A DNA stretch of 64,000 nucleotides from Hydrogenophaga sp. GTDB taxonomy: Bacteria; Pseudomonadota; Gammaproteobacteria; Burkholderiales; Burkholderiaceae_C. The stretch lies in assembly GCA_016790705.1 (NCBI GenBank), contig JAEUOT010000043.1:27346-91345 (forward strand), in the 5' to 3' direction. Below are positions 1 through 64,000 of the stretch, one piece after another (positions within the stretch are counted from its first letter, which is position 1; each line of letters begins with the position of its first letter). The notes beneath the pieces are model-generated. The model ran no database searches. It worked only from the letters and a program-made list of their open reading frames with translations, and was not told the DNA's origin. The translations under genes were made by a program, and so were the position numbers.

Positions 1-2
1 CG

Positions 3-767
3 GGCGTGGACCCGGCCACCATCAGCTCGCCCTACACCCTGCTCGACAAGTTCAACGACGACGCCAGCGCCCAGGTGGCCGACATCATGAAAGAGGCCAG
101 CGTGCTCCGGCTGGACCTGCTGCTGGCCGGCGGCATTTTCTCCATCGGCACCGTGTTCTTCCTGTGCATCGCACTCTTCGTCGTCACGCTGGCCAAGCTG
201 TTCCTGACCTTCGTGATCGCCATCGGTCCGCTGTTCATCCTGTGCCTCGCCTGGAGACCCACCGCACGCTTCTTCGACAGTTGGTTGTCGATGGTACTGA
301 ACGCGGTGGTGCTGACGTGGTTCGCCTTCTTCGCGCTGGGCTTGAGCGCCTACATGGGCGCCGCCATGTTCAAGGCCATCAACGACGGTGGAGGCTTCCT
401 CGGCAGCACCTTCAACGTGCTGGGTGAAGCCACGCGCTACTGCGTGCTCATGATCCTCATGGCCATCCTCTGCTTCCAGGCACCTAGCCTCGCATCGGCC
501 CTGACAGGTGGCGCGGCCATCCAGCAAGGCGTGCAGATGATCCAGAACGCAATGATGGTCTCGGGCTTGCGCTCCGCTTCCTCGGCCCGCTCGGCCGCCA
601 CCGGCATGGGCCAGGGAGGCGTGATCCGTTCAGGTGCGGGCGCCACCGCCACAGCCGGTGCTGCAGTCGCAGCCACGGGTCGCTACGCCGGAAACATGGC
701 CCGAAGAGGCTACGGAGCCGCACGGTCTGCGGCATACCGACTTGCCGCCCTGCGCGGCCGGTCCTGA
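3..767 (+). CDS. virB6: VirB6/TrbL-family T4SS inner-membrane protein, C-terminal part (partial)
   Basis: Inner-membrane channel component of a type IV secretion (conjugation) apparatus. The frame is open to the left edge, so only the last ~254 residues are visible and the true start lies outside the window; a GTG at position 6 is probably internal. At least four strongly hydrophobic segments are seen, including one carrying the family-typical 'IGPLFIL' stretch followed by a W/R-rich loop. The last ~60 residues form a Gly/Ala/Ser tail with scattered Arg, as is common in TrbL/VirB6 tails. It is followed 25 bp later by virB5 and the rest of a virB operon, which supports VirB6 over other membrane proteins. 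Missing here and expected to the left are VirB1-VirB4. Confidence 0.85.
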   Translation, partial: GVDPATISSPYTLLDKFNDDASAQVADIMKEASVLRLDLLLAGGIFSIGTVFFLCIALFVVTLAKLFLTFVIAIGPLFILCLAWRPTARFFDSWLSMVLNAVVLTWFAFFALGLSAYMGAAMFKAINDGGGFLGSTFNVLGEATRYCVLMILMAILCFQAPSLASALTGGAAIQQGVQMIQNAMMVSGLRSASSARSAATGMGQGGVIRSGAGATATAGAAVAATGRYAGNMARRGYGAARSAAYRLAALRGRS

Positions 768-792
768 TCGTCCACTTGCCAAGGAGCACACC

Positions 793-1488
793 ATGAAGTA
801 CCGCCTCAAGGTCGCCGCCGCCGTGTTGATTTCGCTGGGCGCCAGTCACGCGCGCGCCACCGGCATCCCCGTGATCGATGTTGCCAACCTGTTCCAGGCG
901 GTGCAACAGGTGATCAACGACATCACCCAGATCAACAACCAGATTCGCCAGATCCGACAACTTCAAGCCCAGATCGACAGCATCAACGGAATGCGCAACC
1001 TGGGCGACGTGTTCAACAACCCGCTGCTCAAGAACTACATCCCGGCCGAGGCCTACACCTACCTCAATGCCATCAATACCTCTGGGTACGACGGCCTCAA
1101 CGCCACGGCCAAAGCCCTGCGCGATGTCGGCATGCTCTACAACTGCCTGGACCGCAGCGGCGATGCGCGCACCGAGTGCCAGGCCGCCCTGGCGCAGCCC
1201 TACCAGCAGAAAGGCCTTCTGCAAGACGCGATGAAGTCGGCCGCCATGCGGCTGGAGCAGATCCAGTCTCTGATGACCCAGATCAACGCCACCGAAGACC
1301 AGAAGTCGGTGCAGGAGATTCAGGCGCGCATCGGCGCCGAGAACGCCCTGCTGGCGCACGAGACCTCACAAATCCAGATGCTGCAGGGCATGGCCGACAG
1401 CGAGGAGCGCATCGCCCGAAGCCGTGAGCGCGAACGCCAGTACCAGATGCTGGGTCGGACCGGCAAGGTCTCCGACTTCCTGCCGTAA
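793..1488 (+). CDS. virB5: VirB5/TrbJ-like minor pilus protein
   Basis: 231-residue secreted protein, probably the minor pilin (VirB5/TrbJ type) at the pilus tip or base. It has an N-terminal Sec signal peptide (MKYRLK, a hydrophobic stretch, then a likely cut near 'ASHARA-TG'). The mature part is mostly helical with many Gln/Ile/Asn heptad-like repeats (residues ~30-65) and a second coiled-coil-like stretch near the C terminus. The start is set at ATG 793 because an AAGGAG ribosome-binding site sits about 7 bases upstream. An in-frame extension upstream overlaps virB6 and lacks a signal peptide at its front. Two Cys (in 'YNCLDRSGDARTEC') could form a disulfide. Position between virB6 and virB8 matches the family; sequence recognition alone is moderate. 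Confidence 0.8.
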   Translation: MKYRLKVAAAVLISLGASHARATGIPVIDVANLFQAVQQVINDITQINNQIRQIRQLQAQIDSINGMRNLGDVFNNPLLKNYIPAEAYTYLNAINTSGYDGLNATAKALRDVGMLYNCLDRSGDARTECQAALAQPYQQKGLLQDAMKSAAMRLEQIQSLMTQINATEDQKSVQEIQARIGAENALLAHETSQIQMLQGMADSEERIARSRERERQYQMLGRTGKVSDFLP

Positions 1489-1511
1489 GCACCACACCAC
1501 CGGAGTCCCCC

Positions 1512-2279
1512 ATGAGTGCCATCCTGATGTCGGGTGAGGCCGCCGCATGGCCGAAACAGCCCAAAACGCCCGTGCCGAAGCCTGAAACTCCGTCGCTGCA
1601 GGCCAATCGGGAGTGGGAAATCGACCGCGCGCTGATGCTGGAGCGCTCCGAGAGTCGGGCCTGGGCCGCCGCTGCCGCTGGTCTGGCGATTGGCCTGATC
1701 GGCATCGCGGCGGTCTTCGTGCAGGGGCCGCTGCGCAAGGTGGTGGAAATCCCCATCGTGGTGGACCGGGTGACCGGTGAAACCACCATCCAGCAGCGCC
1801 TGAGCGAAGAAACCATTCCCGCCATGGAGGCGCTGGACAAGCACAACCTGGCCATGTTCGTGCGTTCCCGCGAAGCCTACAGCTGGATGTTCCTGCAGCG
1901 GGACTTTGACCAGGTGGCCCGCATGGCAGTGCCCGCCGTCTTCGCGGAATACAACCGCCAGTTCGAGGGCGATGGGGCATTGCAGAAGAAGGTGGGCTCC
2001 ACCGAAGAATGGCGCATCAACATCGTCGGTGTGCGGCTGCGCGCATCGGGGCGCAGCGGCAACCAGAGCGACGCCACCGTCACCTACGACAAGGTCGTCC
2101 GCATGACTGACCGCAATCTGCCGGATGTGACCACGCGCCACGTGGCCAGCGTGGTCTACCAGTACCAACCCAAGGTGCTGGCCAAAGAGGCGGACCGGCT
2201 GGAGAACCCCTTTGGTTTCGTGGTCACGGCCTACCGGTCCGATCCCGAGATCAACACCCCGACCGGAGCGAAGCCATGA
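1512..2279 (+). CDS. virB8: VirB8 T4SS assembly factor
   Basis: 255-residue bitopic inner-membrane protein that nucleates assembly of the T4SS core. A cytoplasmic N-terminal segment (~55 residues) is followed by one transmembrane helix ('AAAAAGLAIGLIGIAAVFV', ~residues 57-76) and a periplasmic domain. The periplasmic part contains the family's 'SYSWMFLQRDF'-like region (here 'REAYSWMFLQRDFDQVARM') and a final 'NPFGFVVTAYRSDPE', which is typical of VirB8/TrbF proteins. Its stop overlaps the start of virB9 by the ATGA arrangement, so the two are probably translationally coupled. Confidence 0.92.
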   Translation: MSAILMSGEAAAWPKQPKTPVPKPETPSLQANREWEIDRALMLERSESRAWAAAAAGLAIGLIGIAAVFVQGPLRKVVEIPIVVDRVTGETTIQQRLSEETIPAMEALDKHNLAMFVRSREAYSWMFLQRDFDQVARMAVPAVFAEYNRQFEGDGALQKKVGSTEEWRINIVGVRLRASGRSGNQSDATVTYDKVVRMTDRNLPDVTTRHVASVVYQYQPKVLAKEADRLENPFGFVVTAYRSDPEINTPTGAKP

Positions 2280-3196
2280 ACCTCTTGGTACTTCCCTTGG
2301 TACTGGTGCCATTGACCTTGGCCCCTCTGCATGCCTCTGCAGCCCAGCCCAACGACAAAGCCGACCCACGCCTGCGCGAGGTGGTCTACGACGCCAACGC
2401 GGTGGTCACCGTACCGGTCAAACGCGGCATGGTGACGCTGGTGGAGTTCGATCCGGGCGAAGTCATCGCCGAAGTGGCGGTCGGCCAGGGCGGCGATTGC
2501 AGCAAGACCGACGCTGCCTGGTGTGTGGCCGCCCAGCCGGGCGGGCGCCACCTGTACGTCAAAGCCAAGTCCTCCGCCGATGCGCCCAACAACCTGGCGG
2601 TGATCACCGACCGGCGATCACACACGCTGCGCTTCGTGGTGCTCTCGGACAGTGACCGCCAGCCGCCGGTCTATCGCCTGGCCATACGGTCTCCGAAGCC
2701 GGCGGCAGCCACACCCAGTCTCGCGGATCGAGAACAGGCCGCACTGGCAAACCTGCCCCCGATTCCTCCCCCACCGACCGCCCAGCAGATCGTGGCGGAG
2801 CGACTGGCGGCCAAGCCCTCCGTGCTCAACACCCAGTACGCGCTGGCCGAGGGCGCCGGATCGGCGGACATCGTCCCCACGCTGGTCTACGACGACGGCC
2901 GGTTCACCTACCTCCGCTTCCCAGGCAATCGCGAGGTGCCCGCCGTCTTCCACGTCCTTGGCGACGGCAGCGAAACCCTGGTCAACGCCCGCATGGAGGA
3001 CGACACCCTGGTGGTGGATCGGGTCAGCCGCCGCCTGATATTGCGTGCCGGATCGGCGGTGGTGGGCCTCTGGAACGAAGCCTTCGATCTGGAGGGCTCG
3101 CCGGCCAAAGGCTCCACCACGGTGCCGGGCGTGCAACGGGTTCTGAAATCCGATGCCGCCGTTTCGTCGCCCTCAACGCTAGGAGCCAAGCCATGA
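2276..3196 (+). CDS. virB9: VirB9 outer-membrane core complex protein
   Basis: 306-residue periplasmic/outer-membrane core component that, with VirB10 and a VirB7-like lipoprotein, forms the T4SS outer ring. N-terminal signal peptide (hydrophobic residues ~3-22, cut after 'ASA'). The N-terminal domain has 'DPRLREVVYDANAVVTVPVKRG', and the C-terminal domain carries 'VYDDGRFTYLRFPGN' and 'NREVPAVFHV', hallmarks of VirB9/CagX/TrbG. It has 4-base overlaps with both virB8 and virB10. A Pro-rich linker lies around residues 160-180. Confidence 0.93.
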   Translation: MNLLVLPLVLVPLTLAPLHASAAQPNDKADPRLREVVYDANAVVTVPVKRGMVTLVEFDPGEVIAEVAVGQGGDCSKTDAAWCVAAQPGGRHLYVKAKSSADAPNNLAVITDRRSHTLRFVVLSDSDRQPPVYRLAIRSPKPAAATPSLADREQAALANLPPIPPPPTAQQIVAERLAAKPSVLNTQYALAEGAGSADIVPTLVYDDGRFTYLRFPGNREVPAVFHVLGDGSETLVNARMEDDTLVVDRVSRRLILRAGSAVVGLWNEAFDLEGSPAKGSTTVPGVQRVLKSDAAVSSPSTLGAKP

Positions 3197-4512
3197 CCGA
3201 GCACACTCAAGGTTCGTCAGAGCCGAGCGAAGCGCCATCGCCACCGGAGAGTGGCAACACCATCAGTCCCCTGCCGGGCGAAGCGGGCATCCCCAACGTG
3301 GCCCGGCGGCAACCGCTGAACCTGTCCTGGAAGAACATCTCGGTCATCGGCCTGGTGGTGCTCATGGTGACAGCGATGTGCATCCTGTACGGGTACCGCT
3401 ACTTCGCCAGCAACGGTGATGCGGAGAAGGACAAGTCGTTGCTGCGGGATCGCCCATCGGCCGCGGGAGCAGGCACCCGGCAACTGGACATGACCCAACC
3501 GGTCCAGCCTCGTGTTCCGGCATTGGTGCCTACACCCGCAGAGGCGGCCGACCCCATCAGCTTGAGGCATTCGGGCACGGCCGCCCCATCCGGACCCAAG
3601 ACCCTGTCACCGGACGACGCGCCCGTGCTGGTGGTGTCTTCCCGCCCGGGTGGCATCCCTGGCAACAGCGCCGACACAACGCAGACATCCAACGATCCGG
3701 CAACCTCCACGTCTAGGCAATTGCAGGACTACCAGCGCCGGCTGCAAGGGCTTCTCGACAACTTGACCCAGGGCAACGCCTTGCCGGCCGGTCTGGGCGC
3801 TGCAGCCAATGCGTCTCCGCAACCGACAGACAACGATCTCAACCCACGATCGGCCGTCGCAGGTCTGTTCGGCGGCGAGCTGCAGGGCTCCGCCACACCA
3901 CGCGTGAAAGCCTCCACCTTGGGCGACCGCAGCCTCACCTTGCCCAAAGGCACGGCCTTCAACTGCGCCCTCAAGACCCGGGTCATCAGTGCCACCTCGG
4001 GCCTGGTGGGCTGCCAGGTCCAGCGCGACGTGTACAGCGACAACGGCCGGGTGCTGCTGATCGAGCGCGGATCACACATGGATGGCGAATACCGCATCGC
4101 CTCGGTCCGGCCCGGCACGGTCCGCATCCCGGTGCTGTGGACCCGCATTCGGACGCCGAACGGCGTCACGGTGGACATCGACTCCCCCGGCACCGGGCAA
4201 CTCGGTGAGTCGGGCATCGACGGTCACGTGGACAACCGGTGGGGCGACCGCATCGGCGCCGCCATGCTGCTCTCGCTGATCGACGACTCCGTCAAGCTGG
4301 TCATCCAGAACCAGATGCAGGCCCGCGAGGCTGACACCGTCGTCCTGCCGTCCACCACGGAAAACACCAGCAAGCTGGCCGAAAAGGTGCTCGACAGCAC
4401 CATCAACATCCCGCCCCTGATCTACCAGAACCAGGGCGGCATCGTGGGCATCTACGTCGCGCGCGACGTGGACTTTTCTTCGGTTTACGCATTGCAGCCG
4501 GTGACGCGATGA
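3193..4512 (+). CDS. virB10: VirB10 T4SS core protein (TrbI family)
   Basis: 439-residue protein that spans from the inner to the outer membrane and senses ATP use by VirB11/VirD4. One transmembrane helix ('ISVIGLVVLMVTAMCILYGY', ~residues 49-70) is followed by a long Pro/Ser/Thr-rich periplasmic linker (~75-215) and a C-terminal VirB10/TrbI beta-barrel domain. The domain has 'LPKGTAFNCALKTRVIS', 'LIERGSHMDGEY' and 'SPGTGQLGESGIDGHVDN', the last matching the conserved loop near the antenna helices. 4-base overlaps with virB9 and virB11. Confidence 0.94.
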   Translation: MTEHTQGSSEPSEAPSPPESGNTISPLPGEAGIPNVARRQPLNLSWKNISVIGLVVLMVTAMCILYGYRYFASNGDAEKDKSLLRDRPSAAGAGTRQLDMTQPVQPRVPALVPTPAEAADPISLRHSGTAAPSGPKTLSPDDAPVLVVSSRPGGIPGNSADTTQTSNDPATSTSRQLQDYQRRLQGLLDNLTQGNALPAGLGAAANASPQPTDNDLNPRSAVAGLFGGELQGSATPRVKASTLGDRSLTLPKGTAFNCALKTRVISATSGLVGCQVQRDVYSDNGRVLLIERGSHMDGEYRIASVRPGTVRIPVLWTRIRTPNGVTVDIDSPGTGQLGESGIDGHVDNRWGDRIGAAMLLSLIDDSVKLVIQNQMQAREADTVVLPSTTENTSKLAEKVLDSTINIPPLIYQNQGGIVGIYVARDVDFSSVYALQPVTR

Positions 4513-5654
4513 ACTCCGAGGTAGACCTCCTCTTGTCCTTCTTCGCGGACCCGCAGCCCGACGGCTGGTGCGGCGATGCGACTTCGGTCGTCGAGTTCCT
4601 GCGCCCGCTGCGCGAACAGCTGGACGCACCTGGCGTGCTGGAAGTGTGCGTGAACCGCCCCGGTGAACTGCAGGTGGAGACCGTGCAAGGCTGGCAGCGC
4701 GTGGAAGCGCCGGCCATGACGCAAGAACGCTGCCTCTCCCTGGCCACGGCCGTGGCCACCTACTGCGACCAGCAGATCAACCAGGAGCGGCCCCTGCTGT
4801 CGGCCACGCTGCCCAGCGGCGAGCGCATCCAGTTCGTCATTCCGCCTGCGGTGACGCGCAACACCGTGGCGATCACCGTGCGCAAGCCGTCCGACCTGAT
4901 CAAGCGGCTGACCGACTTTGAAAGCGAAGGTCTGTTCAACAGGATCGGCGAGCGCGCCGCCTTGGGTGCGGAAGACGACGGACTCCAGCCGTTCCAGAAG
5001 CAGTTGCTCGCGCTGAAAGCGGCCGGTCGGTACGGGGAGTTTCTTCGCCTTGCGGTGCAGAAGCACCAGACCATCGTGGTCAGCGGCAAGACGGGCTCGG
5101 GCAAGACCACCTTCATGAAGGGACTGGTCGAGGAAGTCCCGCTCCATGAGCGCCTGATCACCATCCAGGACACGGCCGAACTCACCATCCCCCACCACCC
5201 GAACGTGGTGCACCTGTTCTACAGCAAGGACGCCCAGGGCACCGCGCGCGTGACGGCCAAGTCGCTGCTGGAAGCCTGCCTGCGCATGAAGCCCGACCGC
5301 ATCTTCCTGGCCGAGCTGCGTGGCGAAGAGTGTTTCTCCTTCATCCGTCTGGCCGCGTCCGGCCACCCTGGCAGCATCACCAGCGTGCATGCAGGCAGTT
5401 GCGCGCTGGCGCTGGAACAGATGTCGCTCATGATCCGCGAGAGCGGTGCGGGTGGTGGCCTGCGACTGGACGAGATCAAGGGCCTTCTGGGCATCGTGAT
5501 CGATGTCATCGTGCAGTTCAACCGGGATGAACGGGGTCGCTTCATCTCCGAGATCACTTACGAGCCGCGCCGCAAGCGTTTCACCACCGACGACAAGCGC
5601 TCTGGCAACGCAACCGATGAGCAAGCCGGCCTATTTGACGGAGCGCCGACATGA
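4509..5654 (+). CDS. virB11: VirB11 secretion ATPase
   Basis: 381-residue cytoplasmic hexameric ATPase that switches the T4SS between pilus assembly and DNA transfer. Walker A 'GKTGSGKTT' lies at about residues 193-201. It is followed by an Asp box-like 'DTAELTIP', the Walker B region 'MKPDRIFLAELRG', and a His box 'SGHPGSITSVHAG', all in the order expected for VirB11/PulE ATPases. Length is slightly above the usual ~340-350. 4-base overlaps on both sides (virB10, virD4). Confidence 0.95.
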   Translation: MNSEVDLLLSFFADPQPDGWCGDATSVVEFLRPLREQLDAPGVLEVCVNRPGELQVETVQGWQRVEAPAMTQERCLSLATAVATYCDQQINQERPLLSATLPSGERIQFVIPPAVTRNTVAITVRKPSDLIKRLTDFESEGLFNRIGERAALGAEDDGLQPFQKQLLALKAAGRYGEFLRLAVQKHQTIVVSGKTGSGKTTFMKGLVEEVPLHERLITIQDTAELTIPHHPNVVHLFYSKDAQGTARVTAKSLLEACLRMKPDRIFLAELRGEECFSFIRLAASGHPGSITSVHAGSCALALEQMSLMIRESGAGGGLRLDEIKGLLGIVIDVIVQFNRDERGRFISEITYEPRRKRFTTDDKRSGNATDEQAGLFDGAPT

Positions 5655-7681
5655 ACGCGTCCTTGGCCCTTCCCATGGCGTCTTGGCCGACTGCGCGTAA
5701 GGTCGCGGCCGGTGTTTTCATGCTCGTCGGGATCGCTGCGCTGGTGGTCGCGGCGCTGTACCTGTCGGGCGTGCTGTTCCTGGTCTTCAGCAAGGCAAAC
5801 CCCAGGCTTGCGGGCTGGAACAGCATCCTTGACTACTGGCAGCTCTATGCCGATGTGCCAGTGCTTCGGCGGCGGCTGCTCACGGCCATAGGCATGGCAG
5901 GCTTTGCCACGCTGATCGTGCTGCCGGGCACCCTGTGCGCCGCCAGCCGCCCGCGCCGCGCCTTGCATGGCGATGCCCGCTTCGCCTCCACCGCGGAAGT
6001 CAAGCGTGCCGGACTTCTGCTGACCGACCAGCAAGTCAACACCCCGCGCATCCTGATTGGCCGCTTCCGTGGCCACTTCCTGGCCCTGCCTGGCCAGCTC
6101 TCGGTCATGCTGTCTGCCCCCACCCGCAGCGGAAAGGGTGTCGGCGTGGTGGTGCCCAACCTGTTGAACTGGCCAGATTCCGTGGTCGTGCTCGACATCA
6201 AGGGCGAGAACCACGCCATCACCGCAGGCTACAGGACGAAGCACCAACAGACGGTCTACGCCTTCTCCCCCTTCGACGAAGAAGCCCGCAGCCACCGCTG
6301 GAATCCGCTCACTGCGGTCCGCACCAGCCCCTTGCACCGCGTGGGTGACCTGCTGGGCATCGGCCAGGTTTTCTACCCCAACGACGGCAGCGGCACATCG
6401 TCTGAAGCATTCTTCAACGACCAAGCACGCAACCTCTTTCTCGGTCTGGGCCTGCTGTTGCTCGAAACGCCCGAGCTGCCCCGCACGGTCGGTGAGATGC
6501 TGCGTCAGTCGTCCGGCCAGGGGCGACCATTGAAAGAACACCTCAACGGGCTGATCAATCAACGCAAGGAAGCCGGCAAACCGTTTTCAGATGAATGCCT
6601 GGATGCCCTGCAGCGCCTGTTATGCAACTCGGAAAACACGCTTTCCAGCGTGGTGGCTACCTTCCACGCGCCACTGACGATCTTTGCGGACGCTGTGGTC
6701 GATGCCGCGACCAGCGCCGACGACTTCGACCTCAGCCAGCTGCGTCGCCAGCACATGTCGGTCTATGTGCGCATCCCACCGCACCGGCTGGCCAGCGCCC
6801 GGCCGCTGCTCACCCTGTTTTTCTCCCAGCTGGTCAGCCTCAACACGCAGCAGTTGCCTGAGCATGACCCGTCACTCAAGTACCAGTGCCTGCTGGTCAA
6901 CGACGAGTTCACCGCCATGGGCCGCGTGGGGATCATCACGTACTCGGCCGCCTTCCTGGCCGGCTACAACCTACGACTGCTCACCGTGGTCCAGGCCATG
7001 TCGCAGCTTGACGCGGTCTATGGCGACAAGGAAGCCCGCACCTTCGCCACCAACCACGGCCTGCAGATCCTTTTTGCCCCTCGCGAACAGCGCGACGCCG
7101 ACGAATACAGCGCCATGCTCGGACACTTCACGGAGCGCGTCACCTCCCGGGGACGTAGTCGCTCCTTCAGCGGTCACGGGCACAGCTCGGTCAGCCGCAA
7201 CGAGAGCGAACAGCGCCGGTCCCTGCTCTTGCCACAAGAGTTCAAGGAACTGGGCTCGGAACGGCTGGTGGTGATCTGCGAGAACTGCAAACCCATCCTC
7301 GGCGAGAAGATCCGCTACTTCCAGGACCCGGCGTTCACCTCACGTCTACTGCCTGCCCCAGAGATAGCCGTCATGAAGATGGACCTCCACCAGGCCAAGG
7401 TGCAGCAGCGCTGGCGATATGCAGACGACGAACTCGACGCGGAAAGCAGCACCCTCGATGTCGATGCGCTGGTTCACGACATTCATCTTCCCAAGGAAGC
7501 TATGAACGGCCCCGTCGACAAAGCTGCCGACGCCTTCCTCGGCGCCTTTGAAGTAGCGCCCAACGACCCATCTTCTGGTGGTTCCATCGAACCCACAAGC
7601 GATGAATCACCTTCAGGCCGGACTGCTGGAACACCCCCGGATGAAACACGCGAACTGACCACCTTGGGAGAACGCTCATGA
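5651..7681 (+). CDS. virD4: VirD4/TraG-type coupling protein
   Basis: 676-residue inner-membrane ATPase that brings the relaxase-DNA complex to the T4SS. Two N-terminal transmembrane helices (~residues 15-45 and ~75-100) are followed by the nucleotide-binding domain: Walker A 'APTRSGKGVGVV', the substrate region 'VVLDIKGEN', Walker B 'LLVNDEFTAMG', and the conserved 'ENCKPILGEKIRYF' near residue 540. The last ~100 residues are acidic and unstructured-looking, as in many coupling proteins. It overlaps virB11 and the downstream lipoprotein gene by 4 bases each. Confidence 0.95.
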   Translation: MNASLALPMASWPTARKVAAGVFMLVGIAALVVAALYLSGVLFLVFSKANPRLAGWNSILDYWQLYADVPVLRRRLLTAIGMAGFATLIVLPGTLCAASRPRRALHGDARFASTAEVKRAGLLLTDQQVNTPRILIGRFRGHFLALPGQLSVMLSAPTRSGKGVGVVVPNLLNWPDSVVVLDIKGENHAITAGYRTKHQQTVYAFSPFDEEARSHRWNPLTAVRTSPLHRVGDLLGIGQVFYPNDGSGTSSEAFFNDQARNLFLGLGLLLLETPELPRTVGEMLRQSSGQGRPLKEHLNGLINQRKEAGKPFSDECLDALQRLLCNSENTLSSVVATFHAPLTIFADAVVDAATSADDFDLSQLRRQHMSVYVRIPPHRLASARPLLTLFFSQLVSLNTQQLPEHDPSLKYQCLLVNDEFTAMGRVGIITYSAAFLAGYNLRLLTVVQAMSQLDAVYGDKEARTFATNHGLQILFAPREQRDADEYSAMLGHFTERVTSRGRSRSFSGHGHSSVSRNESEQRRSLLLPQEFKELGSERLVVICENCKPILGEKIRYFQDPAFTSRLLPAPEIAVMKMDLHQAKVQQRWRYADDELDAESSTLDVDALVHDIHLPKEAMNGPVDKAADAFLGAFEVAPNDPSSGGSIEPTSDESPSGRTAGTPPDETRELTTLGERS

Positions 7682-8322
7682 CCGACCAGATTTCTCGCCT
7701 CGTCCTGATCACGATGTACTCCGCAGCGCTCTGCGCCTGCACCTCGCCGCCCAAGCCACCCACCGTTGACGAATCACAGAAGCGGCCCGCCAACGCGCAG
7801 ATGGCCATCGAGCTGCAGGTGTGCAAAAACGATCTGCAGAACACCCGCATCCAGGCCAACGAATCCGACCGCCTCGCCGAAACCACAACCGCCACGCTGG
7901 TGCACATGGCCGCGCGCCAGCATCTGATGGCGTCGATCCAGGAGAAAGCGCAAGCCAACACAGTTCGCATCGTGCACTTCGGGTTCAACAGCACCCGGGT
8001 GTCGATCCCCACCGAGGAAGCTTCGGCTCTGGTGGAAGAGGCCAAGGCCGCGCCGCTCGTGGTGCTGAGGGGTCGCACCGACGGCACCACCGACTCTTCC
8101 ACCGAAAGCCGCATCGCGCAGGCAAGGGCCAACGCCGTGCGTGACTACCTGATCGCTGCCGGCGTGGACCACGCTCGCATCCGCACCACCCACCAGCCCA
8201 GTGGCGACCACCTCGCCGACAACGGTAAACAGCACGGCAGGAATCTCAACCGACGGGTCGAGATCGAGGTGTACCGGGTGCCACCGGTCTCCGTCCAGGC
8301 CCCTGCCCCACCCCAGCCCTGA
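7678..8322 (+). CDS. OmpA-like lipoprotein of the T4SS operon
   Basis: 214-residue predicted lipoprotein: a short signal sequence ends in a lipobox around 'ALCAC' (Cys ~21). A helical/coiled region follows (~40-90), then a C-terminal OmpA/MotB-type peptidoglycan-binding domain with 'VRIVHFGFNSTRV', 'RGRTDGTTDSSTESRIAQARANAV' split over residues ~120-160, and 'NLNRRVEIEVY' at the end. It overlaps virD4 by 4 bases. The likely role is anchoring the secretion apparatus to peptidoglycan, perhaps filling the VirB7 lipoprotein slot. That role is an inference from position; the OmpA domain and lipobox are directly visible. Confidence 0.8.
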   Translation: MTDQISRLVLITMYSAALCACTSPPKPPTVDESQKRPANAQMAIELQVCKNDLQNTRIQANESDRLAETTTATLVHMAARQHLMASIQEKAQANTVRIVHFGFNSTRVSIPTEEASALVEEAKAAPLVVLRGRTDGTTDSSTESRIAQARANAVRDYLIAAGVDHARIRTTHQPSGDHLADNGKQHGRNLNRRVEIEVYRVPPVSVQAPAPPQP

Positions 8323-8363
8323 CACGCCCCTCGTGCTGGAAACAACCACCCAAGGAGACCACC

Positions 8364-9533
8364 ATGGATGACGGAACTTCACCGGCCCGGCGCGTGGATT
8401 TGCCCACGGCAAACACCATTTCCACCCTGGGCGGCACAGTGGAACCAGTGGATCGCGCCGCCATCGCCATCCGGACCTTCCAGACACCCGAGCGTGAGCC
8501 GGGCGAACGGTACGAGTTGCGTGACCCGTTCGCCGAACTCACCTACCGCACGAACCGTTACGAAGACATGGTGGCCAAAGCCGACCAGCTCGGCGCCAAC
8601 CGGTTCGTCGTCGTGGATGTGCGCGGGCAAAAGTCCTTCATTCACAAGATCGATGGCCAATGGCAGCGGGATCAAGCCCCTGATGTCCAGCCCCCAACGA
8701 CCGACCCGCAAGCGAAAACGACAAACCCCGAAACGGTACGCCAGCCCGCTGAGTCGAAGATCATCCCCATGCCCGCCAAAGACAAGGGGGTCAAAGCCCC
8801 GGAAGCTTCCAGCCCGCAAGCCAGCGCCCGAATAGACGCACAGGCCGAGCGTGAAGCCCTCGTCGCACGGCTGGAGTCGGCACTGATGGACCGATACATC
8901 ATCAAGCGCGCCCCGGTCACCCTTGGCGACGTCAGCATTGGCCTCACCGAGTACCGCTTCCGGGGTGACACATCACGCATCGCGTTCACCGAATCCACCT
9001 TCCGGCTGGCCACCGACACAAACAGCCCATCCGTTGCCAGATCTATGGTTGATGTCGCAGAGGCCCGAAACTGGCACTCCCTGCGCATCACAGGCAGCGA
9101 GGATTTCAGGCGCCTCGTCTGGCTGGAGGCCGCTGCACGCGGTGTCAAAACCCTGGGCTACGAGCCCAACCCCGCCGACCTGGATCGGCTCAAGGTGGAA
9201 CGGGAACAACGCCTGAGCAACCGCATTGAACCTGCCCGGGAAGCCTCCACCGCACAGGACGCCAACACCGCTGACAAGCCATCCAGCCGTGGCGGCGGCG
9301 GACGCAAAACCGTTCTGGCAGCCATTGAAGCCATCCTGGTGGCCAATCGGATACCCGAGAAAAGGCGCGAGGCCATCATGGTGGCGGCAGCCGAGAAGCT
9401 TGCCCAGCGCACCCGCGACGGTCTGGTGCACAAGGTCAAGGTCTACGACAAGAGCGCTCCCTCCCAGCGTCCTGTCGTGACTCCTCGGCAAGAACCACAA
9501 CACTCGCGTGAACGGGCGGCTCCCGCACGCTGA
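8364..9533 (+). CDS. LPD7-domain conjugation accessory protein
   Basis: 389-residue protein without signal or membrane segments. The C-terminal half contains the large-polyvalent-protein-associated domain 7 pattern ('VSIGLTEYRFRGDTSRIAFTES', split over residues ~191-212, then 'ARNWHSLRITGSEDFRR' and 'GVKTLGYEPNPADLDRL'). This domain is common in relaxases and in proteins encoded beside T4SS genes. The N-terminal half has a short conserved 'RYELRDPFAELTYRTNRY' segment. An AAGGAG-like site (AAGGAGACC) precedes ATG 8364. Biochemical function is not known; presence in the transfer operon suggests handling of transferred DNA or of a co-transferred protein. Confidence 0.75.
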   Translation: MDDGTSPARRVDLPTANTISTLGGTVEPVDRAAIAIRTFQTPEREPGERYELRDPFAELTYRTNRYEDMVAKADQLGANRFVVVDVRGQKSFIHKIDGQWQRDQAPDVQPPTTDPQAKTTNPETVRQPAESKIIPMPAKDKGVKAPEASSPQASARIDAQAEREALVARLESALMDRYIIKRAPVTLGDVSIGLTEYRFRGDTSRIAFTESTFRLATDTNSPSVARSMVDVAEARNWHSLRITGSEDFRRLVWLEAAARGVKTLGYEPNPADLDRLKVEREQRLSNRIEPAREASTAQDANTADKPSSRGGGGRKTVLAAIEAILVANRIPEKRREAIMVAAAEKLAQRTRDGLVHKVKVYDKSAPSQRPVVTPRQEPQHSRERAAPAR

Positions 9534-10782
9534 GGCTGGCGCGGTGGACGATCCCCCAGAATCAACTTCCACCTACTTGATAGGTGGTCGCAGCTGGGCA
9601 ATGCATACGCCCGGATTCGCCCATGCCATTGCCGAGGCCTACGCGAACCACCAGCGCCCCCGCTGTTTGTGCCGTCCAGATGGCGACGGCATCGAGATGT
9701 ACGTCGCCCGCTTGATGAACGGCTACATCGTCAAGCGCATGCCCAATACCGGGAGTCAGCATGCCACTGCATGCCCTTCCTATGAACTGCCTTCCGATCT
9801 GTCGGGCCTGGGCCAACTGGTCGGTACGGCCATTGTGGAAAACCCCTCGACGGGCGAAACGGCATTGAAGCTCGACTTCCCATTGTCCAAACTGCCCGGC
9901 AGGTCGTCCCAACCACCCGCCGCCAGCGCTTCGCCCAATATCGCATCCCAAGGTCAGAAGCTCAGTCTGCGCGCCCTGCTCCACTACCTGTGGGACCAGG
10001 CCGAACTGACCCACTGGCACCCGGGGTTCGCGGGCAAACGGAACTGGGCCATCGTCCGTCGGCACCTGCTTTCAGCCGCAGCGCACAAGTTCACACATGG
10101 CAGCGAACTGCAGAGCCGCCTGTATGTGCCCGAAGTGTTCTCGGTAGAGCATCGCGCCCCCATCAATGCGCGCCGCCTCGCCGAATGGACCAGCGCCTTG
10201 GCGCACCCCGGCAAACCCAGTCAACTCATGCTGCTGATCGGCGAAGTCAAAGAAATCGTGCCATCGCGGTACGGTTTCAGAGCGGTCATCAAACATATCC
10301 CCGATCAAGCCTTCGCCATCGACGAGCGCTTGTTCCGCCAGCTGGAGCGCCGATTTGCAGGCGAGCTGGCACTTTGGGGAGCCTTCGATTCCATCCATCT
10401 GGTCATGGTCGGGACCTTCTGCGTCAGCTATTCAGGGCTGCCCACCATCGACTCCCTCTCGCTGGTCACCTTCACCCCGGAATGGATTCCGGTGGACAGC
10501 CCGCAGGAGGCCCACCTCGTCCGATCCCTGGTCAGCTGCCGACGAAGCTTTGTGAAGACCCTTCGGTACAACCTGTGCGCGGGCACCGACATGGCCAGCG
10601 CCGTGCTCACCGACCTGGGCGAACCGGTCGAGCTGTACATCGCAACGGAAAGCGACTCCGGCGAAGAAAACCCGGGTTTGCCTTCTCAAGATCGTGATCT
10701 GCCCGTCCAGCGGTGGGAGTGGCACCCATCCCGACAGACCCTTCCCCCGTTCCCGACCGTCAAAAGGGAAGCCCTCGCGTGA
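9508..10782 (+). CDS. DUF1173 family protein
   Basis: Up to 424 residues, a DUF1173-type protein found in ICEs and conjugative plasmids. The diagnostic N-terminal block is visible: 'RPRCLCRPDGDGIEMYVARL' followed by 'YIVKRMPNTGSQHATACPSY', a Cys-rich pair of motifs (CxC ... C) that may bind metal. No membrane segments are seen. The start is uncertain: GTG 9508 overlaps the previous gene by 26 bases, GTG ~9544 or ATG 9601 are also possible, and none has a strong ribosome-binding site. Function unknown; position suggests an accessory role in conjugation. The 180 bases after it hold no gene. Confidence 0.75.
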   Translation: MNGRLPHAEAGAVDDPPESTSTYLIGGRSWAMHTPGFAHAIAEAYANHQRPRCLCRPDGDGIEMYVARLMNGYIVKRMPNTGSQHATACPSYELPSDLSGLGQLVGTAIVENPSTGETALKLDFPLSKLPGRSSQPPAASASPNIASQGQKLSLRALLHYLWDQAELTHWHPGFAGKRNWAIVRRHLLSAAAHKFTHGSELQSRLYVPEVFSVEHRAPINARRLAEWTSALAHPGKPSQLMLLIGEVKEIVPSRYGFRAVIKHIPDQAFAIDERLFRQLERRFAGELALWGAFDSIHLVMVGTFCVSYSGLPTIDSLSLVTFTPEWIPVDSPQEAHLVRSLVSCRRSFVKTLRYNLCAGTDMASAVLTDLGEPVELYIATESDSGEENPGLPSQDRDLPVQRWEWHPSRQTLPPFPTVKREALA

Positions 10783-10962
10783 TCGGACGCTGCGCAATCG
10801 AATCGAGCGGCTTCGCCTTGGAACAGCCCCAAATGAATCCTGCTATCCCGGCGAATTCACACCGCGCCCACCAGCCCAAAGCGCCCAGGCCGAGTCCACT
10901 AAACTCAGCCGGAAACTGTTTCGCAACGTCTGCAGATTCCACCAACAAAACGACGGCTGAAC

Positions 10963-13900
10963 ATGCAAGGGAGCAAGCGTTCCAATTTCGATCTGCTCAA
11001 ACCCTACGAGCAGCAGCTCTGGCGCCTCGGCGCCTTGGCGGAGCGGTACTTTTCAGACGATCCCAACACCAGTCTGCTCAAGCTTCGCCAGCTCGCCGAA
11101 CTGCTGACCCAATCGGTCGCCGCCCGGGTCGGTCTGTACACCTCAGCCGAAGAGTCCCAATACGACCTGATCCGTCGCCTCCAGGCTGAGGGTTTCCTCC
11201 CTCGTGAAATCAAACAGCTGCTGGACCAGATTCGCGTGGCGGGCAATGCCGCCAACCACGCACTTGAAGGCAATCACGCCAAAGCTCTGGCGTCACTTCG
11301 ATTCGCCTGGCAATTGGTACTCTGGTTTCACCGGACATTCAAAGAACCTGACTTCCGTTCCGGCCCGTTTCTGCCACCAACCCCTCCCGAAGACGAAAGC
11401 GCCGAACTCAGGACCCAGCTGGAAGGTCTTCGCCAGGCGGTGGTCGAATACCAATCCAGGCACGAGCAGGTTCAGAACCAGCTGACCCAGGCCCAGTCAC
11501 AACTCTCCACCCTGGCAGAAGAGCGCACGGTGTGGGAACAGGTCGCCACCGAGGCCGAAGAAGCCAAGGCACAACTCGGCCAGCGCCTTGAAGCACTGCA
11601 GATTGAAGTCAAGGCAGCGCCTCAATTCAACAAGACCCAGCTGCTTTCGTTTGCCACCGCCGCCGCCTCGCAGGTGGTGCTGGACGAATCCCAGACCCGG
11701 CGCCTGATCGACGAACAGCTGCGCCAGGCTGGCTGGGAAGCCGACACCGAAGTCCTGCGCTACAGCAAAGGCACCCGTCCGGAGCGAGGCCGCAACATCG
11801 CCATCGCCGAATGGCCCTGCGAGGGTTACTCGGCCGACTACGTGCTGTTCCAAGGCCTCACCCCCCTGGCGGTGGTCGAAGCCAAACGCGAGGCTAAAGA
11901 CGTATCAGCCGCCTTGCAGCAAAGCAAGCGCTACAGCCGCACCTTCGGCGCCAGCTCGGAGACCTTTCTCCACGAAGAAAACTGGGGCGAACGTGGTGAG
12001 TTCCGCATCCCCTTTGTGTTTGCCACCAACGGGCGCCCTTACCTGCGCCAGCTGGCCACCAAAAGTGGTATCTGGTTCTGCGACCTGCGCCGCCCGGAGA
12101 ACCTCGCCCATGCGCTGGACGGCTGGTATTCGCCCCAGGGTCTTCAGGTCCTGCTCACCCGCGACGAGGCCCGCGCGGACCAGGAATTGAGCAACACTGC
12201 CTTCAACTACGGTTTCCCGCTGCGCCACTACCAGCAAACCGCCATCCAGGAAACCGAGCGCCGCATCAGCCAGGGCCAGCGCGAAATTCTGCTGGCCATG
12301 GCCACCGGCACCGGCAAAACCAAAACCTGCGTCGCGCTCATCTACCGCCTGCTCAAGGCCAAGCGCTTCCGCCGCATCCTGTTCCTGGTGGATCGTTCAG
12401 CGCTGGGCATCCAGGCCGCCAACGCCTTCAAAGACACCCGCATGGAACGCCTGCAGACCTTTGCAGACGTGTTCGGCATCAAGGAACTGGACGAGCAGAT
12501 GCCCGACGAAGACACGGGCGTACAGGTCGCCACGGTGCAGGGCATGATGAAACGGGTGCTGTTTCCGGCCGATGGCGTGGCGCCGCCCACCGTGGACCAG
12601 TTCGATTGCATCGTCATCGACGAATGCCACCGCGGCTACACGCTGGACCGCGAAATGTCCGACACCGAAATGGCCTTTCGCGGGTTTGACGACTACATCT
12701 CCAAATACCGCCGGGTGCTCGACTATTTCGACGCCACCAAGATCGGCCTCACCGCCACCCCGGCGCTGCACACCACCGAAATCTTTGGCGCGCCGGTCTA
12801 TTCGTACACCTACCGCGAGGCCGTGGTCGATGGCTTCCTGGTGGACTACGAGCCGCCCATCCAGCTCTACACCGAGCTGTCCACCCATGGCATGACCTGG
12901 CACGTGGGCGAAGACGTCAAGGTCTACGACGTCACCAAAAATCAGATCGACTTGTTCAAGGCGCCCGACGAGATCAAGCTCCAGGTCGAAGACTTCAACC
13001 GCAAGGTCATCACCCGCCCCTTCAACGAAGCGGTGTGCCAGTACCTGGCCCAGGAGCTGGACCCCAGCGGGCGCCGCAAGACGCTCATCTTCTGCGTCAG
13101 CAGCAGCCACGCCGATCTGGTGGTTGAAGTCCTCAAGAAGGCCTTCGAAACCCAATACGGTTCGGTGGAGGACGATGCGGTCATCAAGATCACGGGCGAC
13201 GCCGACAAACCCCTGGAACTCATCCGCCGCTACAAAAACGAGCGCCTGCCCAACGTGGCGGTCACGGTGGACCTGCTCACCACCGGCATCGACGTGCCGG
13301 AAATATGCAACCTGGTCTTCCTGCGCCAGGTCAACAGCCGCATCCTGTTTGACCAGATGCTTGGCCGCGCCACCCGCCTGTGCGATTTTGACGGCGAAGC
13401 CAAAGACAACTTCCGGGTCATCGACGCCGTCCGCGTGTTCGAGAACATCGGGAACATGACCGCCATGAAACCCGTGGTGGTCAACCCCAAGCTCAGTTTC
13501 TCTCATCTGGAAGGCGAACTGCTTACCGTCGCCGACGATGCGGCCCGCGAGCTGGTGCGCGACCAGTTCCTGGCCAAGTTCCAGGTCAAAAAGCGCCACC
13601 TCCAAGGCAAAGACGCCCAGGACTTCGAGACCAAGTCCGGCATGTCGCCCGACGACTTCGTCAAAAGGGTCCGTGCCCTACCCTTGAACGAACTGGCCAA
13701 GTGGTTTGCCCAGCACCCTGACCTGGGCGAAATCCTCGACCGCAAGCACGAAGGCAACGGCCAGGGCATGTACGTCTCGGACCACCCGGACCAGCTGAAG
13801 AACGTCGAACGCGGGTACGGCAAGGCCACCCGACCCGAGGACTACCTCAAGGAATTCAAGGCCTTCATCGAGAGCCACGGCAACGAACTGCCGGCGCTAC

Positions 13901-14373
13901 TGACCGTGCTCACCCGCCCGCGCGACCTCACCCGCCAGCAGCTCAAGGAACTGGTGCTGGCGCTCGACAAAGCCGGCTACACCGAGGCCCGCCTCGCCAC
14001 CGCCTGGCGCGAACTCAGCAACCAGGACATAGCCGCCCGCATCATTGGCTATATTCGCCAGGCCGCCGTGGGGGATGCCCTGCTCCCCTACGCCGAGCGT
14101 GTGGACCACGCCCTGCAAAACCTGCTGGCGAAACCACCCGGCGGCGTTGCCTGGACCAACCCGCAGCGCGACTGGCTCAAACGCATCGCAGCGCAAACCA
14201 AAGCCAACCTGCTGGTGGACCGCGCCGCCCTCGACGACCCCGACCTCATCTTCAAACGCGAAGGCGGCGGCTTCAACCGCCTCGACAAAATCTTCAATGG
14301 CCAGCTCCAGCCCGTGCTGGAAGCCTTTAACGATGCGCTGTGGGCGCTGCCGCCCCAGTCTGCACAACGCTGA
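10963..14373 (+). CDS. hsdR: Type I restriction endonuclease subunit HsdR
   Basis: 1136-residue motor and nuclease subunit of a type I restriction-modification system. Residues ~1-140 form a DUF4145-like helical N-terminal domain; ~150-220 are coiled coil. A PD-(D/E)xK nuclease site is visible as D292 and E306-A-K308. The superfamily 2 translocase domains follow with Walker A 'ATGTGKT' (~447-453), a DEAD-box-like 'DECHRG' (~553), 'LTATPA', and helicase motif VI region 'QMLGRATRLCD'. It is separated from the tra operon by 180 bases, so it has its own promoter or reads through. hsdM follows after 11 bases. Confidence 0.95.
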   Translation: MQGSKRSNFDLLKPYEQQLWRLGALAERYFSDDPNTSLLKLRQLAELLTQSVAARVGLYTSAEESQYDLIRRLQAEGFLPREIKQLLDQIRVAGNAANHALEGNHAKALASLRFAWQLVLWFHRTFKEPDFRSGPFLPPTPPEDESAELRTQLEGLRQAVVEYQSRHEQVQNQLTQAQSQLSTLAEERTVWEQVATEAEEAKAQLGQRLEALQIEVKAAPQFNKTQLLSFATAAASQVVLDESQTRRLIDEQLRQAGWEADTEVLRYSKGTRPERGRNIAIAEWPCEGYSADYVLFQGLTPLAVVEAKREAKDVSAALQQSKRYSRTFGASSETFLHEENWGERGEFRIPFVFATNGRPYLRQLATKSGIWFCDLRRPENLAHALDGWYSPQGLQVLLTRDEARADQELSNTAFNYGFPLRHYQQTAIQETERRISQGQREILLAMATGTGKTKTCVALIYRLLKAKRFRRILFLVDRSALGIQAANAFKDTRMERLQTFADVFGIKELDEQMPDEDTGVQVATVQGMMKRVLFPADGVAPPTVDQFDCIVIDECHRGYTLDREMSDTEMAFRGFDDYISKYRRVLDYFDATKIGLTATPALHTTEIFGAPVYSYTYREAVVDGFLVDYEPPIQLYTELSTHGMTWHVGEDVKVYDVTKNQIDLFKAPDEIKLQVEDFNRKVITRPFNEAVCQYLAQELDPSGRRKTLIFCVSSSHADLVVEVLKKAFETQYGSVEDDAVIKITGDADKPLELIRRYKNERLPNVAVTVDLLTTGIDVPEICNLVFLRQVNSRILFDQMLGRATRLCDFDGEAKDNFRVIDAVRVFENIGNMTAMKPVVVNPKLSFSHLEGELLTVADDAARELVRDQFLAKFQVKKRHLQGKDAQDFETKSGMSPDDFVKRVRALPLNELAKWFAQHPDLGEILDRKHEGNGQGMYVSDHPDQLKNVERGYGKATRPEDYLKEFKAFIESHGNELPALLTVLTRPRDLTRQQLKELVLALDKAGYTEARLATAWRELSNQDIAARIIGYIRQAAVGDALLPYAERVDHALQNLLAKPPGGVAWTNPQRDWLKRIAAQTKANLLVDRAALDDPDLIFKREGGGFNRLDKIFNGQLQPVLEAFNDALWALPPQSAQR

Positions 14374-14384
14374 AACCGAATCCC

Positions 14385-15962
14385 ATGTCCAACCCCAATG
14401 CCGCGCTCGACATCGGCGCCAAGCTCTGGTCGCTTTGCAACGTGCTGCGCGACGACGGTGTCACCTACCACCAGTACCTGAGCGAACTCACCTACCTGCT
14501 GTTCCTGAAAATGATGCAGGAGACCGGGCAGGAAGAACGCCTGACCGTGTTCAAGTCCCCCAAGAAGGGCGAGCCCAAGCTGCTGCAGCCCGGCGTGCGC
14601 TGGGCCGACCTGATCAGCGCCTCCGCGCCCGACCGGCTCGACACCTACAAGGAAATGCTGCTGGACTACGGCCTGCACGGCCAGGGCGCTGTGCAGGCCA
14701 TTTACGCCAACGCCAACACCTTCATCACCAAGCCGGCCACGCTGAGCAAGCTCGTCACTGAAATTGATGCGCTCGACTGGTACAGCGTGCAGCGCGACGA
14801 CCTGGGCGACCTGTACGAAAACCTGCTGGAACGCAACGCCACCGAGAAGAAAAGCGGCGCCGGCCAGTACTTCACGCCCCGCCACCTGATCGACAGCATC
14901 GTCACCGTGCTCAACCCCAAGCTGGGTGACGTGATCCAGGATCCAGCGGCCGGCACATGCGGCTTCCTCATCGCGGCCAACAACCACCTGCGCAAACACA
15001 ACGACTTCAACAGCCTCAAGGAAGAGGCCCAGCGCCGCTACCGCCACGACACCTTCTACGGCATGGAGCTGGTGCAAGACACCCACCGCCTGGCGCTGAT
15101 GAACATGCTGCTGCACGGCATTGAAGGCGGCGTGGACTACGGCGACACCCTGAGCGAGGACTACCGCAAGCTCCCGCCCGCCACGCTGATCCTCTCCAAC
15201 CCGCCCTTTGGCACCAAAAAAGGCGGCGGCCTGCCCACCCGCACCGACCTCACGTACATCACCAGCAACAAACAGTTCGCCTTCCTGCAGCACATCTACC
15301 GCAGCCTCAAGCCGGGTGGCCGTGCCGCCGTGGTGCTGCCCGACAACGTGCTCTTTGAAAGCAACGTGGGCACCGACATCCGCCGCGATCTGATGGAGAA
15401 GTGCAACCTCCACACCATCCTGCGCCTGCCCACCGGCATCTTTTACGCGCAGGGCGTCAAGACCAACGTGCTCTTCTTCACCAAGGGCGAGAAGGACAAG
15501 GGCAACACCAAAGAGGTCTGGGTGTACGACATGCGCGCCAACATGCCCCAGTTTGGCAAGCGCACCCCCTTCACGCGCGACTACTTCCGCACCCCGGCAG
15601 ACGCGCCCGCCAGCCAGCCGCGCGACAAATTTGAAGACGTGTTCGGTGACGACCCGAAAGGCGGCCCCGCCGCACTGGCCAAACGCGTGGACACCGGTGA
15701 AACCGGCCGCTGGCGCAAATTCACCCGCGAACAGATTGCCGCCCGTGGCGACAACCTCGACATCGCCTGGCTCAAGGACGACAGTGCCGAAACCGCCGAA
15801 GCCCAGCGCGACGACCCCGCCCTGGTGGCCCGGCTGCTGCAGCGCGAGCTGGGCGGCGCCATGGCCGAACTGCGCGCCCTGCTCGAAGAACTGGGCGAAG
15901 ACCCCGACGCCGCGCTGGACGACCTGCTGATCGACGAAACCGGGCAAGAGGCCCAGGCATGA
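14385..15962 (+). CDS. hsdM: Type I DNA methyltransferase subunit HsdM
   Basis: 525-residue N6-adenine methyltransferase subunit. It has an N-terminal helical HsdM_N domain, the SAM-binding motif 'DPAAGTCGFL' (D ~186) and the catalytic 'NPPFG' (N ~272). The start is ATG 14385, 11 bases after the hsdR stop; an upstream in-frame start would overlap hsdR and lies ahead of the conserved N terminus. The C terminus is acidic ('LGEDPDAALDDLLIDE'). It overlaps the following nuclease gene by ATGA. It modifies the site recognised by HsdS and forms part of the R2M2S complex. Confidence 0.95.
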   Translation: MSNPNAALDIGAKLWSLCNVLRDDGVTYHQYLSELTYLLFLKMMQETGQEERLTVFKSPKKGEPKLLQPGVRWADLISASAPDRLDTYKEMLLDYGLHGQGAVQAIYANANTFITKPATLSKLVTEIDALDWYSVQRDDLGDLYENLLERNATEKKSGAGQYFTPRHLIDSIVTVLNPKLGDVIQDPAAGTCGFLIAANNHLRKHNDFNSLKEEAQRRYRHDTFYGMELVQDTHRLALMNMLLHGIEGGVDYGDTLSEDYRKLPPATLILSNPPFGTKKGGGLPTRTDLTYITSNKQFAFLQHIYRSLKPGGRAAVVLPDNVLFESNVGTDIRRDLMEKCNLHTILRLPTGIFYAQGVKTNVLFFTKGEKDKGNTKEVWVYDMRANMPQFGKRTPFTRDYFRTPADAPASQPRDKFEDVFGDDPKGGPAALAKRVDTGETGRWRKFTREQIAARGDNLDIAWLKDDSAETAEAQRDDPALVARLLQRELGGAMAELRALLEELGEDPDAALDDLLIDETGQEAQA

Positions 15963-16990
15963 GCCAGCTCACGCCCACCCCGGTCGCCAGCCTGCACGCA
16001 GAGCTGCGCGCCCTCATCGCCAGCAGCCGCCAGCGGCTGGCGACCGCCGTCAACGCCGAACTGACCCGCCTGTACTGGACAGTGGGCCAGCGCCTGAACG
16101 CGGAAGTGTTGGGCGGCGAACGTGCCGGCTACGGCGCCCAGCTGCTCGACCAGCTGGGCAAGCAATTGTCCAGTGAGTTCGGTCGCGGCTTTGAATCCCG
16201 CAACCTGCGCCGCATGGTGAAGTTTGCCGAGGCGTTCCCCAGCGCCGAGATTGTGTCGACACTGTCGGCAAAATTAAGCTGGAGCCACCTGGTGGCCATC
16301 GTGGCCCTCAAAACCCCGGAAGCCCGCCAGTTCTACGCCCAACATGCCGCGCAAGACGGCTGGAGCGTGCGCGAGCTGAGCCACCAGATCGAGCGCAAAG
16401 CCTTCGAGCGCACGGAGATCGCCACCACCCAGGCGCCCGCGCTGCCGGCCACGCCGCTCCAGGTCTTCAAAGACCCCTACTTCCTGGACTTTCTGGGCTT
16501 GCGCCAGGGCCACGACGAAGCCGACCTTGAAGCCGCCATCCTGCGCCAGCTCGAAGCCTTCATCCTGGAGCTCGGCCGGGGCTTTGCGTTTGTCGAACGG
16601 CAAAAGCGCATGGTCATCGACGGAGAAGATTTCTACCTGGACCTGCTGTTCTTCCACCGCCGCCTGCGCCGCCTGGTCGCCATCGAACTCAAGCTCGGCC
16701 GCTTCAAGGCTGCCCACAAGGGCCAGATGGAGCTGTACCTGAAGTGGCTGGACAAACACGAACGCCAGGCTGGCGAAGAAGCGCCCATCGGCCTCATCCT
16801 CTGCGCCGAATCCAGCCGCGAACAGGTTGAACTTCTGCAGATGCATAAGGACGGCATCACCGTGGCCGAGTACTGGACCGAGCTGCCGCCCAAGGCCGAA
16901 CTGGAACAGCGGTTGCACGAGGCACTGGTAGAGGCGCGTGAGCGCCTAGCGCGGCGTGGGTTGCTGTTGGAAGGTGGCAGCGATGAATGA
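15959..16990 (+). CDS. YhcG/DUF1016-type PD-(D/E)xK nuclease
   Basis: 343-residue protein of the YhcG (DUF1016) family. The N-terminal domain (~10-150) is helical, with 'RLYWTVGQRLN', 'SSEFGRGFESRNLRRMVKFA' and 'LSWSHLVAIV', typical of the DUF1016 N domain. The C-terminal domain (~170-320) has a PD-(D/E)xK nuclease arrangement: D228 in 'DFYLDLLFF' and E243-L-K245 in 'AIELKLGRF', then 'GQMELYLKWL' and 'PIGLILCA'. It sits inside the hsd operon between hsdM and hsdS, with 4- and 8-base overlaps, so it is co-translated with the type I enzyme. DUF1016 genes are often seen in or beside type I systems and defence islands. Whether it joins the complex or acts alone is unknown. Confidence 0.88.
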   Translation: MSQLTPTPVASLHAELRALIASSRQRLATAVNAELTRLYWTVGQRLNAEVLGGERAGYGAQLLDQLGKQLSSEFGRGFESRNLRRMVKFAEAFPSAEIVSTLSAKLSWSHLVAIVALKTPEARQFYAQHAAQDGWSVRELSHQIERKAFERTEIATTQAPALPATPLQVFKDPYFLDFLGLRQGHDEADLEAAILRQLEAFILELGRGFAFVERQKRMVIDGEDFYLDLLFFHRRLRRLVAIELKLGRFKAAHKGQMELYLKWLDKHERQAGEEAPIGLILCAESSREQVELLQMHKDGITVAEYWTELPPKAELEQRLHEALVEARERLARRGLLLEGGSDE

Positions 16991-18845
16991 ACTGCCGGAA
17001 AGCTGGACCACTGCGCCGCTGTCAGCCATTTCAACCGACGTCACTCAGCGCGTGCCGGGAGAGACTGAGACTTTCACCTACATCGACATCGGGTCCGTAA
17101 ACCGGGACACGAAAGCCATCACGACACCACAGGTGCTGCTTGGCAAAGATGCCCCGAGCAGGGCCAGAAAACAGGTCGCAAAGGGTGACACCCTGGTATC
17201 GATGACACGGCCCAATTTGAATGCGGTGGCATTGGTGCCACCCTCGTTGGATGGGCAAATCGCATCAACGGGCTTCGACGTTTTGAGGCCGCTCGACGGT
17301 GTCGATCCACGGTGGCTGGCATATCTGGTCCGGACAGAACAATTTGTGTCCGCCATGTCTGAGCTTGTGCAGGGTGCGCTTTACCCTGCTGTGAGAACAA
17401 AGGATGTCCGCGCCTTTGTTGCACCTATAGCCCCGTCTGCAGAGCAATCCCGCATTGCCGACCAACTCGATACCCTGCTGGCCCGGATCAACGCCTGCCA
17501 TCACCGTCTCGACAAAATCCCCGCACTGCTCAAGCGATTTCGGAAGGCGGTGCTGGATGCAGCCACAACGGGTGCATTGATCGAGGACTGGCCAACGTCT
17601 GATGCGACGCGGTGGCCTATGGTCTCTCTTGGTGCGCATGCGAGCGACTTTTCGTATGGCACGGCTGCCAAATCCGAGAAGTCGGGTCGCGTGCCTGTAC
17701 TGCGCATGGGGAACATCCAAGGATGTCGCCTGGACTGGGCGGATCTTGTCTACACCTCCAACGAAGCAGAAATCAAAAAGTACGAACTCAAAAAGGGTGA
17801 CGTCCTGTTCAACCGGACTAACAGTCCGGAGCTGGTGGGAAAGACGGCGATTTACCAGGGTGAACAACCTGCCATCTATGCTGGCTACCTCATCCGCGTA
17901 CGCTGCAACGAAGAGTTGCTGCCCGAGTATTTGAACTACTGCTTGGGAAGCACTGCGGGACGTAACTTCTGCTGGGCGGAGAAGTCAGATGGTGTGAGCC
18001 AGTCCAACATCAACGCCAAGAAGCTTCGAGCCTTCAAGTTCAATCTGCCGAAGCCAGAAGAACAGTGCGAGATTGTCCGGCGCGCCGAATCACTCTTCCG
18101 ACTCGCTGACAGTATTGAAGCTCACTACCAAGCGATGTGCGTCCATTCACAACGTCTGGCTCCACAAGCGTTGGCCAAAGCCTTTCGTGGCGAGTTGGTG
18201 CAGCAAAACCCGCAAGACGAACCGGCCAGCATCCTGTTGCAGCGCATCGCCGGAAAACAGCCCGAAAAGCTGAAAACCACGCGCGGGCGACCACGGGTCA
18301 AAAAGCCGGAAACCGCAGAAGTCTTGCCGGTCGCCCAGCCCGACTGGTCCACCTTGCCTGCTGGCGCATGGGCAGCACAGGTGCCCGCCGACGAACACAC
18401 GGCCACCGCCCAGCTCACCGCAGTGCTCAAGGCCTGGAACAAGCCCATGCCCCAGGACACGGCGCGCCTGGCCACCCTGTTATGCCTGCAGCCACGGCTC
18501 TTGACCGCTGCGCTGCCGGCAGACCACGCTGCGCAATGGCGCCGATTGGTGGGCGATGCGGCGGCCCCCTTGCCTGCACAGGTGGTCACCCTGCAACCCG
18601 CCTTCAACACACCCTGGCGCAACGCCATCAGCAAGATGCGGGCGCGCGAGGACCTGGTCGAATCCGGCCCCGGCGCGCAAGGCACTTGGGCGCTTGGGCC
18701 TGATGCAGCGCGGATAGACACCGCGGGTTGGCCCGATGGCCGTGCAGGCTGGGTGGTGCACTACTTGCAAATGCACGGTGTGGAGGCGGTGTTGCCGACG
18801 TTGGCCACCGAGGTACAGGAGTTCGTTCATGCGCGTGCAGCCTGA
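16983..18845 (+). CDS. hsdS: Type I specificity subunit HsdS with C-terminal extension
   Basis: 620-residue DNA-recognition subunit. Two target-recognition domains are visible: the first ~residues 1-150, the second ~200-385, each followed by the conserved helical spacer (first copy 'LDTLLARINACHHRLDKIP', second copy 'AESLFRLADSIEAHY'). The usual HsdS length is ~400-460. Here a basic linker ('RGRPRVKKPE', ~433-443) leads into an extra ~170-residue C-terminal domain that does not look like a TRD. The start ATG 16983 overlaps the DUF1016 stop; an upstream in-frame start would overlap more. The 3' end overlaps the downstream ATPase gene by 17 bases, which suggests translational coupling to it. 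Confidence 0.9.
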   Translation: MNELPESWTTAPLSAISTDVTQRVPGETETFTYIDIGSVNRDTKAITTPQVLLGKDAPSRARKQVAKGDTLVSMTRPNLNAVALVPPSLDGQIASTGFDVLRPLDGVDPRWLAYLVRTEQFVSAMSELVQGALYPAVRTKDVRAFVAPIAPSAEQSRIADQLDTLLARINACHHRLDKIPALLKRFRKAVLDAATTGALIEDWPTSDATRWPMVSLGAHASDFSYGTAAKSEKSGRVPVLRMGNIQGCRLDWADLVYTSNEAEIKKYELKKGDVLFNRTNSPELVGKTAIYQGEQPAIYAGYLIRVRCNEELLPEYLNYCLGSTAGRNFCWAEKSDGVSQSNINAKKLRAFKFNLPKPEEQCEIVRRAESLFRLADSIEAHYQAMCVHSQRLAPQALAKAFRGELVQQNPQDEPASILLQRIAGKQPEKLKTTRGRPRVKKPETAEVLPVAQPDWSTLPAGAWAAQVPADEHTATAQLTAVLKAWNKPMPQDTARLATLLCLQPRLLTAALPADHAAQWRRLVGDAAAPLPAQVVTLQPAFNTPWRNAISKMRAREDLVESGPGAQGTWALGPDAARIDTAGWPDGRAGWVVHYLQMHGVEAVLPTLATEVQEFVHARAA

Positions 18846-20802
18846 GTTGTTTGAACCCATGCCACTGTCCGTCCCGCTGCCCCCCGGTGGTGAACAACCA
18901 GCTCTCTGGGTGCGCCGGCTCACGATCTGGAAGGAACCGGGCAACCTGGTGCGCAGCATTGAACTGCGGCCCGGCCTGAACTTCATCTGGTCGCCCGACC
19001 CGGCCGACATGGGGAACCAGAGCGAAGCGGGTGAACTGGGCCACGGGGCCGGCAAGACGCTGTTTTGCCGGTTGCTGCGTTACTGCCTGGGTGAAGACCG
19101 TTTTGCGCCAGAGGATCAGAGACTCAGCATCGGCACGGCCTTTCTGAACGGCTGGGTGTCGGCCGAAGTGGTGCTGAATGGCTCGCCTTGGGCGGTGCTG
19201 CGTCCGCTGGGTGTGGGGCGCGGCCACTTTGCGGTGCAAGGCGTGATGCCAGAGCAACTGTTCGAGCGCTTGAACGAACCCACCGGCATGGCACCGCTGA
19301 TCGATGCCATCGAACAGCACGTGATCACGAAGAACGTCACCGCCTTGATGCCCGTGGACCAGTTGCACGATGCCTGGCGCGTGGCGCTGGCTTGGCTGAC
19401 GCGGGACCAGGAATGTCGGTTCGACCATGTGCTGGACTGGCGCGCGGCGGAGTCCAACTCGGAGTCGCCGACCCGCTCCATGTCGCGCGGCCGTCTGCAG
19501 GACTCGATGCGGGCGCTGATCGCCGCCATCTCGCCCGACGAGATGCAGTTGCAAGCCGAAGCCAATGCGCAGGGCGAAGAACTCAAGACCCAACAGAACG
19601 AGGCCGCCCGCTGGCAATGGTCCTGTGAGCACCTGCGCACCGATGTGTTGCGGTCGTTGGGACTGACGTCAACGGCGGTACCCGAAGGTCGCCTGGGTTT
19701 GGAAACACTCCGCCTGGTCGCACGCCAGAAGCTGGCGCAAGCAGCGAAAACGGACGATTCCGTGGACGTGTCCAACCTGGAGGCTTTGCGGCAACGTGCA
19801 CGCGAAGCGGTCAAGGTAGTCACGGATCTGGAGCAGCAACTGGCGGTGGCAAACAGCAACCTGCCACTGCACAAGAGCCTGCTGAAAACCCTGCAAGCGG
19901 AACTGCCGTCCACCTCGGTGCAGGTACGGGACGCCGAGGTGCCCTCCTGCCAGATTTGCGAAGTCCCCATTGACCGCGCATTGGCCGAAGGCTGCAAGCT
20001 CTCACACAAACTGCCTGACCTCGACAAATTGCGCCAGCGGTACGAGGTGTTGCAGAAGCAGATCACAGAGAAGTCGGCCGAAGTTGACGCCACTCAGGCG
20101 AACATCAACAGTACTAGGCAACAGCTACCCGCAGCGCGCACGACGAGTGACACGTTGCAGCAGGCCGTGAAGAAGGCAGAGAGGCTGAGCGACAGCCGCT
20201 CGACAGCCTGGAGCCAGGGGAAAAAGAACCTGGACGACATCCAGCGCCTGGAGCACGACTGGGCATCGTGGGAGCAGGCGCAGGAAAAGGTCGCGAAGCT
20301 TCAGGAGCAGATCGATAACAAGCGCGAGCGCCTGGCAGCGTTCCGCGACCAGCAGTTCGAGGTGTTCTCTGGTCTGTCCATCTACTTCAACGCGATCATC
20401 AGGGCAGCTGTGGGGCCTACCGCTTCCGGCAAGGTCACGCTCGACGGCAACGGCATGAAGCTGGCGGTTCAGCTGGGCGGTGAGCGTTCCACCGCGGCGA
20501 TCGAGTCACTGAAAGTGATTGCCTTTGACCTGGCGGTGATGTGCATGAGCATGCAGGGGACCACCCGCCTTCCAGCGTTTCTGCTGCACGACAGCCCCCG
20601 GGAAGCCGATCTGGGCCTGAGCGTCTACCACCGCCTGTTCGATGTGGTGAACGGGCTGGAGGGCACCTCGACCTCGGCTTTTCAGTACATCGTCACGACC
20701 ACCACGCAACCCCCACCCGCATTCCAGCAGAGACCGTGGCTGCGCGAGGTGCTGCGCGGTGCTCCGCCGCAAGAGCGCCTTCTGCGCTGCGATCTGCCTT
20801 GA
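18829..20802 (+). CDS. SMC/Rad50-like ATPase with central CxxC hook, linked to the type I system
   Basis: 657-residue protein with an ABC/SMC-type split ATPase plan. Walker A 'GHGAGKT' lies at ~71-77 after an N-terminal beta region. Long coiled-coil segments run ~225-365 and ~395-510, rich in Gln/Glu/Lys/Leu. At the turn between them is 'CQIC' (C374, C377) with another Cys ~12 residues on, like the zinc hook of Rad50. The C-terminal lobe has a signature-like 'LGGERSTAAIESLK' (~548-561) and a Walker B-like 'FLLHDSPRE' (~584-592). Start ATG 18829 lies inside hsdS; a longer frame begins at 18736 but its extra residues look like non-coding translation. Not a named family to me. Its place as the last gene of the hsd operon suggests a role in the defence response, for example DNA-end or phage sensing (inference). 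Confidence 0.8.
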   Translation: MRVQPELFEPMPLSVPLPPGGEQPALWVRRLTIWKEPGNLVRSIELRPGLNFIWSPDPADMGNQSEAGELGHGAGKTLFCRLLRYCLGEDRFAPEDQRLSIGTAFLNGWVSAEVVLNGSPWAVLRPLGVGRGHFAVQGVMPEQLFERLNEPTGMAPLIDAIEQHVITKNVTALMPVDQLHDAWRVALAWLTRDQECRFDHVLDWRAAESNSESPTRSMSRGRLQDSMRALIAAISPDEMQLQAEANAQGEELKTQQNEAARWQWSCEHLRTDVLRSLGLTSTAVPEGRLGLETLRLVARQKLAQAAKTDDSVDVSNLEALRQRAREAVKVVTDLEQQLAVANSNLPLHKSLLKTLQAELPSTSVQVRDAEVPSCQICEVPIDRALAEGCKLSHKLPDLDKLRQRYEVLQKQITEKSAEVDATQANINSTRQQLPAARTTSDTLQQAVKKAERLSDSRSTAWSQGKKNLDDIQRLEHDWASWEQAQEKVAKLQEQIDNKRERLAAFRDQQFEVFSGLSIYFNAIIRAAVGPTASGKVTLDGNGMKLAVQLGGERSTAAIESLKVIAFDLAVMCMSMQGTTRLPAFLLHDSPREADLGLSVYHRLFDVVNGLEGTSTSAFQYIVTTTTQPPPAFQQRPWLREVLRGAPPQERLLRCDLP

Positions 20803-20834
20803 GCAACACCTGAAGGCTGGTGGGGCATTGGCAC

Positions 20835-21935
20835 TCAGCGGGTCGGATGAATGTCGGTTGACGGTGTGGGTTGCTGGCGAGTTTGCCGTTGATCGGTTTG
20901 TGGCGTCGGGTGTTGCCTAGTCTCTTGCGGCCTCTCGGGTTTCGTCTGCGCATCGGCCGCCTTGTTTGAATCGGACACGCCCCTCACGAAGCTGGCGATG
21001 TGTTTCGCCAGTTGCCTGTCCGTCGCCTGCCCAGAGCCGGCGAGGGCCAGACCGATCTGCACCCAGGCATCCACCGCATCAGCCCTTGAGGCATGCAGCT
21101 TCGGCCCTTCGGTTCCGCTGGATCGGACCTTGCGCAAGCGTCCATCCTCTTGTGCCTTCAGTCGCCATAACTGATCGGGTTGGTGGAACTTGGCACGAGT
21201 GACTTGCCGTGTGGCCTCCGCCTCGACGCCGTAGCCTCGCAACTTTTCCGCGAAGGTTTCGCGCCAGCGGTGCAGGTCGTTCTTGCGTGGGTTGAGGCGC
21301 TTGCCCAGCCTGGACACGGCGCGCAAGCTGATGTGCACGTGCGGGTTGGCCTGGTGGTCGTGCAGCACCATGACGTATTTGTGGTCGGCCAGTTCGGCCT
21401 GCGCAAACTCCCGCGCGGCGCGTTGCACGATCAGCGGATCGGTGCCGCGCGGCATCGATAGCATGATGTTGAAGGCCTCGCGCCGCTGACCTGGCTCAGC
21501 GTCCTCAGGGATGCGCGCGCCGCCCAGGCGCCACTCATCGGCCAGGTGGTGCAGGCTGTCTTTGCCTTGCATGGTCTCACCGCGCTGGTCTTCGATCTCC
21601 AGCCGTCCGTTTTTGCTGATGTACCGAAAGTGCGCCGCAATGGCGGCCATGCTCCGCCCTCCCCCGGTGACCTTGACCATGACCTGAGGGGCACGCCGAA
21701 CGACGGTGGCTTCGATGCGCTGGCGGATGGCGTTGGCACGATGGTGTGCGCCCGAAGCGCCCAGCTTGAGCTGGGGACGAACCTGGACGATGCGGTTGCC
21801 CGGGTAGAACAGGCGGTCGCCCCAAGTGATGAGGATGCCGTCAACGTCGGGGGCATGGGGAGCGCTGGTCAGGGTCGAGGGCATGGACGAAGTGCCAGAC
21901 AAGGCAGCGCTTGGGCCGCCGGTGGGCTTTTTCAT
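20835..21935 (-). CDS. VirD2/MobP-like relaxase
   Basis: 366-residue conjugative relaxase that would nick oriT and stay bound to the transferred strand. The clearest motif is the histidine triad region 'VMVLHDHQANPHVHISLR' (H-x-H ... H-x-H), used for metal binding in MOB_P/VirD2 relaxases. The region before it ('HFRYISKNGRLEIED') is also typical. A candidate catalytic Tyr is in 'HFRYISK'. The C-terminal ~60 residues are Gln/Thr/Pro-rich and probably flexible, serving as a secretion signal. ATG 21935 has AAGGAG at good spacing inside the preceding gene, and the two genes overlap as ATGA. Convergent with the hsd-linked ATPase gene. Confidence 0.88.
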   Translation of the reverse strand: MKKPTGGPSAALSGTSSMPSTLTSAPHAPDVDGILITWGDRLFYPGNRIVQVRPQLKLGASGAHHRANAIRQRIEATVVRRAPQVMVKVTGGGRSMAAIAAHFRYISKNGRLEIEDQRGETMQGKDSLHHLADEWRLGGARIPEDAEPGQRREAFNIMLSMPRGTDPLIVQRAAREFAQAELADHKYVMVLHDHQANPHVHISLRAVSRLGKRLNPRKNDLHRWRETFAEKLRGYGVEAEATRQVTRAKFHQPDQLWRLKAQEDGRLRKVRSSGTEGPKLHASRADAVDAWVQIGLALAGSGQATDRQLAKHIASFVRGVSDSNKAADAQTKPERPQETRQHPTPQTDQRQTRQQPTPSTDIHPTR

Positions 21936-22528
21936 GGTCGGCTCCTTAGGGTGCGCGCCTGACTTCGTAGGGCTGTTGGTGAAGCGATAGGTCTGCGTGG
22001 CTGCAGGTCGGCCAAGGCACGCGAGACATGGTCAAGGTGGCGGCGCACGTCACGGGCCAGCGTTTCGAGCATGCCGACGTAGGGGCGGATGGGCTCCACA
22101 TCGCCACGGCGCAACAACGCGTTCAGCTGGTAGAGGCGGTGACAGAAGTGGGCTAGTTCGTCCGTGGATGCAGTGAGCGCCTGCAAGGTCTGTGCGTGCC
22201 CTCTTCCGTCCAGCACTGCCGGCACGCCCGCCACCAGGGCAGCCACGTAGTCACCGTTGGCCATGCCCGCCCGCTTCGCGGCCTGCAGCGTCGCGGCGGC
22301 GTCTTCAGACCGCATGCGCAGGCACAGGCGTGTGCGAACGGCAGGATCGGTCTGGACAGGTGTGCGACAGGCCTCGGCGTTCTGCAGCGCAGGAAGCCCC
22401 AGCGCATCGACCAGCGCCTGGCGCACCAGTTGGGAAGGCGAGTGGCCGACGGCCTGTGCGCGCTCCATCAGCGTGGCTTTGAGGCCATGCAGGTCCACGC
22501 TGATGCGGTCACGTGACGAGGGTTCCAT
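21932..22528 (-). CDS. MobC-like relaxosome accessory protein
   Basis: 198-residue basic protein just upstream of and overlapping the relaxase gene. The N terminus ('SSRDRISVDLHGLKATLMERA') resembles the ribbon-helix-helix DNA-binding region of plasmid mobilisation accessory proteins, and a second similar stretch starts near residue 75 ('RTRLCLRMRSEDAAATLQAA'). The C-terminal half is helical ('YQLNALLRRGDVEPIRPYV'), as in MobC proteins. The start is chosen at 22528 because AGGAG lies 7 bases upstream; a start at 22576 would add 16 residues. It probably binds the oriT region next to it and helps the relaxase nick. The family call is from context plus fold, not from a strong motif. Confidence 0.7.
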   Translation of the reverse strand: MEPSSRDRISVDLHGLKATLMERAQAVGHSPSQLVRQALVDALGLPALQNAEACRTPVQTDPAVRTRLCLRMRSEDAAATLQAAKRAGMANGDYVAALVAGVPAVLDGRGHAQTLQALTASTDELAHFCHRLYQLNALLRRGDVEPIRPYVGMLETLARDVRRHLDHVSRALADLQPRRPIASPTALRSQARTLRSRP

Positions 22529-22833
22529 AACGAGTCTCCTGACGACGATTCCCCCCTGGGTGAGCGTGTCAGACAACCGGCGCCACCGCGCCTATCTCTG
22601 CACTCACCCATGAACCCAGTATTGGTCTGAATCGAGGCTCTGATGCCGCTGGATTTGGGTCCGAATCCAGCAGGCGAACAGGCGCCAGGCGGATTGAAGA
22701 TGAGCACGTACCGATCAGCACCGCTCAGGACGTGAGCAGACAGCGCGAGCAGTGATCAGAAGGCAAACAACCACTGCACTAACCGATCAGCAATTGACGA
22801 ACAACCGGCCAACGCCTGACCAGAAACTGAACG
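22529..22833. other. Candidate oriT / relaxosome intergenic region
   Basis: Non-coding 305 bases between the divergent mobilisation genes (minus) and stbABC (plus), the usual place for oriT. It contains a perfect 8-bp inverted repeat GCTGGATT (22648-22655) / AATCCAGC (22664-22671) with an 8-base loop. An exact 11-bp direct repeat ACCGATCAGCA occurs at 22710-22720 and 22782-22792, and a further GATCAG at 22754-22759. The direct repeats lie nearest stbA and may be binding sites for the StbA-like protein. The nic site cannot be named from sequence alone. Confidence 0.5.
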
Positions 22834-23253
22834 ATGAAACTGGTTCCAACCGATCCACCGGGCAGAAGCTCCCGCAAGGCCAAGCGCTTCGCGCAGGACA
22901 TGCGGGAGCTGCGCACCCAGGGCTACACCTTCGAGGCGATCCGCATGGCCTTGGCTGCGGTCGGCGTGCACGTGAGCAACGCGACCGTGCAGCGCGAAGT
23001 GGCCAGGGTCACCAAAGCAGCGTCCAGTGCGCAGGGCGCGTGCTCGGGTGTGCGCCCAGATGAATTGCCATCCCTCCCCAACCAGCCGCAGGTGTCGGCG
23101 GCCCCTCCACCAACCACCGCACCTCAGTCACCTCAGGTTGCATCCGTGGAACCGGACATTCGAAGCGGCAAAGAGATCGCGGAAGCGTTCGCCAGCAGCC
23201 GGATCACCAACCCCCTGGCCCGCGCCAGGCTCAACGCAAAGGACCCGTCATGA
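22834..23253 (+). CDS. stbA: StbA-like small DNA-binding protein
   Basis: 139-residue protein, first gene of a three-gene stability operon. The basic N-terminal half contains a predicted helix-turn-helix ('ELRTQGYTFEAIRMALAAVGVHVSNATVQREV', split over ~26-57), which resembles the KorA/StbA-type DNA-binding region. A Pro/Ser-rich linker (~75-110) follows, then a short conserved tail ('IRSGKEIAEAFASSRITNPLARAR'). The start codon lacks a clear ribosome-binding site. It overlaps stbB by ATGA. In plasmid R388, StbA binds repeats in the oriT region and keeps the plasmid segregating; the repeats at 22710-22792 would be the natural targets here (inference). Confidence 0.68.
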   Translation: MKLVPTDPPGRSSRKAKRFAQDMRELRTQGYTFEAIRMALAAVGVHVSNATVQREVARVTKAASSAQGACSGVRPDELPSLPNQPQVSAAPPPTTAPQSPQVASVEPDIRSGKEIAEAFASSRITNPLARARLNAKDPS

Positions 23254-23993
23254 AAATCGCCGTCATCAACTTCTCGGGGAACGTGGGCAAAACCACCATC
23301 GCCAGGCACCTGCTGCTGCCGCGTATCGAAGGCGCGGAGCTGTTTTCTGTGGAGAGCCTGAACGCGGGTGACGGAGAAAGTCACGCGATGCGTGGCCGGC
23401 AGTTTGGCGAACTGCAGGAACTCCTGCAGACCATGGACGGCGCGGTGGTGGACATCGGGGCCAGCAACGTGGAAGAACTGCTTGATCTGATGCAAAAGTA
23501 CCAAGGCAGCCACGAGGACTTCGATGCCTTTGTGGTTCCCACAGTGCCAGCCCTCAAGCAGCAGCAGGACACCATCGCCACTCTGGTCGACTTGGCGCGG
23601 CTGGGTGTGCCCCGGTCAAGGGTTCGGTTGGTGTTCAACATGGTGAACAGCGCCGCAGATGTCCCGGCGCACTTCGATTTGTTGCGGGCCTTCCTCAAAG
23701 CGCAGCCCATCGCCACAGAGAACATGGCCTGCTATCTGGGCCCCAACGAGGTGTACGGGCGTATCCGGGGCCGCAATGCCGACCTCGCCACCCTGGCCCG
23801 TGACGACACCGATTACAAGGCCTTGATTGTCAAGGCCGGCGACACCGCAGAAAAGCTCGCACTGGCACAGAAGCTGGCCACACGGCGGCTGGCGGTTGGG
23901 GTGTTGCCGCAGCTGGATGCCTGCTTTGCAGCGCTCGGTCTGGCCGAGAGCGCCGCCAGCAACGTGGTGCCGCTGGCACGGCAGGCACAGTGA
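23250..23993 (+). CDS. stbB: StbB-like ParA-type ATPase
   Basis: 247-residue P-loop ATPase. The N terminus 'MKIAVINFSGNVGKTTIARHLL' (split: P-loop SGNVGKTT at ~9-16) is a Walker A lacking the early signature Lys of classical ParA. 'GAVVDIGASNVEELLDLM' is the Walker B region, and 'LVFNMV' the adenine-side strand. Middle gene of stbABC with 4-base overlaps on both sides. StbB proteins are linked to conjugation efficiency and to the position of plasmid DNA in the cell. Confidence 0.85.
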   Translation: MKIAVINFSGNVGKTTIARHLLLPRIEGAELFSVESLNAGDGESHAMRGRQFGELQELLQTMDGAVVDIGASNVEELLDLMQKYQGSHEDFDAFVVPTVPALKQQQDTIATLVDLARLGVPRSRVRLVFNMVNSAADVPAHFDLLRAFLKAQPIATENMACYLGPNEVYGRIRGRNADLATLARDDTDYKALIVKAGDTAEKLALAQKLATRRLAVGVLPQLDACFAALGLAESAASNVVPLARQAQ

Positions 23994-24460
23994 GCGACCT
24001 GGTCACGGTCCGAGAAGAGCTGATGGCCGTGGCCATCGGCGATCTGGGCACGTTGCTGGATAGGTTTGAGAAATTGGCACCTCAACTGGAAGCGAGCCGC
24101 ATGGAGTTGCAGAGTACCAGCACCGACCTGGCGGAGAAGGTCGAGGCGTATTCAAAACGCATGGATGAGATCACCGAGAACGCGAAGCTGCAGGCGGTGA
24201 AACACATCGCCCGCCGTGCTGACGAAATGGCACGGGGGACTGTGGACACACAGACCCGGGCCATGGAGGAAGCGGCACGAGTGGTGTTCCGCAATGAAGT
24301 CGGCCCCACCCTGCAGCGGGTGACCTTGCCGCTCCAGGAAATGGCGAATCTGGCTCGGAAAGGCGCACGCCCCTGGGAAGGGTGGCTGCTGCACGCAGCA
24401 ACAGCGGTGCTTTCTTCGGCCATCAGCTGGGCAATGGCCGCCTGGCTGTGGCTTCGGTGA
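23990..24460 (+). CDS. stbC: StbC-like membrane-anchored coiled-coil protein
   Basis: 156-residue protein, third gene of the stability operon. GTG start at 23990 overlaps the stbB stop. The body is charged and helical, probably coiled coil (~20-110), and a single transmembrane helix ends the protein ('LLHAATAVLSSAISWAMAA', ~131-150). The function of StbC is not established. Co-translation with stbB suggests it ties the ATPase to the membrane (inference). Confidence 0.65.
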   Translation: MSDLVTVREELMAVAIGDLGTLLDRFEKLAPQLEASRMELQSTSTDLAEKVEAYSKRMDEITENAKLQAVKHIARRADEMARGTVDTQTRAMEEAARVVFRNEVGPTLQRVTLPLQEMANLARKGARPWEGWLLHAATAVLSSAISWAMAAWLWLR

Positions 24461-24530
24461 GAAGCCACCTTGGCCGAGAACGCGCGAGCCGGCGCCGGCC
24501 AGCGAGCGCGTTTCGGATTTTCCGCCCGGC

Positions 24531-24564
24531 TCATCACACCGCCCTGTGATGGGCAGTGTGATGA
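24531..24564. terminator. Hairpin between convergent stbC and DUF932 genes
   Basis: Inverted repeat TCATCACAC (24531-24539) / GTGTGATGA (24556-24564), with an inner GCCC/GGGC pairing at 24541-24544 and 24551-24554. It sits exactly between two convergent genes, which fits a bidirectional transcription stop. There is no T-tract on either side, so it could instead be a protein-binding palindrome. Confidence 0.45.
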
Positions 24565-24573
24565 GGGATCAGT

Positions 24574-25434
24574 TCAAGCCTTGAGCTTGCGCATCTCTTC
24601 GGCCAGCACCCACAGCGCCCGGTTCAGGCTCACGCTGCGGTCAATACTGGCCACCGGCCGGGTGTGCATCCGCCGGCCCTTGGCGCCCCTGCCCGGCTGG
24701 CCACCCTTAAGCGCGTTCTCCTGCACCCGCTGGAACGTGGCCCACAGGCTATTGCCGCAGTCTTCCGGCCGGCGGGCTTCGATCAGCTGTTCGGCGGTCA
24801 CCGGTGCGGGTGGTTCACCCTCCCCACGTTCACCGTAGCGCAGCGCCAGGGCGGCGGTGGCAAAGACCCGCTGTTCGTCGTACTGGAGGCTCAGGGCTTT
24901 CATGCCGTCGGTGCTGGCGTCCACGGCGTCGAAGTCATCCAGCACGCGGAACGCGCCTTCGATCACCTCGTCGCGGATGTTGCCCTTGTGCGGGATGCGA
25001 ATGTCGTTCGCCACGTCACCGACCACCAGACCGTTGCAGCAGACAAACCGGAACTGACCCGCGAGCATCTGGTAACTGCTGGCGCCGTCGTGACTGTTGA
25101 TCAGGATGATCTCGTTAGCCTCGGGCCGGGTGTTCACCTGCCCGGCGTGGCGCATGCGGATCATGTGCTTGGTGAACTCGGTCTTGCCTTCGATGCGGCT
25201 CTTGCTCTGGGCCACCATGAAGGGCTCAAAGCCTTCGTGGCGCAGACCGCGCAGCACGTCGATGGTGGGGATGTAGGTGTAACGCTCGGAACGGCTGCCG
25301 TGTTTGCCTTCGGCAAAGATGGACGGCGCGGCCCGGCGCATCTGGTCTTCGGCCAGCGGGGTTTCGCTGCGGATCACGAAGGTGTTCTGGCCGAATCGGG
25401 CGGCCAGACGCGGGGAATGGGCGGTCGAGATCAT
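24574..25434 (-). CDS. DUF932 domain protein
   Basis: 286-residue soluble protein of the DUF932 family (phage/plasmid-like proteins). Typical features are 'YTYIPTIDVLRGLRHEGFEPF', 'HMIRMRH', 'EIILINSHDGASSYQM', 'GQFRFVCCNGLVVGD' and 'VIEGAFRVLDDF', the ordered blocks that define this family. ATG 25434 has AGGAG 8 bases upstream. It is followed upstream on the same strand by ssb. The molecular role is not known; these genes recur in ICEs and large plasmids beside ssb, radC and parB, as here. Confidence 0.88.
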   Translation of the reverse strand: MISTAHSPRLAARFGQNTFVIRSETPLAEDQMRRAAPSIFAEGKHGSRSERYTYIPTIDVLRGLRHEGFEPFMVAQSKSRIEGKTEFTKHMIRMRHAGQVNTRPEANEIILINSHDGASSYQMLAGQFRFVCCNGLVVGDVANDIRIPHKGNIRDEVIEGAFRVLDDFDAVDASTDGMKALSLQYDEQRVFATAALALRYGERGEGEPPAPVTAEQLIEARRPEDCGNSLWATFQRVQENALKGGQPGRGAKGRRMHTRPVASIDRSVSLNRALWVLAEEMRKLKA

Positions 25435-25503
25435 GGTGATGCTCCTGAGAACGTAAACAAGAAGAGAAGAAGGCCGGGCGGCCGAACCGCCCGGTGTGCT
25501 GCG

Positions 25504-25947
25504 TCAGGCGTGCGCCGGCTGGCGGTCGTTGCGGGCCTTGCGGCTGCTGCCCTGGGCGGCTGCAGGTGGATCACCCGCGCCCTCACGCGAACGGCGGGCT
25601 TCGCCTTCGGCCTTGCTGTCCAGGTAGTCGATTTCGTCCACGGTGAACGCCAGCCCGTAGACCTCGACGCCGTCACTGTCCTGGTAGTTGTTGTTGCGCA
25701 CCCGCCCGACGATGTTCACGTGCGAGCCCTTGCCCAAGTACTCGGCCGCGTGTTCGGCCTGTTTGGACCACAGCGTCCACTGGATCGCGGTGGCCTCCTC
25801 GGAACGCTCTTCGCCGCTGCCCCGGCGGCTGTTGCTGATGGCGGTCAGCACCGCCTTGGCGACCTTGCCTTCGCGCCCGTTGACGAATTCGAGCTTGACG
25901 GCACCGGCCAGGTGCGCGTGACGCTGGATGACTTGAACATTGGCCAT
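25504..25947 (-). CDS. ssb: Single-stranded DNA-binding protein
   Basis: 147-residue OB-fold SSB variant carried by the mobile element. It has 'GREGKVAKAVLTAISN', 'IQWTLWSKQAEHAAEYLGKGSHVNIVGRV' (split across ~55-85), 'RNNNYQDSDGVEVYGLAFTVDEIDYLD'-like beta strands and a flexible Gly/Ala/Ser tail. The tail ends '...RQPAHA' and lacks the acidic DDIPF-type tip of chromosomal SSB, so it may not recruit the usual SSB partners. Strong AAGGAG ribosome-binding site. It probably coats the DNA strand during transfer or replication after transfer. Confidence 0.88.
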   Translation of the reverse strand: MANVQVIQRHAHLAGAVKLEFVNGREGKVAKAVLTAISNSRRGSGEERSEEATAIQWTLWSKQAEHAAEYLGKGSHVNIVGRVRNNNYQDSDGVEVYGLAFTVDEIDYLDSKAEGEARRSREGAGDPPAAAQGSSRKARNDRQPAHA

Positions 25948-26646
25948 GGTGGAACTCCTTGCAAGAGCGACCAGCCGGACCCCGATCCGGGCTCCTCAAA
26001 ACTGATCCTCTCGCTCGGACTCCCTCGCTCCCGCCCACGGGCGGGCGGGGGGTGGGCAAGGCCCCTTCCCTCGGGAAGGGGTGGGGGATGGGGACACCTT
26101 GCAGCACGAAACAGTGAGCCTGTCACCTGGCCCACCGCTGAAAGATCCCCCCACAAGTCCCCCTCACCTGTGGATGGGGGCGCCGTGGGGGGATTGCGGT
26201 GGGCCCAATGGCGCACGCGCTGCCCACACCTCTTCGGGCGACCAGCGCAGCGCAGGCGCCCGGCTGAACTGAGCAGCGGCGACTCTGCGGACGGCGTGAC
26301 ACCAAGCGCAGCGACTGGCGCGGCGTTCGAGCCGGTGCGATCACTCCAGTGGTTTACTGACTCCGACATTCCCAGCGGCCCGGCTTCGGGCATGGCGGGT
26401 GACCGGGGGGACGATCTGGCGGACGGGACGGGACCACAGCGCAGCGGCGGGAGTGGACCGACCGTCAGTTCGTCCAGCGGGCTCGTTCCCGCGCAGCGGG
26501 AAGGAAACCAGACTGCGATCCCTGGGCACGGGCAAGGGCCGCTGTCCAAGATCAGCCGGCGCTGCCGGCCATGCTCTGCCCTCCCCTGCGCTCGTGCGAA
26601 GCGCGCTGTTCAAGAACAAGAAAAATGGGGCCGAAGGCCCCAGGGG
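25948..26646. other. Non-coding gap between ssb and radC
   Basis: About 700 bases with no gene I can support. Long reading frames here are a side effect of high GC and have no recognisable protein. The stretch holds several short GC-rich inverted repeats, for example GCCCACGGGCGGGC around 26034 and CCCCTTCCCTCGGGAAGGGG around 26061. It ends in the radC terminator. A leader or structured RNA upstream of ssb is possible but not shown. Confidence 0.5.
26618..26641 (-). terminator. Intrinsic terminator of radC
   Basis: On the minus strand, GGGGCC-TTC-GGCCCC (26641-26627) is followed by ATTTTTC. It lies 5 bases past the radC stop codon. Confidence 0.75.
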
Positions 26647-27183
26647 TTACGCAAGGCCGATTTCGGCCATCGAGCAGATAACGTCGCCAGCGACGATGAA
26701 ATGGTCGAGCACCCGCACATCGACCAGCGCCGCCGCCTGCTTGATCGTCTGCGTCAGATGTTCGTCGGCACGCGACGGACGGGCCTCACCGCTGGGGTGG
26801 TTGTGCACAAGGACCAAGGCAGAGCTGTTGCGCAGCAGCGCATCGCGCACCACCTCACGCGGGTAGACCGATGTCTGGCTCACCGTGCCACGGAACATCT
26901 CGACGTAGTCCAGCACGCGGTTCTGCGAGTTCAGGTGCACCACGGCAAACACCTCATGCGGCAGGCTTCCCAGCCGGGCGCGCAGAAAATCCTTCACCAC
27001 GGCGGGCGAGTCCATCAGGTCGCTGCCACGCACCTGGGCTGCCAGCAACCGCTGCGCCGCCAGCAGCACCTCGTCGGCCTCTGCCGGCCGGTACTGCCCG
27101 GTCACATCGCGGATAAGAAAGCCTCCCGCCCCAGCGGGCACCGACAGGAGGGAATCGAGGGAAGAGAACAGATCGTGCTGCAT
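26647..27183 (-). CDS. radC: RadC-like JAB-domain protein
   Basis: 178-residue RadC/MPN-domain protein. The JAMM metalloprotease-like motif is intact: a Glu in 'EVFAVVHL', then 'HNHPSGEARPSRAD' near residues 120-133. The helix-hairpin-helix part of full-length RadC is missing, which is usual for mobile-element copies. The start at 27183 (ATG, GGAG 7 bases upstream) is chosen over 27231, which adds 16 residues. Function is uncertain. Element-borne copies are common beside ssb and DUF932 genes and may help the element escape host defence or repair. Confidence 0.85.
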   Translation of the reverse strand: MQHDLFSSLDSLLSVPAGAGGFLIRDVTGQYRPAEADEVLLAAQRLLAAQVRGSDLMDSPAVVKDFLRARLGSLPHEVFAVVHLNSQNRVLDYVEMFRGTVSQTSVYPREVVRDALLRNSSALVLVHNHPSGEARPSRADEHLTQTIKQAAALVDVRVLDHFIVAGDVICSMAEIGLA

Positions 27184-27310
27184 GACCAACTCCGGTGATC
27201 GGGCGGGATTGCCCGAGACCGGAACCGGCACGCCGCAGCGCAGCAGTCACAGGTTCGAAGACGGCCGGCAGGCCGCAAGCGCATGAAATGCGCGCAGACC
27301 TTGACGGCGA

Positions 27311-27425
27311 GAACGGTGTGCAAGGATGAAGGGAACAGCAAGCCAGCCCCACCACACCTGCAGGCGTGAGGCAGGCAAGCGCAGCGCGCAGGCCGGGGCA
27401 TGCCCCCGGCCGGAGGCGTCAGCGA
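27311..27425. repeat. Diverged repeat, copy A (downstream of parB)
   Basis: A ~110-base stretch that matches 30011-30114. The best-kept core is GCAAGCCAGCCCCACCACA (27337-27355) with flanking GGATGAAGGGA and AGGCGTGA. On the minus strand both copies can be read as similar peptides containing 'VWWGWLA', but with no start or family, so an RNA or DNA element seems likelier than a gene. Copies A and B bracket parB. Confidence 0.7.
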
Positions 27426-27517
27426 TCGGCGCCCGACAGGGTCGAGACACCGGGACACGCGTGGCCTGGTGGCTTGATGCGCAGCACCAGAGCGCGGTCC
27501 GGCCGCGCCGGAGAGGC

Positions 27518-27544
27518 ACAAAAAATCCCGGCTGAAGCCGGGAT
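27518..27544 (-). terminator. Intrinsic terminator of parB
   Basis: Minus-strand hairpin ATCCCGGCT-TC-AGCCGGGAT (27544-27525) followed by TTTTTTGTG. It lies about 30 bases past the parB stop. Confidence 0.85.
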
Positions 27545-27574
27545 GTGGTGGTGCACGTCTGAACTTGTCGCTGT

Positions 27575-29596
27575 TCAAGTCGCCTGATGAGCGTCTGTCT
27601 CGTGCTCGCCCTGCCCTTCCACCACCTGAACAGGCTCGGTCAGCATCTGCGGCAGCCAGCCCGAGCCAGCGGCCAGCCGTTCGGCCTCGGCGGTGATCTG
27701 GGTCTTCTTGAGCTTTGCAAGCCGTTGCACCTCACCCGGAGCGAAAACCTGCACCCCTTCCAACGCCTTGGCCTTGGACACGTGGTCGAAGTAACCCGCT
27801 GCCGTGGGTGTCCACCAGCCGTGCATGTCCAGCCCCACCGCCTGTGCCAGCAGCGCGGCGGGTGCTTCGTCTTCGCGTTGAGCGATGGCCGACACCGTCA
27901 GGCCCACACACAGGGCCAGCAGCGACAGCAGTTCTTCCTGTTCCATTGCCAGCAGTTCGGCAAACAGGGCCTTTGGGTCCCCCGGCAACCGCGCTGCCCA
28001 GGCCTCGCGCACGGCGCGCAGGCCCTGCGAAGCCGGGGCCTCTGCAACGTCTGGAGCATGCTGCTCCAGCCGGTCCTGCGGTGTGGCGCTGATGTTGACC
28101 GGCGATGCACCGTAGCTACCCAGGATCACCCGCTGCGTCAACTGGTGCACCAAGGCGACCAGCGCGATGTTGGGATGACGGGCCACCTCGGCCTGCAGGG
28201 CGGCGGTGCGGTGCGCGCTCAAGCGCCGCACCAGCTTCTCTGACAGTCCGCCCCGGCTGGTGGTTGTTTCTGCTGACTCCACCTCGCCTTCTGCCTGTGC
28301 GTCCGTTGTCGGTCGATCCTGCGCTCGCAATGCCTTGACCTGTTCAACGCGCAACAGCCCGCGATGCACCACCACAGCCCCCATGGGGTCCACCGACACC
28401 ACCGCGCCGGCCATGGACACGACGCCGGGTTCGTACACCACCAGGGTCTGTTCGATGGCGTCCAGTTCATCGCCCAGCCGGTCCAGTTCTTCGTGCAGAG
28501 CCTGCGCACCGTCGTCGCTCAGGTCGTCGTCTTCGTCATCGAGTTTGTCCTGGAGCCGCGCCTGCTCCGCCTCCAGTTTCTCGATACGCTTGGCTTCCGC
28601 CTTGCTGGGTTCCCGGCGCGAGCGCCGCGCCCGCTGGAAGGTGTGCAGTTCGGACGAAGACACACGCGGCGTGACATCCACCCAACCCCAGCCTTCGACC
28701 CGCACCGACTCGGCCGCATCGGCCAGCCGGTCACGGGCCAGCCTCTCCAGCAAAGCGGCATCGGTGAGGAACACCCCCTTCTGCTCGTCCGCGAACAGGT
28801 CGCGCCGGATGCCACCGCCCGCCGCTTCGTAGGCCTCCACCCCCACGAATCGCGCGAGCGCGTCGCGGCAAGCATCCACCTCGTCGCGGGTCAGGTGGTC
28901 CCGCAGGGATTCCGGACTGCGCTGCCACTGTGGCACCTCATAGAAAGCCGACACCTGCGCTGCATGGTCGTCGGTGATCGCCAGGGCCATCAACTGCTCC
29001 AGCGTGACCGCTCCCAGCTGGTAGTCCACCAGCAGCCGGGGTGCGACGTTGGCCAGCCGCAGCCGCCGCTTGACCACCAGCGGTGTGACTCCGAAGTCAG
29101 CAGCGATGTCTTCCAGCGACCGGCCTTCGGCCACCAGCGACTTCCAGGCAAACAGTTCGTCCACCGGGGACATCGCCTCACGCTGCACGTTCTCGCTCAG
29201 GCTCACGGTGCGGGCCGAGGCAACGGGCACCAGCAGGCAAGGCACCGGATGGTCCTTCGCGAGTTTGTGGCGCTTGACCAGCAGCTTCAAGGCGGCCAGC
29301 CGCCGACGCCCGGCCACCACCTCGGACCACTGACCATCGGGCGTGGTGACGACGGTCAGGTTCTGCAGCAGACCCACGCGGGCGATGCTCGCTGCGAGTT
29401 CGGGAATGGCCGTGCCGCCGCTCTGGCGCACGTTGCGGCTGGAGGGCCGCAGCCGCGACAACGGGATCAGGTGCAGTTCGTAAGGTGCGACCTCTGGCAC
29501 GGTGACAGATTCGGCTGCAACTGCCGACTCGCCAATGGTCGCAGCGACGGCCACGGCGCTCAAGGCCAGGGTTTCGGATTGGGTAACGGTGTTCAT
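27575..29596 (-). CDS. parB: Large ParB/RepB-type partition protein
   Basis: 673-residue ParB-family protein, about twice the size of chromosomal ParB. Residues ~50-140 form the ParB/Srx NTPase domain ('RLRPSSRNVRQSGG', 'IPELAASIARVGLLQNLTVV', 'VVAGRRRLAALKLL', 'PVDELFAWKSLVAEG'). A helix-turn-helix follows at ~165-195 ('SLEDIAADFGVTPLVVKRRL'). The centre has an acidic/basic coiled coil (~320-390), and the long C-terminal half is of unknown function. The start at 29596 has AGGAG upstream; a start at 29632 is possible. Such large ParB proteins are typical of ICEs and big plasmids. No parA lies beside it; StbB is the only ParA-like protein in view. Confidence 0.88.
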   Translation of the reverse strand: MNTVTQSETLALSAVAVAATIGESAVAAESVTVPEVAPYELHLIPLSRLRPSSRNVRQSGGTAIPELAASIARVGLLQNLTVVTTPDGQWSEVVAGRRRLAALKLLVKRHKLAKDHPVPCLLVPVASARTVSLSENVQREAMSPVDELFAWKSLVAEGRSLEDIAADFGVTPLVVKRRLRLANVAPRLLVDYQLGAVTLEQLMALAITDDHAAQVSAFYEVPQWQRSPESLRDHLTRDEVDACRDALARFVGVEAYEAAGGGIRRDLFADEQKGVFLTDAALLERLARDRLADAAESVRVEGWGWVDVTPRVSSSELHTFQRARRSRREPSKAEAKRIEKLEAEQARLQDKLDDEDDDLSDDGAQALHEELDRLGDELDAIEQTLVVYEPGVVSMAGAVVSVDPMGAVVVHRGLLRVEQVKALRAQDRPTTDAQAEGEVESAETTTSRGGLSEKLVRRLSAHRTAALQAEVARHPNIALVALVHQLTQRVILGSYGASPVNISATPQDRLEQHAPDVAEAPASQGLRAVREAWAARLPGDPKALFAELLAMEQEELLSLLALCVGLTVSAIAQREDEAPAALLAQAVGLDMHGWWTPTAAGYFDHVSKAKALEGVQVFAPGEVQRLAKLKKTQITAEAERLAAGSGWLPQMLTEPVQVVEGQGEHETDAHQAT

Positions 29597-30010
29597 GTGA
29601 AATCTCCTGTCCCACACGGGGACCTTGTTCAAACAATGGAAGACATCGAAAAACAGAGGGGAAGTCAGTCGGCGTTGTGCATGGGCGCTCTCCTTGGGTG
29701 TTGGGCTCCGCAGGGGCCGCGAAGCCCTTCGCGGCCATGGGCAGCAGCTGGGGCCGGCGCGGGTGCGCCGTCAAGGGAGGAAGCGAAGGCGCTGGCGCGG
29801 CCCGCAGGCGCAGCCGAGGACACGGGCGCCGCAGCGGCCCTTGACGGGAGGAGCGCTCGCAGAGGCCAGGCAAGCCGGCGAAGCTGGCGCGCAGGTGGTG
29901 CGAAGTCCGCTTAGCACCTCCGAAGAGAAAAAGGTCAGCCCTTCGGTCGAGGGCCAAACCCAGCCGAAAGGCCGTCAGCGTTCATAGGAAGCACAGACGG
30001 TGAAAGCGAA

Positions 30011-30114
30011 AACGGTGAGCTTGGATGAAGGGATCAGCAAGCCAGCCCCACCACACATCTAGGCGTGACGCACACAAGCGCAGGACCACTCGGCCGAAAG
30101 CGTCAAGGATTGGC
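30011..30114. repeat. Diverged repeat, copy B (upstream of parB)
   Basis: Partner of 27311-27425. It shares GGATGAAGGGA-TCAGCAAGCC, CCAGCCCCACCACA and AGGCGTGA with small differences and gaps. Same orientation as copy A. See the finding on this pair. Confidence 0.7.
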
Positions 30115-30249
30115 GCTTCACGGCCAGGCCCTGTACGGGGAGTGGGGCAAAGCTTGCAAAGCCCGACGCCTGGACGACATTGCATTTGTGCGTTCCGCCC
30201 CTCCTTTCGCTCGCTTCGTGTCACAAAACTTTCATGGCGATCCGTTATT

Positions 30250-30267
30250 ATTCAAATAACATTGAAT
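30250..30267. promoter_or_regulatory. ArsR operator in the ars promoter
   Basis: Perfect palindrome ATTCAA-N6-TTGAAT, 24 bases upstream of the first ars gene. This half-site pattern is typical of ArsR/SmtB repressors. It overlaps a possible -10 box (TATTAT, 30246-30251). ArsR is encoded by the third gene of the same operon, so autoregulation is expected. Confidence 0.75.
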
Positions 30268-30291
30268 CGTTGAAAGTTAGGAGTTCCAACC

Positions 30292-31335
30292 ATGAAAGTC
30301 GGTATCAACGGCATGGGCCGCATGGGGCGGCTGGCCCTGCGCGCAGCCTTCGGCGCCATCGAACGCGAAGCCATCGACCCCCGCCAGGGCAACCGCCTGG
30401 AGGTGGTGCACCTCAACGAAATCAAGGGCGGCGCCGCGGCCACCGCCCACCTGCTGGCCTTTGACACGGTGCAGGGCAAGTGGCGCGCCGACATCGCGGC
30501 CGAAGGCAGCGACGCCATCCGCATCGGCGACCGCCGCCTGTCGTTCAGCGAGCACGCCACCGCCGCCGAAATCCCCTGGGGCGATCTCGGCGTGGACGTG
30601 GTGCTGGAGTGCACCGGCAAGTTCCTCACACCCGAAACCCTGCAGGGCCACCTGGACCGCGGTGCCAAGCGCGTGATCGTGGCCGCACCAGTAAAGGTTG
30701 GTGGCGTGCTGAACATCGTGGTGGGCGTGAACGACCACCTTTACCAGCCGGCGCGCGACCACATCGTCACCGCCGCCAGCTGCACCACCAATTGCCTGGC
30801 CCCGGTGGTCAAGGTGGTGCACGAAGCCATCGGCATCAGGCACGGCCAGATCACCACGCTGCACAACCCGACCAACACCAACCTGGTGGTGGACGCGCCG
30901 CACAAAGACCTTCGCCGCGCCCGCAGCGCCATGGTCAACCTGGCCCCCACGACGACCGGCAGCGCCACCGCCATTGCGCTGATCTACCCCGAACTCAAGG
31001 GCAAGCTCAACGGCCACGCAGTGCGTGTCCCGGCGCTCAACGCCTCGCTGACCGACTGCGTGTTCGAGCTGAACCGCGTCACCACGGCCGAGGAAGTGAA
31101 CGCGCTGTTCGAAGCCGCCGCCAGCGGCCCGCTGGCCGGCATCCTGGGCTACGAGAACCGCCCGCTGGTGAGCGCCGATTACGCCCGGGACACACGCAGT
31201 TCCATCGTCGACGGCCTCTCGACCATGGTGACCGACGGCACGCTGCTCAAGGTCTACGCCTGGTACGACAACGAGATGGGCTACGCCACGCGCATGGTGG
31301 ACCTGGCTTGTCATCTGGAATCCGTCGGCATCTGA
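30292..31335 (+). CDS. gapdh: ArsJ-associated glyceraldehyde-3-phosphate dehydrogenase
   Basis: 347-residue GAPDH. With arsenate in place of phosphate it makes 1-arseno-3-phosphoglycerate, which ArsJ exports. N-terminal NAD-binding start '[16 protein letters not shown]' and the catalytic '[11 protein letters not shown]' (Cys ~163) are present, along with '[15 protein letters not shown]' at the end. AGGAG precedes ATG 30292. Its stop overlaps the arsJ start (TGATG). Being first in an ars operon with arsJ next identifies it as the arsenate-detoxifying paralogue rather than the glycolytic gene. Confidence 0.93.
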
Positions 31336-32606
31336 TGAACGCCGCCTCAACGACCACCGTCAGCCACGCGGTGCGCAACTACGCGATCGTCACCGCCGCC
31401 TACTGGGGCTTCACGCTCACCGACGGCGCGCTGCGCATGCTGGTGCTGCTGCATTTCTACAAGCTGGGCTATTCGCCGTTCACGCTGTCTTTTCTGTTCC
31501 TGCTGTACGAAGCGGCCGGTGTGCTGGCCAACCTGATCGGTGGCTGGCTGGCCACGCGCTACGGCATCCAGCGCATGCTGACCGTGGGCCTGGTCACGCA
31601 GATCACAGGATTCACCCTACTCTCTCTGCTCAACCCGGCGTGGACGGCGGCGATGTCGGTGGCCTGGGTGGTGCTGGCGCAGGGCATCTGTGGCGTGGCC
31701 AAGGACCTGACCAAGACCGCCAGCAAGTCGGCCATCAAGGTCACGCAGGCGCAGGCCAAGGCCGAAGACGGTGGCAACAACCAGCTCTTCAAGTGGGTGG
31801 CCTGGTTCACCGGCAGCAAGAACGCCATGAAGGGCTTCGGCTTCTTCCTCGGTGGTGTGCTGCTGCAGGCGCTGGGCTTCCAGCACTCGCTCTGGGCCAT
31901 GGCCAGTCTGCTGGTGCTGGTGCTCATCGGCGTGGTCTCGTCGGTGCCGCCGATGATGGGCAAGGCCAAGGCGTCCAAGTCGGCCAAGGAACTGTTCGCC
32001 AAGAACGCCGGCATCAACGGCTTGGCCGCCGCGCGCGTGGCGCTGTTCGGCGCGCGCGATGTGTGGTTCGTGGTGGGCGTGCCGGTGTTCCTGTATTCGC
32101 AGGGCTGGAACTTCACCATGGTCGGCGGCTTCCTGGCGGCCTGGACCATCGGCTACGGTCTGGTGCAGGCGCTTGCACCTAACCTGGTCAAACGCAGCCC
32201 CGACGGGCTGAGCAGCGAGGTGCCGGCGGCGCGCGGGTGGTCGCTGGTGCTGGCGCTGATCCCGGTTGGCATTGCTGCTGCCGTGCTGCTGGAGTTGCCG
32301 AACCTGCAGTGGTGGGTGGTCGGCGGGCTGGGGCTGTTCGGCTTTGCTTTCGCGGTCAACTCGTCGGTGCACTCCTACCTGATCCTGGCTTACGCCGGCA
32401 GCGAGAAAGCGGCCGAGGACGTGGGCTTCTACTACGCCGCCAATGCGCTGGGCCGTTTCTTCGGCACGCTGATGTCGGGCCTGCTCTACCAGTGGGGCGG
32501 CCTGCTGTACGCGCTGGTGGGCTCGGCCCTGATGCTCTTTACCTGCTGGCTGCTCACGCTGGCGCTGCCGACCAAGCTGGCTTTGCCGGCGCCCCAAACG
32601 ACCTGA
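31335..32606 (+). CDS. arsJ: ArsJ, organoarsenical (1-arseno-3-phosphoglycerate) exporter
   Basis: 423-residue major-facilitator-type transporter with about 11-12 hydrophobic segments. The N-terminal region ('VRNYAIVTAAYWGFTLTDGALRMLVLLHFY', split across ~11-40) and 'SPFTLSFLFLLYEAAG' match the ArsJ family, and the loop 'DLTKTASKSAIK' is characteristic. Its partner GAPDH gene lies directly upstream with overlapping stop/start. Product extrusion lets arsenoester break down outside the cell. Confidence 0.93.
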   Translation: MNAASTTTVSHAVRNYAIVTAAYWGFTLTDGALRMLVLLHFYKLGYSPFTLSFLFLLYEAAGVLANLIGGWLATRYGIQRMLTVGLVTQITGFTLLSLLNPAWTAAMSVAWVVLAQGICGVAKDLTKTASKSAIKVTQAQAKAEDGGNNQLFKWVAWFTGSKNAMKGFGFFLGGVLLQALGFQHSLWAMASLLVLVLIGVVSSVPPMMGKAKASKSAKELFAKNAGINGLAAARVALFGARDVWFVVGVPVFLYSQGWNFTMVGGFLAAWTIGYGLVQALAPNLVKRSPDGLSSEVPAARGWSLVLALIPVGIAAAVLLELPNLQWWVVGGLGLFGFAFAVNSSVHSYLILAYAGSEKAAEDVGFYYAANALGRFFGTLMSGLLYQWGGLLYALVGSALMLFTCWLLTLALPTKLALPAPQTT

Positions 32607-32616
32607 GGAGACTGCA

Positions 32617-32952
32617 TTGGAAGAAGCTCAAGTTGTCAAAGCGCTGGCCGCGCTGGCACAAGAGACGCGCCTGCGAATCTTTCGCCTGCTGGTGGTGGCC
32701 GGCGCCGACGGGCTGACCCCGGGATACATGTCGGAGGCGTTGGGCACACCGCCAAACGCCGTGTCTTTTCACCTGAAGGAGTTGAGCCACTCAGGCCTGA
32801 TCGACGTCGAACGCGACGGTCGCAACTTGATCTACCGCGCCCAATTTGACCGCATGAACACGCTGCTCGGCTACTTGACCGAGCACTGCTGCGCAGGCCA
32901 GCCTTGTGAAGTTGCTCCCTCGACCTGCACCGACTGCGGGGACCCGGCGTGA
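32617..32952 (+). CDS. arsR: ArsR-family arsenic-responsive repressor
   Basis: 111-residue winged-helix repressor with a TTG start (AGGAG 7 bases upstream). The recognition helix is in 'GTPPNAVSFHLKELSHSGLI'. The classic 'CVCDL' metal site of E. coli ArsR is absent. Instead Cys residues cluster at the C terminus ('EHCCAGQPC' and 'CTDC'), as in the C-terminal-site ArsR group of Burkholderiales and Acidithiobacillus. It probably binds the palindrome at 30250-30267. It overlaps the next gene by 4 bases. Confidence 0.9.
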   Translation: MEEAQVVKALAALAQETRLRIFRLLVVAGADGLTPGYMSEALGTPPNAVSFHLKELSHSGLIDVERDGRNLIYRAQFDRMNTLLGYLTEHCCAGQPCEVAPSTCTDCGDPA

Positions 32953-34259
32953 ACCTGGCCGAAGCGCTGAACCTCGGCTGCGCCTGTCAGACGCTGGAGA
33001 CAGCGCGTCTGCGAGAACAGCTGGAGACTGAGCCTGCACTGGCTGGTCTGACCATGCGTCTGGCCGACAGCCACCCACATCTGTTCTCGCGCACGGCGGT
33101 CTTCCTCGATGCCCGTGTGATGGCGCAGATCACTGACGCGGTGGCCGCGCTGGAGCGCGTGATCGCACTGCCCGCCTGGCAACAGCGGGCCCTGGACCGC
33201 GCTCCGCAGATTGCCGGTATTGCCCACGGACCCGCCGGAGTCTTCATGGGCTACGACTTCCACCTGGCCGACGACGGACCGCGCCTGATCGAGATCAACA
33301 GCAACGCAGGCGGCGCCTTCCTCAACGCCGCGCTGGCGCGGGCACACCGCGCTTGCTGCGAGTCGTTTCAGCAGGTGTTCGACCCACAGGACCGGTTGCG
33401 CAATCTCGACGAAGCCTTCGTCGCCATGTTCCGAGCCGAATGGCAATCGCAACGCGGCGATGCTCCGCTGCGCAATGTGGTGATCGTGGACGATGTGCCT
33501 GACGCGCAGTACCTGGCACCGGAGTTCCAGATGGCGCGCGCGCGGTTCGCAGCACACGGCCTGATCGCCGTGGTAGCCGACCCGCGCGAGCTGCAGTGGC
33601 GCGATGGCGCGCTCTGGCACCCCGCCCTGCCCGCAGGCACGCCGGTGGACCTGGTCTACAACCGCCTGACCGACTTCTACCTGCAGGACAGTGGCCACGA
33701 TGTGCTGCAACAGGCCTACCGGGCTGGCGCGGCCGTGGTCACGCCGCACCCCCGCACCCATGCGCTGTACGCCGACAAGCGCAACCTGGTCACCCTGTCC
33801 GACGCGGCGCTGCTCGAACACTGGGGCGTGGGCGAAGCGGACCGCGCCCTGCTGCGCCGGGTCGTGCCCGCGACACAGCGCGTCACCGCCGAAAACGCCG
33901 ACGCGCTCTGGGCGCAGCGCCGAACCCTGTTCTTCAAACCTGCTGCCGGCTTCGGCGCCCGCGCTGCCTACCGCGGCGACAAGCTGACCCGACGGGTGTG
34001 GGACGAGATCCTGGCCGGCGATTACGTCGCCCAAACCACCGTGCCGCCCAGCGAGCGGCTGGTACGTGTGGGTCACGAGACCATGCGGCTCAAGCTCGAT
34101 CTGCGCGCCTACACCTACCGCGGCCAGATGCAGTTGCTGGCCGCACGCACCTGGTCGGGCCAGACCACCAACTTCCGAACCGAAGGTGGCGGTTTCTCGC
34201 CAGTGGTGGTGCTACCGGCCACAGCCTCATTCACTGACATTTCGCCCTCGCAACCCTGA
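32949..34259 (+). CDS. ATP-grasp-like protein of unknown function in the ars operon
   Basis: 436-residue soluble protein with GTG start overlapping the arsR stop. I do not recognise a named family. Several segments suggest a circularly permuted ATP-grasp ligase: 'PRLIEINSNAGGAF' (~115-128; acidic metal-binding 'E-x-N') lies before the nucleotide-binding part 'LFFKPAAGFGARAAYRGDK' (~325-345; Lys and Gly-rich loop), and 'LDLRAYTYRG' and 'TNFRTEGGGFSPV' lie near the end. ATP-grasp enzymes join a carboxylate to an amine or thiol via acyl phosphate. Here the partner could be a thiol peptide or an arsenic compound. Location between arsR and arsI points to an arsenic-related role; the chemistry is inferred. 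Confidence 0.6.
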   Translation: MNLAEALNLGCACQTLETARLREQLETEPALAGLTMRLADSHPHLFSRTAVFLDARVMAQITDAVAALERVIALPAWQQRALDRAPQIAGIAHGPAGVFMGYDFHLADDGPRLIEINSNAGGAFLNAALARAHRACCESFQQVFDPQDRLRNLDEAFVAMFRAEWQSQRGDAPLRNVVIVDDVPDAQYLAPEFQMARARFAAHGLIAVVADPRELQWRDGALWHPALPAGTPVDLVYNRLTDFYLQDSGHDVLQQAYRAGAAVVTPHPRTHALYADKRNLVTLSDAALLEHWGVGEADRALLRRVVPATQRVTAENADALWAQRRTLFFKPAAGFGARAAYRGDKLTRRVWDEILAGDYVAQTTVPPSERLVRVGHETMRLKLDLRAYTYRGQMQLLAARTWSGQTTNFRTEGGGFSPVVVLPATASFTDISPSQP

Positions 34260-34271
34260 ACGGTGACCCCG

Positions 34272-34826
34272 ATGAAACGTTTCCACGTCCACCTCCACGT
34301 CAACGACCTGGACAAGAGCATTGGCTTCTACTCCGCCCTGTTCAACCAGGCCCCCACCCGCACCGAGGCCGACTACGCCAAGTGGATGCTGGAAGACCCG
34401 CCGGTGAACTTCGCCATCTCCACACGGGGTGAGCAGCCGGGCATCGACCATCTGGGCATCCAGACCGACAACGCTGAAGAACTGCAGGCCCTGAAGGACC
34501 GCGCCACGGCCGCCGACATCAGCTTGCTGGACGAAGGCGCCACCACCTGCTGCTACGCCCGCAGCGAAAAGCACTGGATCACCGATCCGCAGGGCATCGC
34601 CTGGGAACACTTCCATACGCTGGGCAACATCCCGGTGTTCCGCGAGAAGGCGGACGAGGCCTCGGCGGTGGCCTGCTGTGCACCCAGCGGTGCGCCCGCC
34701 ACCCACTGCTGTACACCCGCCGCCGAAGCGGCCGGGTGCTGCTCGCCCACCCTCCCCGCTGCCGCTGGCGCCTGTTGTGCGCCCTCATCTCCCTCCTCCG
34801 CCTCCTCCTCAACCAGCTGCTGCTGA
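34272..34826 (+). CDS. arsI: ArsI/CadI-type vicinal-oxygen-chelate protein with Cys-rich tail
   Basis: 184-residue protein. Residues ~1-130 are a glyoxalase-fold (VOC) domain: 'KRFHVHLHVNDLDKSIGFYS' at the start, 'GIDHLGIQT' and 'AWEHFHTLG' supply the His/Glu metal ligands, and 'TTCCYA' (C93-C94) is the vicinal Cys pair known from ArsI C-As lyase and CadI. The last ~50 residues add five Cys-Cys pairs (ACC, HCC, GCC, ACC, SCC) in a Ser/Ala/Pro-rich tail, probably an extra arsenite or metal binding module. ATG 34272 is preferred over GTG 34263. ArsI breaks the C-As bond of trivalent methyl arsenicals; substrate here is not proven. Confidence 0.85.
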   Translation: MKRFHVHLHVNDLDKSIGFYSALFNQAPTRTEADYAKWMLEDPPVNFAISTRGEQPGIDHLGIQTDNAEELQALKDRATAADISLLDEGATTCCYARSEKHWITDPQGIAWEHFHTLGNIPVFREKADEASAVACCAPSGAPATHCCTPAAEAAGCCSPTLPAAAGACCAPSSPSSASSSTSCC

Positions 34827-34838
34827 AAGGTTTTCACC

Positions 34839-35333
34839 ATGTCCGTCTACAACGTGCTCTTTCTGTGCACTGGCAACTCGGCTCGAAGCATCATGGCCGA
34901 ATCCATCCTCAACCATCTGGGCGGTGGCCGGTTCCGGGCCTTCAGCGCCGGTAGCCACCCGGCTGGCCAGGTGAACCCGCACGCCATCGAACTGCTGCAA
35001 CGCAACCACTACAAGACGGACAGTCTGCGCAGCAAGAACTGGAGCGAGTTCGCGCAAGCCGATGCGCCACACATGAACTTCGTGCTCACCGTCTGCGACA
35101 AGGCCGCCGGAGAGGTGTGCCCTGTGTGGCCGGGCCAGCCGATGTCGGCGCACTGGGGCGTGCCCGATCCTGCCGAAGTCAAGGGTGATGATGAAGCGGC
35201 GAAGAAGGCCTTCGCCGACACCTTCATTGTGCTCAGCCGCCGTATCGCGCTGATGGTGAACCTGCCGTTTGAAAAGCTCGACCGGCTGGCCCTGCAGAAG
35301 GAACTGGTGGACATCGGACGGCAAAAGGCCTGA
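34839..35333 (+). CDS. arsC: Arsenate reductase, low-molecular-weight phosphatase type
   Basis: 164-residue protein with the P-loop 'LFLCTGNSARS' (Cys10-x5-Arg16) that binds arsenate, as in thioredoxin-linked and phosphatase-like ArsC. 'AGEVCPVWPGQP' supplies the second redox Cys region, and 'HWGVPDPAEV' contains the general-acid Asp. The 'W-P' loop is typical of this family. It precedes acr3, which exports the arsenite formed. A second, unrelated ArsC follows downstream. Confidence 0.93.
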   Translation: MSVYNVLFLCTGNSARSIMAESILNHLGGGRFRAFSAGSHPAGQVNPHAIELLQRNHYKTDSLRSKNWSEFAQADAPHMNFVLTVCDKAAGEVCPVWPGQPMSAHWGVPDPAEVKGDDEAAKKAFADTFIVLSRRIALMVNLPFEKLDRLALQKELVDIGRQKA

Positions 35334-35354
35334 CCGGGCGTTTTGATGCACACA

Positions 35355-35391
35355 GCCCGGTCGCTCAGGCGGTCGGGCATTTTTGCTTTTT
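35355..35391 (+). terminator. Terminator-like hairpin between arsC and acr3, with competing upstream pairing
   Basis: A 10-bp stem (35355-35364 with 35369-35378, two G-T pairs, TCAG loop) is followed by ATTTTTGCTTTTT. The left arm of this stem (GCCCGGTC, 35355-35362) can instead pair perfectly with GACCGGGC at 35332-35339, which overlaps the arsC stop. The two structures exclude each other, as in an attenuator. Confidence 0.7.
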
Positions 35392-35402
35392 GGGAGATTT
35401 GA

Positions 35403-36416
35403 ATGGGTGTGTTTGAGCGTTACCTGACCGTCTGGGTCGGTCTGGGCATTCTGGCCGGTGTGGGCCTTGGGTTGGTGATGCCCAGCGTGTTCCAGGCCGT
35501 GGCCGCGATGGAGATCGCACAGGTCAACCTGGTGGTGGCTGTGTTCATCTGGATCATGATTTACCCCATGATGATCCAGATCGACTGGCACGCCGTGAAG
35601 GACGTGGGCAAGCGGCCGCAGGGCCTGCTGCTCACGCTGGTGGTGAACTGGCTGATCAAGCCCTTCACCATGGCGGCGCTGGGCGTGCTGTTCTTTCAGT
35701 ACGTGTTTGCTGACTGGGTCGATCCGCAATCGGCCAGCGAGTACATCGCCGGCATGATCCTGCTGGGCGTAGCGCCCTGCACCGCCATGGTGTTCGTCTG
35801 GAGCCAACTGGTGAAAGGCGACGCCAACTACACCCTGGTGCAGGTTTCGGTGAACGACCTGATCATGGTGGTGGCGTTCGCCCCCATCGCCGCCTTCCTG
35901 CTCGGCGTAACCAACGTGACCGTGCCCTGGGAGACGCTGCTGCTGTCCACCGTGCTCTATGTGGTCTTGCCGCTGCTGGCGGGCATGGCCACGCGGCAGG
36001 TGCTGGTGAAACAGTCGCCCACCGCACTGGGCCAGTTCGTGGCGCGCCTCAAGCCCTGGTCGGTGGTCGGCCTGATCGCCACCGTGGTGCTGCTGTTTGG
36101 CTTCCAGGCCGGCACCATCGTCGAAAAGCCTGGCGTGATCGCGCTGATCGCGGTGCCGCTGATCCTGCAGTCGTATGGCATCTTCTTCATCACCTGGTGG
36201 GGCGCCAAGTGGCTCAAGCTGCCGCACAACATCGCCGGACCGGCCTGCCTGATCGGCACCTCGAACTTCTTCGAGCTGGCCGTGGCGGTGGCGATTTCGC
36301 TGTTCGGCCTGAACTCGGGCGCCGCGCTGGCCACCGTGGTCGGCGTGCTGGTCGAGGTGCCCGTGATGCTCTCGCTCGTGGCCATCGTCAACGCCTGGCG
36401 TCCCCGGACTGCCTGA
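35403..36416 (+). CDS. acr3: Acr3-family arsenite efflux permease
   Basis: 337-residue inner-membrane protein with ~10 transmembrane segments, the arsenite exporter of the operon. Family features: '[15 protein letters not shown]' near the start, '[15 protein letters not shown]' with the essential Cys, and '[19 protein letters not shown]' in TM9. GGGAG lies before ATG 35403. Downstream genes are spaced by 16 bases or overlap. Confidence 0.95.
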
Positions 36417-36432
36417 ACCCGCAGCGCACCCC

Positions 36433-36855
36433 ATGTCCGACATCACGATCTATCACAACCCCGCCTGCGGCACCTCGCGCAACGTGCTGGCCATGATCCG
36501 CAACAGCGGCGTGGAACCCACGGTCATCGAGTACCTCAAGCACCCGCCCAGCACGCAGCAGATCCAGGAATGGCTGAGCACCATGGGCGCCACGGTGCAC
36601 CAGGTGCTGCGAGAAAAAGGCACCCCCTACGCCGAACTGGACCTGGGCAACCCCAAGTGGACCGATGAACAGCTGCTGGCCTTCATCCAGCAGCATCCCA
36701 TCCTGCTCAACCGCCCCTTCGTGATCACGCCGCTGGGTGTGCGCCTGTGCCGCCCTTCCGAGGTCGTTCTCGACATCCTGCCCTATCCCCAGCAAGGCCT
36801 TTTCGTCAAGGAAGACGGCGAAGTGGTCATCGACGCCAAAGGTCGCCGTGTCTGA
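36433..36855 (+). CDS. arsC: Arsenate reductase, glutaredoxin type
   Basis: 140-residue thioredoxin-fold reductase of the E. coli plasmid R773 ArsC type. Active-site '[11 protein letters not shown]' has Cys12, and '[17 protein letters not shown]' contains the Arg residues that hold arsenate. It uses glutathione and glutaredoxin, unlike the phosphatase-type ArsC upstream. It overlaps arsH by 8 bases. Confidence 0.95.
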
Positions 36856-37582
36856 ATCCGTCGCCAAACCCCTGGCCGATCTGCCCCAGGTCATGCCCGA
36901 ACACTTCCGGGTGCCCGATCCGGCGCGCCTGCTTCGACCGCACTCGGCCCATCCACCCCGCATCCTGCTGCTGTACGGGTCCTTGCGCCCACGCTCCTTC
37001 AGCCGTCTGCTGGTGGAAGAAGCCGCCCGGCTGCTGCAGGCCATGGGCGCTGAGACGCGCATCTTCAACCCCAGCGGCCTGCCCCTGCCCGACGACGCGC
37101 CGGACAGCCACCCCAAAGTGCTGGAACTGCGCGAATTGGCGCTGTGGTCCGAAGGCATGGTCTGGTGTTCGCCCGAACGCCACGGTGCCATGACCGGCAT
37201 CATGAAAGCCCAGATCGACTGGATTCCCCTGTCGGCCGGCGCCGTCCGCCCCACCCAGGGCAAGACATTGGCGGTCATGCAGGTCTGTGGCGGCTCGCAA
37301 TCGTTCAACGCGGTCAACCAGATGCGCGTGCTCGGGCGCTGGATGCGCATGATCACGATCCCGAACCAGTCGTCGGTGGCCAAGGCGTTTCAGGAGTTCG
37401 ACGACCACGACCGCATGAAACCGTCCAGCTACCACGACCGGGTGGTCGATGTGATGGAAGAACTGGTCAAGTTCACCTGGCTCTCCCGCGACGTCTCGCC
37501 CTACCTGGTGGACCGCTACAGCGAGCGCAAGGAAAGCGCGGAAGAACTCATGCGGCGGGTCAACCTGCCCAAGGCGGTGTGA
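36848..37582 (+). CDS. arsH: ArsH NADPH-dependent FMN reductase
   Basis: 244-residue flavodoxin-like protein that oxidises trivalent organoarsenicals. Motifs: '[15 protein letters not shown]' (FMN phosphate site), '[16 protein letters not shown]' and '[17 protein letters not shown]', all typical of ArsH. Start is taken as GTG 36848, overlapping the previous stop; the length then fits the family (~230-245). A longer in-frame upstream extension overlaps arsC and is not conserved-looking. Confidence 0.93.
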
Positions 37583-37689
37583 CCTCCGGCGCCATGACTG
37601 ACTCAGCATGACGCAAAGCGACGCATGAGCATCGAACGGCCACCCCAAACACGCTCGGCCCCGCAGCGCACCGCGCGGAGGGTAGCCCA

Positions 37690-39069
37690 GTGAGCCCTGA
37701 AGCCGCTTCTGACGGGGGTGTGGTTTCGGCCCGCCGGGCCGTGTTCTCGTTTCTGGTCGCGCTGGCGCTGTCGCTGGCTTTGGTCGCCTGGCTTCCCTAC
37801 GAAGCCTCGGTCACCAAGGGCCTGTGCCTGCTTGTCTTCATCGGTGCGCTCTGGCTCACCGAAGCGATTCCCCTGCCGGTGACCGCGCTTCTGGTGCCGA
37901 TGGGTGCGCTGGCGCTGGGGCTTCCGGGCCTGACCACGGCCAAGGCCCTGGCGCCCTTTGCCGACCCCATCGTGTTCCTCTTCCTGGGCGGCTTCGCCCT
38001 GGCCAGCGCCCTGCGTGTCCAACAGCTGGATCGCAAGATGGCCGGCTTCCTGCTGACGCTGTCCGGTGGGCATCTGGGCCGTGCCGTGTGGCTGCTGTTT
38101 GGTGTGACGGCGTTGCTGTCCATGGGCATCAGCAACACGGCCACGGCCGCCATGGTGCTGCCGCTGACCCTGGGCATCCTGGGGCCGCTTGACCCGCGGC
38201 GCGAACGGCGAACCTTTGCCTTTGTGCTGCTGGGCGTGGCCTATTCCGCCAGCATCGGGGGCATGGGCACACTGGTCGGCTCACCGCCGAATGCGATTGC
38301 GGCGCGCGCGGCGGGCATTGACTTTGCCCAGTGGCTTTGGATCGGCTTGCCCCTGGTGCTGGTGCTCATGCCCCTGATGGCGTTCACCCTGTGGCTGGTG
38401 CTGCGCCCGAACCTGGATCGACGCATCGCCATCACCACGACCGACGTGCCCTGGACCTGGCCACGGGTTCTGACGCTGGGCGTGTTCCTGCTGACCGCGC
38501 TGGGCTGGACCTTTGGGGCCGAGCCTCTCAAAAAGCTGGGCATCCAGAGTCCGGACACGGTGTTTGCGCTGGCCGCTGCCATCGCCGTGGTGACGCTGCG
38601 GTTGGCAAGCTGGCGGGAGGTTTCTGAACACACCGACTGGGGGGTGTTGATCCTGTTCGGCGGTGGCCTGGCGCTGGGCGAGGTGCTGGCCCTCTCGGGC
38701 GCCTCGCTGGTGCTGGGGCAGCAGGTGGCCAGCCTGCTGCAAGGCGCGGCGCCATGGACCATGCTGCTGGCGGTCGCCGCCTTCATGGTGCTGCTCAGCG
38801 AATTCGCCAGCAACACCGCCGCCGCGGCGCTGCTGGTGCCGGTGTTTGCCGCCGTCGCCAGCCAGATGGGGCTACCGGTGGAGACGCTGGTGGTCGTGGT
38901 CGCCCTGGCCGCGTCCTTCGGTTTTGCCCTGCCCGTGGCCACACCACCCAATGCCCTGGTGTTCGGCACAGGCCGGGTGCGCCAGCGCGACATGCTGCGG
39001 GCCGGCCTGTCGCTGGACCTGGTCTGTGTGGGGGTGTTGACGATCTGGGGGCTGCTGGTGCGCGCGTAG
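37690..39069 (+). CDS. SLC13/DASS-family anion transporter
   Basis: 459-residue membrane protein with ~11-12 hydrophobic segments and the family's paired SNT motifs ('GISNTATAAMVLP' and 'FASNTAAAALLVP'). GTG start has GGAGG upstream. The family moves sulfate, dicarboxylates, and sometimes molybdate, arsenate or phosphate with sodium or protons. Location at the end of the ars cluster, next to modABC, makes an oxyanion likely, but the substrate cannot be told from sequence. Confidence 0.88.
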   Translation: MSPEAASDGGVVSARRAVFSFLVALALSLALVAWLPYEASVTKGLCLLVFIGALWLTEAIPLPVTALLVPMGALALGLPGLTTAKALAPFADPIVFLFLGGFALASALRVQQLDRKMAGFLLTLSGGHLGRAVWLLFGVTALLSMGISNTATAAMVLPLTLGILGPLDPRRERRTFAFVLLGVAYSASIGGMGTLVGSPPNAIAARAAGIDFAQWLWIGLPLVLVLMPLMAFTLWLVLRPNLDRRIAITTTDVPWTWPRVLTLGVFLLTALGWTFGAEPLKKLGIQSPDTVFALAAAIAVVTLRLASWREVSEHTDWGVLILFGGGLALGEVLALSGASLVLGQQVASLLQGAAPWTMLLAVAAFMVLLSEFASNTAAAALLVPVFAAVASQMGLPVETLVVVVALAASFGFALPVATPPNALVFGTGRVRQRDMLRAGLSLDLVCVGVLTIWGLLVRA

Positions 39070-39124
39070 CCATTTCTGATCACGGTTTCTCAGTTGTGAC
39101 ACCCTGTGCGATCGACAACTGCGG

Positions 39125-39499
39125 CTACGACGTTGGCTGGATCAGCGCTACCAGCTCGCCCAGCGGTTTTTCAATCGCCTTCTGCGCCTTGAGCTCCACC
39201 GAGCGGTAAAGCTGGAGCACCTGCAGTCCCATGGGGGTCAGCGATGTGCCACCTCCGGCGGCCCCGCCGCGCTGCTTGATCACCAGTGGTTCCACAAAAT
39301 CGCGGTTCATCGCATCGACCAGCGACCAGACCCGCTGGTAGCTCATGCCCAGGCGCCGCCCGGCTTCGGCGATGGAGCCGGTTTCGGCAATGCCCTGCAG
39401 CACGTCCGCCTTGCCGGGGCCGATGGCCACGGCATGCTTGATCTGGATGCGAAAGCGTGTGCGCTCCTCCAGGTCAGTGACGTTCAACGTGGGTTTCAT
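39125..39499 (-). CDS. modE: ModE-like single-domain regulator
   Basis: 124-residue winged-helix protein of the ModE/LysR-like N-terminal domain type. It has 'IGPGKADVLQGIAETGSIAEAGRRLGMSYQRVWSLV' (split across ~34-69; helix-turn-helix) and 'LTPMGLQVLQLYRSVE' at the end. The molybdate-binding Mop (TOBE) domains of full ModE are missing, so how it would sense molybdate is unclear. Divergent from modABC with a palindrome between them. Start is ATG 39499; a longer frame runs back across that palindrome. Confidence 0.82.
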   Translation of the reverse strand: MKPTLNVTDLEERTRFRIQIKHAVAIGPGKADVLQGIAETGSIAEAGRRLGMSYQRVWSLVDAMNRDFVEPLVIKQRGGAAGGGTSLTPMGLQVLQLYRSVELKAQKAIEKPLGELVALIQPTS

Positions 39500-39524
39500 G
39501 GGCCGAATGATAGCTGCGGGAAGT

Positions 39525-39552
39525 TTCGATATACTTTTTTGGAGATATCGAA
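39525..39552. promoter_or_regulatory. ModE-type operator between modE and modA
   Basis: Perfect inverted repeat TTCGATAT (39525-39532) / ATATCGAA (39545-39552) with a 12-base spacer, 25 bases from the modE start. It resembles the CG-N-TATA halves of known ModE boxes. It probably mediates control of both the regulator and modABC. Confidence 0.65.
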
Positions 39553-39602
39553 TTTGAAAGATATTGAACCGATCGTTCGCCTCAACGGACTGGAGCCCGT
39601 CA

Positions 39603-40385
39603 ATGAGTACCACCCGTCGCTGCCTGCTGGCGCTGTCCCTGTCGCTGGGTCTTGGCGCCGGGGCGGCCCGTGCACAGGCTCCAGTCCCCACCGTGGCCGC
39701 AGCCGCCGACCTAAAGTTCGCCCTCGAAGACGTGGCGGCCCAATTCGAGAAAGCCACCGGATACAAGCTGCGGCTGGTCTTCGGCTCCTCGGGCAGCTTC
39801 TACTCACAGCTGTTGCAAGGGGCGCCGTTCCACCTGTTCATGTCGGCCGACGAGGGCTTTGTGTTCAAGCTGGCCGACGCCGGCAAGACGCGCGACCGTG
39901 GCCGTCTCTACGCCTACGGCCGGATCGGCATCATGGTGCCCAAGGGCTCCCCGCTCAAGGCCGACGGTGAGCTCAAGGACCTGGGCGCCGCGCTCAAAGA
40001 CGGGCGGCTCAAGAAGTTCGCGATTGCCGCGCCCGACCACGCGCCCTACGGCATGCGGGCCAGGGAAGCCCTGCAGCACGCCGGCCTGTGGCAGGCCATC
40101 GAACCCCGGCTGGTGTTCGGCGAGAACATCTCGCAGACGGCCCAGTTCGCCACCTCGGGGGCCACCGAGGGCGGCATCATCGCCTACTCGCTGGCGCTGG
40201 CGCCGCAGGTGGCCAGGCTCGGGGACTTCGCGCTGATCCCGCAAGACTGGCACCAGCCCCTGGCCCAGCGCATGGTGCTGATGAAAGACGCCCCCGAAGC
40301 CGCGCGGGCGTTCTACGAATACATCGCCACGCCCGAAGCCCAGGCCGTCATGGTCCGCTACGGCTTCGCCATGCCCAAGCCATGA
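39603..40385 (+). CDS. modA: ModA molybdate-binding periplasmic protein
   Basis: 260-residue substrate-binding protein of a molybdate ABC transporter. It has a signal peptide (residues ~1-25, ending 'GAARAQA'). 'VAAAADLKFALEDVAAQFEKA' and 'LVFGSSGSFYSQL' carry the oxyanion-binding Ser/Ala residues, and 'LFMSADEGFVFKL' is typical. ATG 39603 has GGAG 8 bases upstream. It overlaps modB by ATGA. Confidence 0.93.
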   Translation: MSTTRRCLLALSLSLGLGAGAARAQAPVPTVAAAADLKFALEDVAAQFEKATGYKLRLVFGSSGSFYSQLLQGAPFHLFMSADEGFVFKLADAGKTRDRGRLYAYGRIGIMVPKGSPLKADGELKDLGAALKDGRLKKFAIAAPDHAPYGMRAREALQHAGLWQAIEPRLVFGENISQTAQFATSGATEGGIIAYSLALAPQVARLGDFALIPQDWHQPLAQRMVLMKDAPEAARAFYEYIATPEAQAVMVRYGFAMPKP

Positions 40386-41056
40386 CGGGCATGGACTGGA
40401 CCTCGCTGCTGCTCTCGCTGGAGCTGGCGGCGGTGACCCTGGTCGTGCTGCTGCCCCTGGGCCTGTGGCTGGGGCGCTGGCTGGCGCGCTCGGACTTCAA
40501 GGCCAAGGCACTCGTGGAAGCCACCGTGGTGCTGCCGCTGGTGCTGCCGCCCACGGTGCTGGGCTACTACCTGCTGGTCTCCCTGGGCGCGGGGTCTCCG
40601 CTGGGGCGCTGGATGCTGGAGACCTTCGACATCCGGCTGACCTTCAACTTTCTCGGCCTGCTGATCGCGTCGGTGATCTTCAACATCCCATTCCTCGTAC
40701 AGCCGGTGCAGCGAGCGTTTGAAGCCATACCCCCCAACCTCGGCGAGGCGGCGGCGGTCAGCGGCCTATCGGCCTGGCAGACCTTCACCAGGGTGGAACT
40801 GCCGCTGGCCTGGCCGGGCATCCTCTCAGGCATGGTGCTGACCTTCGTACACACGCTGGGCGAATTCGGCGTGGTGCTGATGATGGGCGGCAGCATTCCC
40901 GGCGAAACCAAGACGGTGGCCATCAGCATCTACGACCGGGTGCAGGCCTTCGATCTGCAAAGCGCCGATCGCATGGCCTTACTGCTGCTAGCCCTGTCGC
41001 TGGTGGCGGTGGCCGCGTCCTTCTTTGCCACAGCCCGCATGGTGAAGACACGATGA
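40382..41056 (+). CDS. modB: ModB molybdate ABC permease
   Basis: 224-residue permease with five or six transmembrane segments. Family motif 'VLPLVLPPTVLGYYLL' and the ABC-contact EAA loop 'EAAAVSGLSAWQTFTRVELPLAWPG' (split over ~125-150) are visible. 4-base overlaps with both modA and modC. A longer reading frame starts earlier but overlaps modA. Confidence 0.95.
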   Translation: MTGMDWTSLLLSLELAAVTLVVLLPLGLWLGRWLARSDFKAKALVEATVVLPLVLPPTVLGYYLLVSLGAGSPLGRWMLETFDIRLTFNFLGLLIASVIFNIPFLVQPVQRAFEAIPPNLGEAAAVSGLSAWQTFTRVELPLAWPGILSGMVLTFVHTLGEFGVVLMMGGSIPGETKTVAISIYDRVQAFDLQSADRMALLLLALSLVAVAASFFATARMVKTR

Positions 41057-42228
41057 ACACGGGCACGAAAACAATGGACTCAGGTGGGGCGCTGCAGGTC
41101 CGGATCGACCAATCCTCGCCCATGCCCCTACACGGCGAATTCGGCTGCCAGCCCGGCGAGCTGATGGTCCTGGTCGGCCCGTCCGGCGCGGGCAAGACCT
41201 CGATGCTGCGCTGCATGGCCGGTCTGCTCGAACCCACCGCGGGCCGCGTCGTGGTGGGTGGCCAGGTGTGGGTGGACACCGACGCCGGCATCTGCCTGCC
41301 GCCGCAGCAGCGCCACGTGGGGCTGGTGTTCCAGCACTATGCGCTGATGCCGCACATGAGTGCTCTGGACAACGTGGCGCTGTCGATGCTGCACCTGCCA
41401 CCCGCGCCGCGGCGCGAAAGGGCGGCCCGCTGGCTGGACCACGTGCGCCTGTCGGCCGAGCAGCAGGCCCGCAAGCCCGTCGACCTTTCGGGCGGCCAGC
41501 AGCAACGGGTGGCGGTGGCCCGTGCCCTGGCGCGCGAGCCGCGCCTGCTGCTGCTGGACGAACCCTTCTCCGCCGTTGACCAGATGAACCGCCAGGGCCT
41601 CTACGACCTGCTGGCCGACCTGCGGCAGGACCTGCAAATCCCCATCGTGCTGGTGACCCACGACCTGGTGGAGGCGCGACACCTTGCCGACAGCCTGGTG
41701 GTGATGGACGGGGGAACCGTGTTGCAGCAGGGCTCACCGGCTCAGGTTTACCGGTCGCCCCGAAACGCCCGGGTGGCCGATCTGATGGGCGTGCAGAACC
41801 GCTTCAAGGGGTGCTGGCTCGGGACTCAGTCCGGGCAGGATGCGAGCGACCGCGCCGGCTGGCTGGAATGGCTGTCGCCCGGTGGCCAGGCCACGGGCGT
41901 GAAGCTGAGGGTGCGGGACAAGGGACGGATCGCTGCCGGGCAAGCGGTGACCTGGGTGATCCAGGGGGATGGTCTGCATTTGGGAGACGAGGCATACACG
42001 GCGCTCCAGGACACGACATTCGGGCAGGTGGAACTGCAAACCACCGTCACGTCGCTTCGCCATTTGGGCGAAACCACGCTGGCCACATTTACCGTCGAAG
42101 CGCTCGGCGGCGTCGTACTGCGCCTGATGCGCTCGGGTCCCTTGCGACAGCGTCTCGCGGTGGGCCAGTCCCAGCTGATGCGGCTGGCGTGCGACTGGGT
42201 GCACGTCATGCCAAGCAAGGTGTCCTGA
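41053..42228 (+). CDS. modC: ModC molybdate ABC ATPase
   Basis: 391-residue ATPase. Walker A 'GPSGAGKTS' (~35-43), Q-loop 'LVFQHYAL', ABC signature 'LSGGQQQRVAVARAL', Walker B 'LLLLDEPFSAVD' and 'LVTHDLVEARHL' are in order. The C-terminal part (~230-390) contains a TOBE-like region expected for ModC, ending in a beta-rich tail. It overlaps modB. No gene is seen in the following 209 bases. Confidence 0.95.
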   Translation: MNTGTKTMDSGGALQVRIDQSSPMPLHGEFGCQPGELMVLVGPSGAGKTSMLRCMAGLLEPTAGRVVVGGQVWVDTDAGICLPPQQRHVGLVFQHYALMPHMSALDNVALSMLHLPPAPRRERAARWLDHVRLSAEQQARKPVDLSGGQQQRVAVARALAREPRLLLLDEPFSAVDQMNRQGLYDLLADLRQDLQIPIVLVTHDLVEARHLADSLVVMDGGTVLQQGSPAQVYRSPRNARVADLMGVQNRFKGCWLGTQSGQDASDRAGWLEWLSPGGQATGVKLRVRDKGRIAAGQAVTWVIQGDGLHLGDEAYTALQDTTFGQVELQTTVTSLRHLGETTLATFTVEALGGVVLRLMRSGPLRQRLAVGQSQLMRLACDWVHVMPSKVS

Positions 42229-42437
42229 AGTCGATCTCCGCCCGGACGCTTGCCCCCAAAGCTGCTGGAAAGAGTGACACGCGAGACCGTGGCTGATCGT
42301 TTGGCTGGCGGTTGATCCGCCGCAAACCATCCAACGAAAGGCTAGTCAGCAGTGGCGGCTATCCAAAAGTGGCGACGGCCTGAACACTGACTCGTGATTT
42401 CCCCAGCTCTGATGCCGATGTTCAGCCCCAGTGCTTC

Positions 42438-42746
42438 CTACCGTGGGGCACAGCCGCATCCTGTCGCGTTGTGACTCACCGCGCATGCGCTTCCAATAGC
42501 TGATTCACATCCACCTGCTCTGCCCCCCTTCCGACGTCTCCAGACCTGAACACTCCACCACAGTGCGGCAAAGGTTGCCATCACCAATAGCGCCACCAGT
42601 TCCAGACCGATCTGGACATTCACACCAAGCCAAGTCTTCAAACCCAGCGCAGCCGCACCCCCCAGCATCGGAATCGCCAGGGGAACGACGCAGCAGGCAG
42701 CGCAAGCTCCGGCCACGCCCAATATCGTCAGTACAGGTCTTTTCAC
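42438..42746 (-). CDS. Small MerF/MerT-like membrane protein
   Basis: 102-residue protein with two transmembrane segments. The first carries 'ACAACCVVPLAIPMLGG', a Cys-Cys pair inside the membrane segment as in the mercury carriers MerF/MerT. The second is 'LVALLVMATFAALWWSV'. The C terminus adds more Cys ('GCESAIGSACA', 'GCGCAPR'). It lies divergent from a MerR-type gene and behind a MerR-style promoter with a 19-bp spacer. Metal is not certain: mercury is likely, other thiol-seeking metals possible. Confidence 0.7.
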   Translation of the reverse strand: MKRPVLTILGVAGACAACCVVPLAIPMLGGAAALGLKTWLGVNVQIGLELVALLVMATFAALWWSVQVWRRRKGGRAGGCESAIGSACAVSHNATGCGCAPR

Positions 42747-42790
42747 AAGTTTTCTCCATTTGATTCACGCGGGTCGATTCCCGTTGCAGC

Positions 42791-42821
42791 ACTCTAAAAT
42801 CTCAAGCCACTTGAGATGCAA
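42791..42821 (-). promoter_or_regulatory. MerR-type promoter/operator for the small transporter gene
   Basis: On the minus strand a -35 TTGCAT (42821-42816) and -10 TAGAGT (42796-42791) are separated by 19 bases, the over-long spacing that MerR activators correct. A perfect palindrome ATCTCAAG-CCA-CTTGAGAT (42799-42817) fills the spacer. It also lies just upstream of the merR start on the plus strand. Confidence 0.75.
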
Positions 42822-42829
42822 GACCCACC

Positions 42830-43264
42830 GTGAAAAAACCCGAGGTCCCCGCTGCCCCTTCCCCCGCGTTGCTGACCATCGGCACCTTGGCCAAGCGCGT
42901 CGGTTTCGCCGTCTCAGCCCTTCGGTATTACGAGGAAGTGGGTCTGATACCCCCGGCCATGCGCCGAGAGAGCGGCCATCGTGTCTACCCTGAGTCGGTG
43001 CAGGACGTGCTGATCCTCATCCGCCATTGCCGAGACCTGGGCTTTTCCATTGAACAGACCCGCGAATTGGTCACGCTCTCGACCAGCTCCGAACGCGACT
43101 GCGTGGAGGCCAGGGCGATTGCCCAGGCTCACCTCGCGGCCGTGCGGACCAAGATGGCGGAGTTGCGCCGTCTGGAGCGAAGCCTGTTGCCGTTATGTCC
43201 TTGCCTGCAGCGAGGGCTGTGCGGGCGGCCCGGCGCCCGACTGCAACATCCTGACCGACTTTAG
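42830..43264 (+). CDS. merR: MerR-family metal-responsive regulator, C terminus apparently frameshifted
   Basis: 144 residues as written. The N-terminal DNA-binding half is intact ('LTIGTLAKRVGFAVSALRYYEEVGLI', split over ~15-40), followed by the dimer helix ('RAIAQAHLAAVRTKMAELRRLERSL'). After that the read frame gives 'LCPCLQRGLCGRPGARLQHPDRL', which is not family-like. In the +1 frame, from about 43200, the same DNA encodes 'ACSEGCAGGPAPDCNILTDF', a typical metal-binding C terminus of MerR/ZntR relatives, reaching a stop near 43312. One extra or lost base near 43190-43205 would explain this. It may be a real loss of metal sensing or a sequencing error. Start codon is GTG. Confidence 0.8.
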   Translation: MKKPEVPAAPSPALLTIGTLAKRVGFAVSALRYYEEVGLIPPAMRRESGHRVYPESVQDVLILIRHCRDLGFSIEQTRELVTLSTSSERDCVEARAIAQAHLAAVRTKMAELRRLERSLLPLCPCLQRGLCGRPGARLQHPDRL

Positions 43265-43536
43265 TACTTGCGTGCCCATGCCGGACGGTGCAGCCAGATG
43301 CTGTGCCTGATCGTGCGCGCGCGGTACGGCACATTGCGAAACGACCTGGGTGTACTGCAAACGGTGCTGACCGTGTTGACACGGTTCCTGTTCGCAACGA
43401 CCCTGTTGGCCAAACGCTTGCAGTTGTTCGGGTAGCGTGCGTCTGGGTGACACCCATGCACCTGTTCAGGTCAGGCGGCCCCGCCGACGGAACTCTGCAA
43501 AAGACAGCGCCACGCAGACCCAACAGCAATCACATC
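43265..43536. other. Gap between merR and the CDF gene
   Basis: 272 bases. The first ~50 are the out-of-frame end of merR. A 45-codon frame (43298-43435, hydrophobic) exists but has no ribosome-binding site or known relatives; I do not call it. No terminator is clear. Confidence 0.5.
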
Positions 43537-44523
43537 TCACAGCGGGTGGGGGTGACCGACCCCATGATTCGAGGCCAAGTCGCCATGGGGTTCAGGCTCT
43601 CGGGTCTGGTGAAAGGCGCCATACCAGTCGCCACAAGGCTGCGTGAACGGCATTTGCACCACCTGAAGGGTGGCATGGGTGATTTCAAACCGGTCGTGCA
43701 GCAGCTCGGTGGCCCGCTGGAGAAATCGATCATCAGCGTTGCCCTCAGGCATCACCAAGTGTGCCGTCATCGCCACCTGCGAGGTGTCCATGGCCCAGAT
43801 GTGCAGATCGTGTACGCGGCTAACCCCCGGCAGTGAGGCCAAGCAGTCGTGCACCGCCTGTGGGTCCACGCCGTCGGGCACACCGTCGAACAGCAGGTGC
43901 AGGGATTGCCGGAACAGGCTCCAAGTTCCCCAAAGGATCACCGCCGCGATCAACAAACTCACCACCGGGTCGAGCCAGACCCAGCCCATCCAGAGCGTCA
44001 GCGCACCAGCCACCACCACCCCGGCCGACACCAGCGCGTCGGCGGCCATGTGCAAGAAGGCACCGCGGATGTTCAGGTCGTGCGCGCGCCCGCGCATGAA
44101 CAGCAGGGCCGTCACGGTGTTGACCGCGATGCCGACACCGGCCACGGCCATGATGGTCAAGCCTTCGCTGCCCGCCATCGGCTCTGACGCCAACAGGCGG
44201 CCAACGGCCTCCCACGCCAGCGCGCCCATTGCCACCAACAGCAACAAGGCATTGGCGAACGCCGCCAGGATGCTGCCGCGTTTCCAGCCGTAGGTGTGAC
44301 GGGCATCGGGCCGCAGCCTGCCGGCCAGGGCACCGCCCCAAGCCAGCACCAGCCCGGCCACGTCGCTGAGGTTGTGGCCGGCGTCGGCCAGCAGGGCCAG
44401 CGAGTTGATCTGCCAGCCGTAGAAGGCCTCGATGCCGACAAAGGCCAAGTTCAGCGCGATGCCGATGGCAAAGGCCTTGTCGAAGCTGGCTGGAGCGTGG
44501 CTGTGGTCGTGTCCGGCACTCAT
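43537..44523 (-). CDS. czcD: CDF-family cation efflux protein (CzcD/DmeF-like)
   Basis: 328-residue cation diffusion facilitator with six transmembrane segments. His-rich N terminus 'GHDHSHAP', metal-site 'LLADAGHNLSDVAGL' in TM2, and 'HMAADALVSAGVVV' in TM5 (H-x3-D) are the zinc/cobalt site residues. A cytoplasmic C-terminal domain ('VHDLHIWAMDTSQVAMTAHLV') follows. It is the last gene of the minus-strand string and has 12 bases to the osmC gene. Exports Zn, Co, Cd or Ni; the exact metal is not shown. Confidence 0.92.
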   Translation of the reverse strand: MSAGHDHSHAPASFDKAFAIGIALNLAFVGIEAFYGWQINSLALLADAGHNLSDVAGLVLAWGGALAGRLRPDARHTYGWKRGSILAAFANALLLLVAMGALAWEAVGRLLASEPMAGSEGLTIMAVAGVGIAVNTVTALLFMRGRAHDLNIRGAFLHMAADALVSAGVVVAGALTLWMGWVWLDPVVSLLIAAVILWGTWSLFRQSLHLLFDGVPDGVDPQAVHDCLASLPGVSRVHDLHIWAMDTSQVAMTAHLVMPEGNADDRFLQRATELLHDRFEITHATLQVVQMPFTQPCGDWYGAFHQTREPEPHGDLASNHGVGHPHPL

Positions 44524-44535
44524 GAGGCTTTTTCC

Positions 44536-44955
44536 TCAGGCACGGCGCATGAGGCCGGCAAGATCGGTGCCCGGCGCCACGGTGTTGAACACCGTGCCGT
44601 ACTTCTTAACGTTGTCGTGCAGCAGGTCAATGCGCCGATCCGTTTCATCGGTGTCCACGATGATTTGATAGCGGATGCTTTCCATCTTTGGTGGCACGTC
44701 CTGCCGGACCCCGTCCACGATCACCTGCACACCGCGCAACTCAAACTTGAGGATGGGCACCACGCGCTCGATGCCCTTGATCATGCAGGCCGACAGGGCG
44801 GCCAGCAGCAACTCGGCCGGGTTGAACGCCTCTGGGTTGCCGGCCAGGTCGGTGTCCAGGGTGATCCGGGCTGACTTGCACAGGGACTGGCTGTGATGTG
44901 CATCGATACGTTCGGATTCAACGTGAAAGCGCATCTTGGTGGGTTTTTCGGTCAT
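44536..44955 (-). CDS. OsmC-family protein
   Basis: 139-residue OsmC/Ohr-fold protein. 'NPAELLLAALSACMIKGIERV' carries the conserved family Cys in 'SACM', and 'ELRGVQVIVDGVRQ' follows. Only one Cys of the classic two-Cys Ohr pair is clear; a second Cys lies early ('SLCKS'). OsmC proteins remove organic peroxides or bind sulfur species. Start ATG 44955 is chosen because a longer frame overlaps the rhodanese gene's neighbour region without conserved sequence. Sits between rhodanese and CDF genes. Confidence 0.85.
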   Translation of the reverse strand: MTEKPTKMRFHVESERIDAHHSQSLCKSARITLDTDLAGNPEAFNPAELLLAALSACMIKGIERVVPILKFELRGVQVIVDGVRQDVPPKMESIRYQIIVDTDETDRRIDLLHDNVKKYGTVFNTVAPGTDLAGLMRRA

Positions 44956-44998
44956 GGCTGGTTTCCATTTTTGGCCAAATGCATTCCCAACACCGTAC

Positions 44999-45406
44999 TC
45001 AACAGCAGCCTGTTGAGGAAGCTTGATCCGCAGGGGCGCTGCAGCAGCAGGACGACGAGGCCGCTGCGGGCACCTCAATGCGCTGGCCGATCACCGGGAA
45101 GTTCTTGCGCATCCATTTGAGGATGCCGCCCTCCATGTTGCTCACACGGGTGTAGCCGTGGTACTGCAGAAAGTAGGTGGCCTTGAGGCTGCGCTCGCCA
45201 CTCTCGCAGACCAGCACCAGCTCGCGGTCTTTGGGCAGTTCGCTCCAGCGCTGTTCCAGCTCGGTGAGCGGGATGTTCACGATGGCCGGCACGTCAAAGG
45301 CCGTGCAGGCCACCTCGGTGCGTTCGCGCACGTCCACCAGCCAGGCACCCTCGCCCACCAGGCGGCGCGTGGTGGTGGGGCAGACCTGTTTCGCTTCTTC
45401 CAGCAT
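44999..45406 (-). CDS. Rhodanese-like protein with Cys-rich tail
   Basis: 135-residue single-domain rhodanese. Active-site loop 'LVCESGERSLKATYFL' has the catalytic Cys followed by E-S-G-E-R-S. 'AWLVDVRERTEV' is the CH2A-type motif. An added tail ends 'SSSCCCSAPADQASSTGCC', five Cys that are not part of the rhodanese fold. AGGAG 8 bases before ATG 45406. Tail similarity to that of the ArsI-like protein (34.7 kb) suggests arsenite binding, though the two are not shown to be related. Confidence 0.88.
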   Translation of the reverse strand: MLEEAKQVCPTTTRRLVGEGAWLVDVRERTEVACTAFDVPAIVNIPLTELEQRWSELPKDRELVLVCESGERSLKATYFLQYHGYTRVSNMEGGILKWMRKNFPVIGQRIEVPAAASSSCCCSAPADQASSTGCC

Positions 45407-45420
45407 GTTGTGTTCTCCTC

Positions 45421-45654
45421 TCAGGCGGCAAGCCACTGTTCGATCTTCTCGCGGCTGGGCACACCACCGGCGTGCACCACCTTGCCGTTGATGACCACAC
45501 CGGGCGTGCTCATGACGCCGTAGCCCATGATGTCGCGCAGCTCCTCCACCTTCTCCAGCTTCACGGCGATGCCCTTGGCCTTCGCCACCTGGTCAATCAG
45601 CGCGATGGTGTTCTTGCAGTTGGTGCAGCCGGTGCCGAGTACCTTGATGTCCAT
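45421..45654 (-). CDS. Small thioredoxin-fold redox protein (TIGR00412-like)
   Basis: 77-residue protein with 'LGTGCTNCKNTIALI' (CxxC at residues 10-13) and cis-Pro region 'VMSTPGVVINGKVV'. Such small redox disulfide proteins are often found beside ArsP-like permeases. AGGAG in the 3' end of the MBL gene starts it. Probably delivers electrons or metalloid to partner proteins of the cluster (inference). Confidence 0.88.
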   Translation of the reverse strand: MDIKVLGTGCTNCKNTIALIDQVAKAKGIAVKLEKVEELRDIMGYGVMSTPGVVINGKVVHAGGVPSREKIEQWLAA

Positions 45655-45657
45655 GTT

Positions 45658-46596
45658 TCACTCCTGTTCCATTTCGAGATAGGTGCGGTTGGCCAGCTGG
45701 GGCAGCCAGACATCCACGTGTTTGAGGTGCTTGTACGGCGTTGCGTCGAAGCTCCTGATGGCGGTACTCATGTCGGTGCCTGCCTCCACCGCCTTGCCCA
45801 TGTGGGACCGCAGGGCCTTGAGCAGATCGCCAGTGTCTTTCTGCGCCTGCGCCAGGGTGGTCACGCGGCCATGGCCGGGCACCACCACCGTGGGGTTGAG
45901 CGCCTCCAATGCCTTGAAGGATTCGACCCAGGTCTTGGTCTTGCTGACCGGGTGCAGGCCCAGGATGCGGTCCACATAGACCACATCGCCGGTGAACACC
46001 ACGCCGCTCTGCGGCAGCCAGACCATGCTGTCGCCCGGCGTGTGGCCGCCCTGGCGATGCACCACCTGCACGATCACGCCATCCAGCTCCAGTTTCGTGT
46101 CGGCATCTTTGAGCCAGCGGGTGGGCAGCACGGCTTCGGTGCCATCGAGCTTTTCTTTGAGCACCGGCGCGTTGGCCTTGATGTGCTCCGGGCCGCGCGC
46201 CAACATGTCGGCTTCGGCATCGGCGTGGGCCATGATCTGTGCGCCCTGTGCCTTGAAGAAACCATTGCCCATCCAGCGGTGGTCCTGGCCGCCGGTGTTG
46301 ATCACCCACTTGATGGGTTGCGGCGTCACCTTCTTCGCGGCCTCCGCGATCTGCCGGGCACCCTGGAAGCTGGCGCCGCTGTCGATCAGCAAGGCCCCGG
46401 CGGGCGTGACCACCAGCCCGATGTTGGCGTTGAGGGCTTCGTTGTCGTAGGTGCGCCCCTCCGTGTCACCCACGTAGGCGTACACGTTGGGTGCCACGGG
46501 TTGGAAGACGATTTCCACCGCCTGGGCGGACCAGGCCGCGGTAGCGGTCAGCCCCGCAGCCAGCAGGTGCTTGAGTTGCTTGGAAGAGATGGGCAT
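45658..46596 (-). CDS. Periplasmic MBL-fold protein with incomplete metal site
   Basis: 312-residue metallo-beta-lactamase-fold protein with a signal peptide (~1-26, ending 'SAQA'). Later metal ligands are kept: 'GHTPGDSMVW' (His), 'FTGDVVYVDR' (Asp), 'VVPGHGRV' (His). The first motif HxHxDH is altered to 'NTGGQDHRWMGN', keeping only the D-H, so at least two His are missing. It may hold a single metal or none. It lies between the ArsP-like permease and thioredoxin genes, 4 and 37 bases away. Confidence 0.85.
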   Translation of the reverse strand: MPISSKQLKHLLAAGLTATAAWSAQAVEIVFQPVAPNVYAYVGDTEGRTYDNEALNANIGLVVTPAGALLIDSGASFQGARQIAEAAKKVTPQPIKWVINTGGQDHRWMGNGFFKAQGAQIMAHADAEADMLARGPEHIKANAPVLKEKLDGTEAVLPTRWLKDADTKLELDGVIVQVVHRQGGHTPGDSMVWLPQSGVVFTGDVVYVDRILGLHPVSKTKTWVESFKALEALNPTVVVPGHGRVTTLAQAQKDTGDLLKALRSHMGKAVEAGTDMSTAIRSFDATPYKHLKHVDVWLPQLANRTYLEMEQE

Positions 46597-46632
46597 CTCA
46601 GTGGGTCTCCGTTGGTTCCGGGAAAGATGGCG

Positions 46633-47679
46633 TCACAAAACGGCGTTGAACACAAAGCCCACGATCAGGATGCCGGTGGCGACAACGCCAATGAAAGTGG
46701 CAATCAACCGAACTTTGAGCACCTTGCGCAGGATCACCATCTCGGGCAGCGACAGCGCGATCACGCTCATCATGAACGCCAGAACAGTGCCCAGCGCCGC
46801 GCCCTTGGCCAGCAGCGCCTGCACGATGGGGATCACGCCGGCGGCGTTGGTGTACATGGGCACGCCGATCAGCACCGCCAGCGGCACCGACCACCAGGCG
46901 TCCTTGCCCATGAAGCTGGCCATGAAGTCCTGCGGCACCCAGCCGTGGATGCCCGCGCCGATGGCGATGCCCGCCAGGATGTAGGGCCAGACCTTGCCCA
47001 CGATTTCGCGCACCGAGGCGAAGCCCGCCTGCACCCGGTCGGCCAGCGTCGTCTCGGCCGCCTCGTAGCCAGCCGAGAGCCGTGGCATGTCGCGCACCCA
47101 GTCTTCCAGGTGCGCTTCCATCTTCAGCCGGCCGATGACCCAGCCGGCCACGATGGCCACCGACAGGCCCAGGCTCAGGTACAGCGCGGCGATCTTCCAG
47201 CCGAACAGGCCGAACAGCAGCGCCAGCGCCACCTCGTTGACCATGGGTGCGGAAATCAGGAACGAGAAGGTCACGCCCAGCGGCACGCCGGCCTGCACGA
47301 AGCCGATAAACAGCGGCACGGCCGAACAGGAACAGAACGGGGTGACGATGCCCAGCGTCGCAGCCATCACGTTGGCCACGCCTTCCGTGCGCCCGGCCAG
47401 CAGCGCGCGCGTACGCTCGGGCGTGAAGTAGCTGTTGACCATGCCCATGACGAATACCACGCCGGTCAGCAGCAGCAAGACCTTGGGCGTGTCGTAGAAA
47501 AAGAACTGCAGCGCGCTGCCCAGATGGCTGCTGCGGTCCACCGGCAGCGCGGCGACCAAAGCCTCGGACACCGGGATCAGCGACTGGTACAGGCCCCACC
47601 AGAGGGCGGCGGCGGCCAGCAGAAACAGCACCGGCTGCTTCTGCGGCCAGCGGGTCAGGTTCGATGTGAGGGTGCTCAT
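46633..47679 (-). CDS. ArsP/DUF318-family permease
   Basis: 348-residue permease with ~8-9 transmembrane segments and the family hallmark 'TPFCSCSAVPLFIGF' (two Cys). Also 'SAPMVNEVALALLFGLFG' and 'GVPMYTNAAGVIPIVQALL'. Family members include ArsP, which exports trivalent methyl or aromatic arsenicals. Not all members are arsenic transporters, so the substrate is inferred from the island. Confidence 0.88.
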   Translation of the reverse strand: MSTLTSNLTRWPQKQPVLFLLAAAALWWGLYQSLIPVSEALVAALPVDRSSHLGSALQFFFYDTPKVLLLLTGVVFVMGMVNSYFTPERTRALLAGRTEGVANVMAATLGIVTPFCSCSAVPLFIGFVQAGVPLGVTFSFLISAPMVNEVALALLFGLFGWKIAALYLSLGLSVAIVAGWVIGRLKMEAHLEDWVRDMPRLSAGYEAAETTLADRVQAGFASVREIVGKVWPYILAGIAIGAGIHGWVPQDFMASFMGKDAWWSVPLAVLIGVPMYTNAAGVIPIVQALLAKGAALGTVLAFMMSVIALSLPEMVILRKVLKVRLIATFIGVVATGILIVGFVFNAVL

Positions 47680-47730
47680 GCCTCAGAAGACGAGCAAGGT
47701 GCAAAAAGGATGCAGGAAAGACGATTCTTT

Positions 47731-48327
47731 TTAGCTAGGCGGTGTTCGCGGAACAAAATCGTCCACCCGCCCTCCACTGTCAAACGATACCCGGCACGCC
47801 GAGGTCATGCGCTCGCGCATGCGTTTGCGTGCACGCTGCAGACGTGACTTGACCGCGGGCAGGGAAAGCTGCCTTTGCCGAGCGAACTCGGCCTGCGTCA
47901 TGCCCTGCAGGTCGCACAGCTCAATGACATCACGGTCCTGCGGATCAAGCTCAGAGAGAACACGCGGCAGGCAGGCCTGTGCCAGACCGTCCAGTGGGTG
48001 TTCAGACTCTACCGCATCCGGCAGCTCGTCCAGCCCGTCGGGCAGCGGCCATCCGTCGCGACGCGCGCGCAGACGATCGGTCAGGGTGTTGCGCGTCACC
48101 TCGAACAGCCAGGCCCTGGGCTGGTCCACCGCCGAAAGCGCCTTGCCCTGGCGTAGGACCTTGATGAACACGTCTTGCAGGATATCGTCCACTTCACTGG
48201 GTACGGGAACACGCGGCATCAGCCATCGGCGAAGCTCCGTTTCGTGACGGGTCCATAGCGATATCAGGTCGTTCATGTCAGGATCAAAGCAAGTGCGGCC
48301 AAGGTGAACGAGCGGCTTGTCACTCAT
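47731..48327 (-). CDS. sigZ: ECF-type sigma factor (SigZ-like)
   Basis: 198 residues from ATG 48327 (overlapping the aioR stop as ATGA) or 181 from ATG 48276. Sigma region 2 is visible ('DDILQDVFIKVLRQG', 'PRAWLFEVTRNTLTDRLRARR') and region 4 ('LDPQDRDVIELCDLQGMTQAEFARQRQLSLPAVKSRLQRAR', split across the end). No anti-sigma gene lies beside it; the next gene is the ArsP-like permease, 51 bases away. SigZ-type factors resemble this length and plan. The target promoter is unknown. Confidence 0.85.
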   Translation of the reverse strand: MSDKPLVHLGRTCFDPDMNDLISLWTRHETELRRWLMPRVPVPSEVDDILQDVFIKVLRQGKALSAVDQPRAWLFEVTRNTLTDRLRARRDGWPLPDGLDELPDAVESEHPLDGLAQACLPRVLSELDPQDRDVIELCDLQGMTQAEFARQRQLSLPAVKSRLQRARKRMRERMTSACRVSFDSGGRVDDFVPRTPPS

Positions 48328-49631
48328 GCGGAGATGGCGAGTCTTTTCATTTTCTCCCACAGGGTCTTGCGACTGATGCCCAGCACTTCGGCGGTTTTTC
48401 CAACACTACCTTCGCAATGCTGCAGCGCTTTCTGGATGTGGGAACGTTCCACGGTTTCGACCACACGTTGCAGGGTCACGATGCCGTCGCCTGAAGCCTC
48501 GACTGCTGCGGAGGACCAGGCGGGTTGACCTTCGGGAAGGTCCAGCATCCCGCCGTCGCTCAGCACCACGGCCTCCTCCAGGAACGAACGCAGCTCACGC
48601 ACGTTGCCCCGCCACTCCCGCCCCATCAGGTCGCGCACAAAGGGTTCGGACATGGCCAGGGGCCGACCCTGCTCCAGCACGATTTGGGCCAGCAGCTTCT
48701 CGGTCAGCCAGCGGATGTCTTCCGGCCGCTCGCGCAGCGGTGGCAACTCGATCTTGATGACCGCCAGCCGGTAGAACAGGTCTTCACGGAAGGCACCCGC
48801 GTTCATGTCCGCGTACAGGTCGCGGTTGGTGGCGGCCAGGATGCGAAAGTCACTTTGAGTGGTGCGCTCGGCCCCCAGGCGGAAGAAGCATTTTTCCTGC
48901 AGCGCTCTCAATAGCTTGGCCTGCATGCTGGCGGGCAGTTCGCCCACCTCGTCCAGAAACAAGGTTCCCTTGTTCGCCCGCTCCAGGTAGCCCTTGTGGC
49001 TGCGCACGGCGCCCGAGAATGCGCCTTTCTCGTAGCCAAAGAATTCGGCTTCCAGCATGGTCTCGGGGATCGCGGCGCAGTTCACCGCGACGAACTCGCC
49101 CTTGCCCACTCGGGGGTCGAGGCTGTGGATAAGCTGGGCCGCCACCTCCTTGCCCACCCCCGACTCGCCCGTCAGCAGCACCGAAACGCGCTGACTGGCC
49201 ACTTTTTGCACCATGGCCTCCACTCGGCGCATGGCTACCGACACACCGAGCAGCGCGTCGTCGTCGGGCGCCACGGACAGGTCCACCGCATCCCGGATCT
49301 TGGCCACCAGGCTCTCGATGTCGAACGGCTTGGTCAGGTACTCCCGGGCACCGGCGCGCACCGCCGCGACCGCGTCGTTGACGCTGCCATACCCCGTGAG
49401 AAAAAACCAGGGCAAGGCCCGGACCGTGGCGGGCAACGCCACAAACCACTCGGTGGCCAGACCATCGGGCAACCGGACATCGCTGACCACGGCATGGGGC
49501 AGCGTCGACAACGCATCGCGTGCTTCGCTGAGCCGCCGACACCAGCTCACCTGCAAGCCCTCCAGCTCGAAGCGCTGCAACAGCGATTCGCCCATGATGG
49601 GGTCGTCTTCGATCAACAGGATGGATGTCAT
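48324..49631 (-). CDS. aioR: AioR, sigma-54-dependent response regulator
   Basis: 435-residue NtrC-type regulator. Receiver domain ~1-120 with acidic D9-D10 and phosphoacceptor D51 ('VVSDVRLPDG'). AAA+ domain has Walker A 'GESGVGKE', the sigma-54-contact loop as 'GAFSGA' (variant of GAFTGA with S for T), and Walker B 'GTLFLDEVGEL'. C-terminal Fis-type helix-turn-helix ('GSVGKTAEVLGISRKTLWEKMKR'). It overlaps aioS by ATGA. The sigma-54 promoter upstream of aioB is its expected target. Confidence 0.93.
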   Translation of the reverse strand: MTSILLIEDDPIMGESLLQRFELEGLQVSWCRRLSEARDALSTLPHAVVSDVRLPDGLATEWFVALPATVRALPWFFLTGYGSVNDAVAAVRAGAREYLTKPFDIESLVAKIRDAVDLSVAPDDDALLGVSVAMRRVEAMVQKVASQRVSVLLTGESGVGKEVAAQLIHSLDPRVGKGEFVAVNCAAIPETMLEAEFFGYEKGAFSGAVRSHKGYLERANKGTLFLDEVGELPASMQAKLLRALQEKCFFRLGAERTTQSDFRILAATNRDLYADMNAGAFREDLFYRLAVIKIELPPLRERPEDIRWLTEKLLAQIVLEQGRPLAMSEPFVRDLMGREWRGNVRELRSFLEEAVVLSDGGMLDLPEGQPAWSSAAVEASGDGIVTLQRVVETVERSHIQKALQHCEGSVGKTAEVLGISRKTLWEKMKRLAISA

Positions 49632-51073
49632 GTCTGGCCTTCCGGCGCCTCCCGGTTCGGCACTTCGAACAGGAGGCAGGTTTGTGTAGTTTCGGTGGTG
49701 TCCAGCTCGAACCGGCCGCGCAGGTGGCTGGCCAGTTCCTGGCATACCCAGAGGCCAAAGCCGCGTGGGTCTTTTCCGCTTTCGGCGGCCAGTGTGCTTT
49801 TGAATTTGTCCTCGCTCAGCACCGGCCCGCTGTTGTTGATGCAGAAGCGCACCCGGGATTCGTCGGCCTGCAGGCGCGCGGACACCGTGCCGTTGTCTCC
49901 CGCCGCTTTGAGTGCATTGAGCAACAGGTTGAGCATGACCTGGCGCAGCGGCGCGGACGGCACCCGCAGGGCCGATTCCACATCGACGTGAATCCTGATT
50001 TCTGCATGAAGTTTTTCGGCGGTCGCCCTCACCAGGGTCACGATGTCTTCCAGGTCGCCAGGCTCCAGGGGGCGGTCTTCGATCCGGGCCTGGGGCAGCA
50101 GGGCCGCCACGGTGGTGCGGATTTGCTGCAGACCGCGGTCGAGCAGGTCGATGGTGCGCAGGCGGATCGCCTCGGTGCTTCCGTGCAGGCGCAGCGTCTG
50201 GGTGGCGGTTAGCATGCCAGCCAGGGGGTTGTTGATCTCGTGCGCGACGGCCGCCGTCATCTTGCCCACCGCCGCCAGCCGCTCGGCTGACAAGGCGCGT
50301 TCTTCCGCAGCCTTGCGACGTTCGAGTTCACCCATCAGCTGCGAAACGGCATCGCCAATGCGGCTGAGTTCGGGGTCGGTGGTCCTGGGCACCTCGTCGC
50401 GCAACACGCCGGGATCATCCCGCCCGATGCGTTCAATCACCGCCACCAGCCGGCCCACCGGACGGGCCATGCGTTTGCCCACCCACCAGCCCAGCGGCCC
50501 CAGCACCGTGACCGCCAAGACGATGCCGATCAGCGCTGTGCGGGCCAGCGAGGCCCAGTCGGGTGCGAAGGCGGCCGACTCCACCTCGGTGAACACAAAG
50601 CCCAGGGTCTGGCCGTCTTCGCTGCGGATCGGGTCGATCAGCACCACTGAACCATCAGGCCTGTTGAGCAAGGCTCGCCGTTCGATTTCCATCGCCGTCA
50701 ACAGCGGCTGCTCGCGCCAGGCATCGCCCAGCACCTGTCGACCGGTTTCCAGCTTCACCGGGTCCGAAGCGGCGAACACCGCGCCGTCCGGCGTCAGAAT
50801 GGCCAGCCGCGCAAGGTCCGCATCCGCCCCCGGCACCAGCTGCGCCGTGTCGCGCAGCAAGGAAAACACGCGCCAGGTGTCGTCGGCCGCGAGCAGCGGA
50901 CGAACCTGCGCGATCACCAGCACCACCGCCCGGTCCAGCAGTGACAGGGTGTCGCGCCGCGCGTTCTGCGCCTGGACCCGCGCCGTGATGGCCGTGACCA
51001 GCACGGCCGCCAGCAGCACGGCCAGTGACAAGCCCAGCGGAATCTGCACCCGGTAGGGCAGGCGCCGGAGCAT
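49628..51073 (-). CDS. aioS: AioS, sensor histidine kinase
   Basis: 481-residue membrane kinase. TM1 ~8-28, a periplasmic sensor region ~30-190, TM2 ~195-215, then HAMP-like linker, H-box 'AAVAHEINNPLAGML', and an ATPase domain with 'NLLLNALKAAGDNG' (N-box) and 'DPRGFGLWVCQELA' (G-box). Start ATG 51073 overlaps the aioX stop (TGATG). It should phosphorylate AioR on arsenite sensing by AioX. A longer upstream frame exists but has no conserved start. Confidence 0.92.
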   Translation of the reverse strand: MLRRLPYRVQIPLGLSLAVLLAAVLVTAITARVQAQNARRDTLSLLDRAVVLVIAQVRPLLAADDTWRVFSLLRDTAQLVPGADADLARLAILTPDGAVFAASDPVKLETGRQVLGDAWREQPLLTAMEIERRALLNRPDGSVVLIDPIRSEDGQTLGFVFTEVESAAFAPDWASLARTALIGIVLAVTVLGPLGWWVGKRMARPVGRLVAVIERIGRDDPGVLRDEVPRTTDPELSRIGDAVSQLMGELERRKAAEERALSAERLAAVGKMTAAVAHEINNPLAGMLTATQTLRLHGSTEAIRLRTIDLLDRGLQQIRTTVAALLPQARIEDRPLEPGDLEDIVTLVRATAEKLHAEIRIHVDVESALRVPSAPLRQVMLNLLLNALKAAGDNGTVSARLQADESRVRFCINNSGPVLSEDKFKSTLAAESGKDPRGFGLWVCQELASHLRGRFELDTTETTQTCLLFEVPNREAPEGQT

Positions 51074-51939
51074 CAGCTGCCCACTCCGCTGCCCGGCACC
51101 TGCTGGGCCTGTCGGCGAATCGAGTCGAACAGGCTGGTCTGGCCCGGCGTGAATCCAGACAGGTTTAAAGAGGCCAGCAGGTCGCGACCGACCTTGTCGT
51201 CGCCCATGCGCAGCAAGGCCTGGCGCAGTGCTTCCATCTGCGGGTGTTCGCGCCCCTTGCGCGCGACCAGCGGCGGAAACCCGAACGGCTCCGACTTCCA
51301 GATCACCTCGGTCTTGGCGACGGCGGGCATGCCCTGGGCGCGCATGGTCTCCCACACATAGCCGTCGATGGAACCCGCCTGGGCCAGCCGGGCGGCCACG
51401 GCCTCGGCCACGTTGCGGTGACCGTGGGTGAAAAAGCCGCGCTTGAGTTCGCGTGTAGAGACACCGGCCTTGGCCAGCTGCGCCTGTGCCACCAGCCAGC
51501 CGGAGTTGGACAACGGATCCGAGTAGGCCAGCACCCTTCCCTTGAGATCAGCCCAGCCCTGCACCTCAGGGGCAGGCGTCTTGGAGCGGATCAGGTAGGC
51601 CTGGTAGAACGGCTGGCCCTGGTAAAGCGGCACCGCGAGCAGGCTCAGATCGCTCTCGAAACGCACGAAGGGGTAGCCACATATCCACGCCGCATCGATC
51701 TGCCCAGAGAACAGCAGGTCCAGGATGCTCTGGTAGGACTCGCGGGCCACGAACTCGACCTCGATGCCCACCCGGCTGCTGAGATAGCGCCCCCAGCGCG
51801 ACAGGAAAGCGACCTGGTCGGCCAGGATCACCGGGGTCAAACCGATGCGAAGTCGATCCGCCCCCCAGCTGGGCAGGGGAACAGCGGCTGCGACGGCGCT
51901 GCAGAGGCCGGCGGCCAGGGTGCATCTTCGATTCACCAT
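51073..51939 (-). CDS. aioX: AioX, periplasmic arsenite-sensing binding protein (PhnD-like)
   Basis: 288-residue PhnD/phosphonate-type binding protein with a signal peptide (~1-26). '[19 protein letters not shown]', '[30 protein letters not shown]' (split over ~62-91) and '[17 protein letters not shown]' are typical of the AioX/PhnD group. The mature protein has a single Cys (C87). Position upstream of and overlapping aioS, divergent from aioBA, fits AioX. It senses arsenite in the periplasm and signals to AioS. Confidence 0.9.
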
Positions 51940-51951
51940 CGTGCGTGGGGT

Positions 51952-51993
51952 GTTACGTTTTCGTAACTTTGATTTTGATCACGGTTACGAAAA
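51952..51993. promoter_or_regulatory. AioR binding palindromes upstream of aioB
   Basis: GTTACG-TTTT-CGTAAC (51952-51967) fits GTTAC-N6-GTAAC. The second arm also pairs with GTTACGAAAA at 51984-51993 (arms TTTTCGTAAC/GTTACGAAAA, 16-base spacer). So there are three half-sites between aioX and the sigma-54 promoter, 58-115 bases upstream of it: an upstream activator site. Confidence 0.75.
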
Positions 51994-52050
51994 GTTCACA
52001 GCGGACAAACCCCAGTGTTGCAAATGCTTGTTTTTAAACACATCCACCCC

Positions 52051-52066
52051 TGGCACGGGCGTTGCA
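52051..52066 (+). promoter_or_regulatory. Sigma-54 promoter of aioBA
   Basis: TGGCAC-GGGCG-TTGCA, an exact -24/-12 consensus (GG and GC 10 bases apart). It lies 37 bases before the aioB start codon, with AGGAG between. It fits control by the NtrC-type AioR. Confidence 0.93.
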
Positions 52067-52102
52067 AAGAGAGGCCGCCTTTGTTCAAAACCAGGAGACA
52101 AC

Positions 52103-52627
52103 ATGGACGACGTCAAGATCGGCCGCCGCTTCTTTCTGAAGTCCGGTGGCGCCGCCGCAGCCGTAGCAGGGTCGGTGGTCATTCCCATCCGCAACGCAAA
52201 CGCTGCCACACCGGCTGCCGCCAGCAGCACCACCCTGCCCTACCCCAAAAAGGCCGTCGGCTTAGCCAAAGGCATGCCGCTGAACCAGGCGGTGAGCTTT
52301 GCCTACCCCGATGACAGCTCAGCGTGTCTGGCCATCCGCATGGGCTCGCCCGTGCCCGGCGGCGTCGGCCCCAACGGCGACATCGTGGCCTACAGCTCGT
52401 TCTGTACGCACATGGGCTGCCCTGTCGGCTACGAACCCGGCACCAAGACCTTCAAATGCGGTTGCCATTTCTCCATCTTCGATCCCGAGAACGGCGGTCA
52501 GATGGTCACCGGCCAGGCCACCGAAGACCTGCCGCGCATCCTGCTTGAGTACGACGCCAAGACCGACAGCGTGCACGCCGTCGGTGTCGACGGCCTGATC
52601 TACGGCCGCCAGTCCAACATCCTGTAA
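52103..52627 (+). CDS. aioB: Arsenite oxidase small (Rieske) subunit
   Basis: 174-residue subunit. A twin-arginine signal '[11 protein letters not shown]' opens the protein, so the AioBA pair is exported folded. The Rieske [2Fe-2S] site is '[22 protein letters not shown]' (split; CxHxnCxxH). 'AGGAGA' lies before ATG 52103. A longer frame reaches back across the promoter and is not used. It carries electrons from AioA to the cytochrome. Confidence 0.95.
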
Positions 52628-52638
52628 GGAGCGCAGCC

Positions 52639-55122
52639 ATGACCACCCAGATCAACGACCGCATTGCGCTGCCCCCAAAGGACGCGCAAAAGACCAACAT
52701 GACCTGCCACTTCTGCATCGTCGGATGTGGCTACCACGCCTACAAGTGGGATCACAACACCGAAGGCGGCCGCGCCCCGGACCAGAACGCGCTGGGCCTG
52801 GACTTCCGCACCCAGCTGCCGCCGTTTGCCACCACCCTGACCCGGGCGATGACCAACACCATCACCGACAAGGGCGGCAAGAAGTGGAACATCATGATCG
52901 TTCCCGACAAGGAATGCGTCGTGAACAGCGGTCTGTCGTCCACGCGCGGCGGCAAGATGGCCAGCTACATGTACACGCACGACGGCATCGGCCGCGAGCG
53001 CCTGAAGCACCCTCGCATCAAGCGCGGCGACCAGTGGCTGGACACCAGCTGGGAACAGGCCCTGGCCATTTACGCCGGTCTGACCAAGAAGATCCTGGAC
53101 AATGACGGCCCCGACGGACTGTTCTACGACTGTTTCGACCACGGCGGCGCCGGCGGCGGATTCGAGAACACCTGGGGCACCGGCAAGCTGATGTTCAGCG
53201 CCCTGAAGACTCCGATGGTGCGCATCCACAACCGTCCGGCCTACAACTCCGAGTGCCACGCCACGCGCGACATGGGGGTGGGCGAACTCAACAACAGCTA
53301 CGAAGACGCCCAGCTGGCCGACTGCATCCTGTGCACCGGCGCCAACCCCTACGAGACGCAGACCAACTACTTCCTGAACCACTGGGTGGCCAACCTCTCC
53401 GGCTCCACGGTGGACAAAAAGAAAAAGTGGTTCCCGGGCGAAACGGCAGCTGCGGCCAAGATCATCATCGTGGACCCACGCCGTTCGGCCACGGTGGCGA
53501 TCTGCGAACAGGTGGCTGGCAAGGAGAACGTGCTGCACCTGGACATCCAGCCCGGCACCGACACGGCACTGTTCAACACGCTGTTCACCTACGTCGTGCA
53601 GCAAGGCTGGACCGCCAAGGACTTCATCGCCAAACACACCAGCGGCTACGACGACGCGGTCAAGACCAACCGCATGAGCCTGGAAGACGGCGCCAAGGCC
53701 ACCGGCCTGACCGTGGCCCAGATCAAACAGGCCGCCGAGTGGGCCTACAAGCCCAAGGCCAGTGGCCACCGCCCACGCACCTTCCACCCCTATGAGAAGG
53801 GCATCATCTGGGGCAATGACAACTACGTCATCCAGAGCGCACTGGTGAGTCTGGTGCTGGCTACCGAAAACGTCGGCCGCCGTGGCACCGGCGTGTGCCG
53901 CCTGGGCGGCCACCAGGAGGGCTACACCCGCCCGCCCTACCCCGGCAACAGCAAGATCTACATCGACCAGGAAGTCATCGCCGGCAAGGGCTTGATGTAC
54001 ACCCTGTGGGGTACCAACCCCTACCAGACCACGCTCAACGCCGAGCAGCATCGCCTGGTGCTGAGCAAGCGCGCAAAGATCGTGGACGAGGCGATTGCCC
54101 GCGCCCGTGGTGCGAGCACCGAGCAACTGGTGGACGTGATCTACAACGCGTGCAAGTACCAGGGCGGCATGTTCGTGGCGGCCATGAACCTCTACCCCAC
54201 GCAGCTCGCGGACGACGCGCACCTGCTGTTCCCGGCCACCCACCCCGGAGAGATGAACCTGACCTCCATGAACGGCGAGCGCCGCATGCGCCTGTCCGAG
54301 AAATTCATGGACCCGCCTGGCTCGGCCAAGCCCGACTGTCTGATTGCTGCGGACATCGCCAACACCCTGAAGGCGATGTACCAGAAGGAAGGCAAGGCCG
54401 ACATGGCCAAACGCTTCGAAGGCTTCAACTGGAAGACCGAAGAAGACGCCTTCAACGACGGCTTCCGCCGCGCCGGTCGCCCGGGGGTGGAACCGATCGA
54501 CAGCCAGGGCGGCGACACTGGCTACCTGGCCACCTACGAACTGCTGCGCAAAGCCGGCAACAACGGCGTGCAACTGCCCATCAAGGAGGTCAAGGACGGC
54601 AAGCTGATCGGCACTGAAATGGAATACGCCGATGGCAAGTTCAGCACCAAGGACGGCAAGGCCCTTTTCAAACCCGCGCCCTGGAACGGCCTGCCGAAGA
54701 TGGTGGCGGACCAAAAGGCCAAGTACAAGTTCTGGATCAACCAGGGCCGCGCCAACGAAGTCTGGCAGACCGCCTACCACGACCAGTACAACAGCTTCGT
54801 GCGCGACCGCTATCCGATGGCCTACATCGAGATGAACCCGGACGACGCCAAGGCACTGGGCGTTGTGGCCGGTGACGTGGTCGAGATCTACAACGACTTC
54901 GGCAGCACCTACGCCATGGCCTACCCGCTCAAGGCGCTCAAGCCCGGCCAGACCTTCATGCTCTTTGGCTACATCAAGGGCGTGGCCGGCGACGTGGTTA
55001 CCTCCTGGGTGGACCGCAACGTGGTGCCCTATTACAAAGGCACCTGGGGCGGCATCAAGCGCGTGGGCACGGTCGACGACTACAAGAAGTCGATCTCGTT
55101 CAAGGACCGCCGGTTCGCTTGA
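52639..55122 (+). CDS. aioA: Arsenite oxidase large (molybdopterin) subunit
   Basis: 827-residue catalytic subunit that oxidises arsenite to arsenate in the periplasm. The N-terminal cluster motif C23-x2-C26-x3-C30 ('CHFCIVGC') binds [3Fe-4S]. Molybdopterin oxidoreductase blocks follow, for example '[29 protein letters not shown]' (split) and '[19 protein letters not shown]'. No Cys/Ser molybdenum ligand is expected in AioA. No own signal; it rides on the AioB Tat signal. The C terminus '...[13 protein letters not shown]' matches the family. Confidence 0.96.
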
Positions 55123-55136
55123 GTGATGGCTGGGTT

Positions 55137-55166
55137 GCGGGCAGCCGGTGGCTGCCCGCCTTTTTT
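55137..55166 (+). terminator. Intrinsic terminator after aioA
   Basis: Perfect 10-bp stem GCGGGCAGCC (55137-55146) / GGCTGCCCGC (55150-55159), GGT loop, then CTTTTTT. It lies 14 bases past the aioA stop and 22 before the cytochrome gene, so the latter may be expressed at a lower level. Confidence 0.9.
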
Positions 55167-55187
55167 AGAAGAACGTTCGGAGACGAC

Positions 55188-55502
55188 ATGAATCGCAAGT
55201 TCGGTGCCGTGATGGCACTCGGTTTTTCTGCTTTCCTGCCTACCGTGGGCCACACCAGCATGGAGCTGGCACAAAAGAACGCCTGCATGGCCTGCCACGC
55301 GGTGGACAAGAAACTGGTCGGCCCCGCCTATGCCGATGTGGCCAAAAAATACGCCGGCCAGAAAGACGCCGAAGCCACCCTGGTGGCCAACATCAAGAAG
55401 GGTGGATCGGGCAAATGGGGCCCTATTCCCATGCCACCTCAGGCCGCGCTGAGCGAGGCCGATGCCAAGACCCTGGCCAAGTGGATTCTTTCCAGCAAGT
55501 GA
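55188..55502 (+). CDS. Class I cytochrome c (c551/c552-type)
   Basis: 104-residue periplasmic cytochrome. Signal peptide ~1-24, one haem site 'CMACH', and a Met ligand likely in 'GPIPMPPQ'. Length and 'LVGPAYADVAKKYAGQKDAEATL' match c551-like electron carriers. Probable electron acceptor for AioB, passing to a terminal oxidase. GGAG before ATG 55188. Confidence 0.93.
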   Translation: MNRKFGAVMALGFSAFLPTVGHTSMELAQKNACMACHAVDKKLVGPAYADVAKKYAGQKDAEATLVANIKKGGSGKWGPIPMPPQAALSEADAKTLAKWILSSK

Positions 55503-55509
55503 CCTGTCG

Positions 55510-55540
55510 AGAAGACCGTTGTTGCATCGGTCTTCTTTTT
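55510..55540 (+). terminator. Intrinsic terminator after the cytochrome gene
   Basis: Stem AGAAGACCG (55510-55518) / CGGTCTTCT (55528-55536), then TTTT. It lies 8 bases past the cytochrome stop and 15 before the next start codon. Confidence 0.85.
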
Positions 55541-55554
55541 CTGGAGACAAGAAC

Positions 55555-56202
55555 ATGGGACATGTCGAGTTGGAAAGCACCCTTTCGCCGACCCAGCTGG
55601 CTCTGCGTCGCACCACAGAGCCACAAGCCAGTGCGTCTTCGTTTGCGGATGCTTTGATCACATCCCGCCAGAACATTTCCCCCAAGCGCCAGGTGGAGCC
55701 AGGCCCGAATGTGTCGCAGCTGGACCAGATTTTTCGCTGTGCCGCCTCGGCACCCGACCATGGATTGGTCAGGCCGTGGCGATTTGTCATCGTGCCGCAG
55801 GACAAACGCGCCTTGCTGGCCGAGGTCTTCGCACTGGCGCTGGTGGACCGCGACCCGGGCGCGACGCTAGAGCAGATCGAGACCGCCCGGGAGAAGGCGC
55901 ACCGCGCCCCGGTGCTGATGCTGGTGGTGGCCCGGCTGGGCGCCTGCGAGCCACCCATCCCCGCGCTGGAGCGCATGGTGTCGGTGGGCGCGGCCGTGCA
56001 AAACATGCTGCTGATGGCGCATGGCCAAGGCTTTGGCAGTAGTCTCACCAGCGGCCAGGCCATGCAGTCCCCCCGCATGCGCCAGCTGTTTGAACTCGCC
56101 ACAGGTGAAGAAGCGGTCTGCTTCCTGAACATCGGCACCGTCTCCAAACGCAAAGCCCAACGCCTTCACCCCGAAGCAAGAAGCTTTGTGAGCTCGCTGT
56201 GA
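55555..56202 (+). CDS. Nitroreductase-family flavoprotein
   Basis: 215-residue nitroreductase-like protein, FMN-binding fold. Family features: 'IFRCAASAPDHGLVRPWRFVIV' (residues ~58-80, split) and 'VSVGAAVQNMLLMAHGQGFGS' with 'CFLNIGTVSKRK' near the end. Genes of this kind are common in aio clusters. The substrate is unknown. GGAG 9 bases before ATG 55555. Confidence 0.85.
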   Translation: MGHVELESTLSPTQLALRRTTEPQASASSFADALITSRQNISPKRQVEPGPNVSQLDQIFRCAASAPDHGLVRPWRFVIVPQDKRALLAEVFALALVDRDPGATLEQIETAREKAHRAPVLMLVVARLGACEPPIPALERMVSVGAAVQNMLLMAHGQGFGSSLTSGQAMQSPRMRQLFELATGEEAVCFLNIGTVSKRKAQRLHPEARSFVSSL

Positions 56203-56256
56203 CCGTCTCGCGTCCGCAGAACCTATCAGCGTCTTTCACAACAATGGAGACATGCC

Positions 56257-57417
56257 ATGGGTGAGCCTCTGCTGGCACGCGTCATTCCCCTGCTGGATCA
56301 TCGCCAGTTCATCGAACGACAGTCGGCGCATTCGTTCGCGGAACCACTGGTCACCGGAGAAGTCCGGGATCGGCTTCAGAGACCCTTACGCGACTTGCGC
56401 ATCAGCGTGACTGATCGCTGCAACTTCCGTTGCGCCTACTGCATGCCCAAGGAAGTCTTTGGCAGCGACTACCAATACCTCCCGCACTCATCGCTGCTCA
56501 GCTTCGAAGAAATCACCCGGGTGGCCCGACAGTTCGTCGCTTTGGGCGTCAGAAAGATTCGGCTGACCGGTGGTGAACCGTTGTTGCGCAAGAACCTCGA
56601 AGACCTGCTGGCGCAACTCGCAACGCTGAACACGCCCGATGGAGAAGCGATCGATCTGACCATGACCACCAATGGGTCGCTTTTAGCACGCAAGGCGGTG
56701 GCACTCAAGGCCGCCGGCCTCAACCGCGTGACGGTCAGCCTGGATGCGCAGGACGACCGAGTTTTCAAGTGCATGAACGATGTGGATTTTCCGGTGGCCA
56801 AGGTGCTGGAAGGCATTGAGGCAGCGCAAGCGGCCGGCATCACCAATATCAAGGTCAACATGGTGGTCCAGCGCGGCGTCAACGACCACGAAGTGCTGCC
56901 CATGGCGCGCTTCTTTCAGGGAACGGGTGTCACGCTGCGCTTCATCGAATTCATGGACGTGGGTTCCACCAACGGCTGGAACATGGACGCTGTGCTGCCC
57001 AGCGAATCGGTGATTCGCACCATCTCCGAACACATGCCGCTGGTGCGCCTGCAGGCCAGCGCTGCGGGAGAAACCGCGCAGCGCTGGGGCTACGCAGGAC
57101 CGAACGGTCAACACCAACCATCTCTGGGCGAGATCGGCGTCATCAGCAGTGTGACCCAGGCGTTCTGTGGCGACTGCAACCGGGCCAGGCTGTCCACCGA
57201 AGGACGCTTGTTCACCTGCCTCTTCGCAGGCCAAGGCTTCGATCTCCGGCACATCCTCAGGGGCACGACCACGGCAGAGGATGAACAGCTAACCAGGGCC
57301 ATCGCCTCTGTGTGGCGTGGACGCGCGGACCGCTATTCGCAGATGCGTTCATCCATGGGTCAACAACCCAACAGTACCCATCAGCGAAGGCCAGAGATGA
57401 GCTACATCGGTGGCTGA
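56257..57417 (+). CDS. moaA: MoaA, GTP 3',8-cyclase
   Basis: 386-residue radical SAM enzyme of molybdopterin synthesis, step one. N-terminal radical SAM cluster 'CNFRCAYC' (C-x3-C-x2-C). '[11 protein letters not shown]' and the C-terminal cluster '[22 protein letters not shown]' (C-x2-C-x13-C) are present. An ~50-residue N-terminal extension precedes the usual start. Its last part ('[13 protein letters not shown]') lacks the usual double-Gly tail; the sequence ends 'MSYIGG', which does carry the GG. Needed for the AioA cofactor. Confidence 0.95.
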
Positions 57418-57438
57418 AAGCGACCGGCCAGCCATCAA

Positions 57439-57462
57439 CAAAAAAGCCCGCCGAAGCGGGCT
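57439..57462 (-). terminator. Intrinsic terminator of the phoX gene
   Basis: Minus-strand stem AGCCCGC-TTCG-GCGGGCT (57462-57445) followed by TTTTTG. It lies 21 bases past the phoX stop. It may also act for moaA, but there is no T-tract on that side. Confidence 0.85.
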
Positions 57463-57483
57463 GAAAACCCACACAAACCAACT

Positions 57484-59688
57484 TCACGCCCCGATCAAGC
57501 CGCCGTCGTTCTTGGTGATGACGATGGTGGCCGAACGCGGGCGTTTGCCGGCGCCGTAGCCGGCGTTGGTCGGCCACTGGCTGGTGTATTTGGACGGGTC
57601 GTTCACATCCGCCATCGCGGTGTTCTCCCCCGGGTGCTGGATGTTGATGAACACAGCGCGGCCGTCGGGCGTTTCGCACCAGCCCGTGATCTCGCAGTCG
57701 CGGGGGCCGACCAGAAAGCGTGCCAGCGTAGTAGGCGTCGGGGTCTTGCCCACGTAGGTAGTGACTTCCTTGTCGCCCTGCTTCACTGTGCGAGGACCAC
57801 CGTCGCCGAGCTTGCCGGGGATTGCGGCCAGCATCATGCAGTTGGTCTGGTCAGTGTAGGCGCCATCGTCGGTCTGGATCCAGCAGATGCCGGTGGCCGG
57901 GCTGAACACCAGGCCGTCGGGCGAGGACATGTCGTTCTCGTCGGTCAGGTTCGACAGATTGACGCTGGATTTGTCGGCGCCTGCCTCGGCGCCAAACACG
58001 TAGATGTCCCACTTGAAGGCGGTGCTGGTGGGCGATGTGTCGGCCATGCGCACGATGTGACCGTTGACGTTGCCCTTCTGCTCCTTGCTGCCCTTCATAT
58101 CGGTGTAGACGCGCGGGTTGGCGGCGTCGATCTTCTCCAGCGTGCGGCTGCTGTTGTTGGTCAGCGTGCTGTAGAACTCGCCGGTCCGCGGGTGCACCCC
58201 ACCCCACTCGGGGCGGTCCATCTTGGTCGCGCCAGCAGCATCGGCGGCCAAACGCGTAAAGATGGCAATGTCGGCATTGCTCCTAAACTCGAAGTACGAG
58301 CTGTTGGCAATCTTCGGGTTGTCCATTGACAGTTCCAGCCACACGCCGGTACCGTCGTCTTTGAAGCGGGCGGCGAACAGCGTGCCCTTGTCCAGGTACT
58401 TGTCACCTGCGGCCAGGCGGTTGGCCGGGCTGGCGTCCTTCGGGTCCCACTGGGCTGCGGACACAAACTTGTAGATGTATTCGTTGCGTGCGTCGTCGCC
58501 CATGTAGCAGACGATGGGCTGGCCCGCCACCGGCTTGGCAAAGGCCACGCTCTCGTGTGCGAAGCGGCCCAGGCCGGTGCGCTTGCGCATCGGGGCGGCG
58601 GTGTCGTAGGCGTCCACCTCGACCACATAGCCGAAGGTGTTCATCTCGTTGCGGTAGTCCTCTTTGGCCGAGGCGCCGATGGCGCTGTTGTTCCAGCGGG
58701 CGTACTGGTCTTGCGGGCCAGCGCTTTCCCAGCCGTGGCGGCTGGCGGCACCGGCGTTGCGGCCATAGCGCTTGAGGCCTTGCACCTGCTTGTCCTTCTT
58801 GCGTGCGTCGTCGTCTTTGGCGTCGCGAGAGAAGTAGCCGAACCAATTCTCTTCACCGCTGACAAAGGTGCCCCAGGGCGTCTTGCCGGTGCCGCAGTTG
58901 TTCAGCGTGCCGCGGCACAGGGTCGCGTCGGCGCTGAACTTGGTCACCAGGTGTTCGCTGCCGCGGGCCGGACCGTGGATGACGGCCGGGGTCATGGCGG
59001 TGATGCGGCGGTTGAACGGCGAGGTGGGCTTGTAGGCCCACTGTTTGCCGCTGGCCTGCACTTCGACGAAGGACAGGCCGTGAATCGCCAGTTCCTTGTC
59101 CACTTCCCCAGCGGGGCGGGGTAGCGTGGAGGCACCGCCGTTGGCGTGGATGAAGAAGGAGGCGAGTTTTTCGTCGGTGGTGGCTTCGTGGTTCACGCCC
59201 AGGATGCCGCGGCTGTTGAAGTTGTCAGAAGGCTTGCCCGAAGCGTCCAGTCCGAACCATTCCATGCCGTCGTGGTGGTCACCGGCGCGTTGCTCGAATT
59301 GCGCATCGGTACCGTCGTTCTTGTAGGCCGGCACGCCAGCGGCCAGCGGGTCACCCAAGGCGTAGATGATTTGGGCGGTGTAGCCCTCGGGGACGATCAC
59401 CTTGTCGGCGGTGCTCTTGGCCACGGGCTTGAAGCCCAGGCGGTCCACAGAGGCGACGCTTCCGCCGCTGCCGGTGGTAGCGCAACCGGTCACAGCGGTC
59501 GCGCCCAGCGCGGTGGCGGCCAGGCCAGCGCCGCGGAACAGGCTGCGGCGGCTCAGGCGGCTGCCCAGAACTTCTTCAAAGTGCGGGTTGGCGCTGGTGT
59601 TGGAGTTCTCGTCGTTGAAGAGATCGCTGGGGCGTGTTGTCTGTGATTTCACAATGGTCTCTGAAGGGTTGAACAGTCCCTTGAACAT
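57484..59688 (-). CDS. phoX: PhoX-type alkaline phosphatase
   Basis: 734-residue exported phosphatase (DUF839 family, Ca/Fe enzyme). Start at 59688 is a best guess; GTG near 59652 is another. N-terminal Tat signal: 'SRRSLFRGAGLAATALGATA' then 'CATTG'. Body: 'EGYTAQIIYALGDPLAAGVP', 'GILGVNHEATTDEKLASFF', 'KTPWGTFVSGEENWFGYF', 'RFAHESVAFAKPVAGQPIVCYMGDDARNEYIYKF' and 'DNPDGLVFSPATGICWIQTDDG'-like stretches, all PhoX landmarks (each split). Releases phosphate from esters in the periplasm. Adjacent to the integrase, 92 bases away. Confidence 0.9.
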   Translation of the reverse strand: MFKGLFNPSETIVKSQTTRPSDLFNDENSNTSANPHFEEVLGSRLSRRSLFRGAGLAATALGATAVTGCATTGSGGSVASVDRLGFKPVAKSTADKVIVPEGYTAQIIYALGDPLAAGVPAYKNDGTDAQFEQRAGDHHDGMEWFGLDASGKPSDNFNSRGILGVNHEATTDEKLASFFIHANGGASTLPRPAGEVDKELAIHGLSFVEVQASGKQWAYKPTSPFNRRITAMTPAVIHGPARGSEHLVTKFSADATLCRGTLNNCGTGKTPWGTFVSGEENWFGYFSRDAKDDDARKKDKQVQGLKRYGRNAGAASRHGWESAGPQDQYARWNNSAIGASAKEDYRNEMNTFGYVVEVDAYDTAAPMRKRTGLGRFAHESVAFAKPVAGQPIVCYMGDDARNEYIYKFVSAAQWDPKDASPANRLAAGDKYLDKGTLFAARFKDDGTGVWLELSMDNPKIANSSYFEFRSNADIAIFTRLAADAAGATKMDRPEWGGVHPRTGEFYSTLTNNSSRTLEKIDAANPRVYTDMKGSKEQKGNVNGHIVRMADTSPTSTAFKWDIYVFGAEAGADKSSVNLSNLTDENDMSSPDGLVFSPATGICWIQTDDGAYTDQTNCMMLAAIPGKLGDGGPRTVKQGDKEVTTYVGKTPTPTTLARFLVGPRDCEITGWCETPDGRAVFINIQHPGENTAMADVNDPSKYTSQWPTNAGYGAGKRPRSATIVITKNDGGLIGA

Positions 59689-59780
59689 CGACAACAACAG
59701 TGAAACTCTCGTGACGCTTTCGAGGCAGCTGTGTGTCCGACCCAGGCGCTCCCAGGCGCGTAGCCAGATATTGCGCCCGC

Positions 59781-61187
59781 CTACAGGTTCATGCCTTCTG
59801 CGTCGTGCGCCGCCGCGTCGATCTTCGCCTTGCCCCTGACGATGACCTCCCTCGCGGATTCCCCGCGCATCCAGCAATCCACCATGTCCGCCCATACCTG
59901 CATGAGGACTCGCCGAGGCCCGGACAAGCGAGCGTGGTTGTAGGCCGCTGCGACTAGGTCTTTTTTCTGGTGTGCTAGGCAGGCTTCCACCAATGCCTCC
60001 GGGAAAAGCGCGTCGTTGAGGCGTGACGAGAACGTTCGGCGTAGATCGTGCACAGACACTGGCAGAAACAGCTCCTGACTGGGTGTTCGATCCTTGTTGA
60101 TCCGGTCCACCGAAGCGGCGATCGTCCGGTTCAGCGTGGCCTGGCTGATCGGCTCGGCGGAGTCATACCGGCTTGGATGGAGAAAGTCGCTCGACGGGAA
60201 ACAGGTCCGAAGCGTTGTCAGTATGTCCAGGGCCTGCTCGGCCAAATACACCGTGTGTGGTTTGCCTGCCTTCATCCTCTCGGCTGGGATCAGCCACTGT
60301 GCCCGTTCCCAGTCCACTTCTGCCCAAGTAGCCCCGATGAACTCTCCTTTGCGCACACCCGTTAGCAGCAAGAACCTGACTGCCAACCGCAGTGTCGGCG
60401 CAGTCCCAGTCATCTCCAGACCGTCGAGCAACGTCTTGATTTCATGTCGATTCAAGTTGCGCTCGCGCGGGACAAACGTCGCGTAGGCCTTCCGAGCGAG
60501 CGCTTCCGCCGGATTGGCTTTATCGACGCCTTTGCCATTGGCAAACCGGTAGACCTGCAAAACCAGTTCCCTGGCGTGTACTGCTGGACCTGGGCCTCGT
60601 TCAGTCTTTACGCGGTCGAGCAACTCCCCCAGTGCAATCGGCTTGATTTCATCAAGATTCAGCTTCCCGAACGGACCAGCCAAGATGCGGTCATAGATCG
60701 ATCGCCGTAGCGCCAGTGTGCTGTCGGCCAGCCGCTCGGCGCCGCTCTTAGTGTCGGACTTGAATTCAAAGTACCGCGCCACCCAGCGCCCAAAGCTCAT
60801 GGCGTCGGCGACTTCGCTCCGCTGCTCAACCTTGGCACGAGCTGGCGACCGCCCAGAACTGACATCAACCCGCGCACGAGCCAGCAGCAGGCGCGCTTCC
60901 TCCAGCGTCACATCCATGCCATAGGCCAAGTGAGATCGCTGGGCATAGCGAGCAACCGGTTCATGGCGTCCGATGGTCAACGTCTCGCGTCGGCCGCTCA
61001 ATCGATAGTCATAGCGGAAGGACCTACTGCCGCTGGGCGAGACCACGACGTACAGACCGTTGCCTCCGTCGCTGACCTTGTAGGCCCGTTCACCCGGCAG
61101 CAGTTCTCGCAGTTTTGCTTCCGTCAATCCATGGCGTGTTCTCGCGCTCGCCAGCCCAACCCGCGCCCGTTCCACCAAGGTGTCCAT
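59781..61187 (-). CDS. int: Tyrosine recombinase (ICE integrase)
   Basis: 468-residue integrase. N-terminal part has a DUF4102-like domain ('KVSDGGNGLYVVVSPSGSRSFRYDYRLSGRR', split). Catalytic Arg in 'LLLTGVRKGEF', His-x2-Arg in 'VHDLRRTFSSRL', His in 'EACLAHQKK', and Tyr in 'VAAAYNHARL'. The start at 61187 is set by GGAG 6-7 bases upstream; a start at 61232 would overlap the palindrome there. Adjacent to the guaA 3' end, its target. It inserts and excises the ICE. Confidence 0.95.
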   Translation of the reverse strand: MDTLVERARVGLASARTRHGLTEAKLRELLPGERAYKVSDGGNGLYVVVSPSGSRSFRYDYRLSGRRETLTIGRHEPVARYAQRSHLAYGMDVTLEEARLLLARARVDVSSGRSPARAKVEQRSEVADAMSFGRWVARYFEFKSDTKSGAERLADSTLALRRSIYDRILAGPFGKLNLDEIKPIALGELLDRVKTERGPGPAVHARELVLQVYRFANGKGVDKANPAEALARKAYATFVPRERNLNRHEIKTLLDGLEMTGTAPTLRLAVRFLLLTGVRKGEFIGATWAEVDWERAQWLIPAERMKAGKPHTVYLAEQALDILTTLRTCFPSSDFLHPSRYDSAEPISQATLNRTIAASVDRINKDRTPSQELFLPVSVHDLRRTFSSRLNDALFPEALVEACLAHQKKDLVAAAYNHARLSGPRRVLMQVWADMVDCWMRGESAREVIVRGKAKIDAAAHDAEGMNL

Positions 61188-61221
61188 GAGGTCTCCGATC
61201 CGTTGCTTGTCGCAGGACCGA

Positions 61222-61248
61222 GATACCGTCATGGGGTCTGACGGTATC
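61222..61248. repeat. Palindrome upstream of int
   Basis: GATACCGTCA (61222-61231) / TGACGGTATC (61239-61248), 7-base loop. Two more copies of ACCGTCA occur at 61280-61286 and 61292-61298, the first again as GATACCGTCAG. Likely binding sites of a regulator or excisionase. Confidence 0.7.
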
Positions 61249-61302
61249 GCTGCAGGCCTGCCAGCTTAGGTGCCCGGATACCGTCAGGTCAACCGTCAGA
61301 CC

Positions 61303-61410
61303 GCCTGGGACGCCCTGGGATTCGATGGGACGCTATGAAACGCTAAGTCCTTGTCCCTGCAGCGAAATCGGGTTTTCCTGGGATGTTCCGAAACACCTTG
61401 GGACGATCTT
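61303..61410. repeat. Phased decamer repeats next to the attachment site
   Basis: TGGGA occurs at 61306, 61316, 61326 (10-base steps), then at 61379 and 61399 (20 apart). The unit is about nnnTGGGACG, with a weaker fourth copy ctatGAAACG. The 10-base step places the repeats on one face of the helix, as expected for arm-type integrase sites. No gene in this gap. Confidence 0.7.
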
Positions 61411-61440
61411 GACTCATTCCCACTCGATGGTCGCCGGCGG
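61404..61440. other. Probable attachment site (att) at the guaA 3' end
   Basis: The integrase gene and repeats end just before the guaA stop codon (61414-61416). This arrangement, and guaA being a known integration site for islands, puts the att core here. The second copy, expected at the other ICE end, lies outside the window; I could not find one inside by eye. Confidence 0.6.
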
Positions 61441-63024
61441 CTTGGAGCTCACGTCGTAGGTCACTCGGTTTATGCCACGGACCTCGTTGATGATGCGGCT
61501 GGACACCTTCTTGAGCAGCGCGTACGGCAGCTCGGCCCAGTCCGCCGTCATGAAGTCGCTGGTCTGCACGGCGCGCAGTGCCACCACGTAGTCGTAGGTA
61601 CGGCCATCGCCCATCACGCCCACGCTCTTGACCGGCAGGAAGACGGTGAAGGCCTGGCTGGTCAGGTCGTACCAGCTCTTGCCGCTGTGGTGGTCGATGG
61701 TCGAGCGCAGCTCCTCGATGAAGATGGCGTCGGCCCGACGCAGCAGTTCGGCGTATTCCTTCTTCACCTCGCCCAGGATGCGCACACCCAGGCCCGGGCC
61801 CGGGAACGGGTGGCGGTAAACCATGTCGTGCGGCAGGCCCAGCGCCACGCCCAGCTCGCGCACCTCGTCCTTGAACAGGTCGCGCAGCGGCTCCAGCAGT
61901 TTCAGGCCCAGCTGTTCGGGCAGGCCGCCCACGTTGTGGTGACTCTTGATGGTCACGGCCTTCTTGCTCTTGGCGCCGCCGGACTCGATCACATCGGGGT
62001 AGATGGTGCCCTGGGCCAGCCACTTGGCGCCCTTGGCGCCGTCGCCCTTGAGCTTGGCGGCCTCGGCCTTGAACACGTCGACGAACAGGCCGCCGATGAT
62101 CTTGCGCTTCTTCTCGGGGTCGGTCACACCGGCCAACTGGCCGAGGAACAGCTCGCTGGCGTCCACGCGGATGACTTTGGCGTGCAGCTTGCCGGCGAAC
62201 ATGTCCATCACCATGTCGCCTTCGTGCAGGCGCAGCAGGCCGTGGTCGACGAACACGCAGGTCAGCTGGTCGCCGATGGCGCGGTGGATCAGGGCCGCGG
62301 CCACTGAAGAATCCACACCACCGGACAGGCCCAGAATGACCTCCTCGTCGCCCACCTGCTCGCGGATCTTCTGCACCGCTTCCTCGATGTGGTCGCGCAT
62401 GATCCAGTCGGGTCGCGTGCCACAGATCTCCAGTACGAAGCGCTCCAGCAGCGCCCTGCCCTGCACCGTGTGCGTGACTTCGGGGTGGAACTGCACCGCG
62501 TAGTAGCCACGCGATTCGTCGGCCATGCCGGCGATCGGGCAGGCATCGGTGCTGGCCATCAGCTTGAAGCCCGGCGGCATCTCGGTGACCTTGTCGCCAT
62601 GGCTCATCCAGACCTTGAGCATGCCGTGGCCTTCGGGCGTGGTGAAGTCGGCGATGTCCTTGAGCAGGGCCGTGTGGCCGCGGGCACGGACCTCGGCATA
62701 GCCGAACTCGCGCGTCTTGCCGGCCTCGACCTTGCCACCCAGTTGCTGCGCCATGGTCTGCATGCCGTAGCAGATGCCCAGCACGGGGATGCCGAGTTCG
62801 AACACCGCCTCCGGAGCCTTGTCGTCCACCTCGTAGACGCTGGCGTGGCTGCCCGAGAGGATCACCCCTTTGAGTTGGCCATCGGCGGCGAACTCACGCA
62901 CCCACTCGCTGCTGACATCGCAGGGATGCACTTCGCAATACACGTGGGCTTCGCGCACGCGGCGGGCGATCAGCTGGGTGACCTGGGAGCCGAAATCGAG
63001 GATGAGGATTTTCTGGTGCTGCAT
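61414..63024 (-). CDS. guaA: GMP synthase (glutamine-hydrolysing)
   Basis: 536-residue chromosomal enzyme converting XMP to GMP. Class I amidotransferase domain with Cys in '[17 protein letters not shown]' and His-x-Glu in 'QFHPEVTHT'; ATP pyrophosphatase P-loop '[16 protein letters not shown]'; C-terminal dimerisation domain ending '[15 protein letters not shown]'. The end is complete, so ICE insertion rebuilt or spared the 3' end. Start ATG 63024. Confidence 0.97.
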
Positions 63025-63045
63025 GGCGTTGGAATGGGCTGCAGG

Positions 63046-63077
63046 GAAAAGAAAAAGGCCGTCTCGGTGGACGGCCT
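63046..63077 (-). terminator. Terminator between guaB and guaA
   Basis: Minus-strand stem AGGCCGTC / GACGGCCT (63077-63070 and 63063-63056), six-base loop, then TTTTTC-TTTT. It lies ~16 bases past guaB, upstream of guaA. Confidence 0.8.
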
Positions 63078-63092
63078 GAGGAGCGGGACCGG

Positions 63093-64000
<908 letters not shown>

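Follow-up and report, generated by a model that had tools for sequence, protein, structure and literature searches.

A C-terminal tail of HsdS shares its history with a neighbouring LmuB-like ATPase in a type I restriction cassette of Hydrogenophaga sp.

The specificity subunit HsdS of a type I restriction-modification (R-M) cassette from Hydrogenophaga sp. ends in a tail that shares its history with the SMC-like ATPase encoded next to it, and sequence comparison gives good support to the conclusion that the two behave as one unit. This tail, termed the adaptor below, matched no Pfam family and is predicted from modelling to adopt a winged-helix fold. The cassette is probably a type I R-M enzyme onto which a Lamassu-type sensor has been grafted via HsdS, where it would gate or boost restriction. 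It lies in a window of 64,000 nucleotides, the whole stretch of DNA that was analysed, and its features are the following.

10963..14373, plus strand: hsdR, type I restriction subunit, with a DUF4145-like N-terminal part, HSDR_N nuclease, ResIII helicase and EcoEI_R_C
14385..15962, plus strand: hsdM, N6-adenine methyltransferase subunit, ATG start (N6_Mtase, E 7e-74)
15959..16990, plus strand: DUF1016/YhcG-type PD-(D/E)xK nuclease, ATG start (DUF1016_N, E 3e-46; YhcG_C nuclease, E 1e-47; PADLOC PDC-S02)
16983..18845, plus strand: hsdS, 620 residues, ATG start (Methylase_S, E 6e-15)
16983..18302, plus strand: hsdS head, roughly residues 1-440, the part with homology to ordinary HsdS
18345..18842, plus strand: adaptor, the C-terminal 166 residues of HsdS, with a winged-helix fold predicted
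18829..20802, plus strand: LmuB-like (DUF2326/ABC-3C-related) SMC-type ATPase, 657 aa, ATG start
19039..19059, plus strand: ATPase Walker A, residues 71-77 (GHGAGKT); G73, G75 and K76 in 79/79
19948..20007, plus strand: zinc knuckle or hook at the coiled-coil apex, residues 374-393; C374 in 79/79, C377 in 78/79, C389 in 75/79, H393 in 59/79
20578..20610, plus strand: Walker B followed by HDSPREAD, residues 584-594; D588 in 79/79, S589 in 78/79, E592 in 77/79

Assignment to type I R-M follows from family-level sequence matches of HsdR (equivalog NF008521, 1519.5 bits), HsdM and HsdS, and the nuclease carries both domains of the DUF1016/YhcG family. The initial annotation's five genes, gene order and overlaps of 4 nt (hsdM/DUF1016), 8 nt (DUF1016/hsdS) and 17 nt (hsdS/ATPase) were all confirmed from the sequence, with a gap of 11 nt between hsdR and hsdM. 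The overlaps suggest a single transcription unit; a check of this unit found no sigma-70-type promoter-like site, where shuffling gives an expectation of 1.1, and 10 terminator-like sites, where 12.0 are expected. The window around the cassette holds conjugation genes (VirB8, CagX, TrbI, VirB11- and VirD4-type, relaxase). When the cassette flanks were searched against plasmids, coverage was so low (4-6% and 5-15% for the best 8 of 44 and of 27 records) that no empty site could be drawn.

The relatives of the ATPase reveal where the adaptor belongs. The survey took the 80 best-scoring of 226 relatives from genome contigs (79 distinct loci) plus one viral contig, 80 loci in all, so that remote relatives are under-represented. 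A DrmMI/MmeI-like methyltransferase match lies upstream of the ATPase in 66/80 loci, and within the stretch examined 55 of these 66 have both helicases, five have one and six have none. Five loci are type I, one of them a fragment in which hsdS is incomplete; one is type III and eight could not be assigned. The ATPase is thus encoded away from hsd genes in 67 of the 72 assignable loci, an outcome that the initial annotation had named as refuting its proposal, and it is not a part specific to type I systems; the same distribution exposes the adaptor-ATPase module. What survives of the proposed expanded type I defence is the expanded system and its conserved order, which recurs more than chance would give: a search with the ATPase as query recovered the five-gene order in all four relatives with the whole locus on the contig (L021, L022, L025 and L059), with ATPases 61-90% identical to that of the window and the 17-nt hsdS/ATPase overlap in each, although frames are broken in DUF1016 (L025 and L059) and hsdS (L059). 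A claim of novelty based on gene order alone was abandoned, as M-DUF1016-S and S-ATPase pairs are each found on their own at other loci.

The adaptor forms the C-terminus of 81 of the 85 proteins whose genes lie immediately ahead of an ATPase relative, its carriers being mostly DISARM/MmeI-like methyltransferases and once a type III Res. Among eight further ATPase genomes it was undetectable in four, namely all the remote ones. Its distances correlate with those of the ATPase at r=0.92, versus 0.50 with the methyltransferase to which it is fused, where head distances are coarse because the target-recognition parts vary. These correlations and the trees used 79 of 88 loci, after removal of fragments and loci with no upstream gene (L006, L028, L071, L075, L080, L083, L088 and L089) and of L037, from the same genome as G312 and taken as a duplicate. 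The trees were quick ones, with SH-aLRT support only, and several branches, that of L100 among them, were flagged as long; the adaptor tree recovered the type I clade (99) and did not settle its neighbour, so that this tree alone does not show the donor methyltransferase branch.

Adaptor and ATPase occur together on three chassis, namely type I HsdS, DISARM/MmeI-like methyltransferase and, on one contig, type III Res. Since the same kind of tail-plus-ATPase pair is found on two quite different restriction-type systems, the pair looks like a portable add-on and not a part of restriction itself. The initial annotation had proposed an expanded complex; this proposal gains a covalent feature that it had missed, the shared C-terminal adaptor that ties the ATPase to HsdS. 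The helicase-methyltransferase loci resemble DISARM, Druantia and Dpd in their mixed PADLOC matches (DruE, DpdE/DrmD, DrmMI), which is why they are placed under no single name; they have the same module, attached where the methyltransferase gene ends, but are without HsdR/M/S. The ABC ATPase classification of Krishnan et al. (2020) may already list such loci, and no claim is made that the group is undescribed.

Type I loci that lack the ATPase provide a second line of evidence. Controls comprised nine loci (L103-L111), of which L111, where the contig ends inside hsdS, is uninformative on the tail, and six plasmid loci (L112-L117) hand-picked from 47 HsdR records, L116 having an annotation gap ahead of hsdS. 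In the nearest type I relative without an LmuB-like ATPase, HsdM is 83% and HsdR 68% identical, DUF1016 is missing, and HsdS homology stops where the tail of the window's HsdS begins; the HsdS of L103 is 44% identical over residues 2-440 with nothing aligned past 440. Sister type I loci without the tail are also without the ATPase. These observations, the presence of the tail in 81/85 proteins, the 17-nt overlap with the upstream gene, possible in 54/79 loci, and the correlated distances already contradict a reading in which unrelated defence genes were packed into a mobile element and the common tail is a passive linker; the window's position among conjugation genes would suit that reading, which is nevertheless highly improbable.

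The nearest relative has instead another hsdS-linked ATPase, of the family TIGR04435 ('restriction system-associated AAA family ATPase'). L103 and L117, in which neither adaptor nor LmuB-like ATPase was found, score 445.5 and 402.6 bits against this model (cut-off 300 bits) and resemble the window in having an ATPase gene after hsdS in one row. Their ATPases nonetheless belong to another family, the window's ATPase giving no match to TIGR04435 at E 0.001.

The DUF1016 nuclease looks like a separate accessory. Its proposed tie to hsd genes probably does not hold, as only two of six plasmid DUF1016 loci examined (431 records matched) are type I, and those two were partly picked for a visible methyltransferase feature. 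It occurs in 1/66 methyltransferase-type ATPase loci within the stretch examined, and a PDB search with it at E 0.1 was negative. Type I systems on Aeromonas caviae and Acaryochloris plasmids share the M-DUF1016-S arrangement with 4-nt overlaps, but place hsdR last and have no adjoining ATPase annotated within 5 kb.

The ATPase itself matches PADLOC LmuB (E 2e-18) and, weakly, DUF2326 (E 3e-5; 24.2 bits, under the Pfam cut-off of 28.7), which places it among the LmuB-like SMC ATPases of Lamassu/ABC-3C systems; its predicted model also resembles LmuB. A PDB search with the sequence alone gave two weak coiled-coil matches, and a profile gave seven weak matches, with LmuB chains at E 0.006. Phage records held no match to the ATPase of L100. 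Of the Rad50-like, hook-bearing ATPase initially described, the SMC/Rad50 head and coiled coil stand; the hook is retained only as a zinc knuckle or hook, since the apex CxxC is joined by a third Cys and usually a His and may be a zinc knuckle instead of a Rad50-type hook. Ser589 presumably occupies the position of the usual catalytic Glu.

By the model and motif comparisons, together with a review (PMC10586767), Lamassu/ABC-3C systems (LmuA, LmuC, LmuB) share with the cassette the ATPase fold, its size of about 650 aa, an apex CxxC, an unusual Walker B and a small component directly upstream of the ATPase. In the window, however, no separate small LmuC precedes the ATPase, the place of the middle component being taken by the tail fused to the R-M subunit HsdS. 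The best fold match of the modelled adaptor is probably LmuC, a weak match that is suggestive only. The cassette row of hsdR, hsdM, DUF1016, hsdS and ATPase has no LmuA gene, and no PADLOC LmuA model was among the matches listed for its proteins, the list stopping at the best 25 for three of them. In listings and abstract openings of the open-licence literature, a Lamassu-type adaptor fused to HsdS did not come up.

The proposed module would thus consist of an LmuB-like SMC/Rad50-type ATPase and a winged-helix adaptor, probably LmuC-like, that forms the C-terminal tail of HsdS. The adaptor would dock an ATPase dimer on the specificity subunit; by analogy with Rad50, and as Lamassu is thought to do, the ATPase would recognise incoming DNA by its ends or by unusual structures. 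Sensing would then gate or boost the nuclease HsdR, and possibly DUF1016 as a second effector, in the role that LmuA has in Lamassu itself. Support for the module is good, whereas its docking and its function are inferred.

Docking on HsdS would also suit a guard, in which the ATPase triggers a second, abortive defence that is silenced by the restriction enzyme and freed when the enzyme is attacked, as with PrrC and type Ic enzymes. In the available part of PMC2610378, PrrC is physically associated with a type Ic enzyme, while the ATPase-nuclease RloC, which has a zinc hook, shows linkage to type I/III loci in 8/73 cases; both are ABC ATPases coupled to restriction enzymes, but they bear an anticodon nuclease, and no HsdS docking tail is described for them there. 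The RloC triad R-x3-E-x36-52-H, as given in that part (PMC2610378), is absent from the last 260 residues of the window's ATPase and occurs in 18/79 relatives, as chance may give. Pfam finds no toxin domain in the ATPase, and DUF1016 would need to be the effector despite its rarity in methyltransferase-type loci; such a guard is unlikely. A purely mechanical helper that tethers DNA and aids target search, turnover or post-cleavage enzyme removal without sensing would fit the SMC/Rad50 head and coiled coil and the fact that the tail carriers HsdS, methyltransferase and Res are all parts of DNA-scanning enzymes. This is rather unlikely too, given that Ser replaces the usual Walker B Glu in 78/79, which argues against a fast motor, and that LmuB generally has Glu to Gln at the same place (PMC10586767, available part).

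Lamassu-type sensors and R-M systems are currently treated as separate defences. The shared tail suggests that a Lamassu-type sensor is physically built into R-M systems of three types, and the 166-residue tail is a small, testable part for asking what the ATPase contributes to restriction. It also warns annotators that long C-terminal tails of HsdS or methyltransferases can belong to the machine of the next gene. In type I systems, the hsdS tail and its ATPase may form a cassette that can be swapped, with at least two kinds in use, LmuB-like and TIGR04435. There is an even chance that the adaptor-ATPase pair acts as a portable 'co-processor', which would move as one DNA cassette, plug into a DNA-reading or scanning subunit (HsdS, MmeI/DrmMI-like methyltransferase or type III Res) and add structure sensing to sequence- or methylation-based discrimination of self from non-self.

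The five genes that the initial annotation read as one expanded type I cassette (hsdR-hsdM-DUF1016-hsdS-ATPase) were confirmed from the sequence, as were their order and their overlaps of 4 nt (hsdM/DUF1016), 8 nt (DUF1016/hsdS) and 17 nt (hsdS/ATPase), and the family names assigned to the products agree with family matches. Each assignment below rests on sequence plus family match.

10963-14373, + strand, hsdR
14385-15962, + strand, hsdM
15959-16990, + strand, DUF1016/YhcG nuclease
16983-18845, + strand, hsdS
18829-20802, + strand, ATPase (LmuB-like, Lamassu-type)

The flanking stretches (1512-9533 and 20835-22576) encode VirB8, CagX, TrbI, T2SSE-type, VirD4/TraG-type, OmpA-like and LPD7 proteins and a MobA/VirD2-type relaxase. 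Since the cassette sits between conjugation genes (VirB8, CagX, TrbI, VirB11-type, VirD4-type; DUF1173) and an opposite-strand relaxase, it is probably carried on a plasmid or integrative element.

Relatives of the ATPase were collected by scanning genome_contigs once with an eight-ATPase alignment. Of 226 relatives, the 80 with the best scores were kept, representing 79 loci, among which that of Hydrogenophaga sp. NFH-34 is nearest to the window's by ATPase (90% identity); one more contig came from a viral scan, giving 80 loci. The complete type I cassette was recovered in unchanged order in four of these, L021 (Hydrogenophaga), L022 (Methylibium), L025 (Ideonella) and L059 (Pseudorhodoferax), and the contig of a fifth type I relative, L023, begins within hsdS. 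The DUF1016 frame is interrupted in L025 and L059, two of the five type I cassettes, and hsdS is also interrupted in L059; DUF1016 may therefore be dispensable to the cassette, or these drafts may contain errors. The idea that the ATPase is specific to type I systems fared poorly, as most loci lie elsewhere: 66 of the 80 have a DrmMI/MmeI-like methyltransferase match upstream, against five of type I, with one of type III and eight without assignment. Within the 66, examples of which were examined on two plasmids with PADLOC and Pfam, 55 have DrmD-like and DruE-like helicases, five DrmD-like only and six neither within the available stretch, and 48 have an HNH-type match. Among eight plasmid records matched over at least 80% of ATPase length (L004 and L039 being one record found twice), seven have the methyltransferase upstream and L006 only an adaptor remnant. 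In two loci (L028:3312-4271, L078:12079-13044), one of methyltransferase type and the other unassigned, a DUF1016 gene beside an HNH match is found downstream of the ATPase. A Priestia plasmid (L007:10020-13978) carries a stand-alone DUF2326 ATPase that aligns end to end with the window-type family (hhalign, E 2e-30) and follows a 165-aa gene with no family name, a candidate ABC-3C system.

What the initial annotation lacks is the HsdS tail, an adaptor domain that most proteins encoded just ahead of the ATPase share. The window HsdS is 620 residues long, and its likeness to ordinary HsdS stops near residue 440. Of the 84 other proteins whose genes immediately precede an ATPase relative, 78 were matched (E <=3.1e-4) by the last 166 residues of the window HsdS in single-sequence BLAST, and a profile search found the adaptor in 81 of 85 (88 loci overall, the upstream ORF not being found in three). 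The four misses are L089, whose contig starts inside the ATPase, L006, where a 75-residue remnant adjoins it, and L080 and L088, in which no adaptor was found by the profile. On the viral contig L100 (IMG/VR), a type III Res protein, with domains ResIII and RE_endonuc, carries the adaptor and is encoded behind a Mod-type methylase gene; besides Mod, Res and the ATPase, this locus (4170-11992) includes DUF4391 and an SNF2-type helicase, and the contig also has terminase-like and recombinase-like ORFs by eye. The window, its four complete type I relatives and numerous methyltransferase loci belong to the 54 of 79 loci in which carrier and ATPase genes could overlap by 17 nt; the others have overlaps of 11, 14, 23 or 29 nt, or no nearby start. 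In L033 (1794-10017) the methyltransferase gene is apparently split by ~3 kb with opposite-strand ORFs, perhaps an insertion, and the adaptor and ATPase frames are intact.

ATPase and adaptor distances correlate closely (r=0.92, 79 loci). For the 58 loci in which helicase and methyltransferase are both full-length, the correlations fell into two blocks, ATPase with adaptor (0.92) and DrmD with the methyltransferase head (0.87), and pairs across the blocks gave 0.50-0.65; partial correlations given the other two were 0.88 for ATPase-adaptor, 0.82 for DrmD-head, 0.32 for ATPase-DrmD and 0.19 for adaptor-head. These values indicate that the adaptor mainly follows the history of the ATPase, despite its fusion to the methyltransferase. 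Joint transfer of adjoining DNA and physical contact account for the correlation equally, and the pair is one module either way. With midpoint rooting, the ATPase tree unites the type I members in one clade (SH-aLRT 100) beside Paraburkholderia/Caballeronia plasmids (99), within methyltransferase-linked members, and L100 groups with four Acidobacteriota methyltransferase-linked members (SH-aLRT 100; long-branch warnings). The simplest reading of the tree is that the module moved once to type I and once to type III.

Type I loci lacking the ATPase offer a natural comparison. HsdR was matched (E <=1e-180) in nine of 399 genomes of the order besides the window's, and no adaptor, window-type ATPase or DUF1016 was found in these nine loci as fetched (L111 ends inside hsdS); adaptor and window-type ATPase were likewise absent from six plasmid type I loci examined. 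The closest locus, L103 (HsdM 83%, HsdR 68% identical), has an HsdS that aligns with window residues 2-440 and nothing beyond, and is followed by a TIGR04435 "restriction system-associated" ATPase (445.5 bits), a known hsdS-linked family that the window ATPase does not match. Between two closely similar restriction enzymes, tail and ATPase thus change jointly and appear to have been exchanged together, in one direction or the other. A TIGR04435-type ATPase also follows hsdS on a Sphingobium plasmid. In L103 (6592-9926) and L117 (15537-18718), the HsdS tails preceding the TIGR04435 ATPases resemble each other (by eye, weakly by BLAST) and not the window's; they are possibly a second tail-ATPase cassette family.

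The module is rare. The ATPase was searched for in three overlapping sets of 399, 385 and 369 genomes and the adaptor in a set of 398; each search returned 2 to 6 genomes, mostly with the window's own among them, and together they gave eight further ATPase genomes. The adaptor lies at the methyltransferase end in four (G312, G736, G1042, G1121); in the other four (G056, G223, G237, G286), whose ATPases are remoter (26-29% identity), a long gene occupies the carrier's place and the profile detected no adaptor. An overly narrow profile could explain these misses, as could an adaptor specific to the nearer ATPase branch.

What the comparisons show is a module with its fused tail. We lean toward a type I enzyme bearing a grafted Lamassu-type sensor module that gates or boosts restriction, a preference slightly lowered because half of the further ATPase genomes have no detectable adaptor. 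The tail would tether a dimeric ATPase to the core of methyltransferase and specificity subunits, and the ATPase would perceive DNA ends or structures and thereby alter nuclease behavior. PrrC and RloC are known ABC ATPases tied to restriction, and a guard or abortive arrangement like that of PrrC (PMC2610378) is an unlikely alternative; that the ATPase is a mechanical helper seems slightly less likely still. Type I restriction-modification and Lamassu are each a known relative of one element of the sensor-bearing enzyme favored here, and DUF1016 between M and S is known elsewhere in type I loci. The open-licence literature searched yielded no account of a Lamassu-type adaptor fused to restriction-modification subunits of three types, and within that literature this fusion would be the new part of an assembly of individually known elements.
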